DNA of 64,000 nucleotides from Notolepis coatsorum (Eukaryota > Chordata > Actinopteri > Aulopiformes > Paralepididae): NCBI GenBank assembly GCA_963971535.1, contig OZ020585.1:23652236-23716235 (forward strand), written 5' to 3'. Each line of letters opens with the position of its first letter. The stretch's first letter is position 1. The notes beneath the pieces are model-generated. The model was not told where the DNA came from. It searched no databases and worked only from the letters and a program-made list of their open reading frames with translations. Positions 1-64,000 of the stretch are shown here, piece by piece. Made by a program: the position numbers and the translations under genes.

Positions 1-655
1 AGCGAAGGTTTTTCTTTTGTCCTTAGGTAATGGGATAACCTTGGCTTCCTTCCAGATCTCGGGGCACACACCTTGCTAAACATTTATTGAAGATGTGACT
101 TAATGGCTTAGACATTTTTTTGGCAGTCATTTTGAGCAGTTTACCATCCAAGTTGTCAATACCAGGAGATTTATCATCAGACAGGTGTAAAAGCATATTT
201 TCAACATTTTCCTCTGTAACATGGTGGAATTCAAACGTGCACTGCTTTTCCTTCATGATACAATCTTTAATGATGTTATGTGACACTGTGTCCTCGACTG
301 CACCCATGGCATTCCTCAGCATGTCTACTTTATTTGTAAAGTAATCATTAAAATTATTTGCAATATCTGCTGGCTTGGTAAAGCATTTACCCTCTGTTTC
401 TATAAAGGAAGGATACATGTTTGAGTTCCTCCCCATTATGTTATTTAACGTTCTCCATAATTATTTCTCATAATTTTTAGAATCACTGATTTTCTGCATG
501 TAGTATTCCCTCTTTCTACATTTATTTAATTTGGTTACCGTGTTTCTTAGTTTACAGTAATGTTATTTGTCACATGGATTACCTGTTCTATTTGCATTTT
601 TTTTTGCATCATCTCGTTGGACCATCAAACTTCTCATCTCATTATTGTAATGGGA
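1..655 (-). pseudogene. Jockey-group LINE, N-terminal RT fragment
   Basis: The reading frame at 23-436 on the minus strand encodes the segment just upstream of and entering a LINE reverse transcriptase (KSPGIDNLDGKLLK). It aligns by eye with the start of the better preserved LINE frame at 8244-9330 (KPPGVDGLDGKLLK, and both begin MGRN). From 437 to about 655 the homology continues upstream as frame-broken sequence matching the region between endonuclease and RT of that copy (9365-9530). The window edge cuts the rest of the RT. It is a dead fragment of the same LINE as 1546-2103, separated from it by an insertion. The clade (Rex1, CR1 or a relative) is my judgement. Confidence 0.75.
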
Positions 656-1545
656 AATATTAAAGGACAAAACGATGAGCCGTTTTATAAATCATTCTGA
701 GTCATTATTAATAATAGAAAAGTTTATTTCACCGTGGCCACAATGAAAGGACAGTTTACAGACAGATACATCATGTTCACACAATAGCGTCTGGCCATAA
801 ACTGACCAGGAGGTCTGGGCAGAACATAGTTTTTTTTTTTTATCCACTTTTTCTCCCATTTTTTCTATATTTTTCTCCCATCCCAATTTCGTATCATCCA
901 ATTCAACCCTCCCCTGTCACGAACGCTGTTTCTTGCCTCCCACAAGCCGGCTGCAATGTGGACTAAGTCATACATAGCACAAGTCCCCTCCGGTACTTGA
1001 GGTAACAGCAGTCGCATCTTTTCACCTGCGCAGCTCGATCTCTCAGTGGCGAGGAGTAACGCGTGGGAGGCTCACGCTGCCCCCGACACTTCCTGATTCT
1101 ACTGCGCAGGCGCCCCAACCGACCTGTAGGAGTCGCTGTCCACAACGCCCGATCCCCACCCATCAGTTTCCCACCCCCTAATACGGCCAATGTGTATTAG
1201 TATGAACGACCAGCTAAACTGAAAGCAATGTGGAGCGCTGGGCTCGAACAGGCGAGCCCAGCGTCTCTGCATTCGTGGCGAGCGCCTTGCCCACTACGCC
1301 ACGTAGCCGCCATTGGGCAGAACATAGTTTATACACACTTGCAAGACGTAACATTAGAACAGATATGACGATGAAAGTAAATAAAAATGGTTCCCAGTTA
1401 CGGGAAGTAATAATAACCTTGTTTTGGCTGGCTGGGGAGATGTCGGTACCTTGGAGTCTCTTAAAGAGACACACACACATTACACTAGTTGGTTACACTG
1501 AAACAGTCAAGCTGTAAAATGATAAAATGATATCTCAACACAGAT
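656..1545. other. Unidentified insertion between two LINE halves
   Basis: This block separates LINE RT sequence (left) from LINE endonuclease sequence (right). Without the SINE at 833-1313 and one TSD copy it is about 400 bp. I recognise no coding region, terminal inverted repeat or LTR in it. A short ACAC tract lies near 1470. Its ends are approximate. Confidence 0.4.
833..1313 (-). mobile_element. tRNA-derived SINE, full length
   Basis: Read on the minus strand, the element starts with a tRNA-like head: an A box resembling TGGCGTAGTGG, and a B box GTTCGAGCCC about 45 nt on. A body follows containing GGAGTCGCTG-like and GCGCCTGCGCAG blocks, and it ends in an A-rich tail (the T run at 831-842). 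It is flanked by a 16-17 bp direct repeat, GGGCAGAACATAGTTT, at 817-832 and 1315-1330. Sister copies are at 4135-4323, 35690-36200 and 62476-62963. I cannot name the family with certainty. Confidence 0.85.
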
Positions 1546-2103
1546 CTATAATGACATGATAATATTTTCCACCACATTATTCAACCAAGGTGCACAATTT
1601 GACCGTGCCGACCATTTTCTCATTGGAGCATGCTGATCAGCAATCCCCATGAAATACTTCATAAATTCTCTGAGTGCTTTTTCTGGGTTTTCTTCATGGC
1701 AAACATCAAACCATTGCTTATTCTTTACCTCCTCCACAAATTGCGCTGGATTAAACCCCTTATAAGACCTTCTATAATTTATCTTGGAGCCAGCTTTAGG
1801 TATTTTGGTCTTCCGTACAATAGCAACTAGGTTATGATCACTAAAACCAACTGTAAGTGACAACACTTTAGTGCAGTGTTTTGGCCTGTTAGTATATATA
1901 TGATCAATGCAGGTTGTTTTAATGGCCCCATATTTATTTGTAGCCATTCTAGTTGGTGATGTCATTACCTGAGTCTTATTACACATTTTGGCAGCTAATG
2001 CAATCTTGTTCCACATGGGGCATTTCTCAGCTGTGTTGTCTAACATTTCACATATACCGTAGATAATTTGAACTGGCACTTGGTGGCCTATAACAGCATC
2101 CAA
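1546..2103 (-). pseudogene. LINE endonuclease fragment (C-terminal half)
   Basis: The 185-residue frame matches the end of an APE-type endonuclease domain and the linker after it. The key segment is TCIDHIYTN followed by the motif SDHNLVAIVRKTK, which carries the conserved Ser-Asp-His of the APE fold. The same arrangement (TCIDHIFTN, then SDHNLIAIVRKTK) is seen at 9365-9901. The N-terminal catalytic part is missing. It belongs with the RT fragment at 1-655 as one minus-strand LINE split by the insertion at 656-1545. Confidence 0.8.
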
Positions 2104-2960
2104 TTAATATGGGTTTTAAATTTGGCAATTGTATTTGTAACCATAAGGCTTCTGTGTACTGTCCTTTTTAAAATAAACTGAAACTGATAGCACTGGAGAG
2201 TTCGTCCTGCGAACCATCCACTGGCATGTCGAGCCTCAGCAGCCTTTCAGATAGCTGTTCCACATGGGTGTAAATAGAGAGTTATGGCCCCTAAAGGAAA
2301 ACGTTTTTGTTGACCCTATGACCTTTACTCTAGTGCCACCATCAGGCCAAAACTTACATTTTCAAATGAGTATATTTGCTGAGAACATTTACTGAGAACA
2401 TTCATGACCCTTAGAGGAATAAACCTATTGATTTTGATGACCATGTGACATGTGACAACGTTTTTGTGTGTCAGTAAACCATATAGTCACAAATATGTTA
2501 TGTCAACATCAATGACCCTGGGGGAAATTAAGCTTTATGAAGAGAGGTGCAAGAACATATTGTTTGTGACTTTGTAAACGATGAAGACAAATGACTGGAT
2601 TCACAGGCAAGAAAGTAGACGCTTGGATATGGTTTGAAAGTCAATGGCTTCAGGTTCCCAGTTGATTTATTTCAGCAGAGCATCAGCGGCAGATTACAGC
2701 AGTTTCACAGGATATGAAAATCTCTCTGACACACACAGCTCGGTCCCGTAGTGTGTGTTCAATGGTAATACAGTTAGATATTTAAGCATTTTCTTGACCC
2801 CCGACCTTTGTTGAGGATAGGCTGGTCCAACTAGCATAGATAGTCAAGTTCTTAAGTGTCCTTGGTCCTCTTAACAAAAGAAAGAACTTCTCCCCAACTT
2901 TACAATGGTAATTGAATCAGTCTGGTTTTGTGTGTGGGTGTGTCTCTAGTCTCTTCGGTA
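2104..2960. other. No gene seen
   Basis: AT-rich sequence without a usable reading frame, terminal repeat or tRNA-like motif that I can recognise. The first 60 bases may be the remainder of the LINE to the left. Confidence 0.5.
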
Positions 2961-2961
2961 C

Positions 2962-3099
<138 letters not shown>

Positions 3100-3351
3100 C
3101 TGTCTGCCAAATTAATTTACATTGGCTCCTTCGAGGTGGGGTGATAACCAGTTTACCATTTTGAGTGGTTGTTCTGGGTGAGACTCTGTGTGTCTTCAAT
3201 ACACAAATTGGTCTGGGCTGTTCTGTTCTTACACATAGTAATAAATGTATGCTGTAATAATTGGTGCTGTTATTTGTCTAATAACAATAAAAAATATACT
3301 TCAAACACTATAGCCAGAACATGGGTCTTCAAAGACTGCAACGTCGGCTTC

Positions 3352-3603
3352 GGCTACATTCACACTGCAAGCCTTAGCGCTCAATTCTGATTTATTGCTC
3401 AGATCAGATTTTTTCACACATGGCCGAGTCAGATTCCAGTGTGAACTGGTCACACTCCTGAACTGACCCACTTGCGCACATTAACAATAATGAATATGAA
3501 TGTGAACATGGAGGACACAGAATTTACAGTTTATGGTCATGAATTCTGATCTGATTTGAAAATATTAATTTGGGCCACTTTTGCCTGCAGTCTGAATGTA
3601 GCC
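3352..3603. mobile_element. Short MITE with 18-19 bp terminal inverted repeats
   Basis: The left end reads GGCTACATTCACACTGCA. The right end, reverse-complemented, reads GGCTACATTCAGACTGCAG: one mismatch over 18 bases. The interior (about 215 bp) has no coding potential and several ATCTGAT/ATCAGAT motifs. I could not settle the TSD, so the superfamily is open. Confidence 0.7.
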
Positions 3604-4134
3604 TTAGTCTTGTTGGTGTCCATCCTGTGCCAGTGGGCTGCGTTAGGACTTCCAAACAATAATCTTGTAAATAATTGTTAATACCCTCCCATTTCCCATT
3701 ATATGAAAGCTACAGCTAATATACGCTACCCTGTGGCTGGGCTGAAGAGCTACAATTATGTGTGGCCATTCCTGGTCATCAGTGTTATTGATGCTCAACC
3801 TAGAAATGCAAACCTCACTTATTGGATAATAAGACATCAGTGACACACCAATGGATGCAAATTCCACACCTGCAGTGCTAGTTGACAGGGGGCACACTGT
3901 GTTCAAGGACACTATAAAAGAAGGAAGGGTCATCCCGTCAGAATACCAGTGTTCTATGCTCTGCTTGGTGCCAGATCTATTGACACTTATGGGGGATGCA
4001 TGGAGAAGCAAAATATACAAGCCATTTGAGGAAATATACATCAACCGATATCATCAAATGTTAGCTAATTAACAATGCAAACAAATTGCTGATGATTCTG
4101 ACATCCAAGGCCAATCAAGAATCAAGAGGTTTAA
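3604..4134. other. Unassigned, two opposing short ORFs
   Basis: A 133-codon frame on minus (3643-4044) overlaps a 73-codon frame on plus (3851-4072, MDANSTPAVLVDRGHT...). I recognise neither. The plus frame has a reasonably protein-like composition, but nothing supports expression. Chance overlap or an old gene or element fragment are both possible. Confidence 0.3.
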
Positions 4135-4323
4135 GCGGCTGGGTGGCGTAGCGGAGATTGCGCCCGTCACCAATGCAAGAGACTCCGGTCTTGAATCCCG
4201 GTGTCAGCATTGCCTGCGGCTTGGGCCAGTCGGCATACTATCTCAATTGACAGAGGTAGCGGGTGGAAGTCGATGGGTGGGGATTGGACGTTGTGGACAA
4301 CGACTCCTACAGGTCGGTTGGGT
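4135..4323 (+). mobile_element. tRNA-derived SINE, 5' part only
   Basis: The head GCGGCTGGGTGGCGTAGCGG carries an A box like that of the copies at 62476 and 36200. A B-box-like CTTGAATCCCGG and the GGACGTTGTGGACAACGACT body block follow. It stops at GGTCGGTTGGG, where L2 sequence in the opposite orientation begins, so the 3' half and tail are missing. Confidence 0.75.
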
Positions 4324-5050
4324 GACGCTGTTTCGCCTTTTTCACCACAGAATCTATGTGTGTTGACCATGTCAGGTCCTCTGGTACTTGAAACTGCTCA
4401 CCCTGTCAACGATAGCCCTGTTTATCCACAGTGGCGTGTGTGTATTCTCCTAAAATCCACGATCACCTCTTTGGTTTTACCAATGTTCAGGATTAGGCTG
4501 TTATCCCGGCACCAGTGTGCCAGTTCATCAACCTCCTCCCGATAGGCCTTCTCGTCGTTGTCAGAGATCAGCCCCACCACCACGTGTCGTCCACAAACTT
4601 CACTATGGAGTTGGAACTGAACCTGGCCACACAGTCATATGTGTACAGTGAATAGAGCAGGGGGCTCAGAACGCAGCCCTGGGGGGACCCGATACTCAGG
4701 GTGATTTTGCTGGAGGTATGACCCCCCACCCTGACCGCCTGGGGCCTGTCACTTAGAAAGTCCAGGATCCAGGCACTCATTGCGGAGCTCAGACCCAAAT
4801 CGATCAGCTTGTCAACCAGTCTGGTGGGGACTATGGTGTTGAAAGCTGAACTATAGTCAATGAACAGCAATCTCACATAGCCCCCCTTCTGACTGTCAAG
4901 GTGAGATATTATGTTGTCTAGTACTTGGGAGACCACATCATCAGTGGACCTGTTTGTCCTATATGCGAACTGCAGTGGGTCCATGTTACTATGGAGAGAG
5001 GCACAGATGTGGTCCTTGACCAGCCTCTCAAAGCATTTCATGACCACAAG
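4324..5050 (-). pseudogene. L2 LINE reverse transcriptase fragment
   Basis: The minus strand encodes the middle of an L2 [53 protein letters not shown] and FVDDT (the last is normally FADDT). It matches the RT at 6432-7820 closely in protein and DNA. The frame is broken past FVDDT, although the DNA homology runs on to 4324, where it abuts a SINE head. The other end, near 5050, abuts a plus-strand LINE. Both catalytic segments are visible but the element is truncated at both ends. Confidence 0.85.
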
Positions 5051-5745
5051 GTAATATAACCTGTTTAAATGTCGGGTCATAAACAAGGAGATGGCTGATC
5101 CCATTCAACTCAATGTCAGCCAAACTGAAAGTCTCACATTGTGCATTCACAAACTACACAGTGTGTAGACATGACCATAATACCAGACATGCTTCAAGTA
5201 GTCGCTTTACCCTACCTCTCCTTAGCAAATGATCTCAATACCTGGGTTTGAGGCTGGTAATAACAACACCAGCCTACAAGCCACGGCAATGGGGGGGGGG
5301 GTCTGCTGATGGAGACTCAGTGTTCAGGGTAACAGAGCATGAGGTTTAAGTTTAAGTTTATTTGGATCCCCATTAGCCACAGCAGTGCTGGGGCTATTCT
5401 TCCTGGGGTCCATAACACATAAAATACAGTTACAGACGTATACACTCACAACATTTACATGTCATACAGACAATTAAAACAACAATAAAAACCCTTATAC
5501 ACTCATAACATTTACATGACATACCGACCATTAAAACAACAATAAAAAACCCTTATACACTCACAACATTTAAATGTCATACAGACAATTAAAACAACAG
5601 TAAAAACCCTAATCAATTTCATAATACAATATAAAAATACAAAATTATACAATATTTTAATAATATATCCCTATCAGACACATGCCTTTTCATCCATATA
5701 TACCTATCTCTTTATCAGACACATACATTTTAATTTACGTACACA

Positions 5746-6434
5746 CTATCTATTAGGGAATGTCAATTTCTTTGGTTGAAAATGTTGTTTTACCACGATT
5801 TTGAAACGGCATTTACTATTCTCCTGCTTAACATGTCTGGGAAGAGAGTTCCATTCCTGCATACCACGGAACATGACAGTTCGCTTCATTGCATTCGACC
5901 TCACTTTTGGAAGTGTAAAACCTCGTGCAGAAGCATGTCTGGTGGAATGGTTGTGTCTGTCAAGACTTATTGATAAATTGTTATATAAAATTGAGGGGAT
6001 CTTTGTAACAAAAATATTCCTAGTGAATACAAGGAGTGAGCAGAGTAATTTATGTTTGACAAGTAACCAAGTTAAACAACTGTGCATCGCTGCAACATTA
6101 GTTCTGTACTCACAGCGAAGCGCTATACGTGCTGCTTTGTTTTGTACCATTTGTAATTTTTTCAGTTTACTCGTCGTTACATTCGACCATACTGCAGGAC
6201 AATAGTCAAGATTTGACAAAACCAGAGCTTGAATGACCTGTTTGATAGAATTTAGTGGTAACAAATGAGCACATCTTTTAACAACAGAAATCCCTCTTCC
6301 CATTTTCACTACTATATTGTTTATATGGTGTGACCATGACAATTTACTGTCTAATGTTACCCCTAGGAGTTTAGTCTCCTGGACTTGATTAATTACCACA
6401 TCACTTATCAAAAGTTTCAAGACTGGGTTCGTTG
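5746..6434 (-). pseudogene. LINE RT C-terminal domain
   Basis: An open 230-residue stretch encodes the thumb and C-terminal region of a Jockey-group RT: KLLGVTLDSKLSWSHHI, then LDYCPAVWSN, KLQMVQNKAARIAL and WNSLPRHVKQ. There is no palm motif here because the upstream part lies beyond the L2 insertion at 8244-9330. The normal stop and 3' UTR follow toward lower coordinates. The frame is undamaged, so the LINE was probably fairly intact when the L2 landed. Confidence 0.85.
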
Positions 6435-7820
6435 TCGGAACACAGTGTGAGAAGAGCATTTATGCAGGTGAACACCAGGAAGGCTGCTGGCCCAGATGGC
6501 ATAACAGGACGTATACTCAAGACCTGTGCCAACCAGCTGGCCCCTGTGTTCACCGTCATATTTAATCAATCACTGGCGGAGTCAGTGGTCCCTGCCTGCT
6601 TCAAGAGGTCTACCATCATCCCTGTGCCGAAGAAACCCTCCCCAGCATGTCCAAATGACTACAGACCGGTGGCACTCACCTCTGTGGTCATGAAATGTTT
6701 CGAGAGGCTGGTCAAGGACCACATTTGTGCCTCCCTCCCCAGTGATATGGACCCTATGCAATTTGCATACAGGACAAACAGGTCCACCGACGACGCGGTC
6801 TCCCAGGTACTGCACAGCACCCTCTCGCACCTTGACCGTCAGAAGGGGGGCTATGTGAGACTGTTGTTCATTGACTACAGCTCAGCGTTCAACACCATAG
6901 TCCCCACCAGACTGGTGGACAAGCTGATCGAGCTAGGTCTGAGCTCCGCCCTGAGCGCCTGGGTACTGGACTTTCTGAGCGAAAGACCCCAGGCGGTCAG
7001 GGTGGGGGGTCAGACCTCCAACACCATCACCCTGAGCATCGGGTCCCCCCAGGGCTGTGTTCTGAGCCCCCTGCTGTACTCACTCTACACACACGACTGT
7101 GTGGCCAAGTTCAGCTCCAACTCCATAGTGAAGTTCGCAGATGACACGGTGGTGGTGGGGCTGATCTCGGACAACGACGAGAAGGCCTACCGGGAGGAGG
7201 TGGAGGTACTGGAACGCTGGTGCCAGGACAACAGCCTGCTCCTGAACATTGGCAAAACCAAGGAACTGATCGTGGATTATAGGAGAGGACAGCAGGAGAC
7301 ACACACACCACTGATGATAAACGGGGCTACCGTGGACAGGGTGAGCAGCTTCAAGTACCTGGGGGTCCACATCTCAGAGGACCTGACATGGTCAACACAC
7401 ATAGGCACAGTAATAAAGAAGGCGAAACAGCGTCTCTACCACCTGAGACAGTTAAGGAAGTTCAGAGTATCGGGGAAGATACTCCAGTCCTTCTACTCAG
7501 GAGCTGTAGAGAGCATCCTGACCGGAAACATCACTGCCTGGTATGGAAACAGCACGGCACAGGACAAGAAGGCCCTACAGAAAGTGGTGCGCTCAGCCGA
7601 GCGTACCACGGGTATTGCACTACCCCCCCTGCAGGTTCTATACAACAAGAGGTGCAAATCCAGAGCCTGCAGGATAATGAAAGACCCTCACCACCCCAAT
7701 AACAGCCTGTTTCAGCTGCTGAGGTCAGGCAGACGCCTGCAAATCTCAGCTACTAGGACAGAGCGGCTTAGGCTCAGCTTCTTCCCCCAGGCCATCAGAG
7801 CCATGAACAATGTACATTGA
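6432..7820 (+). CDS. L2 reverse transcriptase ORF (5'-truncated)
   Basis: A 462-codon uninterrupted frame for the RT of an L2-clade LINE, used for target-primed reverse transcription. Motifs in order are RKAAGPDGI (about 16-24), [10 protein letters not shown] (about 80), [11 protein letters not shown] with the first catalytic Asp (about 148), [18 protein letters not shown] (about 205), FADDTVVVG with the Asp pair (about 235) and FKYLGVHIS (about 315). It ends with SFFPQAIRAMNN, the usual L2 C-terminus. The endonuclease half is absent because of 5' truncation, and the apparent start lies at the insertion junction. It cannot mobilise itself, but the polymerase motifs are complete. Confidence 0.85.
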   Translation: MSEHSVRRAFMQVNTRKAAGPDGITGRILKTCANQLAPVFTVIFNQSLAESVVPACFKRSTIIPVPKKPSPACPNDYRPVALTSVVMKCFERLVKDHICASLPSDMDPMQFAYRTNRSTDDAVSQVLHSTLSHLDRQKGGYVRLLFIDYSSAFNTIVPTRLVDKLIELGLSSALSAWVLDFLSERPQAVRVGGQTSNTITLSIGSPQGCVLSPLLYSLYTHDCVAKFSSNSIVKFADDTVVVGLISDNDEKAYREEVEVLERWCQDNSLLLNIGKTKELIVDYRRGQQETHTPLMINGATVDRVSSFKYLGVHISEDLTWSTHIGTVIKKAKQRLYHLRQLRKFRVSGKILQSFYSGAVESILTGNITAWYGNSTAQDKKALQKVVRSAERTTGIALPPLQVLYNKRCKSRACRIMKDPHHPNNSLFQLLRSGRRLQISATRTERLRLSFFPQAIRAMNNVH

Positions 7821-8243
7821 GTGCTCAGACCATTGAACTGTCCACACACAAGCACACATGAACACACACACGACACGCACACTGTGCACGCTCACACACG
7901 AGCAGCCACTTAACACTTTAACATGAGCGGGCACACACTCATGTCGCACACACGCACACTTATGGCCAAAGGAAAGGACACTTTAAATTAGAATAACAGG
8001 AACAGTGTATTGCACTACCAAAGCTAACTAGCATGTCACACATGCGCTGTAAATAACTATGTACAGATACCGAGATGTCACTCCATGTTACCTGCTATCT
8101 GTTACTGCACAATGTTGTTTCTTCTTTGATTCTATTATATGTACCACTGTATTGCACATCGTTGCGGGCAAGACCACCCGCATTTCATTGTATACCTGTA
8201 TGCCGTGACAATTAAAACTCTTGACTTGACTTGACTTGACTTG
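6435..8243 (+). mobile_element. L2 LINE (inner copy), 5'-truncated
   Basis: It starts within the protein at EHSVRRAFMQVNTRKAAG, equivalent to the start of RT homology in the other L2 copies, and ends after a 420-bp 3' UTR in the pentamer tail (TTGAC)n at about 8220-8243. The tail differs from the (GAAACTT)n tail of the other L2 copies here, so this is a second L2 subfamily. It interrupts the minus-strand LINE at 5345-9918. Confidence 0.88.
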
Positions 8244-9330
8244 TTCTTAGAGTATGGTTTGAACCGAAAATGATGCTACTTGTCTTTGATATGTTTAGAA
8301 CTAGTTTGTTATTCTTTATCCATTCCATCACTGATTGCAACTCTGCCTTTAGGACCGTATTTAATTCATTGGCTGTTGAGGCTGATGTGTAAATCGTTGA
8401 ATCATCCGCATACATAGAAATATAGGACTTATTTAGGACAAGAGGCATGTCATTTGTAAATATGGTGTAGAGCAAAGGCCCAAGGCAACTTCCTTGGGGT
8501 ACTCCACACCTTACCGTTTTAACTTCTGAGTAACTCCCATTAAAAAAAACTATTTGTTTCCGGTTTGCTAAATAAGTTTGCATCCAAGATAGTGCAGATG
8601 AGGAGAAACCGTAACATTCAAGTTTTTTAAGTAAGAATTTGTGATCTATGATGTCGAATGCTGCAGTAAAATCAAGCAAGACAGCTCCAACCATTTTCTT
8701 TTTATCTATCTCTTTCAGCCAATCATCCGTCATTTGGGTTAAAGCAGTCGCTGTTGAATGTCCTTCACGATATGCATGTTGAAAATCAGTGGTCAATGTG
8801 TTAAAAGAAAAGTAGCTTTTAATCTGTTCACTTACTATTCTTTCCATCAGTTTTCTCAAAACTGGCAGTAAACTTATGGGACGACTATTAGATCCTGAGA
8901 ATGGCAATTTCAAATTTTTTGGCAGTGGTATTACTTTGGCAGTTTTCCACTGTTGCGGATACAAACATTCACTAAAGGATTGATTTATAATATGACAGAT
9001 AGCAGGGGCAATTAAATCAGGGACCAATTTCAGAAGTTTCCCGTCAAGACCGTCAACACCTGGTGGTTTGTTTTTAGTGGTACTTAACATATGTTCTACA
9101 TTACTTATAGTCACGCTATCAAAATTAAATTGACAATTTCTATCTTTCATTATTTTATTCTTTATTAATAAATAAGATTTTTCATTATCTATTGTTTGCA
9201 TATTATTCCTTAAATTATCTACTTTTCCAATAAAATAATTGTTAATATGATTAGCAATCTCAACTGGTTTGGTGAGGAATTTTCCTTCTGTTTCTAGAAA
9301 GGATGGGGTAGGTTTCTTATTCCTGCCCAT
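8244..9330 (-). pseudogene. LINE reverse transcriptase, N-terminal and palm region
   Basis: About 360 residues are open. PPGVDGLDGKLLK (89-101), KTAKVIPLPK (129-138) and SRPISLLPVLRKLMERIV (149-166) precede LLDFTAAFDIIDH, which has the first catalytic Asp (220). CGVPQGSCLGPLLYTIF (275-291), YADDS with the Asp pair (307-311) and NNKLVLNISKT follow. The frame ends where the L2 tail at 8243 begins, so the last dozen apparent residues are L2 sequence. Continuation is at 5746-6434. The palm motifs are intact and the truncation is purely from insertion. Confidence 0.88.
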
Positions 9331-9364
9331 TATTTCATTTAGAGTATTCCATAATAATTTACTG

Positions 9365-9918
9365 TCATTTTTTTATATAATTAAACCTATTTTCATAATA
9401 CAATTTCTTCTTCTTTTTATTACATTTTGTAACAACATTTCTTAATTTACAATATACCTCCCAGTCTGATTTATAACCTGATGTATTTGCTATTAATTTA
9501 GCTCGATTACGTTCTATCATATATTCTTTTAGTTCAGCATCCAACCATGGTGTTCTGACGCTTCTGACGGTAAACTTTCTCAATGGTGCATGTTTGTCAA
9601 CAAGTGGCATAAAAATGGTATCAAATTCCCATAGAGATTTTTCAGGATCTTTTTCCCTCAACACCTTTGACCAACATAGATTTTCAACATCCTTCACAAA
9701 GCTGTCTTGATTAAACATTTTATACGATCTTTTGTAAATTATTTTAGGTCCCAGTTTTGGCATTTTAGTCTTCCTCACAATAGCAATTAAGTTATGGTCG
9801 CTACAACCAACAGTTACAGATACCGCCTTGGAACATAGCTCCGCATTGTTAGTAAAAATGTGATCAATGCAGGTGGAGACCTGGTTACCATCCTTTTTCA
9901 AACATATCCTAGTTGGTT
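9365..9918 (-). pseudogene. LINE endonuclease C-terminal part
   Basis: The minus strand encodes STCIDHIFTNNAELCSKAV, then GCSDHNLIAIVRKTKMPKLGPK and a basic linker rich in Lys (NKKKKKLYYENRF). The SDH motif of APE-type endonucleases is present, but the N-terminal catalytic Asn/Glu region is lost at the truncation point near 9918. A frame break near 9340-9365, with a T-rich stretch, separates it from the RT frame. Confidence 0.82.
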
Positions 9919-9920
9919 AG

Positions 9921-11590
9921 GTGAGGCAGACCTTTAAAAAAGTGAATATCAGGAAGGCAGCAGGACCGGACGGCATCCCCGGCCGCGTCCTAAAAGTCTG
10001 TGCCGACCAACTGGCCCCGGTATTCACTGACATATTTAACCTGTCCTTAGAACAGGCTGTCATCCCCACCTGCCTGAAGAAGTCCACTATCATCCCTGTA
10101 CCTAAAAAATCCAAGCCTGCTTGCCTCAACGACTACCGCCCTGTAGCTCTCACCTCCATAGCCATGAAGTGCTTTGAGAAGCTAGTAAAAGGCTACATAT
10201 GCTCCTCCCTCCCCATCAACCTGAACCCCCTGCAATTTGCATACCGCCCCAACAGGTCCACGGAGGATGCCATAGCCCATGTGCTGCACACAGCAGCATC
10301 ACACCTGGACAAGAGGAAGGGGAACTATGTGAGAATGCTATTCATCGACTACAGCTCGGCATTCAATACCATAGTCCCCTCCAAACTCATAGCCAAGCTC
10401 AGGGACCTGGGCTTGAACTATGACCTCTGCCAGTGGGTCTTGGACTTCCTGACGGGCAGACCCCAGGTGGTGAGAGCAGGCAACTGCACCTCCTCATCCA
10501 TCACCCTCAACATAGGGGCCCCCCAGGGCTGTGTTCTGAGTCCCCTCCTCTACTCCCTGTACACACACGACTGTGTGGCTCAGCAGAGTAACAACACAAT
10601 CATCAAATTTGCTGACGACACAGTAGTGGTGGGCCTGATCTCTGCAAACGACGAGAGGGCCTACCTGGAAGAGGTCAAGGTCCTGGTGGGATGGTGCCAG
10701 GAGAACAGCCTCTCCCTGAACGTCAGCAAAACAAAAGAGATGATTGTGGACTTTAGGAGGTCGGGGGTCAAGGACTACAGCCCCCTCAGCATCGACGGGG
10801 CACCGGTTGAGAGAGTGAACAGTTTTAAGTACCTCGGAGCCCACATATCCGAGGACTTGACATGGACCACACACATTGACAGTGTTGTGAAGAAGGCACG
10901 ACAACGCCTCTACTTCCTCAGGCGCCTAAGGAAGTTCCAAGTCAGTCAGAAGATCCTTAAGAACTTCTACTCATGTACAATAGAGAGCATCCTGACTGGC
11001 AACATCACCTCCTGGTTTGGGAATAGCACTGCACAAGACCGAAGCAGACTACAAAGAGTGACACGTTCAGCCGAACGCACAATTGGAGGGGGGCTCCCCA
11101 CTGTGGAATATATTGCCAAGACCTCTTAACCTATGTATAAACTACGCCCCCTCCCTTCCCCCCCCCCCCCCCCCCCCCCCCCCATTGTTCACCTGGTACT
11201 TAACTGCTCCCCCAACTGGGAAGCGGGATCTTTTTACCTGACTGACGGAGCTGGTCTGTTTAGGTAAGATCTCCAGCCATATTCTCTATTGTTGTAATGA
11301 TTTGATTGATCTGGTTAATAAATCTTATTATCTGGACCCTCTGAGTGAGCAAGTCATATGACTCTATTCCTATTTGAATACTATTATTATCCTACACCAC
11401 CCTCCAGAACATTTACAACAAGCGGTACAGGGGTAAGGCTAAGAGAATCATCAAGGACTCCAGCCACCCAAACATCTGCCTCTTTGAACTGCTGCGGTCA
11501 GGCAAGCGATACCGGAGTCTCAAGGCAAGCACAGAAAGACTCAGAAGAAGCTTCTATCCCCAGGCCATCAGGCTGCTCAACGAACAATAA
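9921..11590 (+). pseudogene. L2 reverse transcriptase, split by a solo LTR
   Basis: From 9921 the frame encodes [79 protein letters not shown] and [14 protein letters not shown], and runs open to 11101. There a 295-bp LTR interrupts it. Downstream from 11401 the L2 sequence resumes (LQNIY-like, then YKRYRGKAKRI, and [13 protein letters not shown] near the end), stopping at 11588-11590. It is about 95% similar by eye to the protein at 44789-46138. All RT motifs remain, and the LTR is the only obvious disabling lesion. Confidence 0.86.
11102..11396. mobile_element. Solo LTR, 295 bp, TSD CCAC
   Basis: The insert begins TGTGGAATAT and ends ATCCTACA. It is flanked by CCAC at 11098-11101 and 11397-11400, and removing it plus one CCAC restores L2 sequence exactly as in the copy at 44280-47770. 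It has a 26-C run near 11159-11184 and AATAAA near 11319, as expected for an LTR. With no internal region it is a solo LTR. A 4-bp TSD fits Gypsy or gamma-type ERV integrases, so I leave the family open. Orientation is probably plus, from AATAAA near the right end. Confidence 0.8.
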
Positions 11591-12069
11591 ACACTATACA
11601 ACAACCATCAAATGCACACAGCACACACATCCACACGCACACACTCACTTTAAACAAACAACACACTGCAGCACCCACTCTCCACACTTTAGATCACCTA
11701 AACACACTTTATATTTATTGATAAAGGATTTGCACTACAACTCGTACACCTTACTGTAAATTGTACCTAAATTGTATCTCATCCCATTTCTGCTTTGCAC
11801 TATAAAGTATTGTATATTAGTACACTGCATAGTATATTGTATATTATATGGTAACTCAGTTACTTCTATTCTGCATCGAACATTGTACATATGTCTATAC
11901 TGAACACTGTGACCTCTTTTTTACTTCTAATTTACATGCTATACTATTTTATTTCATACTATCTTGTCTAGCACAGTCTCTGGAGCGTAACAGTAAGAAG
12001 CATTTTGTATAAAAGTATTCTGTACTTCTGTATGACAACTATTAAAGAAACTTGAAACTTGAAACTTGA

Positions 12070-12276
12070 ACCAATGCTCTCAAGAAAACTGCAATGTATA
12101 GAGCCATAACATATTGGAATAGGATCCCATTACATATCATACGGACGGAAAACAAGGACAGTTTCAAAAATAAACTTAAAGGAGCCATAATCAGGAAGGA
12201 AATCAATATGTCATGCATGAGTGTAGCTGCAGCCATGTTATCCAAACATCTTCTGTTTACTTTGTGTTTTTTTTAA
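12070..12276 (+). pseudogene. LINE RT C-terminal tail
   Basis: A short open stretch, AMYRAITYWNRIPLHIIRTE, then SFKNKLKGAI, matches the last 60 residues of the LINE frame at 5746-6434 (MFRGMQEWNSLPRHVKQEN, then CRFKIVVKQH). The preceding residues lie at 5051-5216, beyond the L2 insertion. A stop follows near 12276 and the 3' UTR begins. Confidence 0.7.
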
Positions 12277-12380
12277 AGGTATGGTGAAATGGATTCGCCT
12301 ATGACTCTTTGTTTTATTTTCTATTGATTATGTATGTGATATATGACTGATTTACACTGAATGTTTCATATTTGTATTTG

Positions 12381-12893
12381 TGTAACGGTTGTGACAACGT
12401 CACCTTAAACTTCGATGCCCCGAGAGGGAGACGAACCCCGGTCTCCCACACCGCGGGCAGCAACACAGACCGCTATACCAAGAGGTGAATCCACTTCTAA
12501 GTAATGGGTTTATGCGTCTTTTTTTGAGGATGTGAGAGTGAGTTTAACCCATAGCACCGCTACTCACCCCAGCCCTTCTTGACTGCGCTTCACGATACCA
12601 TCCGTTACACTCACCCTCTCAAACTCACTCCACTCCACCCAAGGCATCCGGGTCACGGCACCATTGTAACGGTTGTGACAACGTCACCTTAAACTTCGAT
12701 GCCCCGAGTGGGAGTCGAACCCCGGTCTCCCACACCGCGGGCAGCAACACAGACCGCTATACCAAGAGGTGAATCCACTTCTAAGTAATGGGTTTATGCG
12801 TCTTTTTTTGAGGATGTGAGAGTGAGTTTAACCCATAGCACCGCTACTCACCCCCGCCCTTCTTGACTGCGCTTCACGATACCATCCGTTACA
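12381..12893 (-). mobile_element. Tandem tRNA-like element with TGTAACGG/CCGTTACA ends
   Basis: Two head-to-tail units (12381-12664 and 12665-12893) each start TGTAACGGTTGTGACAACG and contain CCATCCGTTACA, so each has 8-bp inverted termini. On the minus strand each carries a tRNA-like segment: an A-box-like TGGTATAGCGGTC, and a B box GTTCGACTCC in the second unit (GTTCGTCTCC in the first). Unit 1 has 55 extra bases at its right end. The array sits within a LINE 3' UTR. It could be a tRNA-derived SINE or a MITE that took up a tRNA-like sequence. Confidence 0.65.
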
Positions 12894-12975
12894 TGTGTAC
12901 ATCTGTGAGGACCCCAGGAAGAATAGTCAACACGTTGATGATGACTAATGGGGATCCTAATAAACATAAACATAA

Positions 12976-14057
12976 ACACAGTGACGGGATGACCCTTCCT
13001 TATTTGATCGTTTCCTTGACTGTGTTTCCATAATAGAGTGCCAGTATTTTATAGATGAATGCGTATGAAACTTGAAACGTCAATATTCATTCAAAAAATT
13101 ATTGTTCCTGCTTTGTTGGGCTTATAATTATAATTACAGAGTGAATTGTCTATTTGTCACAACTCAAAACATTATACAGTTTAGTATTTGATGTATTTGA
13201 TCATGTATTTGAAGAAACTTTTAAGGACGTTTATTGTAAACCCTGGACGACCCGCAATATGGTTGTTATGACCTTGCAGATCTTTACACCCAATCTCAGA
13301 ATGACTAGAAGCCTAGAAATGCTATCATACAGTACCATATTTCCCATTCCATTCCATAACCTTCAGAAAAGGTCGGACAAGATCAGCAAATGGACTGCAT
13401 TCGGTGCGTCCCTCCACCCCAGACACTGTGTGCTTGGTCTTGTAATGGAGTTGTGGAGACACAAGAAATGGCACAGTATTGGGTGGAGATAATGCTTTTT
13501 TCGCAGATTAGACCAACAAAACAAATGAAAGGAAAGGGAATCTTTTCTGTTATTATTATTAAAAGGTGCCAAGAGAGCCACCGGAAAAGAGGTTTGTAAT
13601 GATAACCGCAGGACCAGTGGGAGATTTCCCAAAGGCAACTTTTCATCTTCTTGTTGTGGATGCTGACATAATGTCTCTGACCTTTTGCCTGGCTAATAGG
13701 AAATCACAGTGTTGAGAGCCACTCTGGTATAAACCGGAAGCGCACACAAATGCAACTCCCAGAAAACAAAGCTGGGTTATGTATTTTTCTTCTGATAAAC
13801 TCAGAGGTTGTGCTTCTGGTTAAGTGGGAACTGAACAGAATGGATGCTCTTTGACTGCTCCAGCAGGGGTAATAGTTGCCCAATGTGTACAGTCTTACAC
13901 AATACAGTTACTTACTTACACCTGTTGGTATGTGTTTTTGCATTCACTTTGCACAGGTTCCACATGCTTGAGTACATTTTTGTGCACGCATGTGTACCCT
14001 ACAGTACGTGCGCAGTGCGCACGTGTGATTCCTTTTTCTTTTTGGCTTTCCTTTTCC
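12976..14057. other. No gene seen
   Basis: Apparently single-copy sequence. Short frames overlap on both strands at 13154-13646, none with recognisable domains. Confidence 0.5.
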
Positions 14058-14065
14058 TATTAATG

Positions 14066-14373
14066 CAGGGGTTCTCAATGTTTTGATGACGAGGGCCAAT
14101 TTTAGGGACCCAACATTGGATTGAGGACTGCCCAAGAAAAAAGTCATACACGACTCGTGAGATGTCTAGTTGCCATGCAACCAGTAGCATAGCAAGCTTT
14201 CAACAAGCTGTCATTCCTTGACAGCTTAGCCCAGGAGTGGGCAGTTTTACCTTCTTAAAAGCAAAGTACTGTGTGATGATGTCGGTTGGTTTAAAACTGT
14301 ACTGGAACCGGACCAAATACAACGCATGCATTTACACCTCAACTCACCGCGGGCCTTACTTTGAGAACGCCTG
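14066..14373. mobile_element. hAT-type MITE, 308 bp
   Basis: The left end is CAGGGGTTCTCAA. The right end, reverse-complemented, is CAGGCGTTCTCAAA. Flanking 8-bp sequences TATTAATG (14058-14065) and TTTTAATG (14374-14381) differ at one position, fitting an aged 8-bp hAT duplication. CAG ends and TTCTCAA are typical of Charlie-like hATs. It does not encode a transposase. Confidence 0.85.
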
Positions 14374-14381
14374 TTTTAATG

Positions 14382-16419
14382 TCTCACACAGGACAGATGA
14401 GTCAAAGTTCACTTTGAGGAAAGCCACAATAATTGGTTTCCTTAAATGCCGACCAGTCTCTGAGATCTTACGATGTTTAAGACACCATTAGTTAACCTCT
14501 ACTAGCAGTCAGAGAAACCCTCTCATCCATCCGGAACCCCCGCCGTCTTAGAGAAAGTGATTAGCTCCCTCTCTCTTTCTAGCTCTCTCTCTCTCTCTTT
14601 CGCTCTCCTTGGCTACTTGCCTGTGCGCCACAGAGCAGATTAGCAAATCATTGACGAACCAATCCACGACCGTTTGCCATTGTCCTCTATGCTAAGCCAT
14701 CACGTCTCAAGTCGCTCTGTCCTAATCTTGGTCCAACTTTGGCAGTGGAGGAACACTGCGGGAGGAAAAGTGAGCCTCACATCGATCTAACTCGTTATTC
14801 CTTTGGGAAGGGGCAATGATATGTTAACAATGTGCATTGGAAAATGAATGAAAGAGGGCTCCTGCAATGGATAAAGTACCATGTCAAGGTTGGAGGGTTT
14901 AATTCTGCTGTTGTAAAAATGAAAAAATAAATACTGTCATGCTTTCATGGCTCTTGATACTGAAAGGCACTTGGAGTTAACTCATCCACTGAATGTTGTA
15001 TTTTACTGTATGCTATATAATATATATTCCCTCTGGCCAGAGGGACTTTACTAGTGTGTTATTATCAGGAGGAGCATTTCAGTTTATGTTATCCACATGT
15101 ATGCTAGATGTAATATGCTCCTCCAACTGTCATATGCTCCTCCATCAACAAATATATGAACAGCAATGTATAGCCATAGGTATAATAGTCTAACTTGATT
15201 TGATTTGATATGGTGTGATGCAGTTGGAGCTTTGAGCTATAGCCTGCTTAATATGACAAAGACAATTTAGCGCATACACTGTAGAAGGTCCTCTGCTACA
15301 GGCAATAATGACTTCATTATCCCCGCGCTTCTCTGCATCATTTCATAAAACTTAACATAACTGCAATGGCACAATTTAACGCTGTAAAAACATTTAATTT
15401 ATATGAAGGAATGTGAATATCTCTATTACTTACAATTAGTAATTATATAACAGACTTCTCCAAAAAAAAATCTGCCATAATCTTACACATTATACCCAAA
15501 CTATAACTTGTTCCTGTATGAATTGATTTGGTGGTTAGATTTTGAGTTATTTATTGAAAGAGTTGGAATGTGTGATGTCATAATAACTCCAGGAAGGTAA
15601 TACTGGGCAGTGAAATGAAAAACTATCAAGGCTTCAGTGACTGATTCACCAAATTAATTTGTACAGTTTTGTATAGTTAGATGGGATAGGTGTGAAGTTA
15701 TGGGCAGAATAAATCTGCTTTATTTTTTTTGGCAGTGCTCCCTTTTAAGAGCCGTTTTCTCCTTCATGTTGACCTCCCAGTTATAGAGAGAGATTCCATC
15801 GGGAGAGCGAGAGCAAATCCCATCCTCCAATCCTCCTCAGCCCCCTCCCCTGTAAGTGACAGTAAGGGAATCTTCCCTGCCGGTGCTGTAAGTGAATACT
15901 TATGTAAATCTTAATGAGAATTCTAAGTAAATAATTTCAATTAAGGTGAGGGGGAAAGAGGAAGCAATAAAGGAAGAGGGAGAATCCCGGAGTCGGGCGG
16001 TGGGATAACCAATTAGTCTAGGTCTGTAATGGAGTTCAAATACTGGTGGATTATTGGACTGATTTCGAAGGTTCAACTGCAGGCAGTTAATTAGCTTTGC
16101 AGGTTCACCCGGCGACCATATCTCTCTTGACTCATACACAGACCCCACTACGCCCCCCCCCCCCTCCCCCTGCATTGATCAGCTAAAGGTATTGCCAGCA
16201 TTCTGCAGGTTTGAGGCCCCCACCCCTTGGACGCCTTCGCCTGCTCGCTCATTTCCATTCAAATTGTCCATGTCATCTGCTTTCCACCACAACATTGTAA
16301 CACACAGGAAGAGATTATAACACCAAGACGGGGTCCATATTGTTCGGTGGGAGAAACAGACTGAGCCGTAAGTAGCGGTGAAGGGAGTCCTTTGGAGCGG
16401 ACAGTCAGCAGATAGACTG
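14382..16419. other. No gene seen
   Basis: Low-copy AT-rich DNA with a short CT tract near 14570-14605, a T run at 15720 and a C-rich tract near 16152-16168. I see no ORF with protein features. Parts of 15720-16400 have balanced composition and could hold conserved noncoding sequence, but that needs alignment. Confidence 0.5.
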
Positions 16420-17328
16420 ACATCTTCATCAATCAGCCAGGTGGAGAGGTATCACTATTGATCCGTCCGTGATTGACACACTTTATATTTATCTATTATT
16501 AAATAGATTTGCACCACATTCATACCTCATTTGCACCCTACCCCAAGTTTTTGTACCTCTGCATTCTACCTCACTGTTACTCCCTTTACTCTGTATTGTA
16601 TATTATATATGTATATTGACTTTACCTACTTTTTACTTCTTACATTTTTTTTTACTTACTTTCTGTTTACTGTATGTAGCACACTCTCATCGGCTCATAC
16701 AGAAACACGCATTTCATTATAAAGTATTCTGTATTTTGTTCTGACAAATAATAAACAAACTTGAACTTGAAACTTGATCTTCATGATTTAGCCAGGTGGA
16801 GCCATCACTATTGATTTTCATGATTCAGCCAGGTGAAAGTATAACTATTGATCTTCATGATTCAGCCAGGTGAAAGTATCACTATTGATCTTCATGATTC
16901 AGCCAGGTGAAAGTATCACTATTGATCTTCATGATTCAGCCAGGTGAAAGTATCACTATTGATCTTCATGATTCAGCCAGGTGAAAGTATCACTATTGAT
17001 CTTCATGATTCAGCCAGGTGGAGCTATCACTATTGATCTTCATCAATCAGCTAGGTGAGGTGGAGCTACTGTATCACTATTGATCTGCATCAATCAGCCA
17101 AGTGGAGCTACTGTATCACTATTGATCTGCATCAATCAGCCAGGTGGAGGTACTGTATCACTATTGATCTTCATCAATCAGCCAAGTGGAGGTACTGTAT
17201 CACTATTGATCTTCATCAATCAGCCAGGTGGAGGTTTTGTATCACTATTGATCTTGATCATTCAGCCAGGTGGAGGCACTGTATTACTATTGATCTTGAT
17301 CATTCAGCCAGGTGGATCCATCACTATT
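16420..17328. repeat. Minisatellite, 37-42 bp unit
   Basis: The unit is built on TATCACTATTGATCTTCAT followed by GATTCAGCCAGGTG. Units near 16800-17040 are about 37 bp and near 17050-17330 about 42 bp, with the variant CATCAATCAGCCAGGTGGAG. One unit lies before 16466 and two lie beyond 32848, so the array was split by an L2 end and by the large insertion at 17329-32847. Confidence 0.92.
16466..16772 (+). mobile_element. L2 3' end inserted in minisatellite
   Basis: It resembles the L2 3' UTR at 11690-12069 (CACTTTATATTTAT, then AAAGTATTCTGTA) and has the same tail (AACTTGAACTTGAAACTTG). TTGATC occurs on both sides, although part of the right copy could come from the tail. Only the last 300 bp are present, a typical 5'-truncated insertion. 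Confidence 0.78.
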
Positions 17329-17715
17329 CTGCCCTGTGAAGGCAGACCGCAGTAACTTCCAAACAGTGAAACTGAGAAAAATGGCTTTAAAGTTTTTTGA
17401 CTTGCCATCCAAAATGTGTTATAGGTAGATAGATGATAGTACGCAGATTTAACATGTATTAATGAAGTAATCTTTAGGCATACAAAAATATGACGTAATT
17501 ATTTTAATTAACCCCAAAAAAGCAGATACTGCACTCTGCTGCACGATTTCCTTAAATAATTATACAGGTAATGTACAGGCAAAGTGCAGTAACTTAAAAT
17601 ACAATGTTGTTTTCCCTCCAGCTTTCATAACTTAACCTAGCCATTTTATTTGGATCATCATCATTCCAATATATTCAGGTGTTAAATTTCATTTTCAAAA
17701 TGGCTAGGTTAAGTT

Positions 17716-17903
17716 CTATGACGTTAATGGATTGCTCAGCACCTGTTCTGCACTGTACTTCACTTCGTGCACAAGCACTGAATAAAACATTCCACCATGT
17801 ACCTTTACCTCCCAACATCCGTCTGACCACACCCCCTTCCGCTTACCTTCATAAGCAGGTGTGTGGCCACCTACTCGCCTCCTTCTTCACTTTCACCACA
17901 AGG
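17716..17903 (+). repeat. DIRS-like left inverted terminal repeat
   Basis: It starts CTATGACGTTAATGG and runs through CCACCATGTACC to CACCACAAGG. It matches the reverse complement of 32183-32374 with few differences, except in the outer 25 bases, where the two ends have different versions. Confidence 0.85.
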
Positions 17904-19081
17904 AAGTGCCTTCGGTAGATCCCCACTTGACGAGGTTGTTAGTAGAAGAAAGTTGGAAAACTAAAGAACGGGAAGATACGTTGACATATCTTTATTTTCT
18001 CTCTCACTATTTTCGAGAAAATACGGCGATATTGTCTTCGTCACTGGAGTGTCTGGAAGATGATGATCATTCTACACCTCCACCGGTTTTTTCGTATTAG
18101 GAGCTCACGCCGCTGACATGCTTCCCAACTACAATCCTCCTTGCTGCGGCTGGATGGGGTAAAAACCCTCCAGCAACACAGCTGGACTGTAGGACGCACC
18201 GACTGTTGTGAGAAGCGGTGGTTTCCAGGTTGGGTATGTACTGTTTTGCTTGCGAGTTCTGGTTGTTGTTGATGCTATGGGGGTTAGCTAACAATGCAAG
18301 TGAAATGCTTCTCTGTTTTTCTCCCCCTGGGTTTGAAGCTAACAACAACTCTGCTCGGCTTAAAACGGCGGTCGGAGGATCTTGGCCTGACGCCCATGAT
18401 GGCTAAATCTAGTGGCCCGCGCTAGGTTCTAGTGATCCCAGGATTCTAGAGCGGATGCTTCTCTGTCCTGTGTAGCTCATGCAAGCTACACTACAAGAAC
18501 ATGGCAAAAATAGCTAGCTACATCGGCACTACTTTTTTTTTTTTTTTTTTTTTTACTTCGTGATCAAGTTTCCACCAAACAAATAGGCAGGAAAAAAATT
18601 CTCAGTTTGATTGTTTATTATAAAACTGAAACAAGCCCTCGGTCTGGCTTTTTGTGTCATCCTTTTAACATGAACTTGTATTATGTACAAAATCCAGGAA
18701 GGCAAGTTTAGCTGAGTGCAGCCTCTACAAATGAAAAGAAAGAGACCATTTGGTTTTATCAGTTTTTATAGTATAGTTTGTTGATTACTTTTGATGCAGT
18801 AATGGTCTTTTTCTTTTCTATTCTATCTTTATGTATTATTTATCCCTAAACTCTGCATCTTCTGAAACCTGCCCACTTTATCAACCAAAAACACACTTCT
18901 TCAATATCTGAATTGTTTTACTTCATTTTACTAGTATTATGCTACCATGTATATACTACTACCAACTATGCTAATATGTCTATACTACTACAGTATGTAC
19001 TCAGAGTATAACACTCAAGCTTGACACTGACAAACAATACTACTTATCCTTGGCTGCTAGATATGTACCACTCCTGCTGAC

Positions 19082-19235
19082 TTGTTGTACACAATTTGTA
19101 AGTTGCTTTGAATGAAAGTGTCAGCTAAATGACCAAATGTATTTAAATATGTAACTCACAAAACATTCCATGGCCCCAAAATCATGTGGGGACCCCCCTG
19201 GGGGTCCTGTCCCACAGGTTGAGAACCATTGCTTT
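19082..19235 (+). mobile_element. Retroposon tail and hAT-like end
   Basis: TTGTAAGTTGCTTTGAATGA followed by AAGTGTCAGCTAAATGACC resembles the widespread fish LINE/SINE 3' tail ending in CTAAATG repeats. At 19197-19232 the sequence GGGGGTCCTGTCCCACAGG then TTGAGAACCATTG resembles a Charlie-like hAT end. Their partner ends are not evident. Confidence 0.45.
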
Positions 19236-19789
19236 TCCCTCTTTTTTTCTTTTCTCCACCCCCATAATATTGTTCATTTTCTGCCTACAGTGAAACATCA
19301 TCATGATAGCAGCTATCTGTTAGTTAAAGCTGTTGACAAAAAGTGTACTGACTTGTGTGCTGTTTGTGAACAGTTGATTTTCATCAGCTCACCTGAATGT
19401 GTTCTCAAGTTAGTGCTGGACGTGTTGAGAGCAGCATATGTTTTAGCCGTTTTTTCAGTCAAACTCATAAATGTGTCCCAGATAGGGCCATGGAGAGGCA
19501 TTGTTGTTATTGACATCATCATCTTCATCAATGCCATCGAACCCCTCTGCCATTTCGCGCGGACTAGTTCATGTAATCCGTTAAATTGCATTCATTCAGT
19601 ACGTATGTTTTGATTTTCACTTCCTGCTTTGCGGCTGGAGTCCCGCCCTATCCTGCCTCTGATTGGCCTACCCGTAATGTTTTGGCCTACCATACCCAAT
19701 CGTGAGTCGTCATACTCATATCTAAACCTTAACCAACCAACCAATCATAGTGGGTTTTTTACGGGGAGTTTTTTTTTCTTCTAGTCTAG

Positions 19790-19972
19790 ACTGTTTCTCC
19801 CGAAAGTAGCGTGTAACGTTTCCTCGTCGCTATGTTACTACTTCGTTCTATAAATAGCTCCGCTAAAGAGACCGCTACCCTGGTTAAAAAGTAGCGACGC
19901 TACCAGCACGCGACTGAGAATTGTAGTTAAGCTATGTAGCGTCGCTACTTGTAGCTAGCTACTGCCCATCAC
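19790..19972 (-). mobile_element. hAT-like terminal segment
   Basis: The right edge, reverse-complemented, is CAGTGATGGGCAGTAGCTAG, a hAT-type terminus. The 180 bases inside it carry repeated GTAGCG/CGCTAC motifs in both orientations (e.g. AAGTAGCGACGCTACC), resembling subterminal transposase sites. I do not find a convincing opposite end. Confidence 0.5.
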
Positions 19973-20135
19973 TGCTCACAACTAAGGGGGTTAATTAACC
20001 TATAAAGCTATGCTTAGTAACATATGAGTGAAGAATGAATTCTTTTCTCAGCCTGTAATGACAATGAACAGTGTGTTCACATATTAACAGGGTTATCTGT
20101 TCAACTGGGCCGTATCAAGGGTAAGGTAGGAGGGG

Positions 20136-21534
20136 TGTAACTGAGGGGTACAATTCCCTGACTGTATTGTTAAGTATGGTAATATTAAACCACTACCTCT
20201 TGTACTTTAACTTCTGGCCATCCAGTACATGATATAAATATGATGAACACTTTCCCACCTGATGAAACGAAGTCCACACAAATGTACAAATCGAATATTT
20301 AATATAGCAAAAGGTATATACAACGTTCACTTGTTTACACTTATGATTTGAAATGCACTTGTATGGCAAATGAGTATTCGTAGGTAAATCAACATTGAAT
20401 GTCCAATCTCTGGTTACGCAGGGAGTAAGTATACAACCCGTTTCTTTAGGGAACTATAGCGATGGTACTTAAATGATTATAGCTGGATACACTAAGGGGG
20501 GGGGGGGGTGTCCCGCTGGTTGTAAGACAGTAGGAGGGGGGGGGGGTTAGAGAAGCCGCTGGCGGTATCCCATCTGGCCGACGATTTCTTGGGAGAATTC
20601 AAAGTCTTGAACACGGTGCCCACAGAACCTCGGTCCGCAGACGAATACAGCTGGACCCTCTGGTGGACGGTAGCTGCCGGTCCACAACGGAGAGACGTGA
20701 GGCGACCTCACTGGTGTAGAGCGCCGTCTCACCTTGCTCCTCTCCGGGGGGTAGTTCCAACACTCCACAGTGTTGGCCGTTATCCATGGAATAATCAAAG
20801 CACCCAAAGCATAATCCAAGCCGTGGAAGGCTCGCCGTCGTCCGGGTAGAGTAATCCAATGTACAGGTCCAGTCGCCCTGGCCCGGAGCTCCTCGGATGC
20901 AAGCACCACTAGTGGTCTGCCCAGCCTGGTTAAGACTCCAGATAACGTCAGGAACGATGGGGGTACTGATAACTTTATAACTCTAACCGACGATGCACCA
21001 TACATAAATAGACTATTATTAGCTTAATAGAATACGTCCAACTCGACGGTATAGTGCCAAACTATGACAATTCAACTATTAATCCACACGATATCTCAAT
21101 GCCTATTCTGAGGCCAAGTAGGCCTTACTGCACCACACGTGCGTCGTGGGTGAGGCTTCGCGTCTGTTACTCGGTTGGAGGGTAAAGAACTAATGGACTA
21201 AAAGAAAGTTCTACTTTACTTGCGCCATATATATATGCGCTGTGAACAAATAGTACCATTCGTATTTCGCCAGACGTATTCCTACGCGGAACCGGGCTTG
21301 CCACGACATGTTGGGCGGCACGATTGAACTTGAACCTAGGGGTATGGCTACTGGCGCCAGGTTCTCGTCCAATGGTAGAATGAAACTATTATGGGCTGTT
21401 TAGTAGACTAAAGGGATATTCAGTGCATATTGTACAAGGAATATACAGGGGATATCAAACGATATACAAATACTATTTAAATATATATATATAAATAAAT
21501 ATATATATTCGGTTTAATCTGATCCTTCACAACA
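20136..21534 (-). repeat. BEL 3' LTR
   Basis: 1399 bp, nearly identical to 27837-29232. It contains G runs at 20500 and 20537, an AT-rich stretch at 21480-21510, and a 152-codon frame on minus (20547-21005) that is also open in the other LTR. Confidence 0.93.
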
Positions 21535-21627
21535 GCCGCCCCCTAATTAGTCCCACCTAATTAGCTAAACAGAGACAGATTAACCGCACTGTCTACCACT
21601 CAAGGTCCGCTGTAAGGGTCAGTCAAC

Positions 21628-24600
21628 TCACAAAGTCATGGGGTCATGGTCATCATCGATAGTATCTGGGAGTCGGGGCAGTTCTATTAGCCTCGCCACG
21701 GGTCGTGTGTAAGTTCGCCCCTGGACGAGTACTTCAGCTGCTCGGACCTTGCCATCGGCACCGGTGATCACTTTGCTTACGCGGCCAGCCGGCCACATAG
21801 CTCTGGGTAGTGACTGGTCGATAATCATGACGACTGTTCCTTCTGTCAAATTGTCTCTCTCTTTTACCCACTTCTGGCGGGTCTGTAGAGACGGTAGGTA
21901 GTGGAGTAGGAAGCTGCTCCAAAACTTGTCAGCTAGTACTTGACTGTACCTCCACATTCTTCGGCCGTTCGCTTCTTCAGGCCTGTACATTGTCTGGGGT
22001 AGCGCGGGGTCCAGCCGCCCCATTAAGAGTGTGTTGGGGGTGACTGGGTCGACATCTGCTACATCACTGGAGACGTAACCGAGGGGTTTTGAGTTCAATA
22101 CTCCCTCGATCTCCGTGAGGACTGTCATTAGGACTTCTTCCGCCACAGTCTGGGCCCCAAGCACGGCGTACAGGGCTGTCTTTATAGAACGTACTTCTCG
22201 TTCCCAGGTTCCACCGAAGTGGGGTGCGTTCGGGGGATTAAACTGGAAGTCAATCTGGGATGGAGCGAGGTGGGTCTTAAGTTCTGGGCCCATAGCTTGG
22301 AAGCTCTCTCTCAGCTCTCTTTCTCCGCCTTTGAAGTTTGTCCCGTGATCAGACAACAATGTAGACGGTTTTCCTTTCCGTGATGTGAATCTTCGGAAGG
22401 CCATAAGGAATGAGTCTGTGCTCATGGTCAGAAGGAGCTCGATATGTATCGCTCTGGTGGTCATGCATTTGAATACAATACCCCACCGCTTCTCGGTTCC
22501 TCTTCCTCTCTTTATATACAACGGGCCAAAACAGTCCATGCCTGTGGAGTGGAATGGCTTGTCGCCGAGTCGGAGGCGACAGGGAGGTATGTCAGCCATC
22601 CGTGGTATGCTGGGCTGCGCGCGCCACTTTCGGCAGTCTAGACAGGTTCGCTGGAAGCGTCGCACCGCTTCTCTTCCTTGAAGTATCCAATAGCGACGTC
22701 TGATCTCCGCGAAGACTCTCTCTGCTCCTGCGTGGTGTACATCCTCGTCGTATTTCTTTATGATCAGCTCTGTGACCTTGTGTCGGCTGTTCAAGACTAT
22801 CGGGTACTTAATGTCATCCGGTAGATCGGGGGCTCTCCGCAGGCGACCACCCACTCTGATGAGATTATGGGCGTCACTCTCGGGTGCCAGGTGGAGCAGT
22901 CTGCTGTCTGATGGGACGGGCTTTCCTCCCTGTAGACAGTCTAGCTCATCGGGGAACGAGTCTCTCTGGGCTCGTTGTAGTAGAAGAAGTTCTGCTTCTT
23001 CGTAGTCAGCTGCTGACATATCAGTGGTGGACTGAATCTCTGGGTGGTGCCACAGGAATGTCCTCTGCTGCGCACTCTCTAGGGTAATGCAGTCATCTAT
23101 GTTGGGGTCTGTGGAGGCGACTGTGCTCAGTCCACAGAACATAGGTTTCTTGTTCTCAGCCTCCTCGTTACTTGCTTCCCGTGGGGTGGGCGTAGGCCAC
23201 TCTTCTTCGGGGAGCTTGAGGAATTCTGGTCCGTCACTGTAGATGTTGCGACGGGTGAGGTCATCCAGAGACATTCCCCGGGTGATGACGTCAGCTGGGT
23301 TGTGTTTGGTGTCCACATACCGCCAGCTCGCTGCTTCTGTTAACTCTTGAATCTCGGTGACTCTGACTCCCACGAAGACTTTGTATCTGCATGAATCAGA
23401 CTTGATCCATATGAGTACTGTCGTGGAATCTGACCACAAGATTGTTCTGTGCACCGGAATGGTGAGTTCACGTTGGATTAACGTGGCTAGATGCGCTCCT
23501 GCTAGGGCTGCGCAGAGCTCTAGACGCGGGATAGATTGTTGCTTTCGTGGGGCTATTCTTGAGCGGGCCAGGATGAAAGCAGTGTGTATCTTTCCTCCCT
23601 TCTCTTGGGCACGCAAGTAGGCTACCGATCCATAGGCTACTTCGGAGGCATCGCTGAAGACGTGTAGATCAATCTTGCATGTCTCTGGCCTCACTGTGGA
23701 TGGGAAGTAGCTGCGGCGTATATTGACGCCTGGGAGTGAGCGGAGTTCCGTCTCCCACTCTCTCCATGTTGAGGCAAGGTGTGCGGGTATTGGGTCGTCC
23801 CAGCCCTGGTCCTTGTCCCACAGTGCTCGTACAATCATCTTTGCCCTGGTGGTGTAAGGTAGAATACATCCCAACGGGTCATATTGTCTGGCGAGTGTTC
23901 TGTACACACTCCGTCTGGTGGTCGGTGTCGCAGTCGACCTTCCCGGCTCTGGAGTCAGGGGTTTGTGTCTATAGTGGAGCGAGTCTGTTTTGAAGCGCCA
24001 GACTAGTCCTAGTGTCATTTCTTGGGCTTCTCCTGGGATGGTCGCCATCCAGGTCTCGCTGCTGGCAGCCTTGTCCGCGGGGGAGAGGCTGCGCAATACG
24101 TGCAGGTCACTGCTGGCCCACTGCCTGAGATCAAAGCCGCCTTTGATCAGGGAGGCGCGTAGCTTGATTAGGAGAGCCTCGGCTTCTTGTTGAGTCGAAA
24201 CGCTTTGTAAACAGTTGTCCACGTAGAAACTGTTCTTCACACTGTGTCGGACCTCTTCATCTGCTGTTGGGTCCTCTGCGACGTGTTTCTGTAGTGCAAA
24301 TGTAGCACAGCACGGGCTGCATGTGGTTCCGAAGGGGAGTACTTCCCACTGGTAGATGGCTGGGTTCTCATCTCCGATCCTCTCTCTCCATAGTAACCGC
24401 AGCAGGGGCTTGTCCTCCTCCACTAGTCTCACCTGCAGGAACATCCCTTTGATATCCCCGCTGATAGCCACCTTGTCCTGGCGGAAGCGCAGTAGCACGC
24501 CTAGTAGGGAGGGGCCGAGTGTGGGGCCGGGCAAGAGCTCTTTATTCAGATTTTGGGATCCGATCTGGTAGCTGCAGTTAAACACAATGCGATCCTTGCC

Positions 24601-26550
24601 GTTGTGGTGGACCTTGTGATGCGGCACGTACCATGATTCGGTCGTCTGATCGGCCTCTTTAATGTCAATCTTTGTCACGTGTCCCGCTGTGATTAGCTTC
24701 TCAATCTCAGCGCGGTACACACTCTCTTGAGCGGGGTCTTTGGCTAGGCGCCGCTCTGTGTTCAATAGATAGCGCTCCGTGGCGTCTTTCTTTGCGTGAA
24801 AGGTGGGCATTCCCTCTCGCCTCAGGAGTGGAGTTGCGTATCTCATCACTCCGCCGACTGTGACTCTCTTTGTCCCCTGCTCGAGTAGGTTGATGGCGTA
24901 AATGTCTTCTTTAGAACGAATATCTTTCTTTTCGTTCTTAAAGGGCATTGTCTCTAGTGTCCATAGCCTCTCGACATGCTGCAGGAGAGTGGTGTCTTCT
25001 TCTGTCGTTCTGGAGTGGAGGCAGCTAGTGGCTGCTGTTCGGTTGAGAGATTTAGCGAGGGGGCCTTGTAGTGTCCACCCTAGGCGGGTCTCGGCTGCTG
25101 CAGGACAGCCTCGGGGTCCTGTATGGACCCGGTCAATCGGGACTATGAGTTCTGCATGGTCGGAGCCTATCAGCAGGGTCGGGGTAGCGCCGTCTATGAG
25201 CGGGATAGGTAGTTGTCGCAGGTGCACATATTTATCCATCAACTTGGCGATAGGGTAGGTGTACTGCGATAGTCCTATTTCTTGGCTGGTGAAAGCATTT
25301 GTAATCCTATACCGTCGCTCTGGCTGCCCGTTTGCTGTGATAGTGAAGGAGACATTCTCGCCCTTTATCGTCTTTAAATCTCTTCTTATTGTCCGAATCG
25401 TCATTTCGTTCTTGCTCCCCCGCAGTCCCAGCTGGGCCGCAGCGGACGCGAGCAGAAGGGTCTTCTCTGACCCGTCATCAAGGACGGCGTAAGTGTCCAT
25501 GACTTTATCTTGGTAGCTCAATGTCACACGGACTACCTTTAAGAGCACTTGGGCGCCGCTGCTGCTGGCGGGGTCAATGTACATGACACTTGCCTTGGTG
25601 CCGCTCGATGGTGCAGGTGAAGGCCGTCTTCTGTTACTTTCGTGTAGTATATCTAGATGGGCTCCGTTGCACCGACTGCACCTTTTCTTTAGGCGGCATT
25701 CGGCTGCCATGTGTGGTCGCGCACATCGGTAACAGCGCCTGTTGGACTTTATCCATTGACTCACTTCTTCTGCATTCATCTTTGTGAACAGGTCACATTG
25801 TGACAGCCAGTGTTCTTTCTCACAGTAGGGGCATACCATCTTCCACTTCTCTTTTCTCGAGGGGGTACTGTGGCTCTTACTGCTCGGTACTGACTCTGAT
25901 TGGTGCATGACAGTCACCGATCTTCTTCCATCATTTATTCTCCTGGGTCCCTCTCTGGAGCTTGGCGTGCTCCGCCCGAATGTATCCAGTCGTAAGCTGC
26001 TGACTTCTCTCGCCAGGAAGTCGGCTAGATCAAGGAGGGATGGTTCGGGGCCGTTAGGATCCCGGTAGTCTCTCTGCCGCCTAAAACGCTCTTGTCTTGC
26101 GGGTGGCAGCTTCTCCAAAATCCTCTCGACGTTAGAGTTGGCGTATAGCTCATGCATGCCCTTTTCCCGTTGCGCTCCCAGCATCCCTACCAGGGACTGC
26201 ACTTTGATTGACAGGTCGTCTAATGAGCGATTGTCTGTTGCTGGGGGTAGGCGATCAATATGCCTTATCTCTTGGATTACATAATCCCATATACATCCAT
26301 ATCTCTGGTCCAGCGCTGCTAGGGCCGCTGTGTATGGTGTCGTAGAGGTGGCATAGGCTAGCGCTATATTGTGCGCTCGCGGTACTTTCAGGTGCTTCAG
26401 TAATATTGCATACTTGTGGCGTTCATCAGCGACATCCACCATCATTGTCTCTAAGCACATCCGGAGCTCCGTGTACTGTGCTCGACTCTCATAGGCGAAG
26501 TCTGGAAACGACGGCGTGGCAATGTATGACGCCGTGGATGGCTGATACAT
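21628..26550 (-). CDS. BEL/Pao Gag-Pol polyprotein (DUF1759-PR-RT-RH-IN)
   Basis: 1640 codons, fully open. Residues 1-190 resemble the DUF1759 gag domain. Three zinc-binding clusters follow at about 240-303 (CPYC..., CYRCARPHMAAEC, CSRCNGAHLDILH). The aspartic protease has LDDGSEKTLL at 357-366. The RT has GDIKGMF (Asp699) and FYVDNC at 775-780, where the second Asp of the usual YVDD is Asn. RNase H has FSDAS (965-969) and WSDSTT. The integrase has an HHCC-type zinc segment (about 1272-1306, CLDC) and catalytic Asp1339, Asp1401 and Glu1450. A conserved C-terminal domain ends it. Function: polyprotein processing, reverse transcription and integration. It starts at an ATG, but the same frame is open upstream to the TGA at 26773-26775. 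Confidence 0.93.
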   Translation of the reverse strand: MYQPSTASYIATPSFPDFAYESRAQYTELRMCLETMMVDVADERHKYAILLKHLKVPRAHNIALAYATSTTPYTAALAALDQRYGCIWDYVIQEIRHIDRLPPATDNRSLDDLSIKVQSLVGMLGAQREKGMHELYANSNVERILEKLPPARQERFRRQRDYRDPNGPEPSLLDLADFLAREVSSLRLDTFGRSTPSSREGPRRINDGRRSVTVMHQSESVPSSKSHSTPSRKEKWKMVCPYCEKEHWLSQCDLFTKMNAEEVSQWIKSNRRCYRCARPHMAAECRLKKRCSRCNGAHLDILHESNRRRPSPAPSSGTKASVMYIDPASSSGAQVLLKVVRVTLSYQDKVMDTYAVLDDGSEKTLLLASAAAQLGLRGSKNEMTIRTIRRDLKTIKGENVSFTITANGQPERRYRITNAFTSQEIGLSQYTYPIAKLMDKYVHLRQLPIPLIDGATPTLLIGSDHAELIVPIDRVHTGPRGCPAAAETRLGWTLQGPLAKSLNRTAATSCLHSRTTEEDTTLLQHVERLWTLETMPFKNEKKDIRSKEDIYAINLLEQGTKRVTVGGVMRYATPLLRREGMPTFHAKKDATERYLLNTERRLAKDPAQESVYRAEIEKLITAGHVTKIDIKEADQTTESWYVPHHKVHHNGKDRIVFNCSYQIGSQNLNKELLPGPTLGPSLLGVLLRFRQDKVAISGDIKGMFLQVRLVEEDKPLLRLLWRERIGDENPAIYQWEVLPFGTTCSPCCATFALQKHVAEDPTADEEVRHSVKNSFYVDNCLQSVSTQQEAEALLIKLRASLIKGGFDLRQWASSDLHVLRSLSPADKAASSETWMATIPGEAQEMTLGLVWRFKTDSLHYRHKPLTPEPGRSTATPTTRRSVYRTLARQYDPLGCILPYTTRAKMIVRALWDKDQGWDDPIPAHLASTWREWETELRSLPGVNIRRSYFPSTVRPETCKIDLHVFSDASEVAYGSVAYLRAQEKGGKIHTAFILARSRIAPRKQQSIPRLELCAALAGAHLATLIQRELTIPVHRTILWSDSTTVLIWIKSDSCRYKVFVGVRVTEIQELTEAASWRYVDTKHNPADVITRGMSLDDLTRRNIYSDGPEFLKLPEEEWPTPTPREASNEEAENKKPMFCGLSTVASTDPNIDDCITLESAQQRTFLWHHPEIQSTTDMSAADYEEAELLLLQRAQRDSFPDELDCLQGGKPVPSDSRLLHLAPESDAHNLIRVGGRLRRAPDLPDDIKYPIVLNSRHKVTELIIKKYDEDVHHAGAERVFAEIRRRYWILQGREAVRRFQRTCLDCRKWRAQPSIPRMADIPPCRLRLGDKPFHSTGMDCFGPLYIKRGRGTEKRWGIVFKCMTTRAIHIELLLTMSTDSFLMAFRRFTSRKGKPSTLLSDHGTNFKGGERELRESFQAMGPELKTHLAPSQIDFQFNPPNAPHFGGTWEREVRSIKTALYAVLGAQTVAEEVLMTVLTEIEGVLNSKPLGYVSSDVADVDPVTPNTLLMGRLDPALPQTMYRPEEANGRRMWRYSQVLADKFWSSFLLHYLPSLQTRQKWVKERDNLTEGTVVMIIDQSLPRAMWPAGRVSKVITGADGKVRAAEVLVQGRTYTRPVARLIELPRLPDTIDDDHDPMTL

Positions 26551-26772
26551 CGGCGAGCGCTGGGGGAGAGACCTCCTAGGTGAGTCCCCTCTTGCGCCTC
26601 TCTGTGGGCTGGTACTGACAGGGTACCATGGCCCGCTGGTCCAGGTGCTATTCCTCGGGGCTGGTCGTGCATCGTGCTCACCCGTGAATAGAGTCGGGGG
26701 TCTGTAGCGCAGCGCCGCGGGGGTATAGCCTGGGCTGTACTGGACCTCCTGGTCCGGTGGAGTACTGTGCTG

Positions 26773-27768
26773 TCATCGGGCTTGGTTCTCCTCCTCTCCC
26801 TCTTCTTCCTCTATCAGGTCTTCCAGATCCTGTAATCGTTTATTTAGCTTCTCCGCAGTGTATGCCGCTCCTTCCTTGTAGCTGGGTCTCGCTTGGACCG
26901 GTCTGGGAAGGGGGTCTGCGGGGGGTATAGGCCTGGTCTGTTGGTCAAGTTCAGGGTCGCTTGTTCGGTTAGGAGACGCTGCCCTTGACTGTTGTCTCGA
27001 CGAGTTCCTTGAACCCCTGGCGGAGGGAGAGGGTGTTGCCTTGTGGATCAGCTGCTCCATTAGCTGCGCTTGTAACTTGTCGCGCTCGACTTCGCGCTTG
27101 GTGAGATCTGCTTCTCTTTGGGCACCGGCAGCGGCGCGCTGGGCGTCGGCCCGGTCTCTTGCCATATTCTCTTCCGTCTGAAGGCGTCTCATCTCCAGGC
27201 GTGTGCGCTCTTCTTCGCTCCGTTGCTGTGCTTGGAGTCGATCGCGTTCGCCCTGAAGTCGGTCGCGTTCGGTAGAGGCTGTCAGGCTGACGAGGAACGC
27301 CTGTTGTAGCATCCTCTCCGCTTCGCTGGGGGAAGGCGGTTGTGGAGGTGAGCCGCTCCTGGGTGAGCCGCTCCTGGGTGTACTCGTTGGGGAGTCCTGG
27401 AGCTCTATTTCTTCGGCGCTCTCCTCCTCTTCTTCCGTGCAGAGTTCTCTCTCTGTAGGGTTGTCTTCCTCCCGGGGCTGGTCGGGGACTACTTCTTCGG
27501 TAGTGGCGGGGGGTAAAGGCATGTCAGCTCCCTCCTGGTCTCCACCGTGAGCTTGGTCAGTTACATTAGAACCTACTAGGGTCTCTGTGGTCGGGGAAAC
27601 CTGGTCGTTAAGGTCAGACATAATTTTACTTTCTACTTTTACCGCGTTTACCGTTTGTCGAAGGCTAGGTAGTTGACTGACAGCGTAATCCTCTAGGTAC
27701 TGAGGTGTCTGTCGTCTGCGCCGCGGGCGTTCTAGGTTAGGAGGACCGTTTCGTGGAGTGTTCATCAT
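26773..27768 (-). CDS. BEL/Pao N-terminal Gag-like ORF
   Basis: 331 codons from the ATG at 27768, about 70 nt after the 5' LTR. Near the start is a basic patch (ERPRRRRQTP), then an acidic Glu-rich region (EEEEESAEEIELQD) and a Ser/Pro stretch. A long charged coiled coil lies at about residues 149-242 (repeated RDRLQ, ERTRLEMRRLQTEEN), then a Ser/Arg-rich tail and a final Glu-rich segment. It stops at TGA (26773-26775) in the same frame as the downstream polyprotein, with about 75 further open codons before the next ATG. It probably acts in particle assembly. Either the TGA is read through, or this copy has a nonsense mutation, or the two ORFs are translated separately. Confidence 0.8.
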   Translation of the reverse strand: MMNTPRNGPPNLERPRRRRQTPQYLEDYAVSQLPSLRQTVNAVKVESKIMSDLNDQVSPTTETLVGSNVTDQAHGGDQEGADMPLPPATTEEVVPDQPREEDNPTERELCTEEEEESAEEIELQDSPTSTPRSGSPRSGSPPQPPSPSEAERMLQQAFLVSLTASTERDRLQGERDRLQAQQRSEEERTRLEMRRLQTEENMARDRADAQRAAAGAQREADLTKREVERDKLQAQLMEQLIHKATPSPSARGSRNSSRQQSRAASPNRTSDPELDQQTRPIPPADPLPRPVQARPSYKEGAAYTAEKLNKRLQDLEDLIEEEEGEEENQAR

Positions 27769-27817
27769 AGGCCATTTTAATATTAATAACACTATATTAA
27801 TATTACACTAGTTACCA

Positions 27818-27834
27818 TCCGGCTCGAAGGACCA
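27818..27834 (-). promoter_or_regulatory. BEL primer binding site, tRNA-Tyr
   Basis: In element sense, TGGTCCTTCGAGCCGGA lies 2 nt after the 5' LTR. It is complementary to the 3' end of tRNA-Tyr (…TCCGGCTCGAAGGA plus CCA) as I know that tRNA, over 17 bases. Confidence 0.88.
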
Positions 27835-27836
27835 AT

Positions 27837-29232
27837 TGTAACTGAGGGGTACAATTCCCTGACTGTATTGTTAAGTATGGTAATATTAAACCACTACCTC
27901 TTGTACTTTAACTTCTGGCCATCCAGTACATGATATAAATATGATGAACACTTTCCCACCTGATGAAACGAAGTCCACACAAATGTACAAATCGAATATT
28001 TAATATAGCAAAAGGTATATACAACGTTCACTTGTTTACACTTATGATTTGAAATGCACTTGTATGGCAAATGAGTATTCGTAGGTAAATCAACATTGAA
28101 TGTCCAATCTCTGGTTACGCAGGGAGTAAGTATACAACCCGTTTCTTTAGGGAACTATAGCGATGGTACTTAAATGATTATAGCTGGATACACTAAGGGG
28201 GGGGGGGTGTCCCGCTGGTTGTAAGACAGTAGGAGGGGGGGGGGTTAGAGAAGCCGCTGGCGGTATCCCATCTGGCCGACGATTTCTTGGGAGAATTCAA
28301 AGTCTTGAACACGGTGCCCACAGAACCTCGGTCCGCAGACGAATACAGCTGGACCCTCTGGTGGACGGTAGCTGCCGGTCCACAACGGAGAGACGTGAGG
28401 CGACCTCACTGGTGTAGAGCGCCGTCTCACCTTGCTCCTCTCCGGGGGGTAGTTCCAACACTCCGCAGTGTTGGCCGTTATCCATGGAATAATCAAAGCA
28501 CCCAAAGCATAATCCAAGCCGTGGAAGGCTCGCCGTCGTCCGGGTAGAGTAATCCAATGTACAGGTCCAGTCGCCCTGGCCCGGAGCTCCTCGGATGCAA
28601 GCACCACTAGTGGTCTGCCCAGCCTGGTTAAGACTTCAGATAACGTCAGGAACGATGGGGGTACTGATAACTTTATAACTCTAACCGACGATGCACCATA
28701 CATAAATAGACTATTATTAGCTTAATAGAATACGTCCAACTCGACGGTATAGTGCCAAACTATGACAATTCAACTATTAATCCACATGATATCTCAATGC
28801 CTATTCTGAGGCCAAGTAGGCCTTACTGCACCACACGTGCGTCGTGGGTGAGGCTTCGCGTCTGTTACTCGGTTGGAGGGTAAAGAACTAATGGACTAAA
28901 AGAAAGTTCTACTTTACTTGCGCCATATATATATGCGCTGTGAACAAATAGTACCATTCGTATTTCGCCAGACGTATTCCTACGCGGAACCGGGCTTGCC
29001 ACGACATGTTGGGCGGCACGATTGAACTTGAACCTAGGGGTATGGCTGCTGGCGCCAGGTTCTCGTCCAATGGTAGAATGAAACTATTATGGGCTGTTTA
29101 GTAGACTAAAGGGATATTCAGTGCATATTGTACAAGGAATATACAGGGGATATCAAACGATATACAAATACTATTTAAATATATATATATAAATAAATAT
29201 ATATATTCGGTTTAATCTGATCCTTCACAACA
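27837..29232 (-). repeat. BEL 5' LTR
   Basis: 1396 bp, the upstream LTR in element orientation. It differs from the 3' LTR at about four bases (e.g. CACTCCGCAGTG against CACTCCACAGTG) and in G-run lengths. Its 152-codon minus frame (28245-28703) differs from the partner at two residues. Confidence 0.93.
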
Positions 29233-29237
29233 AGGGG

Positions 29238-32069
29238 TGTTCCCCCCGGTTCCCTGGGGCTTCACCACTCTCCTCTCAGACATGTTGTTTACAATATATT
29301 GTGTCACTGTGTTGTGGGGATACGATGTAACCCTTAGCTTAGTTGCTGGGGTTGTGCTAACCGCTTGAGGAACTATATTTTCCTAAAGAAAAGATTGTTT
29401 GGTCGCTTTTCGTGTGTGCTTAGCAAGGCCTGTGGCCGATACTAATCAAGGATTCTGTATTCTCTCGTTATGAAAAACGGCGTTCCTCTGTAGCAAGAGT
29501 GTACTTGCCATTCTTTGTTGTGATAAAGGGTTGTGTGTGTCTTGTGATCTATAACTGGGTTAGGTTGGCCACAGAAGCACATGTGTAAGTCTGGTACTGG
29601 GGCTCTTAAGGGGGCCCTCTCTATTCTGTGTTTTTCCTTAGTAAAAATCAGATAGCAGGTTAGCACATGAGCTGTGTGAAGCTGTTAGACACTTCATGTA
29701 GCTGACTATGACTGTGTCATGCTCTTTTTTGTCATTACATCGTATCATGGGTGTGGGGTCGTAAAGGGGTGAACTGGTAATCCTTTCCTCCCCTTTTGAT
29801 GTCCTTCAAGGTTCCTGTCACGTTGCTGTTCGGCACGTTACAGGGTAAGAGGGGGGGGGGGGGGAGTTTCCTGGTCCCACGCCCTGGAAGATTGGGCGTG
29901 TGCACCGCAGAAATCCCCCCGCCATAGAGTACGTCACTGTGCGCGTCTCTGTTGGTAAGACTTCCGTGAGTTGTGCAGGTCCATATGATGGATCTGTTTC
30001 AGGGAGTAGTCAGGGCTCCTCCTCACGAAGCTCCTACTTGGGCCTTCTGTGAGTTAGGACTCTCCTTCCCTGTGAGGGAGCCTCCTCAGAGTCCTGCTCT
30101 ATTGTGTGTGTATTCGATTCAATTCGATTATTGAGTGTGTATTGGTTCAGTGCCTCCTCCTCGGAGAGCCCTAACCCTAATTACATAGCTCAATGTTGCA
30201 ATATATTCTTTTCAATCTATACAGCTCACGTGGGAAGTCTCTCTGGGGATTTCCGTCTCCTCCCTATGGGAGGGTGGTGGGATGTAAAAATGTAAAAAAA
30301 ATGTACCCTCAGCTGCGTCACAAGGGATTCATGTCAGTATGTGTTCTTTCTTTTTTGAAAAAAAAAGGCGACTTGGAGGAACAATGTTTGGTGTCTTGTT
30401 AGACTATCCATTGATGTGTTTGGGTCTCGACGCATACATAGTGCTGGCTCGGTGTGTTTCTGTTACAGAATCACACAGGGGCTAAGTGCGCCTTGGTTGC
30501 TTGTTAAAACAGCGTTTTTATAGGGCAACTGGGATGGAGTTTTGTCTCTTCCGAGCGCCAGTTTATTAGGTTGTCTCGATGAATTCTCGTTCATATCTGG
30601 GCGATGTTAACAGAATAGATCAGAACATATGTAGAGGGGTCTCACGCCCTTGGGGTGGGCCACTGAGCACGGTCCAAATGGGACCTTCTGGGTGGCGCCC
30701 TCTTTTCATGTTTTAGATCGACACGCATACCTACCCCCTCTTCTGGAGTGGGCATGTCGGCGTGGTTAGGACACGGGACTGGTCTGGTCACGCTGGTCCA
30801 GGTCAGTTAACCCGTTGTCCGCCGGGGATGCAGATCTGCTGTTCTGGTACCCTGAGGGACTTGGGTTTTTTCAGGGGGAAAAAATGCTGGGTCGGCCCGG
30901 GGTGTCACAAGGTTAGGCGTTATGGAGACCCTTGTTGGGTACTTTGTACCTGGCACTATCATGGGGGCTGGTTCTCCTTTCTTCGCTCCTCTCTCACGCA
31001 TGGCGAAGAGAGGGCTGTTGGGGTGGTCTTCTGGACCTCCTCTGGTAACCCTGTGTACTTCCCGAGCCGCCGGGCCCGGTCCAAAGTAAAGTTTTGTTGA
31101 TACCGTAGGCCTGGGATAACCCTTTTTTGAAAACTGAAACACTTGTACTGCGGTATAGCCAGTGTATGCCCGCAGGTGTGTTTTGGAGTTTTTTCTTGAG
31201 GGGTTATAGGAACAACCACCGTCGGTACCAAGAGGGTGGTTGATTCCCTGGTGTGTTGGAGCAGTGTCAACTCCCGGGTTACCCGGTTGAGTGTGCCCCT
31301 GCACGTTCATGACGTCTGCCAATCATGTCAGCCTTCTCTGCCTCGACCCCTCTGGGTGGGTTTTTTTTAATGGAGGCTTCGTCATGGTGATCAACAACGC
31401 CAGCGTCCGCCCCTTCCGCCGGGAGGGCTGTTTCCAGCTGACTCCTTTGGCGCCTGTCTCGTCCGCAGTGCTCCAGGCTCAGGTTACAGCCTGTTGCCTG
31501 GTTTCCCCGGTGCGCTACCTGCTTCCGTTGGTTAACATTTTTGTGTGCTTACGGCCATGCTGACTGCCTGTTCTGCAGGGTCAGTGTGCCAGGCGGTGTG
31601 CTATTGGGGGGAAAGGGCCCGCTCTTGGAGGGGCCTTATCCGAATACGCTGGCGATGTGGGGGGCGGTGTCTTGATGCCTGGCGTCATTGACCTCTCCGG
31701 GCCCCCGTTTTCCAGGGGGTCCAGTCCCTTCAGTGGGTCTGGGTCTTCCTTCGCGCTCCGCTGCTACGGCCTTGCCACGGGGTTGGGTTTGCGAGGTTGT
31801 TCCTTCCGTTCGTTCCCGGGTGGCATGCGGGTTGTGCGTGTGTGTAGTCGTGGGGTCAAGCCACGGTCTGCTCACCCTGTGCATTGAGTTGCTTGAGTGC
31901 CTCTTCGCACGGTCGGATCCGTCTCCCTCCCGTGAACCTCCAATAGGGGGGGGTATCCTCCATTAGGGAGGGTCGGGGGGGCTCGGTCCTCCCCGGTCTG
32001 ATGGTTGTGGGGGGCCTCAGCGGGGTACATTTGTCGGGCTATGGCTCCCGCTCAGCCCCTGTTGCAGAT
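29238..32069. other. DIRS-like interior, right part, no clear gene
   Basis: Higher GC than the surroundings, with G/C runs at 29849-29865 and many short frames but none above 171 codons. None shows an RT YxDD box or a tyrosine-recombinase signature that I can see. It belongs to the DIRS-like element by position. CTCCCTATGGGAGG near 30262 is a short palindrome. Confidence 0.5.
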
Positions 32070-32157
32070 CAGGTGCTGAGCAATCCATTAACGTCATAGA
32101 ACGAAGGGTTATGTATGTAACCCAGTTCTATGAGTTAAATGGTGCGCTCAGCACCTG
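32070..32157. repeat. DIRS-like internal complementary region, 88 bp
   Basis: The left part (CAGGTGCTGAGCAATCCATT...) is the reverse complement of the left terminus at 17714-17746. The right part (...TTAAATGGTGCGCTCAGC) is the reverse complement of the right terminus at 32342-32399, including its extension (TTATGTATGTAACCCAG). In the DIRS model this block templates joining of the two ends into a circle. Confidence 0.8.
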
Positions 32158-32182
32158 GACGCCGCTGCGGCCCTTGATCTCA

Positions 32183-32399
32183 CCTTGTGGTGAAAGTTTG
32201 GGAAGGAGGCGAGTAGGTGGCCACACACCTGCTTATGAAGGTAAGCGGAAGGGGGTGTGGTCAGACGGATGTTGGGAGGTAAAGGTACATGGTGGAATTT
32301 TTTATTCAGTGCTCGTGCACGAAGTGAAGTACAGTGCAGAACAGGTGCTGAGCGCACCATTTAACTCATAGAACTGGGTTATATACATAACCCTTCGTT
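32183..32399 (-). repeat. DIRS-like right inverted terminal repeat with extension
   Basis: 32183-32374 mirrors the left repeat. 32375-32399 is an extra 25 bases (GGGTTATATACATAACCC is itself palindromic) ending in GTT, after which the fold-back arm resumes with ATGAAAGC. Confidence 0.82.
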
Positions 32400-32847
32400 A
32401 TGAAAGCTGGAGGGAAAACAACATTGTATTTGAAGTTACTGCACTTTGCCTGTACATTACCTGTATAATTATTTAAGGAAATCGTGCAGCAGAGTGCAGT
32501 ATCTGCTTTTTTGGGGTTAATTAAAATAATTACGTCATATTTTTGTATGCCTAAAGATTACTTCATTAATACATGTTAAATCTGGGTACTATCATCTATC
32601 TACCTATAACACAGTTTGGATGGCAAGTCAAAAAACGTTAAAGCCATTTTTCTCAGTTTGGAAGTTACTGCGGTCTGCCTGGGTTTTGAGTGTGATTTTG
32701 TAGTTACTGCAGTTTTTAAAACCCCATATCTCCAAAACTGAGCGACATTAACATCTAAAACTTGGTCACAAGATAAAACATTTATTGACAAGTTCAATTT
32801 CACTCATAACTAAATTCGAGTTACTGCGGTTAGCCTTGACAGGGCAG

Positions 32848-32945
32848 TATTGATCTTGATCATTCAGCCAGGTGGAGCCATGACTATTGATCTTGATCAT
32901 TCAGCCAGGTGGAGGCACTGTATCACTATTGATCTTCATTGTTCA
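32848..32945. repeat. Minisatellite continuation
   Basis: Two and a half units (ATCTTGATCATTCAGCCAGG) of the array at 16420-17328 lie beyond the fold-back element, proving that the element split the array. Confidence 0.92.
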
Positions 32946-32962
32946 CCCTGCCACAGCTCATA

Positions 32963-32963
<1 letters not shown>

Positions 32964-33042
<79 letters not shown>
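32964..33042. repeat. (AGT)n microsatellite
   Basis: About 26 AGT triplets. On the minus strand it is the (ACT)n tail position of the LINE that follows, so it probably began as the LINE's 3' tail. Confidence 0.95.
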
Positions 33043-33044
<2 letters not shown>

Positions 33045-33295
33045 TTATTCAGTCATCATCTCACACAATACAATATACAGTACACCATCCTTTAACAATA
33101 TTTGATTTTACAGTGACTGAAAAGGTACAGACTGAAGCACAATGCTTATATATGCCTGTCCTATATTCTTAACAAAAATTAAGACTCCAAAACAGTATTC
33201 TAAAAGAAAATAGCAAAAAAAACAGTATTATTCACCCTTGTAGTTTTCAAAAATAGCTTTACAAACCATTTTCTTAAAAACCAAAAGCGAATTAC

Positions 33296-34156
33296 TGTGA
33301 GGTTTTGGTCCGCTCCCTGCCACACGCTCCGTTCCTTTAAGGTACTATGTGATTAATGCGTGCCGTGTTGATTGGTGCTTTCCCCGCCACACGCTTTTGA
33401 AGCAAGTATCAATCTCATCCCGCAGCTGTCACAGCTTGTAATCAGCGCCCCTGTAGGCTTTATATGCTCAGACCCCCTTACTATCGATGTTGGGTGGTTT
33501 TGAATTACACCTGCATATACCTGCCTTCCCCGTCGCTGTTGCTGTCTTTTGCTCTCCAGGATCTTTTGTGGAGAACTGCTGTGGAGAACCTGGTTCCCCG
33601 TTCGGAGCTACGCCTCGTAATCTGCCCGCTTCTCGCGTTGCGCTCTGGTGAGTTTTTGGAAACTATCTTTTGGATTATCAGTTTTTTGTGTGTTTGGTGA
33701 ACACCGAAGAGATCCCGTTTTTGTTTGTACTGGACTCACCTAATTTTTGTGTTAGATTAACACTGAAGATACCGTATTGTTTTTTCTCTGGACTCTGCTA
33801 ACTTGTGTGTGGTACACCGAAGATCAAGTCACTTGGATTTATACTGGATCAGTCACCTCTCTGCCTCTGTGTGTGCGCTGGGCTAACTCTGATTTCTCTC
33901 TCTCTCCGCTTCCACCGGGAGTGAAAGCTGGGAGGATCTGCAGAGCCGCTTCAAACGTCACTAGCCAATTCCTCACCACTACCTACTGGGAGTATCTGCA
34001 GAGCCGCAACAATCTTCACATGCCAGATTCCCTGTTTGTTCGATTGCTCTACTTCATTCCATCTTGTGACTCTGTAAATAAATACGCCCTTGCTTTGGCT
34101 AACTCTGAACTAACTCTCTGTGCCGTTGCGTTTGAGGTCGGTTACAAACCCTAACA
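33296..34156 (+). mobile_element. Solo LTR, 861 bp, TSD ATTAC
   Basis: It starts TGTGAGG and ends CCCTAACA, flanked by ATTAC at 33291-33295 and 34157-34161. It has a TATA-like CTTTATATGC near 33459 and AATAAA near 34078, giving plus orientation. No internal region is present, so it arose by LTR-LTR recombination. A 5-bp TSD suits BEL, Gypsy or ERV; I cannot tell which. Confidence 0.82.
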
Positions 34157-34268
34157 ATTACTCATTCTTAACTATCAGCATTGTTCCACAAGTTAACCCC
34201 AATAATAGAAATACACCTCCTTTTAATCCCTTTCTTAGCTTTTTGAACAGTAAATTTACAAATATCTC

Positions 34269-35688
34269 TCAAATCATATTTTCTTTCATGTATTGGAAAA
34301 AAAAACTTTGCACCCCGTCTGGGAGTAACTTTGCTTTAGCTCTGTACATTATTTGCATAGTTTTATAATAAACCAAATCATTAAATTTCATAATATGAGA
34401 CTTTATAAACAATGGATTTGTGTGTTCATAGTAACCAGCCTTGAAAAGGTTCCGAATGCCCCGCTTTTGCAGTACGACTATTGGATTTACTGTCTTTTTA
34501 AATGTCGACCCCCATACTTCCACACAGTAAGATATGTAGAAGTATAAGTGAGCAGTAAATGATATGCAAGGCTTTGTAGTTTAATATATCCTTACATTTA
34601 TACAATATTGCTACTGAATTAGATATCTTTCCTTGAATATAGTTAACATGTTGTTTCCATGTTAATTTCTGGTCAATAACTACCCCTAGAAATGTTTTCT
34701 CAGAAACTCTTTATATTTTACATCACATATTTTTTACTCGATATCCCCCTCTATTTCTTTTCGATTACCAAAAACCATAAATTTAGTTTTCTTAATATTG
34801 AGAGACAATTTATTAACATCAAACCAAGTTTTGATAATTTCAAGCTCTTTTTCAATATCAAACAAAAGTTCCTTTAAATTACTTCCTGAGCAATATAAAT
34901 GTGTATCATCTGCAAAAATAACAAACTTTAACAGCTCAGCAACATTGCACATATCATTAATATAAAGTATAAAACGTTTTGGACCTATCACAGATCCTGG
35001 GGTACTCCACAGGTGACCTTCCTAAATCCTGACACAGTGTCATTAATTTGCACACATTGCTGTCTGTTTTCCAAGTAGCTCTTCAGCCAAGAGTTAGCTA
35101 TACCTCGTATCCCATACTTCTCCAGTTTTCTCACTAATATGCTGTGATCTATTCATTGTATCAAAAGCCTTCTGTAGGTCAATATAAATACCAATAGAAC
35201 ACTCGTCATTGTCAACTGCTTTAGTTATTTCTTCTACCATCTCCATCACTGCATATGTAGTAGTTCTATTTTCCCTAAACCCATGGTGTTCACTCAGTAT
35301 TTTGTATTTGCCAATGAAAATATCCAGTTGTTTCACAAATAATTTCTCTAATATTTTTGAAAATTGAGGAAGTAGAGACACTGGTCTATAATTGTCCATT
35401 TGATGTTTATCTCCATTTTTAAATATTGGTATTACCTTTGCTGATTTCATATTATTTGGAAAAACACCTCTTTGAAAAGACAGATTGCATATAGGTCAAA
35501 GGTTTTACAATAGACTCAATTACTTCTTTAAAAATTACCATGTCAATGGAGTTTATATCAGTTGATGTTTTGTTTTTGAATTTACTTACAATTTCAATTA
35601 TATCAATTTCATTTACCCCACAAAGGAACATAGAACTGATATTACCATTTATAAGATTATTAAATATATCTTTTATCCTCAGGCACAA

Positions 35689-35729
<41 letters not shown>

Positions 35730-36404
35730 CTTTTTCCCCCTCCATTTTTCCTCCGATTTTCTCCCATCCCAATGTTAGTAGTATGCCAATTCCCAATCCC
35801 CTTCCTGGTCGCTGCGCACTTACCCCCCACAGTCAGATCATCTGGGAGAGTGGAGGCTATCACGTGCTTCCTCCGACACACATCCAGCCAATCAACCGCT
35901 TCTTTTCACCTGGCAGCGCGGATCCTCCCTGAGAGGGCGTAGTGTGTGGAAGGATCACACTATCCCACTCAGGTCCTATCCGCGCTTAGCAGGCGCCCCG
36001 ACCGAACTGTAGGAGTCGCTGTTTACAACGACCCGGACCCACCCCGCCAGCTTCTCCCACCCTCTAATACAGCCAATTGTATTAGTGTGAACGGCCAGCC
36101 AAGCTGGTGACAACCCCGGAGCTGTGAGCTGGATTTGAATCCAGCTCACAGCTCCGGGGTTGGTGACGAACGCAATCTCCGCTACGCCACCTAACCGCAA
36201 CAGGCACAACTATTTTGCTGGCCAAAGTAGCTCCAACACCCACAAAGTATAGTCATTGAAATCTTCAACGATGCTTTTTACATTGTCCACTTTAGCATCA
36301 GAGCTATTCCGAATAATATGATTGATTATTTTCCAGGTCCTTTGTATATTATTTGCACTGCCCTCTAATATTTTATTGTAGTATTCCTTCTTCTGTACTC
36401 TCAT
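34269..36404 (-). pseudogene. Rex1/CR1-like LINE reverse transcriptase, fragmented
   Basis: From 5' to 3' on minus: KKEYYNKILEGSANNIQRTW (36404 side); then DIIEIVSKFKNKTSTDINSID (35452-35691), the RT start; SAKVIPIFKNGDKHQMDNYRPVSLLP in pieces and IYIDLQKAFDT with the first catalytic Asp (35094-35450); LYINDMC and FADDTHLYCSG (34734-34991) with the Asp pair; and EVWGSTFKKTVNPIVVLQKR (34269-34523), the C-terminal region. Several frameshifts and the SINE insertion break it. All palm motifs can still be recognised in order, so the assignment as a Jockey-group LINE is firm; the clade name is not. Confidence 0.82.
35690..36200 (-). mobile_element. tRNA-derived SINE, full length, 10-bp TSD
   Basis: Flanked by CAGGCACAAC at 35680-35689 and 36201-36210. 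On minus it starts GGTTAGGTGGCGTAGCGGAG and ends in a long A tail (T run at 35692-35726). It is the same family as 833-1313 and 62476-62963. The tRNA head is rearranged: 36111-36162 is a perfect 24-bp inverted repeat with a 4-nt loop. Confidence 0.9.
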
Positions 36405-36714
36405 AATGGAAGTCAGTTTATTCGTATACAGCTTCCATTTTTCTTCGCTTTTACTGGTTCTCAGTTGTAAATATTTCTTGTAAAGTACGTTTTTCTTTTT
36501 GCACGCCCTTTACATAGCTTTAGTCTTCCATGGCTTTCCTTTATATTTATCCTTCACTCAGCTCTCTCTAATAGGACAGTGTTTGTTGTATAGCTCTGTG
36601 GATGTCAACAAAAATGCATCATGATCATATGCCTGATTTGGATCGTCAACATACACCTCATCCCAGTTGTAGTTTGTAAGGTCCAGCTGGATGCACCGCA
36701 ATTAATCCTTCAAC

Positions 36715-37150
36715 ACCTGTAATATGTACTTTCTCAGTCAGTGATAAGTGCAGTCATCTTATGCAGCATCACTTTTCACATCAAAACAAAAGTAGAACTG
36801 TAATGTGGACTTTCTCATATTATTAACATTGACAAACATATTTACAACAAAAGTAGAACTGTAATGTGGACCTTCTCCTATTAACATTGCCAAACATATT
36901 TAAAATTAGCATTTTATAAAGTAGAACTGTAATATGTACTTTCTCAGTGCATATTGTGCAGTCATCTTATGCAGCATCACTTTTCACATCAAAACAAAAG
37001 TAGAACTGTAATGTGGACTCTCATATTATTAACATTATAAAATGCTAATTGTAAATATGTTTGTCAAAGTAGAACTGTAATATGTACTTTCTCAGTCAGT
37101 GCTAAGTGCAATCATCTTATGCAGCATCACTTTTCACATCACAATATGGA
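36715..37150. repeat. Higher-order tandem repeat
   Basis: Three imperfect copies of a block containing GTAATATGTACTTTCTCAGT, CATCTTATGCAGCATCACTT and AAAGTAGAACTGTAATGTGG start near 36718, 36931 and 37078, with shorter partial units between. Confidence 0.8.
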
Positions 37151-37208
37151 CTCTCAGGGAAAGATCTAAAGGGAATCTACAGATCGCGATCGACGGGTTG
37201 GTGACCAC

Positions 37209-38263
37209 TGGGTTAAGAGACAGAGATTCTATTCTAAAAGAGAATATATACATTTGAGGGGAAGAAACTGTACATTGGAGGGGGTTGAGTGGGGGGGGGG
37301 TTGGACATTTATCGGACCAGTTTCGAATTGCAGCCTCCCGTAGTTGCTCTTTGAGAGCTGTTTTGAAGGTGGTATAGGGATTCACATTATTTTACGGCTG
37401 TGGGTAGGGCGTTCCACATTGTTGTGGCATAATTGCAAAACGTGTTTAGTCCCTTGTTTGAGTCGGATCTGGGTTGAACATGATTTGTGGAACTCCCTCT
37501 GATGTTGTGGTCGTGGAATTCACGGACCTTTGGGAAGTATTTCGACATGTACATGGGTATTTTAGTGGTGTAGTGTATCTTGTAGACCAGGCCCATTGCA
37601 AGTTGTTGTACTCTGTCGTCTACTCTAAGCCATCCTAGGTTGTCAAAATGGGCAGGGGTGAGGTGGGTTTTAGGAGTAAGGTCTGACCAGTTTGTTTTGT
37701 GATGTTTGTAGTCTTGTTTTTAGTGCCTTTGAGGTGCTTTGGTACCATGAGGTGCAAGCATAGTCGTAGTACCCTTGAATGAGTGCTCCTGTTAGAGTCT
37801 TCAGGGTATTTTTGTTTACCAGAGAGGAGATCCGGTACAAGAATCTTGTTTGTTGGCAGACTTTTTTTTATTACATTGGTTGCCATTTTGTCACAGGAAA
37901 GATTTGCCTCTAGGATGGAACCCAGGTATACTTAATTTCATCTTTCCTTGTGACAATATTGTCACCCACTGTAACAGAGAAGACGTTGGCCTTGCTGAGT
38001 TTGTTATTTGATCCAAATAGAATGGACTCTGTTTTACCCAGGTTTAATGATAGTTTGTTATCAGCGAGCCAGGTGCAGATTCTGCCGAGTTCAGAGCTGA
38101 GGGCTTTTTCAACCTGCAACTTGTCACTGTCAGAGACCAGCAGGGCTGAGTCGTCCGCGAACAGGAACAAGTTGCAGTCACAAGCTGATGACATGTCATT
38201 TGCATAAATTAGGAACAGTTGTACACTACAGATGAAAACTAGCTCATTAGCTAATTCTAGCAC
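37209..38263 (-). pseudogene. LINE RT fragment (C-terminal half)
   Basis: Minus frames in order: IYANDMSSACDCNLFLFADDSALL, then LADNKLSLNLGKTESILFGSN (37910-38263), which has the FADD box and thumb; a broken middle with YKHHKTNWSDL-type sequence (37635-37886); and YFPKVREFHDHNIRGSSTNH, then WNALPTAVK (37387-37596). The palm upstream of FADD is missing. Another fish Jockey-group LINE, distinct from the one at 33043-36690. The segment at 37155-37208 ends GTTGGTGACCACTG, resembling a hAT terminus. Confidence 0.78.
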
Positions 38264-38606
38264 ATTTACATTGATGTGGAAACTAAATATGTTGATTAAT
38301 GTGAACTGTCCCTGGGTAAAGAATTAATCAAATAAATAAACATTGGCCATACTTCCCCATTTATGTCTGCTTCTCAATATTTCAGCTGACTTTCACACAT
38401 TTCTGGAATAATTTGCATTGCAGTTGTACAAGACAGCATGTTGTCTAAATACAGAGTAGCAAACATTCACTTTGTGTGTCGTTAGCAATACTAATCATGA
38501 TAACTCCCCTATTTATCTACTTCTGTTCTCAGGGGATATGGCAAAGCTCCTGTGTGTGGTGAGTGTAGCTTGGCTTCTTGCATACAAAACGGTTGTGATT
38601 TTTATC
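38264..38606. other. No gene seen
   Basis: AT-rich sequence without a recognisable feature. Confidence 0.4.
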
Positions 38607-38973
38607 TTTTTTTCATAGCCACAGTTTGCGAAGACGCTCTCTGATTGGCTAGCCCGCGTACAGCGAAGACCCTCTCTGATTGGTTTAGCTCCGAAGGGCT
38701 CTGGGATAGAAATGTCCGCCTTGTACATATATATTCTCTGCTTCGAAGTGGTTATGATTTGGCCCTCTTTTGAAGTGGGTTATGCATAGAGTTTGGAATC
38801 AGGGCTGGTGGTCCATCGCCCTGCTCTAAAGATAAACTCTAAGCATAACCCACTTCGAAAGAGGGCCAAAGCATAACCACTTCGAAGCAGAGAATATATA
38901 TGTACAAGGCGGAAGAGCCCTTCGGAGCTAAACCAATCAGAGAGGGTCTTCGCAAACTGCGGCTACGAAAAAA
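38607..38973. mobile_element. Fold-back (snap-back) element
   Basis: The arm at 38607-38794 is inverted at 38834-38973 around a 39-nt loop. Matching blocks include GCTTCGAAGTGGTTATG, TGTACATATATATTCTCTGC, GAGCCCTTCGGAGCTAAACC and CAATCAGAGAGGGTCTTCGC. The left arm has an extra internal duplication of the CTCTCTGATTGG segment. No coding. Confidence 0.85.
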
Positions 38974-39292
38974 TATATCCATTTTTCAAAGCATCTACAA
39001 ATGTGTTACTACACATTAAACAACATTATTTAATGATGAACAAATCAAGTACAAACAATGTTGATAATGAATAATAAATAATGTAGAACTAATTTGTAAA
39101 TGTTATACAAATATAGTTATAAATGATTTAATAATAATTTACGAATGTATATAAATGATTTGTTCATGATTAGTTCATTATATTATCTACAAATACCTTA
39201 TAAAGGTCTTATAACTGAGTGTTATTATAAAGTGTTACCCATTACTTTAGATACTTACATTCAATAGTAAATACTTCTCTACTCTTACTTAA

Positions 39293-39710
39293 AGGGGAAC
39301 TATCTTATAAATGGCCTTTTTGAGTGTTTAGCATTGTTTCCTAGCTATGTGAACTTATATTAATATGATCTATGTCTCAAAATTCTCATATTGGCGCATT
39401 CTTCCAATTCTCCTCTCACAATATTCACCCTCACTTAACTGAGTCGTTTGAAAATGTGCCTATATGTGATGTCATATAGTCACCGCTGCATGTTAATGTT
39501 CAGGCGAACATGACGCGGCGCAGTGGTTTAGGAGCCCAGGCTCAAAACAGCTCGAGATCTTGAGGTAGAAAAATGCTGTTTTTGAGGACTTGATTAGAAA
39601 TACAAAACAATGAATAAAAAAAATATATATATTACAGAGGTGTTCCATAGACTCACAGGAATTGTGTAAAAGTGCCCAAATAGTGAAAGAAATAGTAAAA
39701 TAGTTCCCCT
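39293..39710. mobile_element. TTAA-flanked MITE (piggyBac/Kolobok type)
   Basis: Ends AGGGGAACTATCTTATAA and, reverse-complemented, AGGGGAACTATTTTACTA. TTAA directly flanks both ends (39289-39292 and 39711-39714). 418 bp, no coding. Confidence 0.82.
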
Positions 39711-39930
39711 TTAAAGGAACACAGCAACTTTTTGGGAAATTAGCTTATTTGCCATCTACCCCGGAGTTAGACAAGCCGATACATACCCGTTTCTTCTCTG
39801 TGCATGCATTCAGAGTATGGAACACCCACACCGTTAGCCTAGCTTAGCGTCATTCACTGGAAGTAGGGCTGCCCAGTTAGCCTAGTTCCCAACAGTCACG
39901 ACATACACCATTGGAAAGAGGAGATTTGGC
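39711..39930 (+). mobile_element. One-sided TTAA-type MITE fragment
   Basis: TTAAAGGAACACAGCAACTT followed by TTTGGGAAATTAGC is a common fish MITE left end. It shares the TTAA with the preceding element, and I see no right end. Confidence 0.45.
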
Positions 39931-41725
39931 CCGATTCATAGATGTATGACTTGGCCATAATAAGGAAATGTATAGGCCTGATATTCTATATTATATATTC
40001 ATATTACAAATTGCAGTACTGTATCTACAAAAAAACCTGTAAATCATCTGCCCTTTATTCATTTGCTTAGATTTTTTGTACCCTTGATCTCGAGAAGGTG
40101 CCGAATGAGCTCAATGGCAATCTTTCACGTCTGGTCAATGTTAGCATGGTGTTATTCACCGTCAAAGATAGTAACAGACACAATATTTCTGACACTGTGA
40201 ATACATTCCCTGAGGTCGATGTACCTAGATACCAAGAACATGCAAATGGACCTTGGAGAAGTGGAGGAATCTTCCATTTACTTGGGTATATACTTATAGG
40301 CAAATCTTTTGAAAATATGGCTTAAGAGGTTAAGTAAAGGAACTGTGTACTTCTTCCACCACTGGTCCCCAATCTATCTGTTTCAGTGTGTGAGGTCAGT
40401 GGAATTGTCAGATCTGATTGGTTGTGAAAGGGTCAGCTCTGATCTACTGGTCTACTTTGGTGGGGACAGACAAACAGAGCAATGGTTATAGGTGGCTTCA
40501 GGCCCGTGGCCTACGACATAGAAATAAGACGGCACAATCAAGGAAGAAAGAGAGGAAGAAAGAATTCAGCCAACGTAATACCCCTCGATCTTTCTCTGGC
40601 GAGGCTGTTATTAGTTTGTTCTCTCATCCCTCGATACACATCCATCTCAATCAGGGCCGGTGGACTATATGCTCTATTGAATTGCCAGACAGAAATATAC
40701 TGGGGAAAGTTTCGCGAAGCTAGTTAGCAATGGTGCGAGAGGAAGACATCAGTGATTAACATGACAGGGGGGTCTTGAGGAGGGGTGGGGTGCGTTCGTG
40801 AACAGATTGATGCGCCGCTCGCTCACTCATTCCCATTGTTCATTAGCGCTTTCTGAACCGCGGGGCTCTCGGAACCGTTTGGAACAGCGGAGGAGAATCC
40901 ATCAATCAGTAATAAGAGTGTCGGCTTTGACCTGTATTGCACAATTATTCTTCCTCCCCCCGTAATCTTGATTGTCTTCCTTAATCAGTGGGCGGGGCCT
41001 TTGAGCTCTGCCATTGGAAGATTTATGGCCATGCAGTGGGGATTTGTGAGACGTGCCTCGCGACGGCACAGAAGACTGTTGGATTATCTGGTATAGTGGT
41101 AAATTGTTGTCAGAAATCCTTACAGATGGCAGATCTCCAGGGGATAGCTACATGACATGGAGGCCGAGAACGGCCACGGCTTTATTTATAATTGTATTGC
41201 CGTTTTCTCGTGATAATAGCGATGAATTTATTTCATTATCTTGATATAACAAAGGTCGTTTTTTTCTTGATGTTCATTACAGCAACAGACAGCCGGTGGC
41301 AGCTCTTGAAGGCTGAAATCAGGATGGCGTGATCACATGAACCGGCTTGCGCAATCATCTTAGAGTTCTGCACATGGTTCTGGATAATTATCCCACCAAA
41401 AAAAAGTCTTCTGTTATATCGAGATAATGAAATAAATGAATCCGTTATCACGAGAAAACGATCTTTGTTATATTGAGATAATGAAATAACCAAAGGGTAC
41501 AGGTTTTTATTGATACAAGGAGATGTTGAAAGCAAAGGTTGTTCACCTACGGGCCACACCTGCATCTACTGTCCTTTTATGTTAGGGAGAGGAAGCTCTG
41601 AAGGAAGGCTGAAGCCAGAGGCTCATTTAACACAGAACAGACTCATGGGAAGTAATTAGAGAGCAGCCCGGTGACATCTTAGTACCATATCTAATTGCGT
41701 CCCGTGGGTTTCGGTGCCTGTGAAC
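39931..41725. other. No gene seen
   Basis: Mostly low-copy DNA. Short frames (40098-40325, 40418-40727) have no recognisable domain. Around 40800-41050 the sequence is complex and of moderate GC, a plausible place for conserved noncoding DNA, but this cannot be shown from one sequence. An imperfect inverted repeat (ATTTATTTCATTATCTTGAT at 41225, AGATAATGAAATAAATGAAT at 41421) suggests a further small MITE. Confidence 0.45.
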
Positions 41726-41729
41726 TTAA

Positions 41730-42452
41730 AGGAGCACTTCGCCAATTTTCAATCTTAATCCTATCGTTCTGTTGTGAGGAGGACACGTGATAATCTGACA
41801 CGTAACTCACTATTTTCAACTGTAGGCCAAACTCAAGGAAGGTCAAAGAAATGGTTGAGGAAATAGTGCAGTTTGCTAGAGGTCTGCTGTCCTCTCTGTG
41901 ACGTCACCTGGAGGAATCTCACGGGGTGCCGATGCGGCTGAGCTCTCGGGTTGGCTGTTGCAACTGAGTTACATGTCAGATTATCACATGGTAAATGGTG
42001 CAGTTATATAGCGCTTCACAATTGATGCCTCACATTCACCCATTCACTCACACATTCACACACCGACGGCGGAGGCAACCATGCAAGGTGCCAACCTGTT
42101 CATTGAGAGCAGTTAGGAGTTAAGTATCTTGCTCAATAATAATAATAATAATAATAATAATGGATTGGATTTATATAGCGCTCTTCGTGACACCCCAGTG
42201 ACCCCAGAGCGCTTACAGAGTCCATTATTCGTTCATACACAGTCATACCAGTGGTGGTAAGCTACAATTGCAGCCAGAGCTGCCCTGAGGCAGACTCACG
42301 GAAGCGTGGCGAATAATCATCAATGACTCTTCGACGCGTTGCCGGGAGAAGTCGGAATTGAACCGGAAAGCTTACGATTACCAGACAAATTCTACTTCCT
42401 GAGCCACTGTCATCCTCACAACAGAGAGATTAAAGGTTGAAAATCGGTGCCC
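41730..42452. mobile_element. TTAA-flanked MITE with SINE insertion
   Basis: The left end AGGAGCACTTCGCCAATTTT and the reverse-complemented right end GGGCACCGATTTTCAACC are related. TTAA lies at 41726-41729 and 42453-42456. GTTCTGTTGTGAGGA near the left is mirrored by TCCTCACAACAGAG near the right. The middle is occupied by a SINE. Confidence 0.7.
41995..42411 (-). mobile_element. tRNA-derived SINE (ATGGTAAATG tail family)
   Basis: On minus it starts GACAGTGGCTCAGGAAGTAG (A box) with B box GGTTCAATTCC about 45 nt on. The body contains CACCGACGGCGGAGGCAACC (plus-strand reading), and it ends CATTTACCAT. A (TAA)8-9 tract at 42136-42160 and a second TTATATAGCGCT motif indicate internal duplication. 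This is a very common teleost repeat type. Confidence 0.72.
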
Positions 42453-42456
42453 TTAA

Positions 42457-43110
42457 GGAGAAGCATGGGGAATTGAGAGCAATATAGAGGGTAACAGCAA
42501 ATCGGCAAATCGGAATCAGGTGCACTTATTTCGCAAAGATACATCAACATCTTCCACAGCATACCAGACACATGGTACAACGACAACACAATCTTACAAT
42601 ATGCACGGGGACAGCAGAATAATGCGCAGACATGTACATTTATATGTACATCAGCATTGCACCCATGGAGACATGTGAAATGCCAAGATGCTGAAATGTA
42701 TTGATGTTTATTGAAAGCTTACATGAAAGGCTTTGAACGGAGCTTACATGAAAGGCGTTGATATATCAAGATAGCATGAAAATTTGAATTATATAGTGCC
42801 ACAGCATTTGCAGTGGCCTACTGGTCTTCCTTTTATGTTGGAACGGAGGTGCCAATCATATATCAGTGATGGGAGATGCCCACTTGATGACTGCGGTCAC
42901 ACACTTCGTCGAGTTGCTGTCAATTGGCAGAAAAAGAGATGACACACATTATTGAAAATTTTGAGAGCATGTTAAATATATAATCTCACCGACAGCTCAT
43001 TAAAACACAATACAATACGCTTTTCATGTGAGGACCGAAAGGAAACAGGCCCAGGATCTCGAGTCATAAATTATGGGATCAAAAACAAAATACCCATTAT
43101 TATAATGTAA
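42457..43110. other. No gene seen
   Basis: AT-rich, with a short direct repeat AGCTTACATGAAAGGC at 42717 and 42742. Confidence 0.4.
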
Positions 43111-43404
<294 letters not shown>

Positions 43405-44279
43405 AAAAACATTTGTGAGATAATATTCCTACACCTCATTATGAAACAAGAATCTATATGGTTAGTAGGGAAAATTGCAGATATTTAGTTTCAAGTTTCA
43501 AGTTTCTTTAATAGTTGTCATACAGAAGTACAGAATACTTTTATACAAAATGCTTCTTTCTGTTACGCTCCAGAGACTGTGCTAGACAAAAGATAAGTAT
43601 GAAATAAAATAGTATAGCATGTAAAAATAGAAGTAGAAATAGAAGTAAAAATAGAAGTCACTTACGTGAACACACAGTGTTCAGTATATACATATGTACA
43701 ATGTTCGATGCAGAATAGAAGTAACTGAGTTATCATACAATATACAATATACTATGTGTTACAGGTACCAGGATATGGCACCTGATAGCAGAGATATGTT
43801 TAACCTATGAAACAGGTTGTAGTTAATCATTTGACAAAGGAAAGGTGCAGACACGATGTTATTGACTCTGGCTCCTCCCGGTTGTATATTTCAACAACAT
43901 TTATTCATTCAATAGAATAATCAATCAATCATCATCATCATTGTATCATCATTGTATCATCATTGTATCATCATTGTATAATCATTGTATCATCATTGTA
44001 TCATCATTGTATCATCATTGTATCATCATTGTATAATCATTGTATCATTTAGTTACATTACTTCAATACATTCAATTATAATCCCATACTTGTTATTAAT
44101 TCAAAAGCATATTCATCATTGCAACACACATTCTACCCTTTTAGGATACCCTGGTTCACTTCAATAGCATTTTCCTTTTAAATGTAGTTATCCAGTATTA
44201 TATACTGTACATTGTGATTACTTATGTCTTTATACATATTTGGCGTCTTAAATATAAGCACGTGAGAAGAGAAACATTA

Positions 44280-47200
44280 GTTCAAGTTCAAGTTCAAGTT
44301 CTTTAATAGTTGTCATACAGAAGTACAGAATACTTTCATACAAAATGCTTCTTACTGTTACGCTCCAGAGACTGTGCTAGACAAGATAGTATCAAATAAC
44401 ATAATAACATAATATAGCATGAATTTAGAAGAAGAAAATGAGGTCACAGTGTTCGGTATAGACATATGTACAATGTTCTGAGTTACCATATAATATACAA
44501 TACACAATACTATGCAGTGTACTAATGTACAGTACTATCTAGTGCAAAGCAGAAATGGGATGAGGTACAATTTTAGGTACAATTTACAGTAAGGTGTACG
44601 AGTTGTAGTGCAATCCTTCATCCATAAATATAAAGTGTGGGGAGTGGGTGCTACAGTGTGTTTGTTTAAAGTGGGTGTGTGCTATAAGTGTGTGGAGTGG
44701 GTGCTACAGTGTGTTTGTTTAAAGTGAGTGTGTGCGTGTGGATGTGTGTGCTATGTGCGTTTGGTGGTTGTTGTTGTGTAGTGTTCATTCATTGTTCGTT
44801 TAGCAGCCTGATGGCCTGGGGATAGAAGCTTCTTCTGAGTCTTTCTGTGCTCGCCTTGAGACTCCTGTATCGCTTGCCTGACCGCAGCAGTTCAAAGAGG
44901 CAGTTGTTCGGGTGACTGGAGTCTTTAATGATTCTCTTAGCCTTGCCCTTGCAACGCTTGTAGTAAATGTTCTGGAGGGTGGGGAGCCCCCCTCCAATTG
45001 TGCGTTCGGCTGAACGTGTCACTCTTTGTAGTCTGCTTTGGTCTTGTGCAGTGCTATTCCCAAACCAGGAGGTGATGTTGCCGGTCAAGATGCTCTCTAT
45101 TGTACATGAGTAGAAGTTCTTAAGGATCTTCTGGCTGACTTGGAACTTCCTTAGGCGCCTGAGGAAGTAGAGGCGTTGTCGTGCCTTCTTCACAACACTG
45201 TTAATGTGTGTGGTCCATGTCAAGTCCTCGGATATGTAGGCTCCGAGGTACTTAAAGCTGTTGACTCTCTCAACCGGTGCCCCGTCGATGCTGAGGGGGC
45301 TGTAGTCCTTGACCCCCGACCTCCTGAAGTCCACAATCATCTCCTTTGTTTTGCTGACGTTCAGGGAGAGGCTGTTTTCCTGGCACCATCCCGCCAGGAC
45401 CTTGACCTCTTCCAGGTAGGCCCTCTCGTCGTTGGCAGAGATCAGGCCCACCACCACTGTGTCGTCAGCAAATTTGACGATTGTATTGCTACTCCGCTGA
45501 GCCACACAGTCGTGTGTGTACAGGGAGTAGAGGAGGGGACTCAGAACACAGCCCTGGGGGGCCCCTATGTTGAGGGTGATTGATGAGGAGGTGCAGTTGC
45601 CTGCTCTCACCACCTGGGGTCTGCCAGTCAGGAAGTCCAAGACCCACTGGCAGAGGTCATAGCCCAAGCCCAGGTCCCTGAGCTTGGCTATGAGTATGGA
45701 GGGGACTATGGTATTGAATGCCGAGCTGTAGTCGATGAATAGCATTCTCACATAGTTCCCCTGCCTCTTGTCCAGGTGTGATACTGCTGTGTGCAGCACA
45801 TGGGATATGGCGTCCTCCGTGGACCTGTTGGGGCGGTATGCAAATTGCAGGGGGTCCATGTTGATGGGGAGGGAGGAGCAGATGTAGCCCTTTACTAGCT
45901 TATCGAAGCACTTCATGGCTATGGAGGTGAGAGCTACAGGGCGGTAGTCGTTGAGGCAAGCAGGCTTGGATTTTTTGGGTACAGGGATAATAGTGGACTT
46001 CTTCAGGCAGGTGGGGATGACAGCCTGTTCTAAGGACAGGTTAAATATGTCAGTGAATACTGGGGCCAGTTGGTCGGCACAGACTTTTAGGACGCGGCCG
46101 GGGATGCCGTCTGGACCTGCTGCCTTCCTGATATTCACTTTTTTTAAAGGTCCGCCTCACCTCATGCTCTGTTACCCTGAACACTGCGCCTCCATCAGCA
46201 GCCGACCCCCCCCCCCCCCATTGCCGAGGCTTGTGAGCTGGTGTTGTTATTACCAGCATCAAACCTCGCATAGAAGGTATTGAGGTCATTTGCTAAGGAG
46301 ATGTCACTGTTCAGTTTGAGGGAGGCGCCTTTGTAGTCTGTCATCGTTTTGAGCCCTTGCCACATAGCTCTAGAGTCAGCTTGTTCAAACTGGAGTTCAA
46401 TTTTATCCCTGTAGCGTCGTTTGGCCTCTGACACAGTCCTCCTTACGTTGTATCGCGCCACCTTGTGGTCATTCATGTTGCCTGCCTCTAGGCCGTCGTT
46501 GTATGCTTTGGTGCGCTCTCTCAGAGCTTCACGGACGGATTTGTCTACCCAGGGTTTTTGATTTGGGTAAACTTTCATTTTGGTAGTGGGGATTGTTTCT
46601 TTCACCCTAGTACAAACATAGTCCAGCACTGTCTCCGTGTAGGCATTAATGTTATCTGTGTCGCGGAACACATTCCAGTCTGTGTTGTGAAACACTGACC
46701 GGATCGTATCCTCTGACGTCACATCCCATTTCTGCACCTCTCGCGAGACTACGGGAGTACTTTTAATTCTCTGTCTGTACTTCGGTGTAAGAAAAATTGA
46801 TGCGTGATCTGACTTACCGAAGCCACTATCAGAATGAGCCTTGTAGCCACTTTTAAATTGCGTGTAACAGTGATCTAGGATGTTACCGCCTCTGGTGTTG
46901 CAAGTCACATGCTGATAGAAGTCGGGCAATACCTTTCTCAGATTGGCGCTATTGAAATCTCCCAGAACTAAAATGGCGGCGTTAACATTCGCCTCTTGGA
47001 TTCTATTTACCTCGTCGTGTAGTCTGAAGAGCGCAACCTTGTTGCTGGCTTCAGCTTGCGGTGGAATATACACTCCGACCAGGACGATCGCCGTTAACTC
47101 CCTCGGGAGGAAGAAAGGACGACACTTGATGGTTATATATTCCAGTTCTGGGGAGCAGTGGTTGGATAATTCCTTCACGTTAGTTGGGTCACTCCAATTT

Positions 47201-47770
47201 TTGTTCAACATGAAGGCAATACCTCCTCCACGTTGTTTACCGGATTCTGCTGTTCTATCCTTGCGGTGAATGAAGAAATGATCGGCCGGTTGGATGGCGT
47301 GGTCTGGGACTTCTGGCGCCAGCCACGTCTCGATGAAGCAGAGAACGTTACAGTCCCTAACGTCTCTCTGGAATTGAATCCTTGCTCGGATGTCGTCTAG
47401 TTTATTGTCTATTGATTGTACATTGGCTAGCAATATACTGGGTAGTGGTGTCCTGTGCCGCCTGGTTCTCAGCCTGTTACGGACTCCAGCTCTCTTTCCT
47501 CGCCGTCTGGGTCCTTTGTCCCTGGGGGCGAGATCCGGTCCTGATGTCCTCAAGATCTCAACGGGCCATTGTTGCGGTTCAGAGAGCTGATCCAGAGAGT
47601 AATCCAGTCGGTAAGTTTCCCGTAATCCAATGTCTATAAGTGACTGACGGTCATACACATTAAATGCACCTACTGTTGGTACAGACAAAACTCTTAAAAC
47701 TATAAATATTAACAAAAGTATGCACAGACTCGACGGAGCGCACAGACAGGCAGCCGGTCGTAGCGGCGCC
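44280..47770 (-). mobile_element. L2 LINE, 3.5 kb, inserted in Gypsy LTR
   Basis: ATTA (possibly CATTA) flanks it at 44276-44279 and 47771-47774, and the LTR is continuous without it. It has the tail (GTTCAA)n at its 3' end, a 3' UTR at 44300-44788, an RT frame and an endonuclease frame. It is the most complete L2 of the window and the youngest layer of its nest. Confidence 0.92.
44789..46138 (-). CDS. L2 reverse transcriptase
   Basis: 449 codons: [17 protein letters not shown] (4-20), [19 protein letters not shown] (63-81), [11 protein letters not shown] with catalytic Asp136, [19 protein letters not shown] (192-210), FADDTVVVG (223-231) with the Asp pair, and [14 protein letters not shown]. 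It ends [13 protein letters not shown]. All motifs are intact. The frame is also open upstream of the nominal first codon (GTG) to the C14/G14 run at 46206-46219. That run separates it from the endonuclease frame, with which it would normally form one polypeptide for target-primed reverse transcription. Confidence 0.9.
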
Positions 47771-47772
47771 AT
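46195..47772 (-). CDS. L2 APE-type endonuclease
   Basis: 525 codons from an ATG whose first two bases come from the target site. A hydrophobic stretch lies at 17-30 (CILLLIFIVLRVLS) and a basic stretch at 83-107. The endonuclease follows: LLANVQSIDNKLD (115-127), CFIETWL with catalytic Glu148, GGGIAFMLN (182-190), VGVYIPPQ (232-239), LGDFNSANL (270-278) and GKSDHASIF (319-327). After it, a linker (YRDKIELQFEQADSRAMWQG) leads to the RT. The catalytic Glu, Asp-Asn and Asp-His residues are all present. The frame ends MGGGGVGC because of the 14-G run, which puts the RT in another frame. Confidence 0.9.
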   Translation of the reverse strand: MAPLRPAACLCAPSSLCILLLIFIVLRVLSVPTVGAFNVYDRQSLIDIGLRETYRLDYSLDQLSEPQQWPVEILRTSGPDLAPRDKGPRRRGKRAGVRNRLRTRRHRTPLPSILLANVQSIDNKLDDIRARIQFQRDVRDCNVLCFIETWLAPEVPDHAIQPADHFFIHRKDRTAESGKQRGGGIAFMLNKNWSDPTNVKELSNHCSPELEYITIKCRPFFLPRELTAIVLVGVYIPPQAEASNKVALFRLHDEVNRIQEANVNAAILVLGDFNSANLRKVLPDFYQHVTCNTRGGNILDHCYTQFKSGYKAHSDSGFGKSDHASIFLTPKYRQRIKSTPVVSREVQKWDVTSEDTIRSVFHNTDWNVFRDTDNINAYTETVLDYVCTRVKETIPTTKMKVYPNQKPWVDKSVREALRERTKAYNDGLEAGNMNDHKVARYNVRRTVSEAKRRYRDKIELQFEQADSRAMWQGLKTMTDYKGASLKLNSDISLANDLNTFYARFDAGNNNTSSQASAMGGGGVGC

Positions 47773-48145
47773 TATCCTGTTAACCTCTGTCTAGACATGT
47801 CTAGGCATGTTGGAAGGGACCATAGTATGTCTTTTAACCAACACTGTCATTCTCATTGTCTGTCAAACAATTCCTTAAATCACCAATAAGTGTTACCTTT
47901 ATCATCAGTCACTTATCATCAGTCATATCCACTATTCTCTAGTATACCGAAATACCTCCACACCTCAGTGTTATCCATAGTTGTGTTCCTGTCTCAAGTT
48001 CTATTGAAACTCAAATGTGCACTGAAAGTACATTTATATATATATTTGTATCGGGCCGTTCTCAACCCTACTAGGAATTTGCTAAACCGTGACCATGGTA
48101 TAACTCAAGGGAATAGATTTATATTTACATTTAACTGAGGGCGCA

Positions 48146-48242
<97 letters not shown>

Positions 48243-49026
48243 ATGTGGTACAGCCCCGGTATTTAGCTACCTTCTTGGTAGGGTAAGCTAAAGTACTTTC
48301 CCTCTAACCATCTTGTACACAATATACACATTTACTACACAGCAATTCAACCCAACACAGTATGTATTTCAAAACATAAACCTTTATAATCCCCTTGGAG
48401 ATACTTAACTTCGACACGTTAGTGCTTAAATGGACAATTGTGTTCCAACACTATTTAAATGTACCAACGAAACGTGGCGCCATCAATAGACGGTCTGCTT
48501 CTCAACCACGTTACCTGTCGTCTTAAACTTCTTAAACTTGACTCAAACATCGACAATAGTTACTTCATTTGAACCCTCGACATTGCATGTATCCTTGTTA
48601 ACCTTTATGTGTGTTTTGTAGTATATTACCCACCTATGAAACAGGTTGTAGTTAATCATTTGACAAAGGAAAGGTGCAGACACGATGTTATTGACTCTGG
48701 CTCCTCCCGGTTGTGAGGCTGAGATTGCCTCGTGCGTTCCTAAGCACACAGTAACGGGTCCCTGGAAGGCGAAGTCACTAAACACCAGTCCTATACCGCC
48801 ACCTATTGACCAGATTATGTTAATGTCTCCCATTACATATAAATGACTCTTCTAACTTGTTTCTGATGGAGGTAATCCTGTACCCCTATGTTCACACTGT
48901 TTTGACACATAATCTAAAGATATTAACATGATACCACTTCTAGTGGGCATCACACACTCCCTGACCTTAAAAAAATGGCTCCTGACATTTCCGAAAATCA
49001 CTAAATACACCCATCCAATATCACCC

Positions 49027-52000
49027 TCAGGCGTGGACCCCTAACAAACTTCCCATGGGCGGACCGTGGGTGACGGCTGGACGGTAAGCATACTGGCCAT
49101 GTTGTGGAAGGCTGTAAAAAATTGAATGCAACCATGGCATTACGAAGGGTATCAATTGACGTGGTAGTGGACTGTGGTGTGGTGCGGGCACCATCGGTGG
49201 CCACTGTACTACTGAATTCACGGTCACCTTGTTCTGCACTGACGGTTCACCTAGCATATCATACGTGAGACATTGTTTAGGCCTTCTGTCACGGGCAGAC
49301 CTCCTAACCTCTGACTGGACCTGTTCTACCGGCGAGAGTGGAGGGGTTCGGAGATTGAGCTGGGCTACGGGGGAGTGAGCTTGGGGTTGGGGTTGGGCTA
49401 TTGGAGAGTGAGCTTGGAAGTGGGGTTGGGGTATTGGAGAGTGAGCTTGGGAGTGGGGTTGGGGTATTGGAGAGTGAGCTTGGGAGTGGGGTTGGGGTAT
49501 TGGAGAGTGAGCTTGGGGTATTGGAGAGTGAGCTCGGGGGGTCTCCCTTTCTTCTTCTTCCCCTGATTCACTAACATCTCCCTCCGGTCTGGCCAAGACA
49601 GGCAAATTCCCATCCATGTTTCCTCCCCTGTCGTCTTCACTCTCAGGGCGCAGGCCTGGCATGACTTCAGGTCGTCGTTCACGGTGTCCAAGTGATCTTT
49701 CCTCTGTCCTTTCAACAGGTATCCTTAGCCAGTATCCTCTGTCACTGTCATCATCCGAATCACTGTCATTGCTGTCCCTTGTCTCTACTTGTCTTTGTGT
49801 GTCTGACATTCTTCCTTGTCTTGGTCTGTCATTCGTTTTCTTCGCAGGGACAGTTCTGGCTGGTGGTGGAGTCATTTCCACGGGCAAATCATTTACCAGC
49901 AGTAAGAGATTTCGGTGTAGTGTTCTGGTCTTTTTCTGGTCTCCATGTTCAAGGCAGACAATGTATACTGGACTCTCAGCGAGCTGGCTTTTGACCACGT
50001 AGATCGCCTTCTCCCAGTACGATCTCAACTTGCCTGGTCCTCCACGCTGATTGAGGTTTCTCACCAGAACTCTGTCTCCTGACTGCAGCACTACTCCTTT
50101 TGTTTTCTTGTCATAAGTTACTTTTCCTCTTGCACTGGACTTTTTGCTATGTTCGCAAGCAATCCGATAGGCTTCAGACATCTTCTCAGCCCATTGCTCC
50201 GCGTATCCTCTGGGTGAGTACGGTTCCTCTTTCTTCGTTAACCCAAACAACAGGTCAACGGGGAGGTGTGGATGACGACCGTAGAGGAGGAAAAAAGGTG
50301 AGTAACCCGTTGATTCATGTTTGGTACAGTTGTACGCGTGTAACACATGCGGGAGGTGGTCCTTCCACCGCAATTTCGCATTTTCAGTCAATGTCCTCAA
50401 CATCTGTAGTATGGTCCGATTGAGCCGCTCCGCTGGGTTGCTCTGTGGATGGTAGGGTGATGTTCTAGAGTGGCCGACCCCAGACAGCCGTTGCAGTGCT
50501 TGGAACAGTTTATTCTCAAATTCGCGACCCTGGTCGTGATGTAATTTCGAGGGATAACCGAATTTGGGTATAAAGTCATTAAAGATACGCTCTGCAGATG
50601 TTTTCCCACTCTTGTTCTTGGTGGGGTATGCCTGGGCAAACCTTGTGAAATGGTCGATCACCACTAGGATATATTCATACCCTCCACGACTGGTTTCCAG
50701 ATGTAGATAGTCGATACACACAAGTTCTAATGGGAAGTTGGAGGTAATGCTGCCCATGGGAGCTCGGACATGGGTGACCGGCTTCTTAGACTTGATACAA
50801 GGACATCTTCGGGTCACATATTCTTCAATCTCTCTGGACATGAAAGGCCAGTAGAATCTTTCTCTTGCGAGGTGGATCACTCTTTCTGTTCCAACATGAC
50901 CCATCTCATTATGTAGATGTTTCAGGGCAAGTGTTCTATATTTTACAGGGAGGACCAACTGTTGGTATTGATTGGTCTTTCTGTAAAGGAGATCATTTTC
51001 AATATGTAATCTGCTCCATTCATGAAGTAGCTTTCGGGTGGCTGCGCTTACGGTTCTTCGTACGTCGTCTGACAATTTCGTGTTCGACTCTTTCAACTCC
51101 CTGATCGTGTTGATGGCTTGGTCCTCTTTTTGGGCCTTCACCAGTTCATCGTGGCTGATTGTTTGTAGGTGTGGGTGAGACTGCTGGTTTGAGTCTGGGG
51201 ACGCGATGTTGAGCGCCGCAACCCATGCCACGTCTTTCCTTTCAGCTGCTTGGCTTCCTTCCCACGTTGCTCGTACTGCTTCATTAGAGAGCTCTTCTGT
51301 GCAGGTCCTTTCATATCTCTCCATATCCAGGGGAAGGCGGGAAAGTGTGTCTGCATCTATGTTGGACTTTCCGGGTCTGTATTTGATGTCAAACCGGAAG
51401 TCTGCCAGTTCTCCAACCCACCGATGACCGACTGCATTGAGCTTGGCAGTACTCATTACATAGGTCAACGGGTTGTTGTCGGTGTAGATAGTAAAGTGTG
51501 GGGCATAATACAGGTAGTCACGGAATTTCACACACACAGCCCATTTCAATGCAAGGAACTCCAGTTTCCCACTGTGCATATGGTAATTTCGTTCGGCTGG
51601 TGACAATGTTCTTGACCCGTACCCGATGACTCTCAGTTTTCCATCTTGATGTTGATACAGAACAGCTCCCAGGCCTTGGTCGGAGGCATCCGTGTGCAAC
51701 CTGAAGGGTAGGTTGAAATCAGGATATGCCAAGACAGGGGGGTTTGTGAGAAGGTCAATCAGTTGTTCAAGTGCTCTCTGCTGTTCCGTGGTCCACTCTA
51801 TGGGCTCTCTGGAGGGCAACTGGGGGCGTTTGATGTTCTTACTCCGCGCTGGGGCTGGGGTCTTTCCTGGCTTGATTTGGAGTAGCTCGTAGATGGGTCT
51901 GGCAATTCGGGAAAAATCCTGAATGTATGAACGGAAATATCCCAGGAATCCTGTTATTTTCCTCACTTCGCCGACAGTTCTGGGTGTCTTACTTGACAGG

Positions 52001-53865
52001 GCTTTCACGGCTTCAATGTCTCGTGGGTCTATCTTGACCCCTTCTGCTGACACAAGGCGACCCACGTATCTGACTTCTTGCTTGAAGAGGTCACACTTCT
52101 CAGGTCTCAATTTCACTCCGTGACGTTGAAGGGCTTGGAGAACCTTGCGGAGGGTCTCTACATGTTCTTCAAATGTCTTTGCGTAACAGAGTACGTCGTC
52201 AAGATACGGGATACAGCATTCGTCCCTGAGGGGACCTAGCATCTCCTCCATGCTCCGTTGGAACGTTGCAGGGGCATTCGAGAGTCCAAATGGGATGCGC
52301 ACCCACTCGTAAAGACCCCAAGGAGTGATGAAGGCGGTGAAGGGTCGTGAACCCTCGGCGACGAAGCCCTGGTGGTAGGCTTTCCCTTGGTCTAGGATAC
52401 TAAACCAGGTATAGCCTCCAAGCGTGTCAGTCAGGTCTTGTATTCTAGGTAGTGGATGACAATCGGGCACAGTCTTTTTGTTCAGGAGGCGGTAGTCGAT
52501 GCATAGCCGTAGGCTGCCGTCCTTCTTTCTGACGCAGACTACTGGGGCAGAATATGGAGACTTTGACTTGACTATCCAACCTTTCATTAACAGTTCCTGT
52601 ATGTACTCTTTTACTTCTTTAAACAGTGGCTTTGGTACTGATGAGTACGTCTTCTGGACCGGGACAGTATCATGGAGAGCGATTGTCATCTGCAGGCTCG
52701 GGATGCACCCAATGTCACCACTGTCTTGTGCAAAGGACCCAGCCTCTTCACAAAGCATCCGGTTGACTATTGTCTGTTGTTCGTCGTCGAGGTGACTGAG
52801 ATCGACGGGGGGTTTGAACAGGATGGAGCTGGGCACAGCCGACGTTGTAGCAGCACGGTTGGGGGGTACCGTGGGCTGGGAGATTTCAGGTGAGTAGGTT
52901 GGGATGGGGGTTTGCCGTGGGGAGTCTGTCGTGATGACTTTCCCAACACAATGGATGCTGCCCAGAGCTGTCTTCCTGGAGAGAGTGACGTTATGCCTTG
53001 TGTTGTTTCCCACAGGCACGGTGACATACGGCTTCCTGGGGTTTTGCGCTTGCAGCAGGCCTTCTCCAACATCCAGTTCTGCCAGCGCTAAACTGCTGTC
53101 ATCTGGTTCGAACAGGAAGGTGGGGTCAGACAGGTCCACGTGGGGGGGGATTTGGCACTTGACCCAGGCCACTTGACCGGCGGGGATGACAGTGGCTTGT
53201 TTACCTGTTCGTAGGCGACCAACCTGGACAGGGGGTCTGTCAGTCTGGATATAACTCACCAGGAGTTCTGCCTTCTCGGCTGGTATCACCATGGCGTTAC
53301 AGAGCAGGCTGGTGAGAGTTGGGATCAGTCTTCCAGGTTGTTCTTGTATCATCACTTCCAGCACATTAAAACCCAGTAGGGGTCTCTCAAGGACAAGGCT
53401 GCTTACAAGGAAAGGCACAGTGATTGACAGGTTAGGATCTTCATTCCCCTTTAAGTTCACCGTAAGGGCCACCCAACCATCAAATGGGAGGACCTCACCG
53501 TTTACCGCGTAGACTTTCAACTCCTCTTCTTCTTCGATGATTTCGCTAAGGGGTCTGACTGGCATGTCAGGTAAGTATCTATTCTTCCAAGTTCTGTCAA
53601 TCATGCTTACTTGGGCCCCTGTATCAAGCAGGGCTTGGACTGCTAAACCGTTTAGGTTACAATGGGTGAGAGCTCTTCTCCCTACGAGCTTGGCGAGGCA
53701 TTCACTCTTAGTGTTTGGTAAATTAGGGGGGTCTGTGTGCTTCTGTATCTGGTTTACCGTCTTGGTTCCTGTTCTAGGTGCAGTTTTCTCCTCTCTTACT
53801 CTTTCCTTCTCAGGCTCACTAGTACGACGGTTGTCAGGTTGGGACAGTAAAGGGGAACCGGTCAA
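49027..53865 (-). CDS. Gypsy Pol polyprotein (PR-RT-RH-IN)
   Basis: 1612 open codons from a TTG. The frame continues open upstream to the frameshift site at 53895-53901, so it is expressed as a Gag-Pol fusion. The protease has [12 protein letters not shown] (79-90). The RT has [12 protein letters not shown] (454-465), [11 protein letters not shown] (490-500), [11 protein letters not shown] (526-536) and YLDDVL (554-559). RNase H has [15 protein letters not shown] (724-738) and YTDNNPL. The integrase has HLHNEMGH...CPC (983-1023) and catalytic Asp1052, Asp1111 and Glu1147. There is no chromodomain. The C-terminus is an unusual disordered extension with repeated [11 protein letters not shown] units (49375-49520). 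All catalytic residues are intact. Confidence 0.94.
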
Positions 53866-53901
53866 TGGTTGTCCTCTTGCAGTGACCGGCCTCAGTTTCC
53901 C
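53842..53901 (-). promoter_or_regulatory. Gypsy -1 ribosomal frameshift signal
   Basis: In Gag frame the codons are CAG GGA AAC TGA, giving slippery heptamer G GGA AAC (53895-53901) with the stop immediately after. Five nt later a perfect 7-bp stem CCGGTCA/TGACCGG (53883-53889 with 53858-53864, loop 18 nt) forms. The loop's GGACA can pair with TGTCC downstream (53870-53874 with 53842-53846), making an H-type pseudoknot. Slipping -1 enters the pol frame with no stop. Confidence 0.85.
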
Positions 53902-54160
53902 TGACGCGGTGGTCTCTTTTGACAGCCTAACGCTCTATGGCCTTCTTCGCCACAATGGAAACAGTGAGGGCAATTAGGTAAATTCTGTGCTACACATTTG
54001 CTACAGCCATATGGCCTGTCCCTCTGCCTATTTATCCTCCCTGTTCTGACCTGGGGTGGTTGTTGCAGGAGATCCACTAGATTGGTAAGTTTCTCTACTT
54101 TCTCTGTTAACTGCTGGATCGGGTCTAGTTTAAGTTTCTTTCCTGTATTTTCTTCCCTAG
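53892..54160 (-). CDS. Gypsy Gag C-terminal nucleocapsid segment
   Basis: This frame continues Gag after a frame change at the G run (54162-54171). It has a coiled segment ([20 protein letters not shown]), a basic stretch and one CCHC zinc knuckle, [14 protein letters not shown], preceded by an additional CSKC...CPHC pair. It ends at TGA 53892-53894 on the frameshift site. It binds RNA for packaging in this family. Confidence 0.85.
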
Positions 54161-55359
54161 TGGGGGGGGGGACACTGTGCTCCCTTCACCTCAGCACCTG
54201 CACTATGTACATGGGGGGGTCTATTGCGATTGGTAGGCCCTAACCGTCGCTGTCTTTCACTCTCATCGCTCATGACCTTTTTCATCTGTCTGAGAATGGC
54301 CTCATCAGGTACTCTGTCTTCAAGTAAGGGTTTGAGTTCCCTACGAATGTCATCATGTTTGTGTCCTAAACCTTGATATACAGTGTGGAGAAAGACATCC
54401 TGAACGGTTCGTTCGTTGTACTTAACGTCAGTAGCAGCATATTTTGATGCTAGTAAAATCTTCTGCTTGAGTCCTATGACTCTATACAAAAACTGCTGTG
54501 GTGTTTCACTATCCTTTTGCTTTGTACACATGAGTTCTTGAAACAACTCTGTATTACTTTGTTCACCGAGGTGAGAATGGAGAAAACCCTTCAGCTCATC
54601 GATAGTCAAATCGTCTTTTACCATTAACATATCCTTAAAGCTGCCAGCTTTGATCACTCTCAAGACTGCTCTAACAACCTCTGCATCGCTGAATTGCTCC
54701 TTCAGACCTTCGTCGATCTGTTTGCAGACACTGTTGTAACTAATGTCTGATCCCTGGTCTCCTATCTGACCTCCCTGGAGCTTAAACTCCCTGCGGTGAA
54801 GGTACGACAGTTCTCGTAAAGATATTAGTTTATCTGGCGACACACCAGGGGTTTCCTGTTTACTTTCGGTGTCTGTTACACTCTTATTCAATGGCACAGC
54901 CTGAGCTGTGGGTGGTGGTACACTGGGCAGGCACTGTAAAACCTGGTTGCTTACTTTTGGAGTGGGCACACCCTCAATGGTTTCACTTACATCATAAAAG
55001 ACGATAACGGGGTCGACTGGTACTGCATCACTTTGACTGGTGGACCGTAGGCCCTCGGTTTTACCCTCTTCTAGACCCACCACCTCACTCTGCATAAGTC
55101 CATCAGTTACATCTTTTATCTGTAATAAATAAGACAACCCTGTATCCTCTAACTCCAGTAAAACCTTACTGTACAGGTAGTCGTTGATAAAGTTGAAGCA
55201 CCCCTCCACGTCGTCTACGGTAAGGTGGGTTCGGTCAGACGTCTCCAGTCCTGGTATCAGTTCCAATGCCTCGGCAATGCGAAACAGTTCATCCGCAGGT
55301 AGAGTGAGCAGGCTCTTCTTGATGTCCCACACCAAGCTTTTCCTCTCGCTGTCTCCCAT
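54157..55359 (-). CDS. Gypsy Gag, N-terminal and capsid part
   Basis: 400 codons from an ATG about 300 nt after the 5' LTR. Residues 1-90 are an all-helical-looking region (KSLLTLPADELFRIAEALELI). Residues 90-185 are low complexity. Residues about 205-385 resemble a retrotransposon capsid (EQFSDAEVVRAVLRVIKAGS, TPQQFLYRVIGLKQKILLAS, VYQGLGHKHDDIRRELKPLL). The frame ends CPPPH at a run of ten C (minus strand), whereas the zinc-knuckle segment lies in the next frame, so this copy has a frame change there. That could be a real mutation or a sequencing/assembly length error. Confidence 0.88.
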   Translation of the reverse strand: MGDSERKSLVWDIKKSLLTLPADELFRIAEALELIPGLETSDRTHLTVDDVEGCFNFINDYLYSKVLLELEDTGLSYLLQIKDVTDGLMQSEVVGLEEGKTEGLRSTSQSDAVPVDPVIVFYDVSETIEGVPTPKVSNQVLQCLPSVPPPTAQAVPLNKSVTDTESKQETPGVSPDKLISLRELSYLHRREFKLQGGQIGDQGSDISYNSVCKQIDEGLKEQFSDAEVVRAVLRVIKAGSFKDMLMVKDDLTIDELKGFLHSHLGEQSNTELFQELMCTKQKDSETPQQFLYRVIGLKQKILLASKYAATDVKYNERTVQDVFLHTVYQGLGHKHDDIRRELKPLLEDRVPDEAILRQMKKVMSDESERQRRLGPTNRNRPPHVHSAGAEVKGAQCPPPH

Positions 55360-55653
55360 GGCTGCTTCCCGATTCCTCGCACTTGGCTCTCAGTTCAGGA
55401 TCACTGTGACGACTTTCCGTGGTGGGTGGATCTCCTCTACACGACACCGGTCTTCCTTCTCGTCAGGTAGAGTAGTGGACGTAGTCTCGTTGTCATCTGG
55501 CATCAGATGAGGCACTTCACTGCTGTCGATACTGCGCAGATCAATCCCTCATTCGACGACCTTTACACCGGGCGTTGGTTCCTGGTTCATCGGGTCGCGG
55601 TTGGTCCAGGTGTCAAGATCTCTGGATCAGCTCCCATCCAGCAGGTGGCGCTG
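55360..55653 (-). other. Gypsy 5' leader
   Basis: Untranslated leader between primer site and gag ATG. No long frame in element sense. It would hold packaging signals, none recognisable here. Confidence 0.5.
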
Positions 55654-55671
55654 ATCCCGGACGAGCCCCCA
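55654..55671 (-). promoter_or_regulatory. Gypsy primer binding site, tRNA-Pro
   Basis: In element sense, TGGGGGCTCGTCCGGGAT lies 6 nt after the 5' LTR. This 18-mer is the classical tRNA-Pro primer site known from gammaretroviruses. Confidence 0.92.
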
Positions 55672-55677
55672 ATAAAC

Positions 55678-56573
55678 TGTTACAGGTACCAGGATATGGC
55701 ACCTGATAGCAGAGATATGTTTAACCTATGAAACAGGTTGTAGTTAATCATTTGACAAAGGAAAGGTGCAGACACGATGTTATTGACTCTGGCTCCTCCC
55801 GGTTGTATATTTCAACAACATTTATTCATTCAATAGAATAATCAATCAATCATCATCATCATTGTATCATCATTGTATCATCATTGTATCATCATTGTAT
55901 AATCATTGTATCATCATTGTATCATCATTGTATCATCATTGTATCATCATTGTATAATCATTGTATCATTTAGTTACATTACTTCAATACATTCAATTAT
56001 AATCCCATACTTGTTATTAATTCAAAAGCATATTCATCATTGCAACACACATTCTACCCTTTTAGGATACCCTGGTTCACTTCAATAGCATTTTCCTTTT
56101 AAATGTAGTTATCCAGTATTATATACTGTACATTGTGATTACTTATGTCTTTATACATATTTGGCGTCTTAAATATAAGCACGTGAGAAGAGAAACATTA
56201 TCCTGTTAACCTCTGTCTAGACATGTCTAGGCATGTTGGAAGGGACCATAGTATGTCTTTTAACCAACACTGTCATTCTCATTGTCTGTCAAACAATTCC
56301 TTAAATCACCAATAAGTGTTACCTTTATCATCAGTCACTTATCATCAGTCATATCCACTATTCTCTAGTATACCGAAATACCTCCACACCTCAGTGTTAT
56401 CCATAGTTGTGTTCCTGTCTCAAGTTCTATTGAAACTCAAATGTGCACTGAAAGTACATTTATATATATATATTTGTATCGGGCCGTTCTCAACCCTACT
56501 AGGAATTTGCTAAACCGTGACCATGGTATAACTCAAGGGAATAGATTTATATTTACATTTAACTGAGGGCGCA

Positions 56574-56666
<93 letters not shown>

Positions 56667-57378
56667 ATGTGGTACAGCCCCGGTATTTAGCTACCTTCTT
56701 GGTAGGGTAAGCTAAAGTACTTTCCCTCTAACCATCTTGTACACAATATACACATTTACTACACAGCAATTCAACCCAACACAGTATGTATTTCAAAACA
56801 TAAACCTTTATAATCCCCTTGGAGATACTTAACTTCGACACGTTAGTGCTTAAATGGACAATTGTGTTCCAACACTATTTAAATGTACCAACGAAACGTG
56901 GCGCCATCAATAGACGGTCTGCTTCTCAACCACGTTACCTGTCGTCTTAAACTTCTTAAACTTGACTCAAACATCGACAATAGTTACTTCATTTGAACCC
57001 TCGACATTGCATGTATCCTTGTTAACCTTTATGTGTGTTTTGTAGTATATTACCCACCTATGAAACAGGTTGTAGTTAATCATTTGACAAAGGAAAGGTG
57101 CAGACACGATGTTATTGACTCTGGCTCCTCCCGGTTGTGAGGCTGAGATTGCCTCGTGCGTTCCTAAGCACACAGTAACGGGTCCCTGGAAGGCGAAGTC
57201 ACTAAACACCAGTCCTATACCGCCACCTATTGACCAGATTATGTTAATGTCTCCCATTACATATAAATGACTCTTCTAACTTGTTTCTGATGGAGGTAAT
57301 CCTGTACCCCTATGTTCACACTGTTTTGACACATAATCTAAAGATATTAACATGATACCACTTCTAGTGGGCATCACA
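55678..57378 (-). repeat. Gypsy 5' LTR
   Basis: 1701 bp, uninterrupted. It contains the ATCATTGT array (55856-55968), an (AG)n tract (56574-56665), the 82-bp internal duplication (55726-55807 and 57056-57137) and a TATATATATATATTTG stretch near 56461 that is 2 bp longer than in the partner. Confidence 0.94.
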
Positions 57379-57385
57379 TATGCAA

Positions 57386-58089
57386 CAGGGGCGGATTTAG
57401 GATTGTAGGAGATCCGGGGCTTAGCCCAGATTTTTTTTGAATTTAATGAACCTGTACGTGCAATTTCCTGCAATATAGAGCCTTCAATCTTGACCAATAA
57501 AGCTGCTCTTTTCACTATAAAACTCAGTTAACCATAACGTAGTTATGGTTAGATTTATATATTGGGGGGGGATATATCATATTTTCCATATAATCAAAAA
57601 GTGGTGGAGCAAGATTATACCTTTGCTCCCCCAAGTTCAATAGTGGGAGAGCAGAGATGCTCCGAATGCTCTTATGGCCAGGCGTCTATGATTCACTGAT
57701 ACAAAGTAAAATAGTGCAGTGCAATAAAATAGTTAGTAAAATAGAATAAAATAATGCAATAGTGCATTGCAATAAAATAGTTATCATCGTATTTAATCGG
57801 GAGGCCGGTAAGGAGTGCATTACAGTAGTCGAGTTGGCTTGAGATAAAGGCATGGATCTGGTTTTCAGCGTCCTTTTGATTTATAAATGGCCGTACTTTA
57901 GCTATGTTTCTAAGGTGGAAGAATTAAGTTTTTGTCAACTTGTTGATTGTGATTTAAAGCTTAGGTCTGAGTCTACCATAACACCAAGACTTAACTCACT
58001 CAAATACAGTTAGCAGCTGGATAGACCACAGATGGAAATTAGCTTCTGCTAAATCTGGTGCAAACCTATTTTCATGTAACAATGATGAA

Positions 58090-58129
<40 letters not shown>

Positions 58130-58198
58130 TAGATTCGGGGCTTTTCAGAATACATCCGGGGCTTGAGCCCAGGTAGCCACCCCCTAGCTCCGCCCCTG
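57386..58198. mobile_element. hAT-type MITE with captured LINE piece, TSD CTATGCAA
   Basis: Ends CAGGGGCGGATTTAGG and, reverse-complemented, CAGGGGCGGAGCTAGG. The right TSD CTATGCAA is at 58199-58206. The left copy is split by the Gypsy: CTATG at 43752-43756 and CAA at 57383-57385. The subterminal block GATCCGGGGCTTAGCCC is mirrored near 58150. It contains a LINE RT fragment and an A run (58095-58122). Confidence 0.9.
57783..57935 (-). pseudogene. LINE RT fragment inside hAT element
   Basis: The minus strand encodes FFHLRNIAKVRPFINQ, then AFISSQLDYCNALLTGLPIK, the characteristic C-terminal RT block of a fish LINE different from those elsewhere in the window. It lies well inside the hAT ends, so it was captured by, or inserted into, the hAT element. 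Confidence 0.78.
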
Positions 58199-58704
58199 CT
58201 ATGCAATATACTAATATACAATACTATATAGTGCAAAGCAGAAATAGGATGAGGTACAATTTAGGTACAATTTACAGTAAGGTGTACTGAGGTATGGGTT
58301 GTAGTGCAAATCCTTTACCAATAAATATAAAGTGTGTTTAGGTGTTCTAAAGTGTGGAGAGTGGATGCTGCATTGTGTTGTTTGTTTAAAGTGAGTGTGT
58401 GCGTGCGTGTGGATGTGTTTGTTGTGAGTGCATTTGATGGTTGTTGCATAGTGTTATTGTTCGTTGAGCAACCTGATGGCCTGGGGATAGAAGCTTCTTC
58501 TAGCGTCCCTTAGAGTTGAAAGAGCATCGCTTTTACAACTTTTAAGATTTACCTTGGTGCGGTTTAAATTAGTGGGCTTGATCTGAATGATTTTAATTTC
58601 CGATTCTGTTCCCCAAGCGACGGGTTAGTAAACAGACCAATACCGCATCGCGCACGTGATTTCCAATATATTTCAACAATTCAACAATATTTTCACATTT
58701 ACAG

Positions 58705-59152
<448 letters not shown>

Positions 59153-61638
59153 CTTGCAGATCTCAGTGTATGGGAAAGCTCTGGAGAGGGCGGCAGTGGG
59201 GAAGGAATGATCACAACTGAATATCACTTCCTTGGGGCTTTTCTCAGAGCAGGAAAGGGGACATCGTCTATCTTAGAACACGCACGGTGGTTCTCACTAG
59301 CAGTCGTATTTACACCACCCCACAGGCCTTAGTCTCTGAGTGTCTGTAAGTAAGTTAGTGGCCCACATTTTGGTAACAGCGATAGCAACAACGTCCCAGC
59401 TTGCTTGATCATATCTGGGCCACAGAAAATGTCTGTACAATTTCCCAATATATTTACAGTTTTTTTTTTAGACTTTCAACATACAATCACACAGCAAGCA
59501 CAGCTATTTTGTTGTTGTGATATTATATAGTCTGGTCAGAAATACCAACAGGAAAATTCACCACCAAAATCCCCATTTATAGCTCCATCTGTAGTTCAAA
59601 TGCTCACTTTTTCACTGTCATCTTCTTATGATGAATTTTCATCAGATGTGTTACCATGGAAATGGCCATCTTCTCCACAGCAGCTTCATGAAAGTAGAAC
59701 ACGAGAAGAGCACTGCAGTTTAACTACGGATGGAGCTATAAAAGTGGACAGACTTGTATAACATTGTCACAGGTTGACAGAATTTAGTTTATATTGTTTT
59801 ATATATATTTATATTATATTAAGACTGTGTGAAGGGCCATCTTGTGCCCAGGCCTGATTGAGAACATTGACATTGACCATTGATTGATATACTACAGTAT
59901 GAGAGGGGGTTAGCAGGTCTTAATTTTGTGTTATTGGCTGTTGTGTTTTTGTGCCTGCTCTGTCCCTCTCCTTCTGCTGCCTATCCGATGACATCACCGG
60001 CCTAAGCCTTGGAAATAAAACCAGGAAGGAGATATGAAATGGCAGACCGGTTCCCACTGGAGGTCTCATGCTAAACAACGTCTCATCTCTTCACATCATC
60101 TACAATAGTCCTTCAAGCCTTTACAACACCCATCAAGCCTTCTCCAATCCAACTACGCTAGCAGAACCAGCTCAACGCCTTGGCTCGAGATCCGTCTTCA
60201 CTTCATCTCTCCCAAGCCAAGTAGCGTTCTGTGAACGAATGCGCCACTCATTCAGCTGTCCCTCAACAGCTATTCCCTCCAGTGGATTTTTGCCCGTTTC
60301 CACCCGCATTATTGGAAGACAGTTATCGTGTGGGCTTCCTTCAGGTCGTTGTTTCACTGATCCAGGGTCAGCTGAACCTTTAAATTCCACTTATCCCTAT
60401 TGTTTTTAGTGACTTGTCTCCCCGTTGGTTGTACCTTACTTTCCCCATCACACTTGTTGGTTGTAGCGCTAGCATACGTATTAACAGGCAGTCTATTTTA
60501 GTTTCCCTTGTGTGTGTCCCCTTGTTCCCCCAATTGGTAGTGTGTTGGATGGTTTAGTGGAGTCCCTCATGGACAGCTGTCTCTCCCCATGGTCAAAAGG
60601 GACATTTCCAAAAGATTGGAAGATGTATTGATAGTGTAAAATAAAGTGTTATTCCCTTTTCCATCCCTTGTAACTGTGTGTTCTCTTGGGACCCTACTAT
60701 CCCCCATCCAGGATAATCACAACAATCAACTGAGGCAGCCCCGTGGTGGTATCCCGGCAACAGTAAACTAGGAGGAGTTATAGAATAAGGAAGGAAATTG
60801 ACAGAAGATGCAGTGTGTGTATACACTGTATGTGTTGGTTAGAAAGAGAGGGAGCTTGTGTCTGTGTACCTTTGAATGTTGGGGGACAGAGGGGGGGGGG
60901 TGAGCATGCGCCGAGAAACATGGCGTTAATTTATTTAGTTGTCAGACCTTTTTGTTGCTGCACATGCATAATGCACACAGCTCACTGTAATTGTAATTTG
61001 ATCAAACCCCTCTCTGCTCTCATAAAGCTAGTGTAAACACAGACGAATATTATCGGGAGAGCATTCATTATTCCAGTGAGCTCCGGGAATCAGGCCCACG
61101 GGTTGGGTAGGGAGTGTAGTTTAACTCTGTTTACCCACCCCCCCCCCCCCCCCACCCGTAACACCCCTCATCCAGCCGCCTGCTCTTTTGTACAGCTCCA
61201 CCGCCGTCGTCCAGTGACTCATCCGTTCGATGCTATTGTTTGCTCAGAGGCCACAAGAGTGATGCTGCAGAATTGTACGGTAATGATCTTGCGCACTTAA
61301 CAGCATATACAATGCATTGAACAGACGGTATTCTTCAGTGACAATGATCGATGGGGCGTATTGACACCTTACAAAGTTCTGTTCCACTGTGCCATTACGT
61401 GATACAATGGCACCAAGCACCTCATCTACAGTGCACAGGCATAACAAACCATGGACAGTAGACTATATACGTACTGTATGTATCACTTACCACAATTACT
61501 GAATGTCATAGTTATTTTACTATTTAATTTTATTTTCATGTCATGCACAAAGTGTCCAACCCTCATGGGTTTATAAGACACCAAACATACTGATTCAAAT
61601 AAAATCTGCTACAACTCAGGTTTTTCATATTCATCCCA
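59153..61638. other. No gene seen
   Basis: Low-copy DNA. TGTGTGAAGGGCC (59826) to ATAATCACAACA (60727), with AATAAAGTG near 60642, looks LTR-like, but I find no matching TSD. A C run is at 61137-61154. Short frames (60068-60409, 60593-60826) have no recognisable domains. Confidence 0.45.
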
Positions 61639-62092
61639 GTATAGTGTATAAGTCATCAGGTACAGTGCAGTGTATAAGTCATCAGGTACAGTGTACAGTA
61701 CAGTGTATAAGTCATCAGGTACAGTGTACAGTATAGTGTATAAGTCATCAGGTACAGTGTACAGTATAGTGTATAAGTCATCAGGTACAGTACAGGTATA
61801 AGTCATCAGGTACAGTATAGTGTATAAGTCATCAGGTACAGTATAGTGTATAAGTCATCAGGTACAGTGTACAGTATAGTGTATACGTCATCAGGTACAG
61901 TATAGTGTATAAGTCATCAGGTACAGTACAGTGTATAAGTCATCAGGTACAGTATAGTGTATAAGTCATCAGGTACAGTATAGTGTATAAGTCATCAGGT
62001 ACAGTACAGTGTATAAGTCATCAGGTACAGTGTACAGTATAGTGTATAAGTCATCAGGTACAGTATAGTGTATAAGTCATCAGGTACAGTGT
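61639..62092. repeat. Minisatellite, 26/33-bp units
   Basis: About 16 units of GTATAAGTCATCAGGTACAG followed by TATAGT or TGTACAGTATAGT. Units with and without an extra GTACAGT alternate irregularly. Confidence 0.95.
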
Positions 62093-62254
62093 ACCTCCTT
62101 TCTCCATTCCATATTCTGTTATGATGGTTTTCTGTGGCTGGTTAATCAATTAAGATATACAAAGAAAACATAATCACTATATGGAATAATCAGGAGATAT
62201 CTATAATACAACACACATGTTTATTAGTAATTCGGATCCTTCCAGGGGGGGGTC

Positions 62255-62370
62255 ATCAAAGCGAAGCAGGCTATTCTCGGTCCTCGCCCCACAATGGTGG
62301 AACACACTCCCCACCACAGTCAGGACTGCTGGAACCTGGACAATTTTCCGCCGTTGCAAAAACAATGAAT
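62255..62370 (+). pseudogene. LINE RT extreme C-terminal fragment
   Basis: Plus strand RSRLFSVLAPQWWNTLPTTV, then RTAGTWTIFRRCKN, matches the usual end of fish LINE RT proteins (SVLAPxWWNxLP). Nothing upstream is preserved. Confidence 0.65.
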
Positions 62371-62475
62371 AAGATGAATATCAAAGTTACATACATAAAT
62401 GTTCTTTTAAATTGGGGGACTATTTTGATTCTAGCATTTGATTGTTCCGCATTAATGCTTAAAATTCAATGATCG

Positions 62476-62963
62476 ATCAGGTGGCGTAACGGAGATTGCG
62501 TTCGTCACCAACCCCGGAGCGGCTGGATTTGCCTGTTCGAATCCAGCTCACAGCTCCGGGGTTGTCACCAGCTTGGCTGGCCGTTCACACTAATACAATT
62601 GGCAGTATTAGAGGGTGGGAGAAGCTGGCGGGGTGGCTCCGGGTCGTTGTAAACAGCGACTCCTACAGTTCGGTCGGGGCGCCTGCTAAGCGCGGATAGG
62701 ATCTAAGTGGGATAGTGTGATCCTTCCACACGCTACGCCCTCTCAGTGAGAATCCGCGCTGCCAGGTGAAAAGAAGCGGTTGAATGGCTGGACGTGTGTC
62801 GGAGGAAGCATGTGATAGCCTCCACTCTCCCAGACCGACTGTGGGGGGTAAGTGCGCAGCGACCAGGAAGGGGATTGGGAATTGGCATAACGACTAACAT
62901 TGGAATGGGAGAAAATCGGAGAAAAAGGAGGGGGGAAAAGATAAAAAAAATAAAATAAAAAAA
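62476..62963 (+). mobile_element. tRNA-derived SINE, full length, 9-bp TSD
   Basis: CAATGATCG flanks it at 62467-62475 and 62964-62972. It starts ATCAGGTGGCGTAACGGAG (A box), has B box TGTTCGAATCC, a body of about 400 bp and an A-rich tail (AAAAAAAATAAAATAAAAAA). The best plus-strand copy of the family. Confidence 0.92.
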
Positions 62964-63074
62964 CAATGATCGCTGAATGGTTGGCGGGGATCCAGTTATG
63001 CTGGCTCTGATCACTTCCTCTTAAAAGGCTTGAACTATGAACATACATCATTTTCATCAACATTATATATATCT

Positions 63075-63175
63075 CTGAAATGTATAATGTTCCTTGAAAT
63101 GGAAATACTCAAGTAAAGTACGTAAAGACTGTACATAAATAAGTACATTACTCAAGTAAAAGTACTTTCCCCCCT
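63075..63175. mobile_element. hAT-like MITE end
   Basis: AAATACTCAAGTAAAGTACG ... TACTCAAGTAAAAGTACTTT resembles the ACTTGAGTAAAAGTAC-rich termini of a common fish hAT MITE. Ends not defined. Confidence 0.5.
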
Positions 63176-63304
63176 TGCTAACCAACATCAACAGGTCCCA
63201 AAGTAAAGTAAGGGGTACAGGATGATTTTGCCATCAAGCCATTACAGGTGAAATGAGGACCTTCATTCCTATCCCGGTTACGGGCGACATTTCATTCTTA
63301 TTTG

Positions 63305-63395
63305 TTTTTTTAAACGGATCCCCATTAGCTGATGCCTTAGTGGCAGCTAGTCTTCCTGGGGTCTTGGTCTTGATGTGGATCTTGGTCGGGTCAAA
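63305..63395 (-). mobile_element. LINE 3' UTR stem-loop remnant
   Basis: The reverse complement contains GACCCCAGGAAGACTAGCTG ... CAGCTAATGGGGATCC, matching the 3' UTR of the LINE at 5345-9918 and 12909-12957. Only the last 90 bp are present. Confidence 0.78.
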
Positions 63396-63519
63396 AAGGA
63401 GATCCACACAGGCGTGAGAACGGTGTCCACTGCTCGCAAGGGTTTCCTCTCCAGAAAAAGAGATAAACCCAAAAACATGCAGACAGATCGCTAACACTGT
63501 CAGTGTTAACACTCTGAGG

Positions 63520-63735
63520 AGCACTTGGATTGGTCCCTGTGTGCTGCGCCACGCCGCAGCCCATGTCTGCTCCCGGCTGCCCTTGGGGGGAAGGATGACG
63601 GGGTCAAGTGCAGAGAGGGAAATGTCAGTGTTCCTATGTGTGTCGCCTATCTCGCTTATGTGTGTTCACTGCATGACATTGTGGCATTGTGTGCTACAAA
63701 TAAAGACTTCTTCCTCTTCTTCTAAAAGGGACATG
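63520..63735 (+). mobile_element. Retroposon 3' end with (TTC)n tail
   Basis: GCCCTTGGGGGGAAGGATGA, then CGGGGTCAAGTGCAGAG, then ACAAATAAAGACTTCTTCCTCTTCTTCT is the typical 3' end of an abundant fish LINE/SINE family. I cannot define the 5' end. Confidence 0.55.
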
Positions 63736-64000
63736 GATAGACCGTGTATCTCAAGACTTGCATTGTGACTGGAATTCTACATAGTATGGACATAGTCCAG
63801 CTACAACGTGCATGGCAGAAGTGTAAAGAGGAAGAGGAAAAAGTGGGAATGTGCTTAATGAATGTGTTAAACATGGCTTCCAAATAAGGTTTCTACTGTT
63901 AATTGTTAGATAAATAAAAGTAAAAGCCTCAGTTAAGCAAGTTCAATTATCTATTGTGCTGCAGGGTGGCTCTGGATTTAAATACAAAGCAGCGTTGCTC
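63736..64000. other. No gene seen
   Basis: No recognisable feature up to the window edge. Confidence 0.4.

Follow-up and report, generated by a model that had tools for sequence, protein, structure and literature searches.

A geneless element with DIRS1-like ends, very probably a non-autonomous retrotransposon, in the genome of Notolepis coatsorum

TOC1 of Chlamydomonas is a gene-less member of the order of recombinase retrotransposons, as the element found in the 64,000-nucleotide stretch of N. coatsorum DNA analyzed here (the window) very probably is too; TOC1, however, features split repeats of the PAT type, the element under study an internal complementary region (ICR) of the DIRS1 type. 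Dasheng and other gag-only or gene-less LTR retrotransposons of plants are amplified by a partner, having no pol of their own, but differ in having LTRs, an integrase and target site duplications (TSDs). According to PMC3266345, DIRS-1 of Dictyostelium, the founder of the group, shares with the window element inverted terminal repeats (ITRs), two ICRs overlapping by 3 bp, a right extension and no TSD, but encodes gag, a recombinase, and RT/RNase H/methyltransferase. The DIRS1-like elements of ray-finned fishes described in the same source, GaDIRS1 and GaDIRS2 of the stickleback and TnDIRS1a of Tetraodon, are 5.3-5.9 kb long and carry annotated pol and recombinase regions, whereas no gene is recognisable in the window element; the published model also has no TSD (PMC3266345).

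The coordinates of the element and of its target are listed in Table 1. Freed of a nested BEL element, the DIRS-like element measures 5585 bp (2423 + 3162). Its ITRs are 94.3% identical over 193-194 columns, and it is the outer ~22 bp that differ, the remainder being nearly identical. Both this division into a conserved inner part and an outer one that diverges and the pair of ICRs with a 3-bp overlap (AAC, the reverse complement of GTT, at 32100-32102) are those of DIRS1-like elements, as is the extension, present at one end and complementary only to the ICR. The whole ICR spans 95 bp. The inverted matches score 292 bits (ITR), 102 bits (right ICR) and 69 bits (left ICR), while in 20 shuffled versions of the element with dinucleotides preserved the top inverted match reached 34.4 bits. 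Thus the preliminary description was right about ITRs of about 190 bp with differing outer bases and about the 25-bp right extension; the internal complementary block does copy the two ends in its two halves, but is longer than the 88 bp assigned to it. The nested BEL and the remainder of ~5.6 kb also stand, but the BEL ends at 29232, the five residues formerly included in it being part of its TSD. The BEL entered the window copy after insertion of the DIRS-like element. No Rfam family was found in the window.

Table 1. Features of the DIRS-like element and of its target (window coordinates)
Feature	Positions	Strand	Remarks
Palindromic MITE-like target, left part (left arm, loop, start of right arm)	17329..17712	.	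TATT precedes
Left ITR	17713..17903	+	starts with GTT; divergent in its outer ~22 bp
Left interior	17904..18475	.	common to other gene-less copies
Segment absent from other gene-less copies retrieved	18476..19974	.	
Dispersed repeat	19784-19974		inside segment 18476..19974
Interior left of BEL insertion	19975..20135	.	common to other gene-less copies
BEL TSD	20131-20135 and 29233-29237		AGGGG
Nested BEL/Pao element	20136..29232	-	LTRs 99.5% identical; foreign to the DIRS-like element
Right interior	29238..32062	.	six frames without protein family; common to gene-less copies
Left ICR	32063..32102	-	complement of left end, 39/40
Right ICR	32100..32157	-	complement of right end and extension, 57/58
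Right ITR	32183..32374	-	
Right extension	32375..32399	-	25 bp; GTT at its end
MITE-like palindrome, rest of right arm	32397..32847	.	TATT follows

Most sizes are close to those of the three fish elements (PMC3266345). All three start with GTT and have an AAC junction, as here; GaDIRS1 and GaDIRS2 also end in GTT, TnDIRS1a in GAT. The right extension measures 26-27 bp in the three elements vs. 25 here, the divergent ITR part 19-21 vs. ~22, the ICR halves 36-46 and 56-57 vs. 40 and 58. The DIRS1-2 entry is unlike the window element, with a TAA junction and a conserved ITR part of 304 bp (PMC3266345). The earlier assignment to DIRS-like elements is therefore upheld by the hallmarks and by most sizes.

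The target that received the DIRS-like element was one arm of a palindromic MITE. To this MITE belongs a further inverted repeat, outside the element (17340-17631 / 32397-32680, 96% identity), which the preliminary description missed. Because the other arm of the palindrome keeps the sequence preceding the insertion, the window offers a clean empty-site test: the flanks, joined over a single GTT, rebuild the other MITE arm, 51 bp exactly and 219 bp at 99%. The target GTT is either 17713-17715 or 32397-32399. A second empty site, that of the copy L034, lies in the window at 19781-19975. GTT is found at both ends in all 14 clean copies (13 retrieved from the host genome and that in the window), and nothing but GTT is doubled in them, no duplicated target sequence of varied kind being found. 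Flanks match by 0 bp in nine copies, by 1 bp in four, including the window copy, where the match is at chance level, and by 3 bp in L036 only, which may also be due to chance. Insertion is precise at GTT, without a consistent TSD, in agreement with what had been first noted at the two junctions.

The left end yielded 2798 first-look candidates in the host genome (3.4 billion bases), and the 40 copies scored among them are 97-100% identical. Twenty stretches were retrieved, 13 of which have both ends clean. The full 95-bp ICR is kept in 12 of the 15 retrieved copies in which the right side was read. Copies lacking this block, which according to the preliminary description would speak against a DIRS-like element, were thus not seen as a rule; L021, L030 and L037 carry deletions in the ICR, and these may be later losses. 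Five copies elsewhere (L022, L029, L030, L036, L037), with differing flanks, contain most of the interior of the window element, in blocks 88-100%, mostly 93-99%, identical to it; at the position of the window segment 18476..19974, L029 has ~0.8 kb of other sequence. The longest frame in the five copies is 202 aa.

No Pfam family was found at E<=1 in six-frame scans of the two interior pieces of the window element, in line with the earlier remark that no RT or tyrosine recombinase frame is visible, and none in the six frames of L029. These scans revealed neither RT/RNase H/methyltransferase nor a transposase gene, nor a tyrosine recombinase, sensitivity for the fish DIRS recombinase being uncontrolled; the same tool picked up RVT_1 in a BEL piece and in LINE frames. 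Gag or a gag fragment is present in 11 of the 20 retrieved stretches. This class has the same ends, shares with the gene-less copies the right interior from 30209 onward, and has a gag-like frame where DIRS gag is expected. Used as a tblastn query, the L038 version of this frame has no match in the window, nor do the five gene-less copies contain one.

The window element is very probably a non-autonomous DIRS1-like retrotransposon, made up by complete DIRS ends flanking an interior with no recognisable genes. The conserved ITR part is a point against this reading, since at ~169 bp it exceeds the 144-148 bp listed for the three fish entries (PMC3266345). Since five copies at other sites hold most of the same geneless interior, the element was probably gene-less already when it moved. 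It is improbable that a once-autonomous DIRS element lost its genes by decay or deletion in the window copy only, after insertion. This copy does carry later damage, the BEL and the 18476-19974 segment, which replaced shared sequence. Yet most of the geneless interior recurs in the five copies elsewhere, and the ends, given their 97-100% identity in the 40 scored copies, are too young for full decay. Of the two options originally offered, decay or mobilisation in trans, the copies thus favour the latter.

A DNA transposon that has long inverted repeats, relies on a DDE transposase and duplicates 3 bp of its target, always GTT, is highly improbable. The empty-site test by itself fits GTT duplication and GTT recombination alike, there being one GTT before and two after insertion. 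Such a transposon is at odds, however, with the invariance of GTT (14/14), with an ICR that encodes both ends as sharing one GTT at their junction, with ends differing in their outer bases and extended on one side only, and with the gag-like frame in the related class. Copies with TSDs or a DDE transposase, earlier named as contrary evidence, were as a rule absent, no consistent TSD being seen among the 14 clean copies and no transposase in the interior. Members of the PAT or Ngaro groups likewise use a tyrosine recombinase, but are described with split direct repeats, and the inverted repeats and ICR found here make this origin extremely improbable.

As the element is present at several sites but has no recognisable genes, the enzymes for its movement were most likely supplied by another element. 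According to the published DIRS model, a reverse transcriptase given in trans would copy its RNA; the ICR, in which the two ends are encoded with one GTT at their junction, would act as a guide when the ends are completed and closed to a circle; and a tyrosine recombinase, also supplied in trans, would recombine the GTT of the circle with a genomic GTT. No autonomous partner with the same ends was seen among the part of the copies retrieved and scanned. L020 was discarded, its long RT frame matching R2 and LINE-1 chains and its 211-aa RT frame LINE-1, as was L032, in which the frame (RVT_1, ALKBH8_N and a weak endonuclease match) is presumably of LINE type. A long hAT-type frame in L028 was read as an insertion, because it is missing from the sequence shared by other copies. 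Searches of the host genome with PF00589 and PF05869, in which no fish DIRS protein served as positive control, gave no DIRS candidate. A 419-aa recombinase (L060), with matches to DUF3504 and Phage_integrase, which we take to be Crypton-like, was rejected, the surrounding 2.4 kb having no similarity to the element at E<=0.01; all 18 PF00589 places lie within or overlap places matched by the L060 protein (coordinates compared by eye). The DIRS-end pattern had no match in viral contigs and matched 10 prokaryote records, regarded as chance, in genome contigs. No relative of the gag-like frame was found in viral contigs.

The gag-like frame matches no Pfam family, and may be a DIRS gag judging from its position. 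Mean dN/dS is 0.41 among six intact frames, four from loci chosen by protein score; it is 0.63 pooled in nine copies picked by ITR and 0.42 in eight picked by protein score, a neutral simulation giving a median of 0.83 (0.49-1.46). No in-frame stop was seen in eight ITR-picked gag copies, in which 90 private changes would predict 2.0 (P(0) = 0.13). Purifying selection is not established; divergence is about equal in gag and in the non-coding 3' region. It is conceivable, though rather doubtful, that all DIRS elements of the host with these ends are either gene-less or gag-only and that none is self-sufficient any longer, gag-only elements giving Gag, and a diverged, unlinked partner RT and recombinase. 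If true, this would be a two-layer non-autonomous system within the DIRS order, for which the gag-only LTR elements of plants provide a comparison.

The phrase nonautonomous (or non-autonomous) DIRS was not found in the open-access literature searched, and wider open-access searches, judged mostly by title, returned no paper with a non-autonomous DIRS family as title subject; the family may already be in Repbase. How DIRS elements replicate in animals has mainly been deduced from their anatomy. A geneless element that still moves indicates which parts can suffice in cis, namely the ends, the right extension, the ICR and the adjoining shared stretches.

The two ITRs of the element differ in their outer bases, as the preliminary description had it: the outermost ~22 bp diverge and the remainder is almost identical. 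A right extension of the announced length was found. The internal block proved complementary to both versions of the ends, but measures 95 bp rather than the 88 bp initially reported; the other anatomical features were described correctly. The two ICR halves overlap on AAC, which reads GTT on the opposite strand, the trinucleotide present at both element tips; the ICR thus encodes both ends joined over a single GTT. Inverted matches scored 292 (ITR), 102 (right ICR) and 69 bits (left ICR), the best of 20 shuffles 34.4 bits. The near-palindrome GGTTAYRTAYRTAACC resides in the ICR (32107-32122) and in the right extension (32377-32392) and nowhere else in the window (shuffle mean 0.00), and is a possible recombinase or priming site.

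Features of the DIRS-like element, its target and the nested element (window positions)
Feature	Position	Strand	Remarks
Left ITR	17713-17903		pairs with 32183-32374, inverted, 94.3% identity
Right ITR	32183-32374		pairs with 17713-17903, inverted, 94.3% identity
Right extension	32375-32399		25 bp, beyond right ITR
ICR block	32063-32157		95 bp, immediately inward of right ITR
Left ICR half	32063-32102		reverse complement of left end, 39/40
Right ICR half	32100-32157		reverse complement of right end and extension, 57/58
BEL/Pao element	20136-29232	minus	LTRs 99.5% identical, TSD AGGGG
Palindromic MITE-like element	17329-32847		split as 17329-17712 and 32397-32847; arms (17340-17631 with 32397-32680) 96% over 292 bp

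This anatomy is that of DIRS1-like elements, as first proposed, and is close to that of three ray-finned-fish entries. As given in table 3 of PMC3266345, these start with GTT and have an AAC junction, TnDIRS1a ending with GAT; the divergent ITR part spans 19-21 bp, the right extension 26-27 bp, the ICR halves 36-46 and 56-57 bp, and the conserved ITR part 144-148 bp, the latter being longer in the window element. This terminal geometry suggests a ray-finned-fish host.

A second inverted repeat, located outside the element, belongs to a MITE-like palindrome flanked by TATT on either side and adjoined on both sides by a 42-bp minisatellite (16774-17316, 32845-32939), beside or in which the palindrome inserted. 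The DIRS insertion point lies in one palindrome arm. With the flanks joined over one GTT, 51 bp are exactly complementary to the other arm; over a longer stretch of 219 bp the match is 99%. Among the joins tested within 6 bp either way, only the four permitted by the shared GTT gave a perfect match (45/45). Since the joined flanks restore the other arm, insertion added only the element and one GTT. Window positions 19781-19975 provide a second empty site, for the fetched stretch L034: they are matched at 92% by its two flanks once these are joined over GTT. The empty site alone is compatible with either a 3-bp GTT duplication or recombination at GTT; the choice is decided in favor of the latter by the ICR and by the constancy of GTT, which is found at both ends in 14/14 clean copies. 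Flank matches around these copies are 0 bp in nine, 1 bp in four and 3 bp in one (L036), consistent with the GTT junctions and lack of TSD noted earlier. Three copies (L021, L026, L037) sit at GTT within ~30-bp tandem repeats that are related to one another and may be favored as a target.

The host genome (3.42 Gb) holds 2798 first-look candidates for the left end and 2710 for the right end plus ICR. Identity was 97-100% among the best 40 of the former, and 96-100% over at least 358/360 bases among the best 40 of the latter; both scored lists cover the best copies only. Apart from the window itself, 39 left-end places were scored, and sequence was fetched for 20 of these. Both ends are clean in 13 of them, on which, with the window, the end count rests; left out were L022 (right end interrupted), L031 (right end partly missing), and L019, L020, L024, L033 and L035 (right end not reached). 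Among the 15 copies in which the right side was read, 12 have a whole ICR, and L021, L030 and L037 carry deletions in it.

L019, on contig C2175, represents the window locus again, BEL included, with 99.8% identity across its first 875 bases, and this contig is taken as the other haplotype. In the BEL long frame, two pieces show matches to Pao peptidase, RT and DUF5641. The main frames, 344 and 1714 aa, are both open in the window; in C2175 the long frame is broken into pieces of 747, 304 and 754 aa. Without BEL, the window copy computes to 5585 bp, in agreement with the ~5.6 kb estimated beforehand. Elsewhere in the window lies a recent direct duplication (43757-48954 and 55678-57378): 43757-44279 equals 55678-56200 at 100%, 47770-48954 equals 56196-57378 at 99.5%, and the first copy only carries a 3490-bp insertion (44280-47769) with CATTA on both sides.

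The left 243 bp are common to nearly all copies. Past them, the window left interior is shared by eight of the 20 stretches (L022, L024, L028, L029, L030, L033, L036, L037), the right interior additionally by five (L022, L029, L030, L036, L037), with aligned blocks 88-100%, mostly 93-99%, identical to the window. All five lack window segment 18476-19974, and their longest frame is 202 aa. In the L029 interior the counterparts of bases 20135 and 29238 directly adjoin each other, hence no BEL is present there. No Pfam family was found in the six frames of L029, the one copy of the five scanned whole, nor in the window interior pieces, where RT and tyrosine-recombinase frames had already been reported missing. 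When joined, the flanks of L032 show ~80% identity to interior sequence of gene-less copies, L029 among them, so that one DIRS copy seemingly inserted into an older relative.

A 562-aa frame, starting ~0.3 kb inward of the left end and taken as Gag by location and resemblance, is matched, whole or in pieces, in 11 of the 20 stretches (L020, L021, L023, L025, L026, L027, L031, L032, L034, L035, L038), and neither in the window nor in the eight stretches sharing its left interior. It matches no Pfam family at E<=0.1, and is intact in two of the 11, L034 (7150-8832) and L038 (761-2446). Copies with gag form a large class: a first look gave 18004 candidates, and 77 matches were scored. The final ~2 kb of L038 are related to the window right interior (blocks 76-96%); no Pfam family was found in six frames downstream of gag in L038. 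The frame stays open in some copies of elements showing no pol behind gag. Selection tests on gag did not establish purifying selection, which weakens the case for a gag-only class supplying working Gag.

Pfam scans covering part of the copies (selected frames of L020, L025, L028, L032, L034 and L038; L038 behind gag; L029; the window) revealed neither a DIRS RT nor a DIRS recombinase. RT frames in the fetched stretches are LINE-type, and one long frame hAT-type. Genome-wide, PF05869 had no match, and the 18 PF00589 matches all fall at places matched by a single 419-aa recombinase, presumably Crypton-like from the names of its Pfam matches; 2.4 kb around one copy show no similarity to the DIRS element. 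This search, run with no fish DIRS positive control, gave no DIRS candidate, so an autonomous DIRS may still exist. The 419-aa frame (L060:269-1528; G000:C6:87968868-87970124) occurs at nine genome places at 99-100%, full length and free of stops, and the Crypton-like family therefore moved recently.

Of the two options left by the preliminary description, a decayed element or one mobilised in trans, the second is favored. Since the same gene-less interior occurs at several sites with different flanks, the window element most likely was already gene-less when it moved, rather than having decayed in place. As the gene tests gave no DIRS gene, it is not classed as autonomous; the data support placing it in a large DIRS1-like family, as a member that is gene-less and non-autonomous. 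If it moved without genes, its enzymes must have come from elsewhere; under the published DIRS model they would be supplied by other elements, and transposition would proceed through a circle intermediate.
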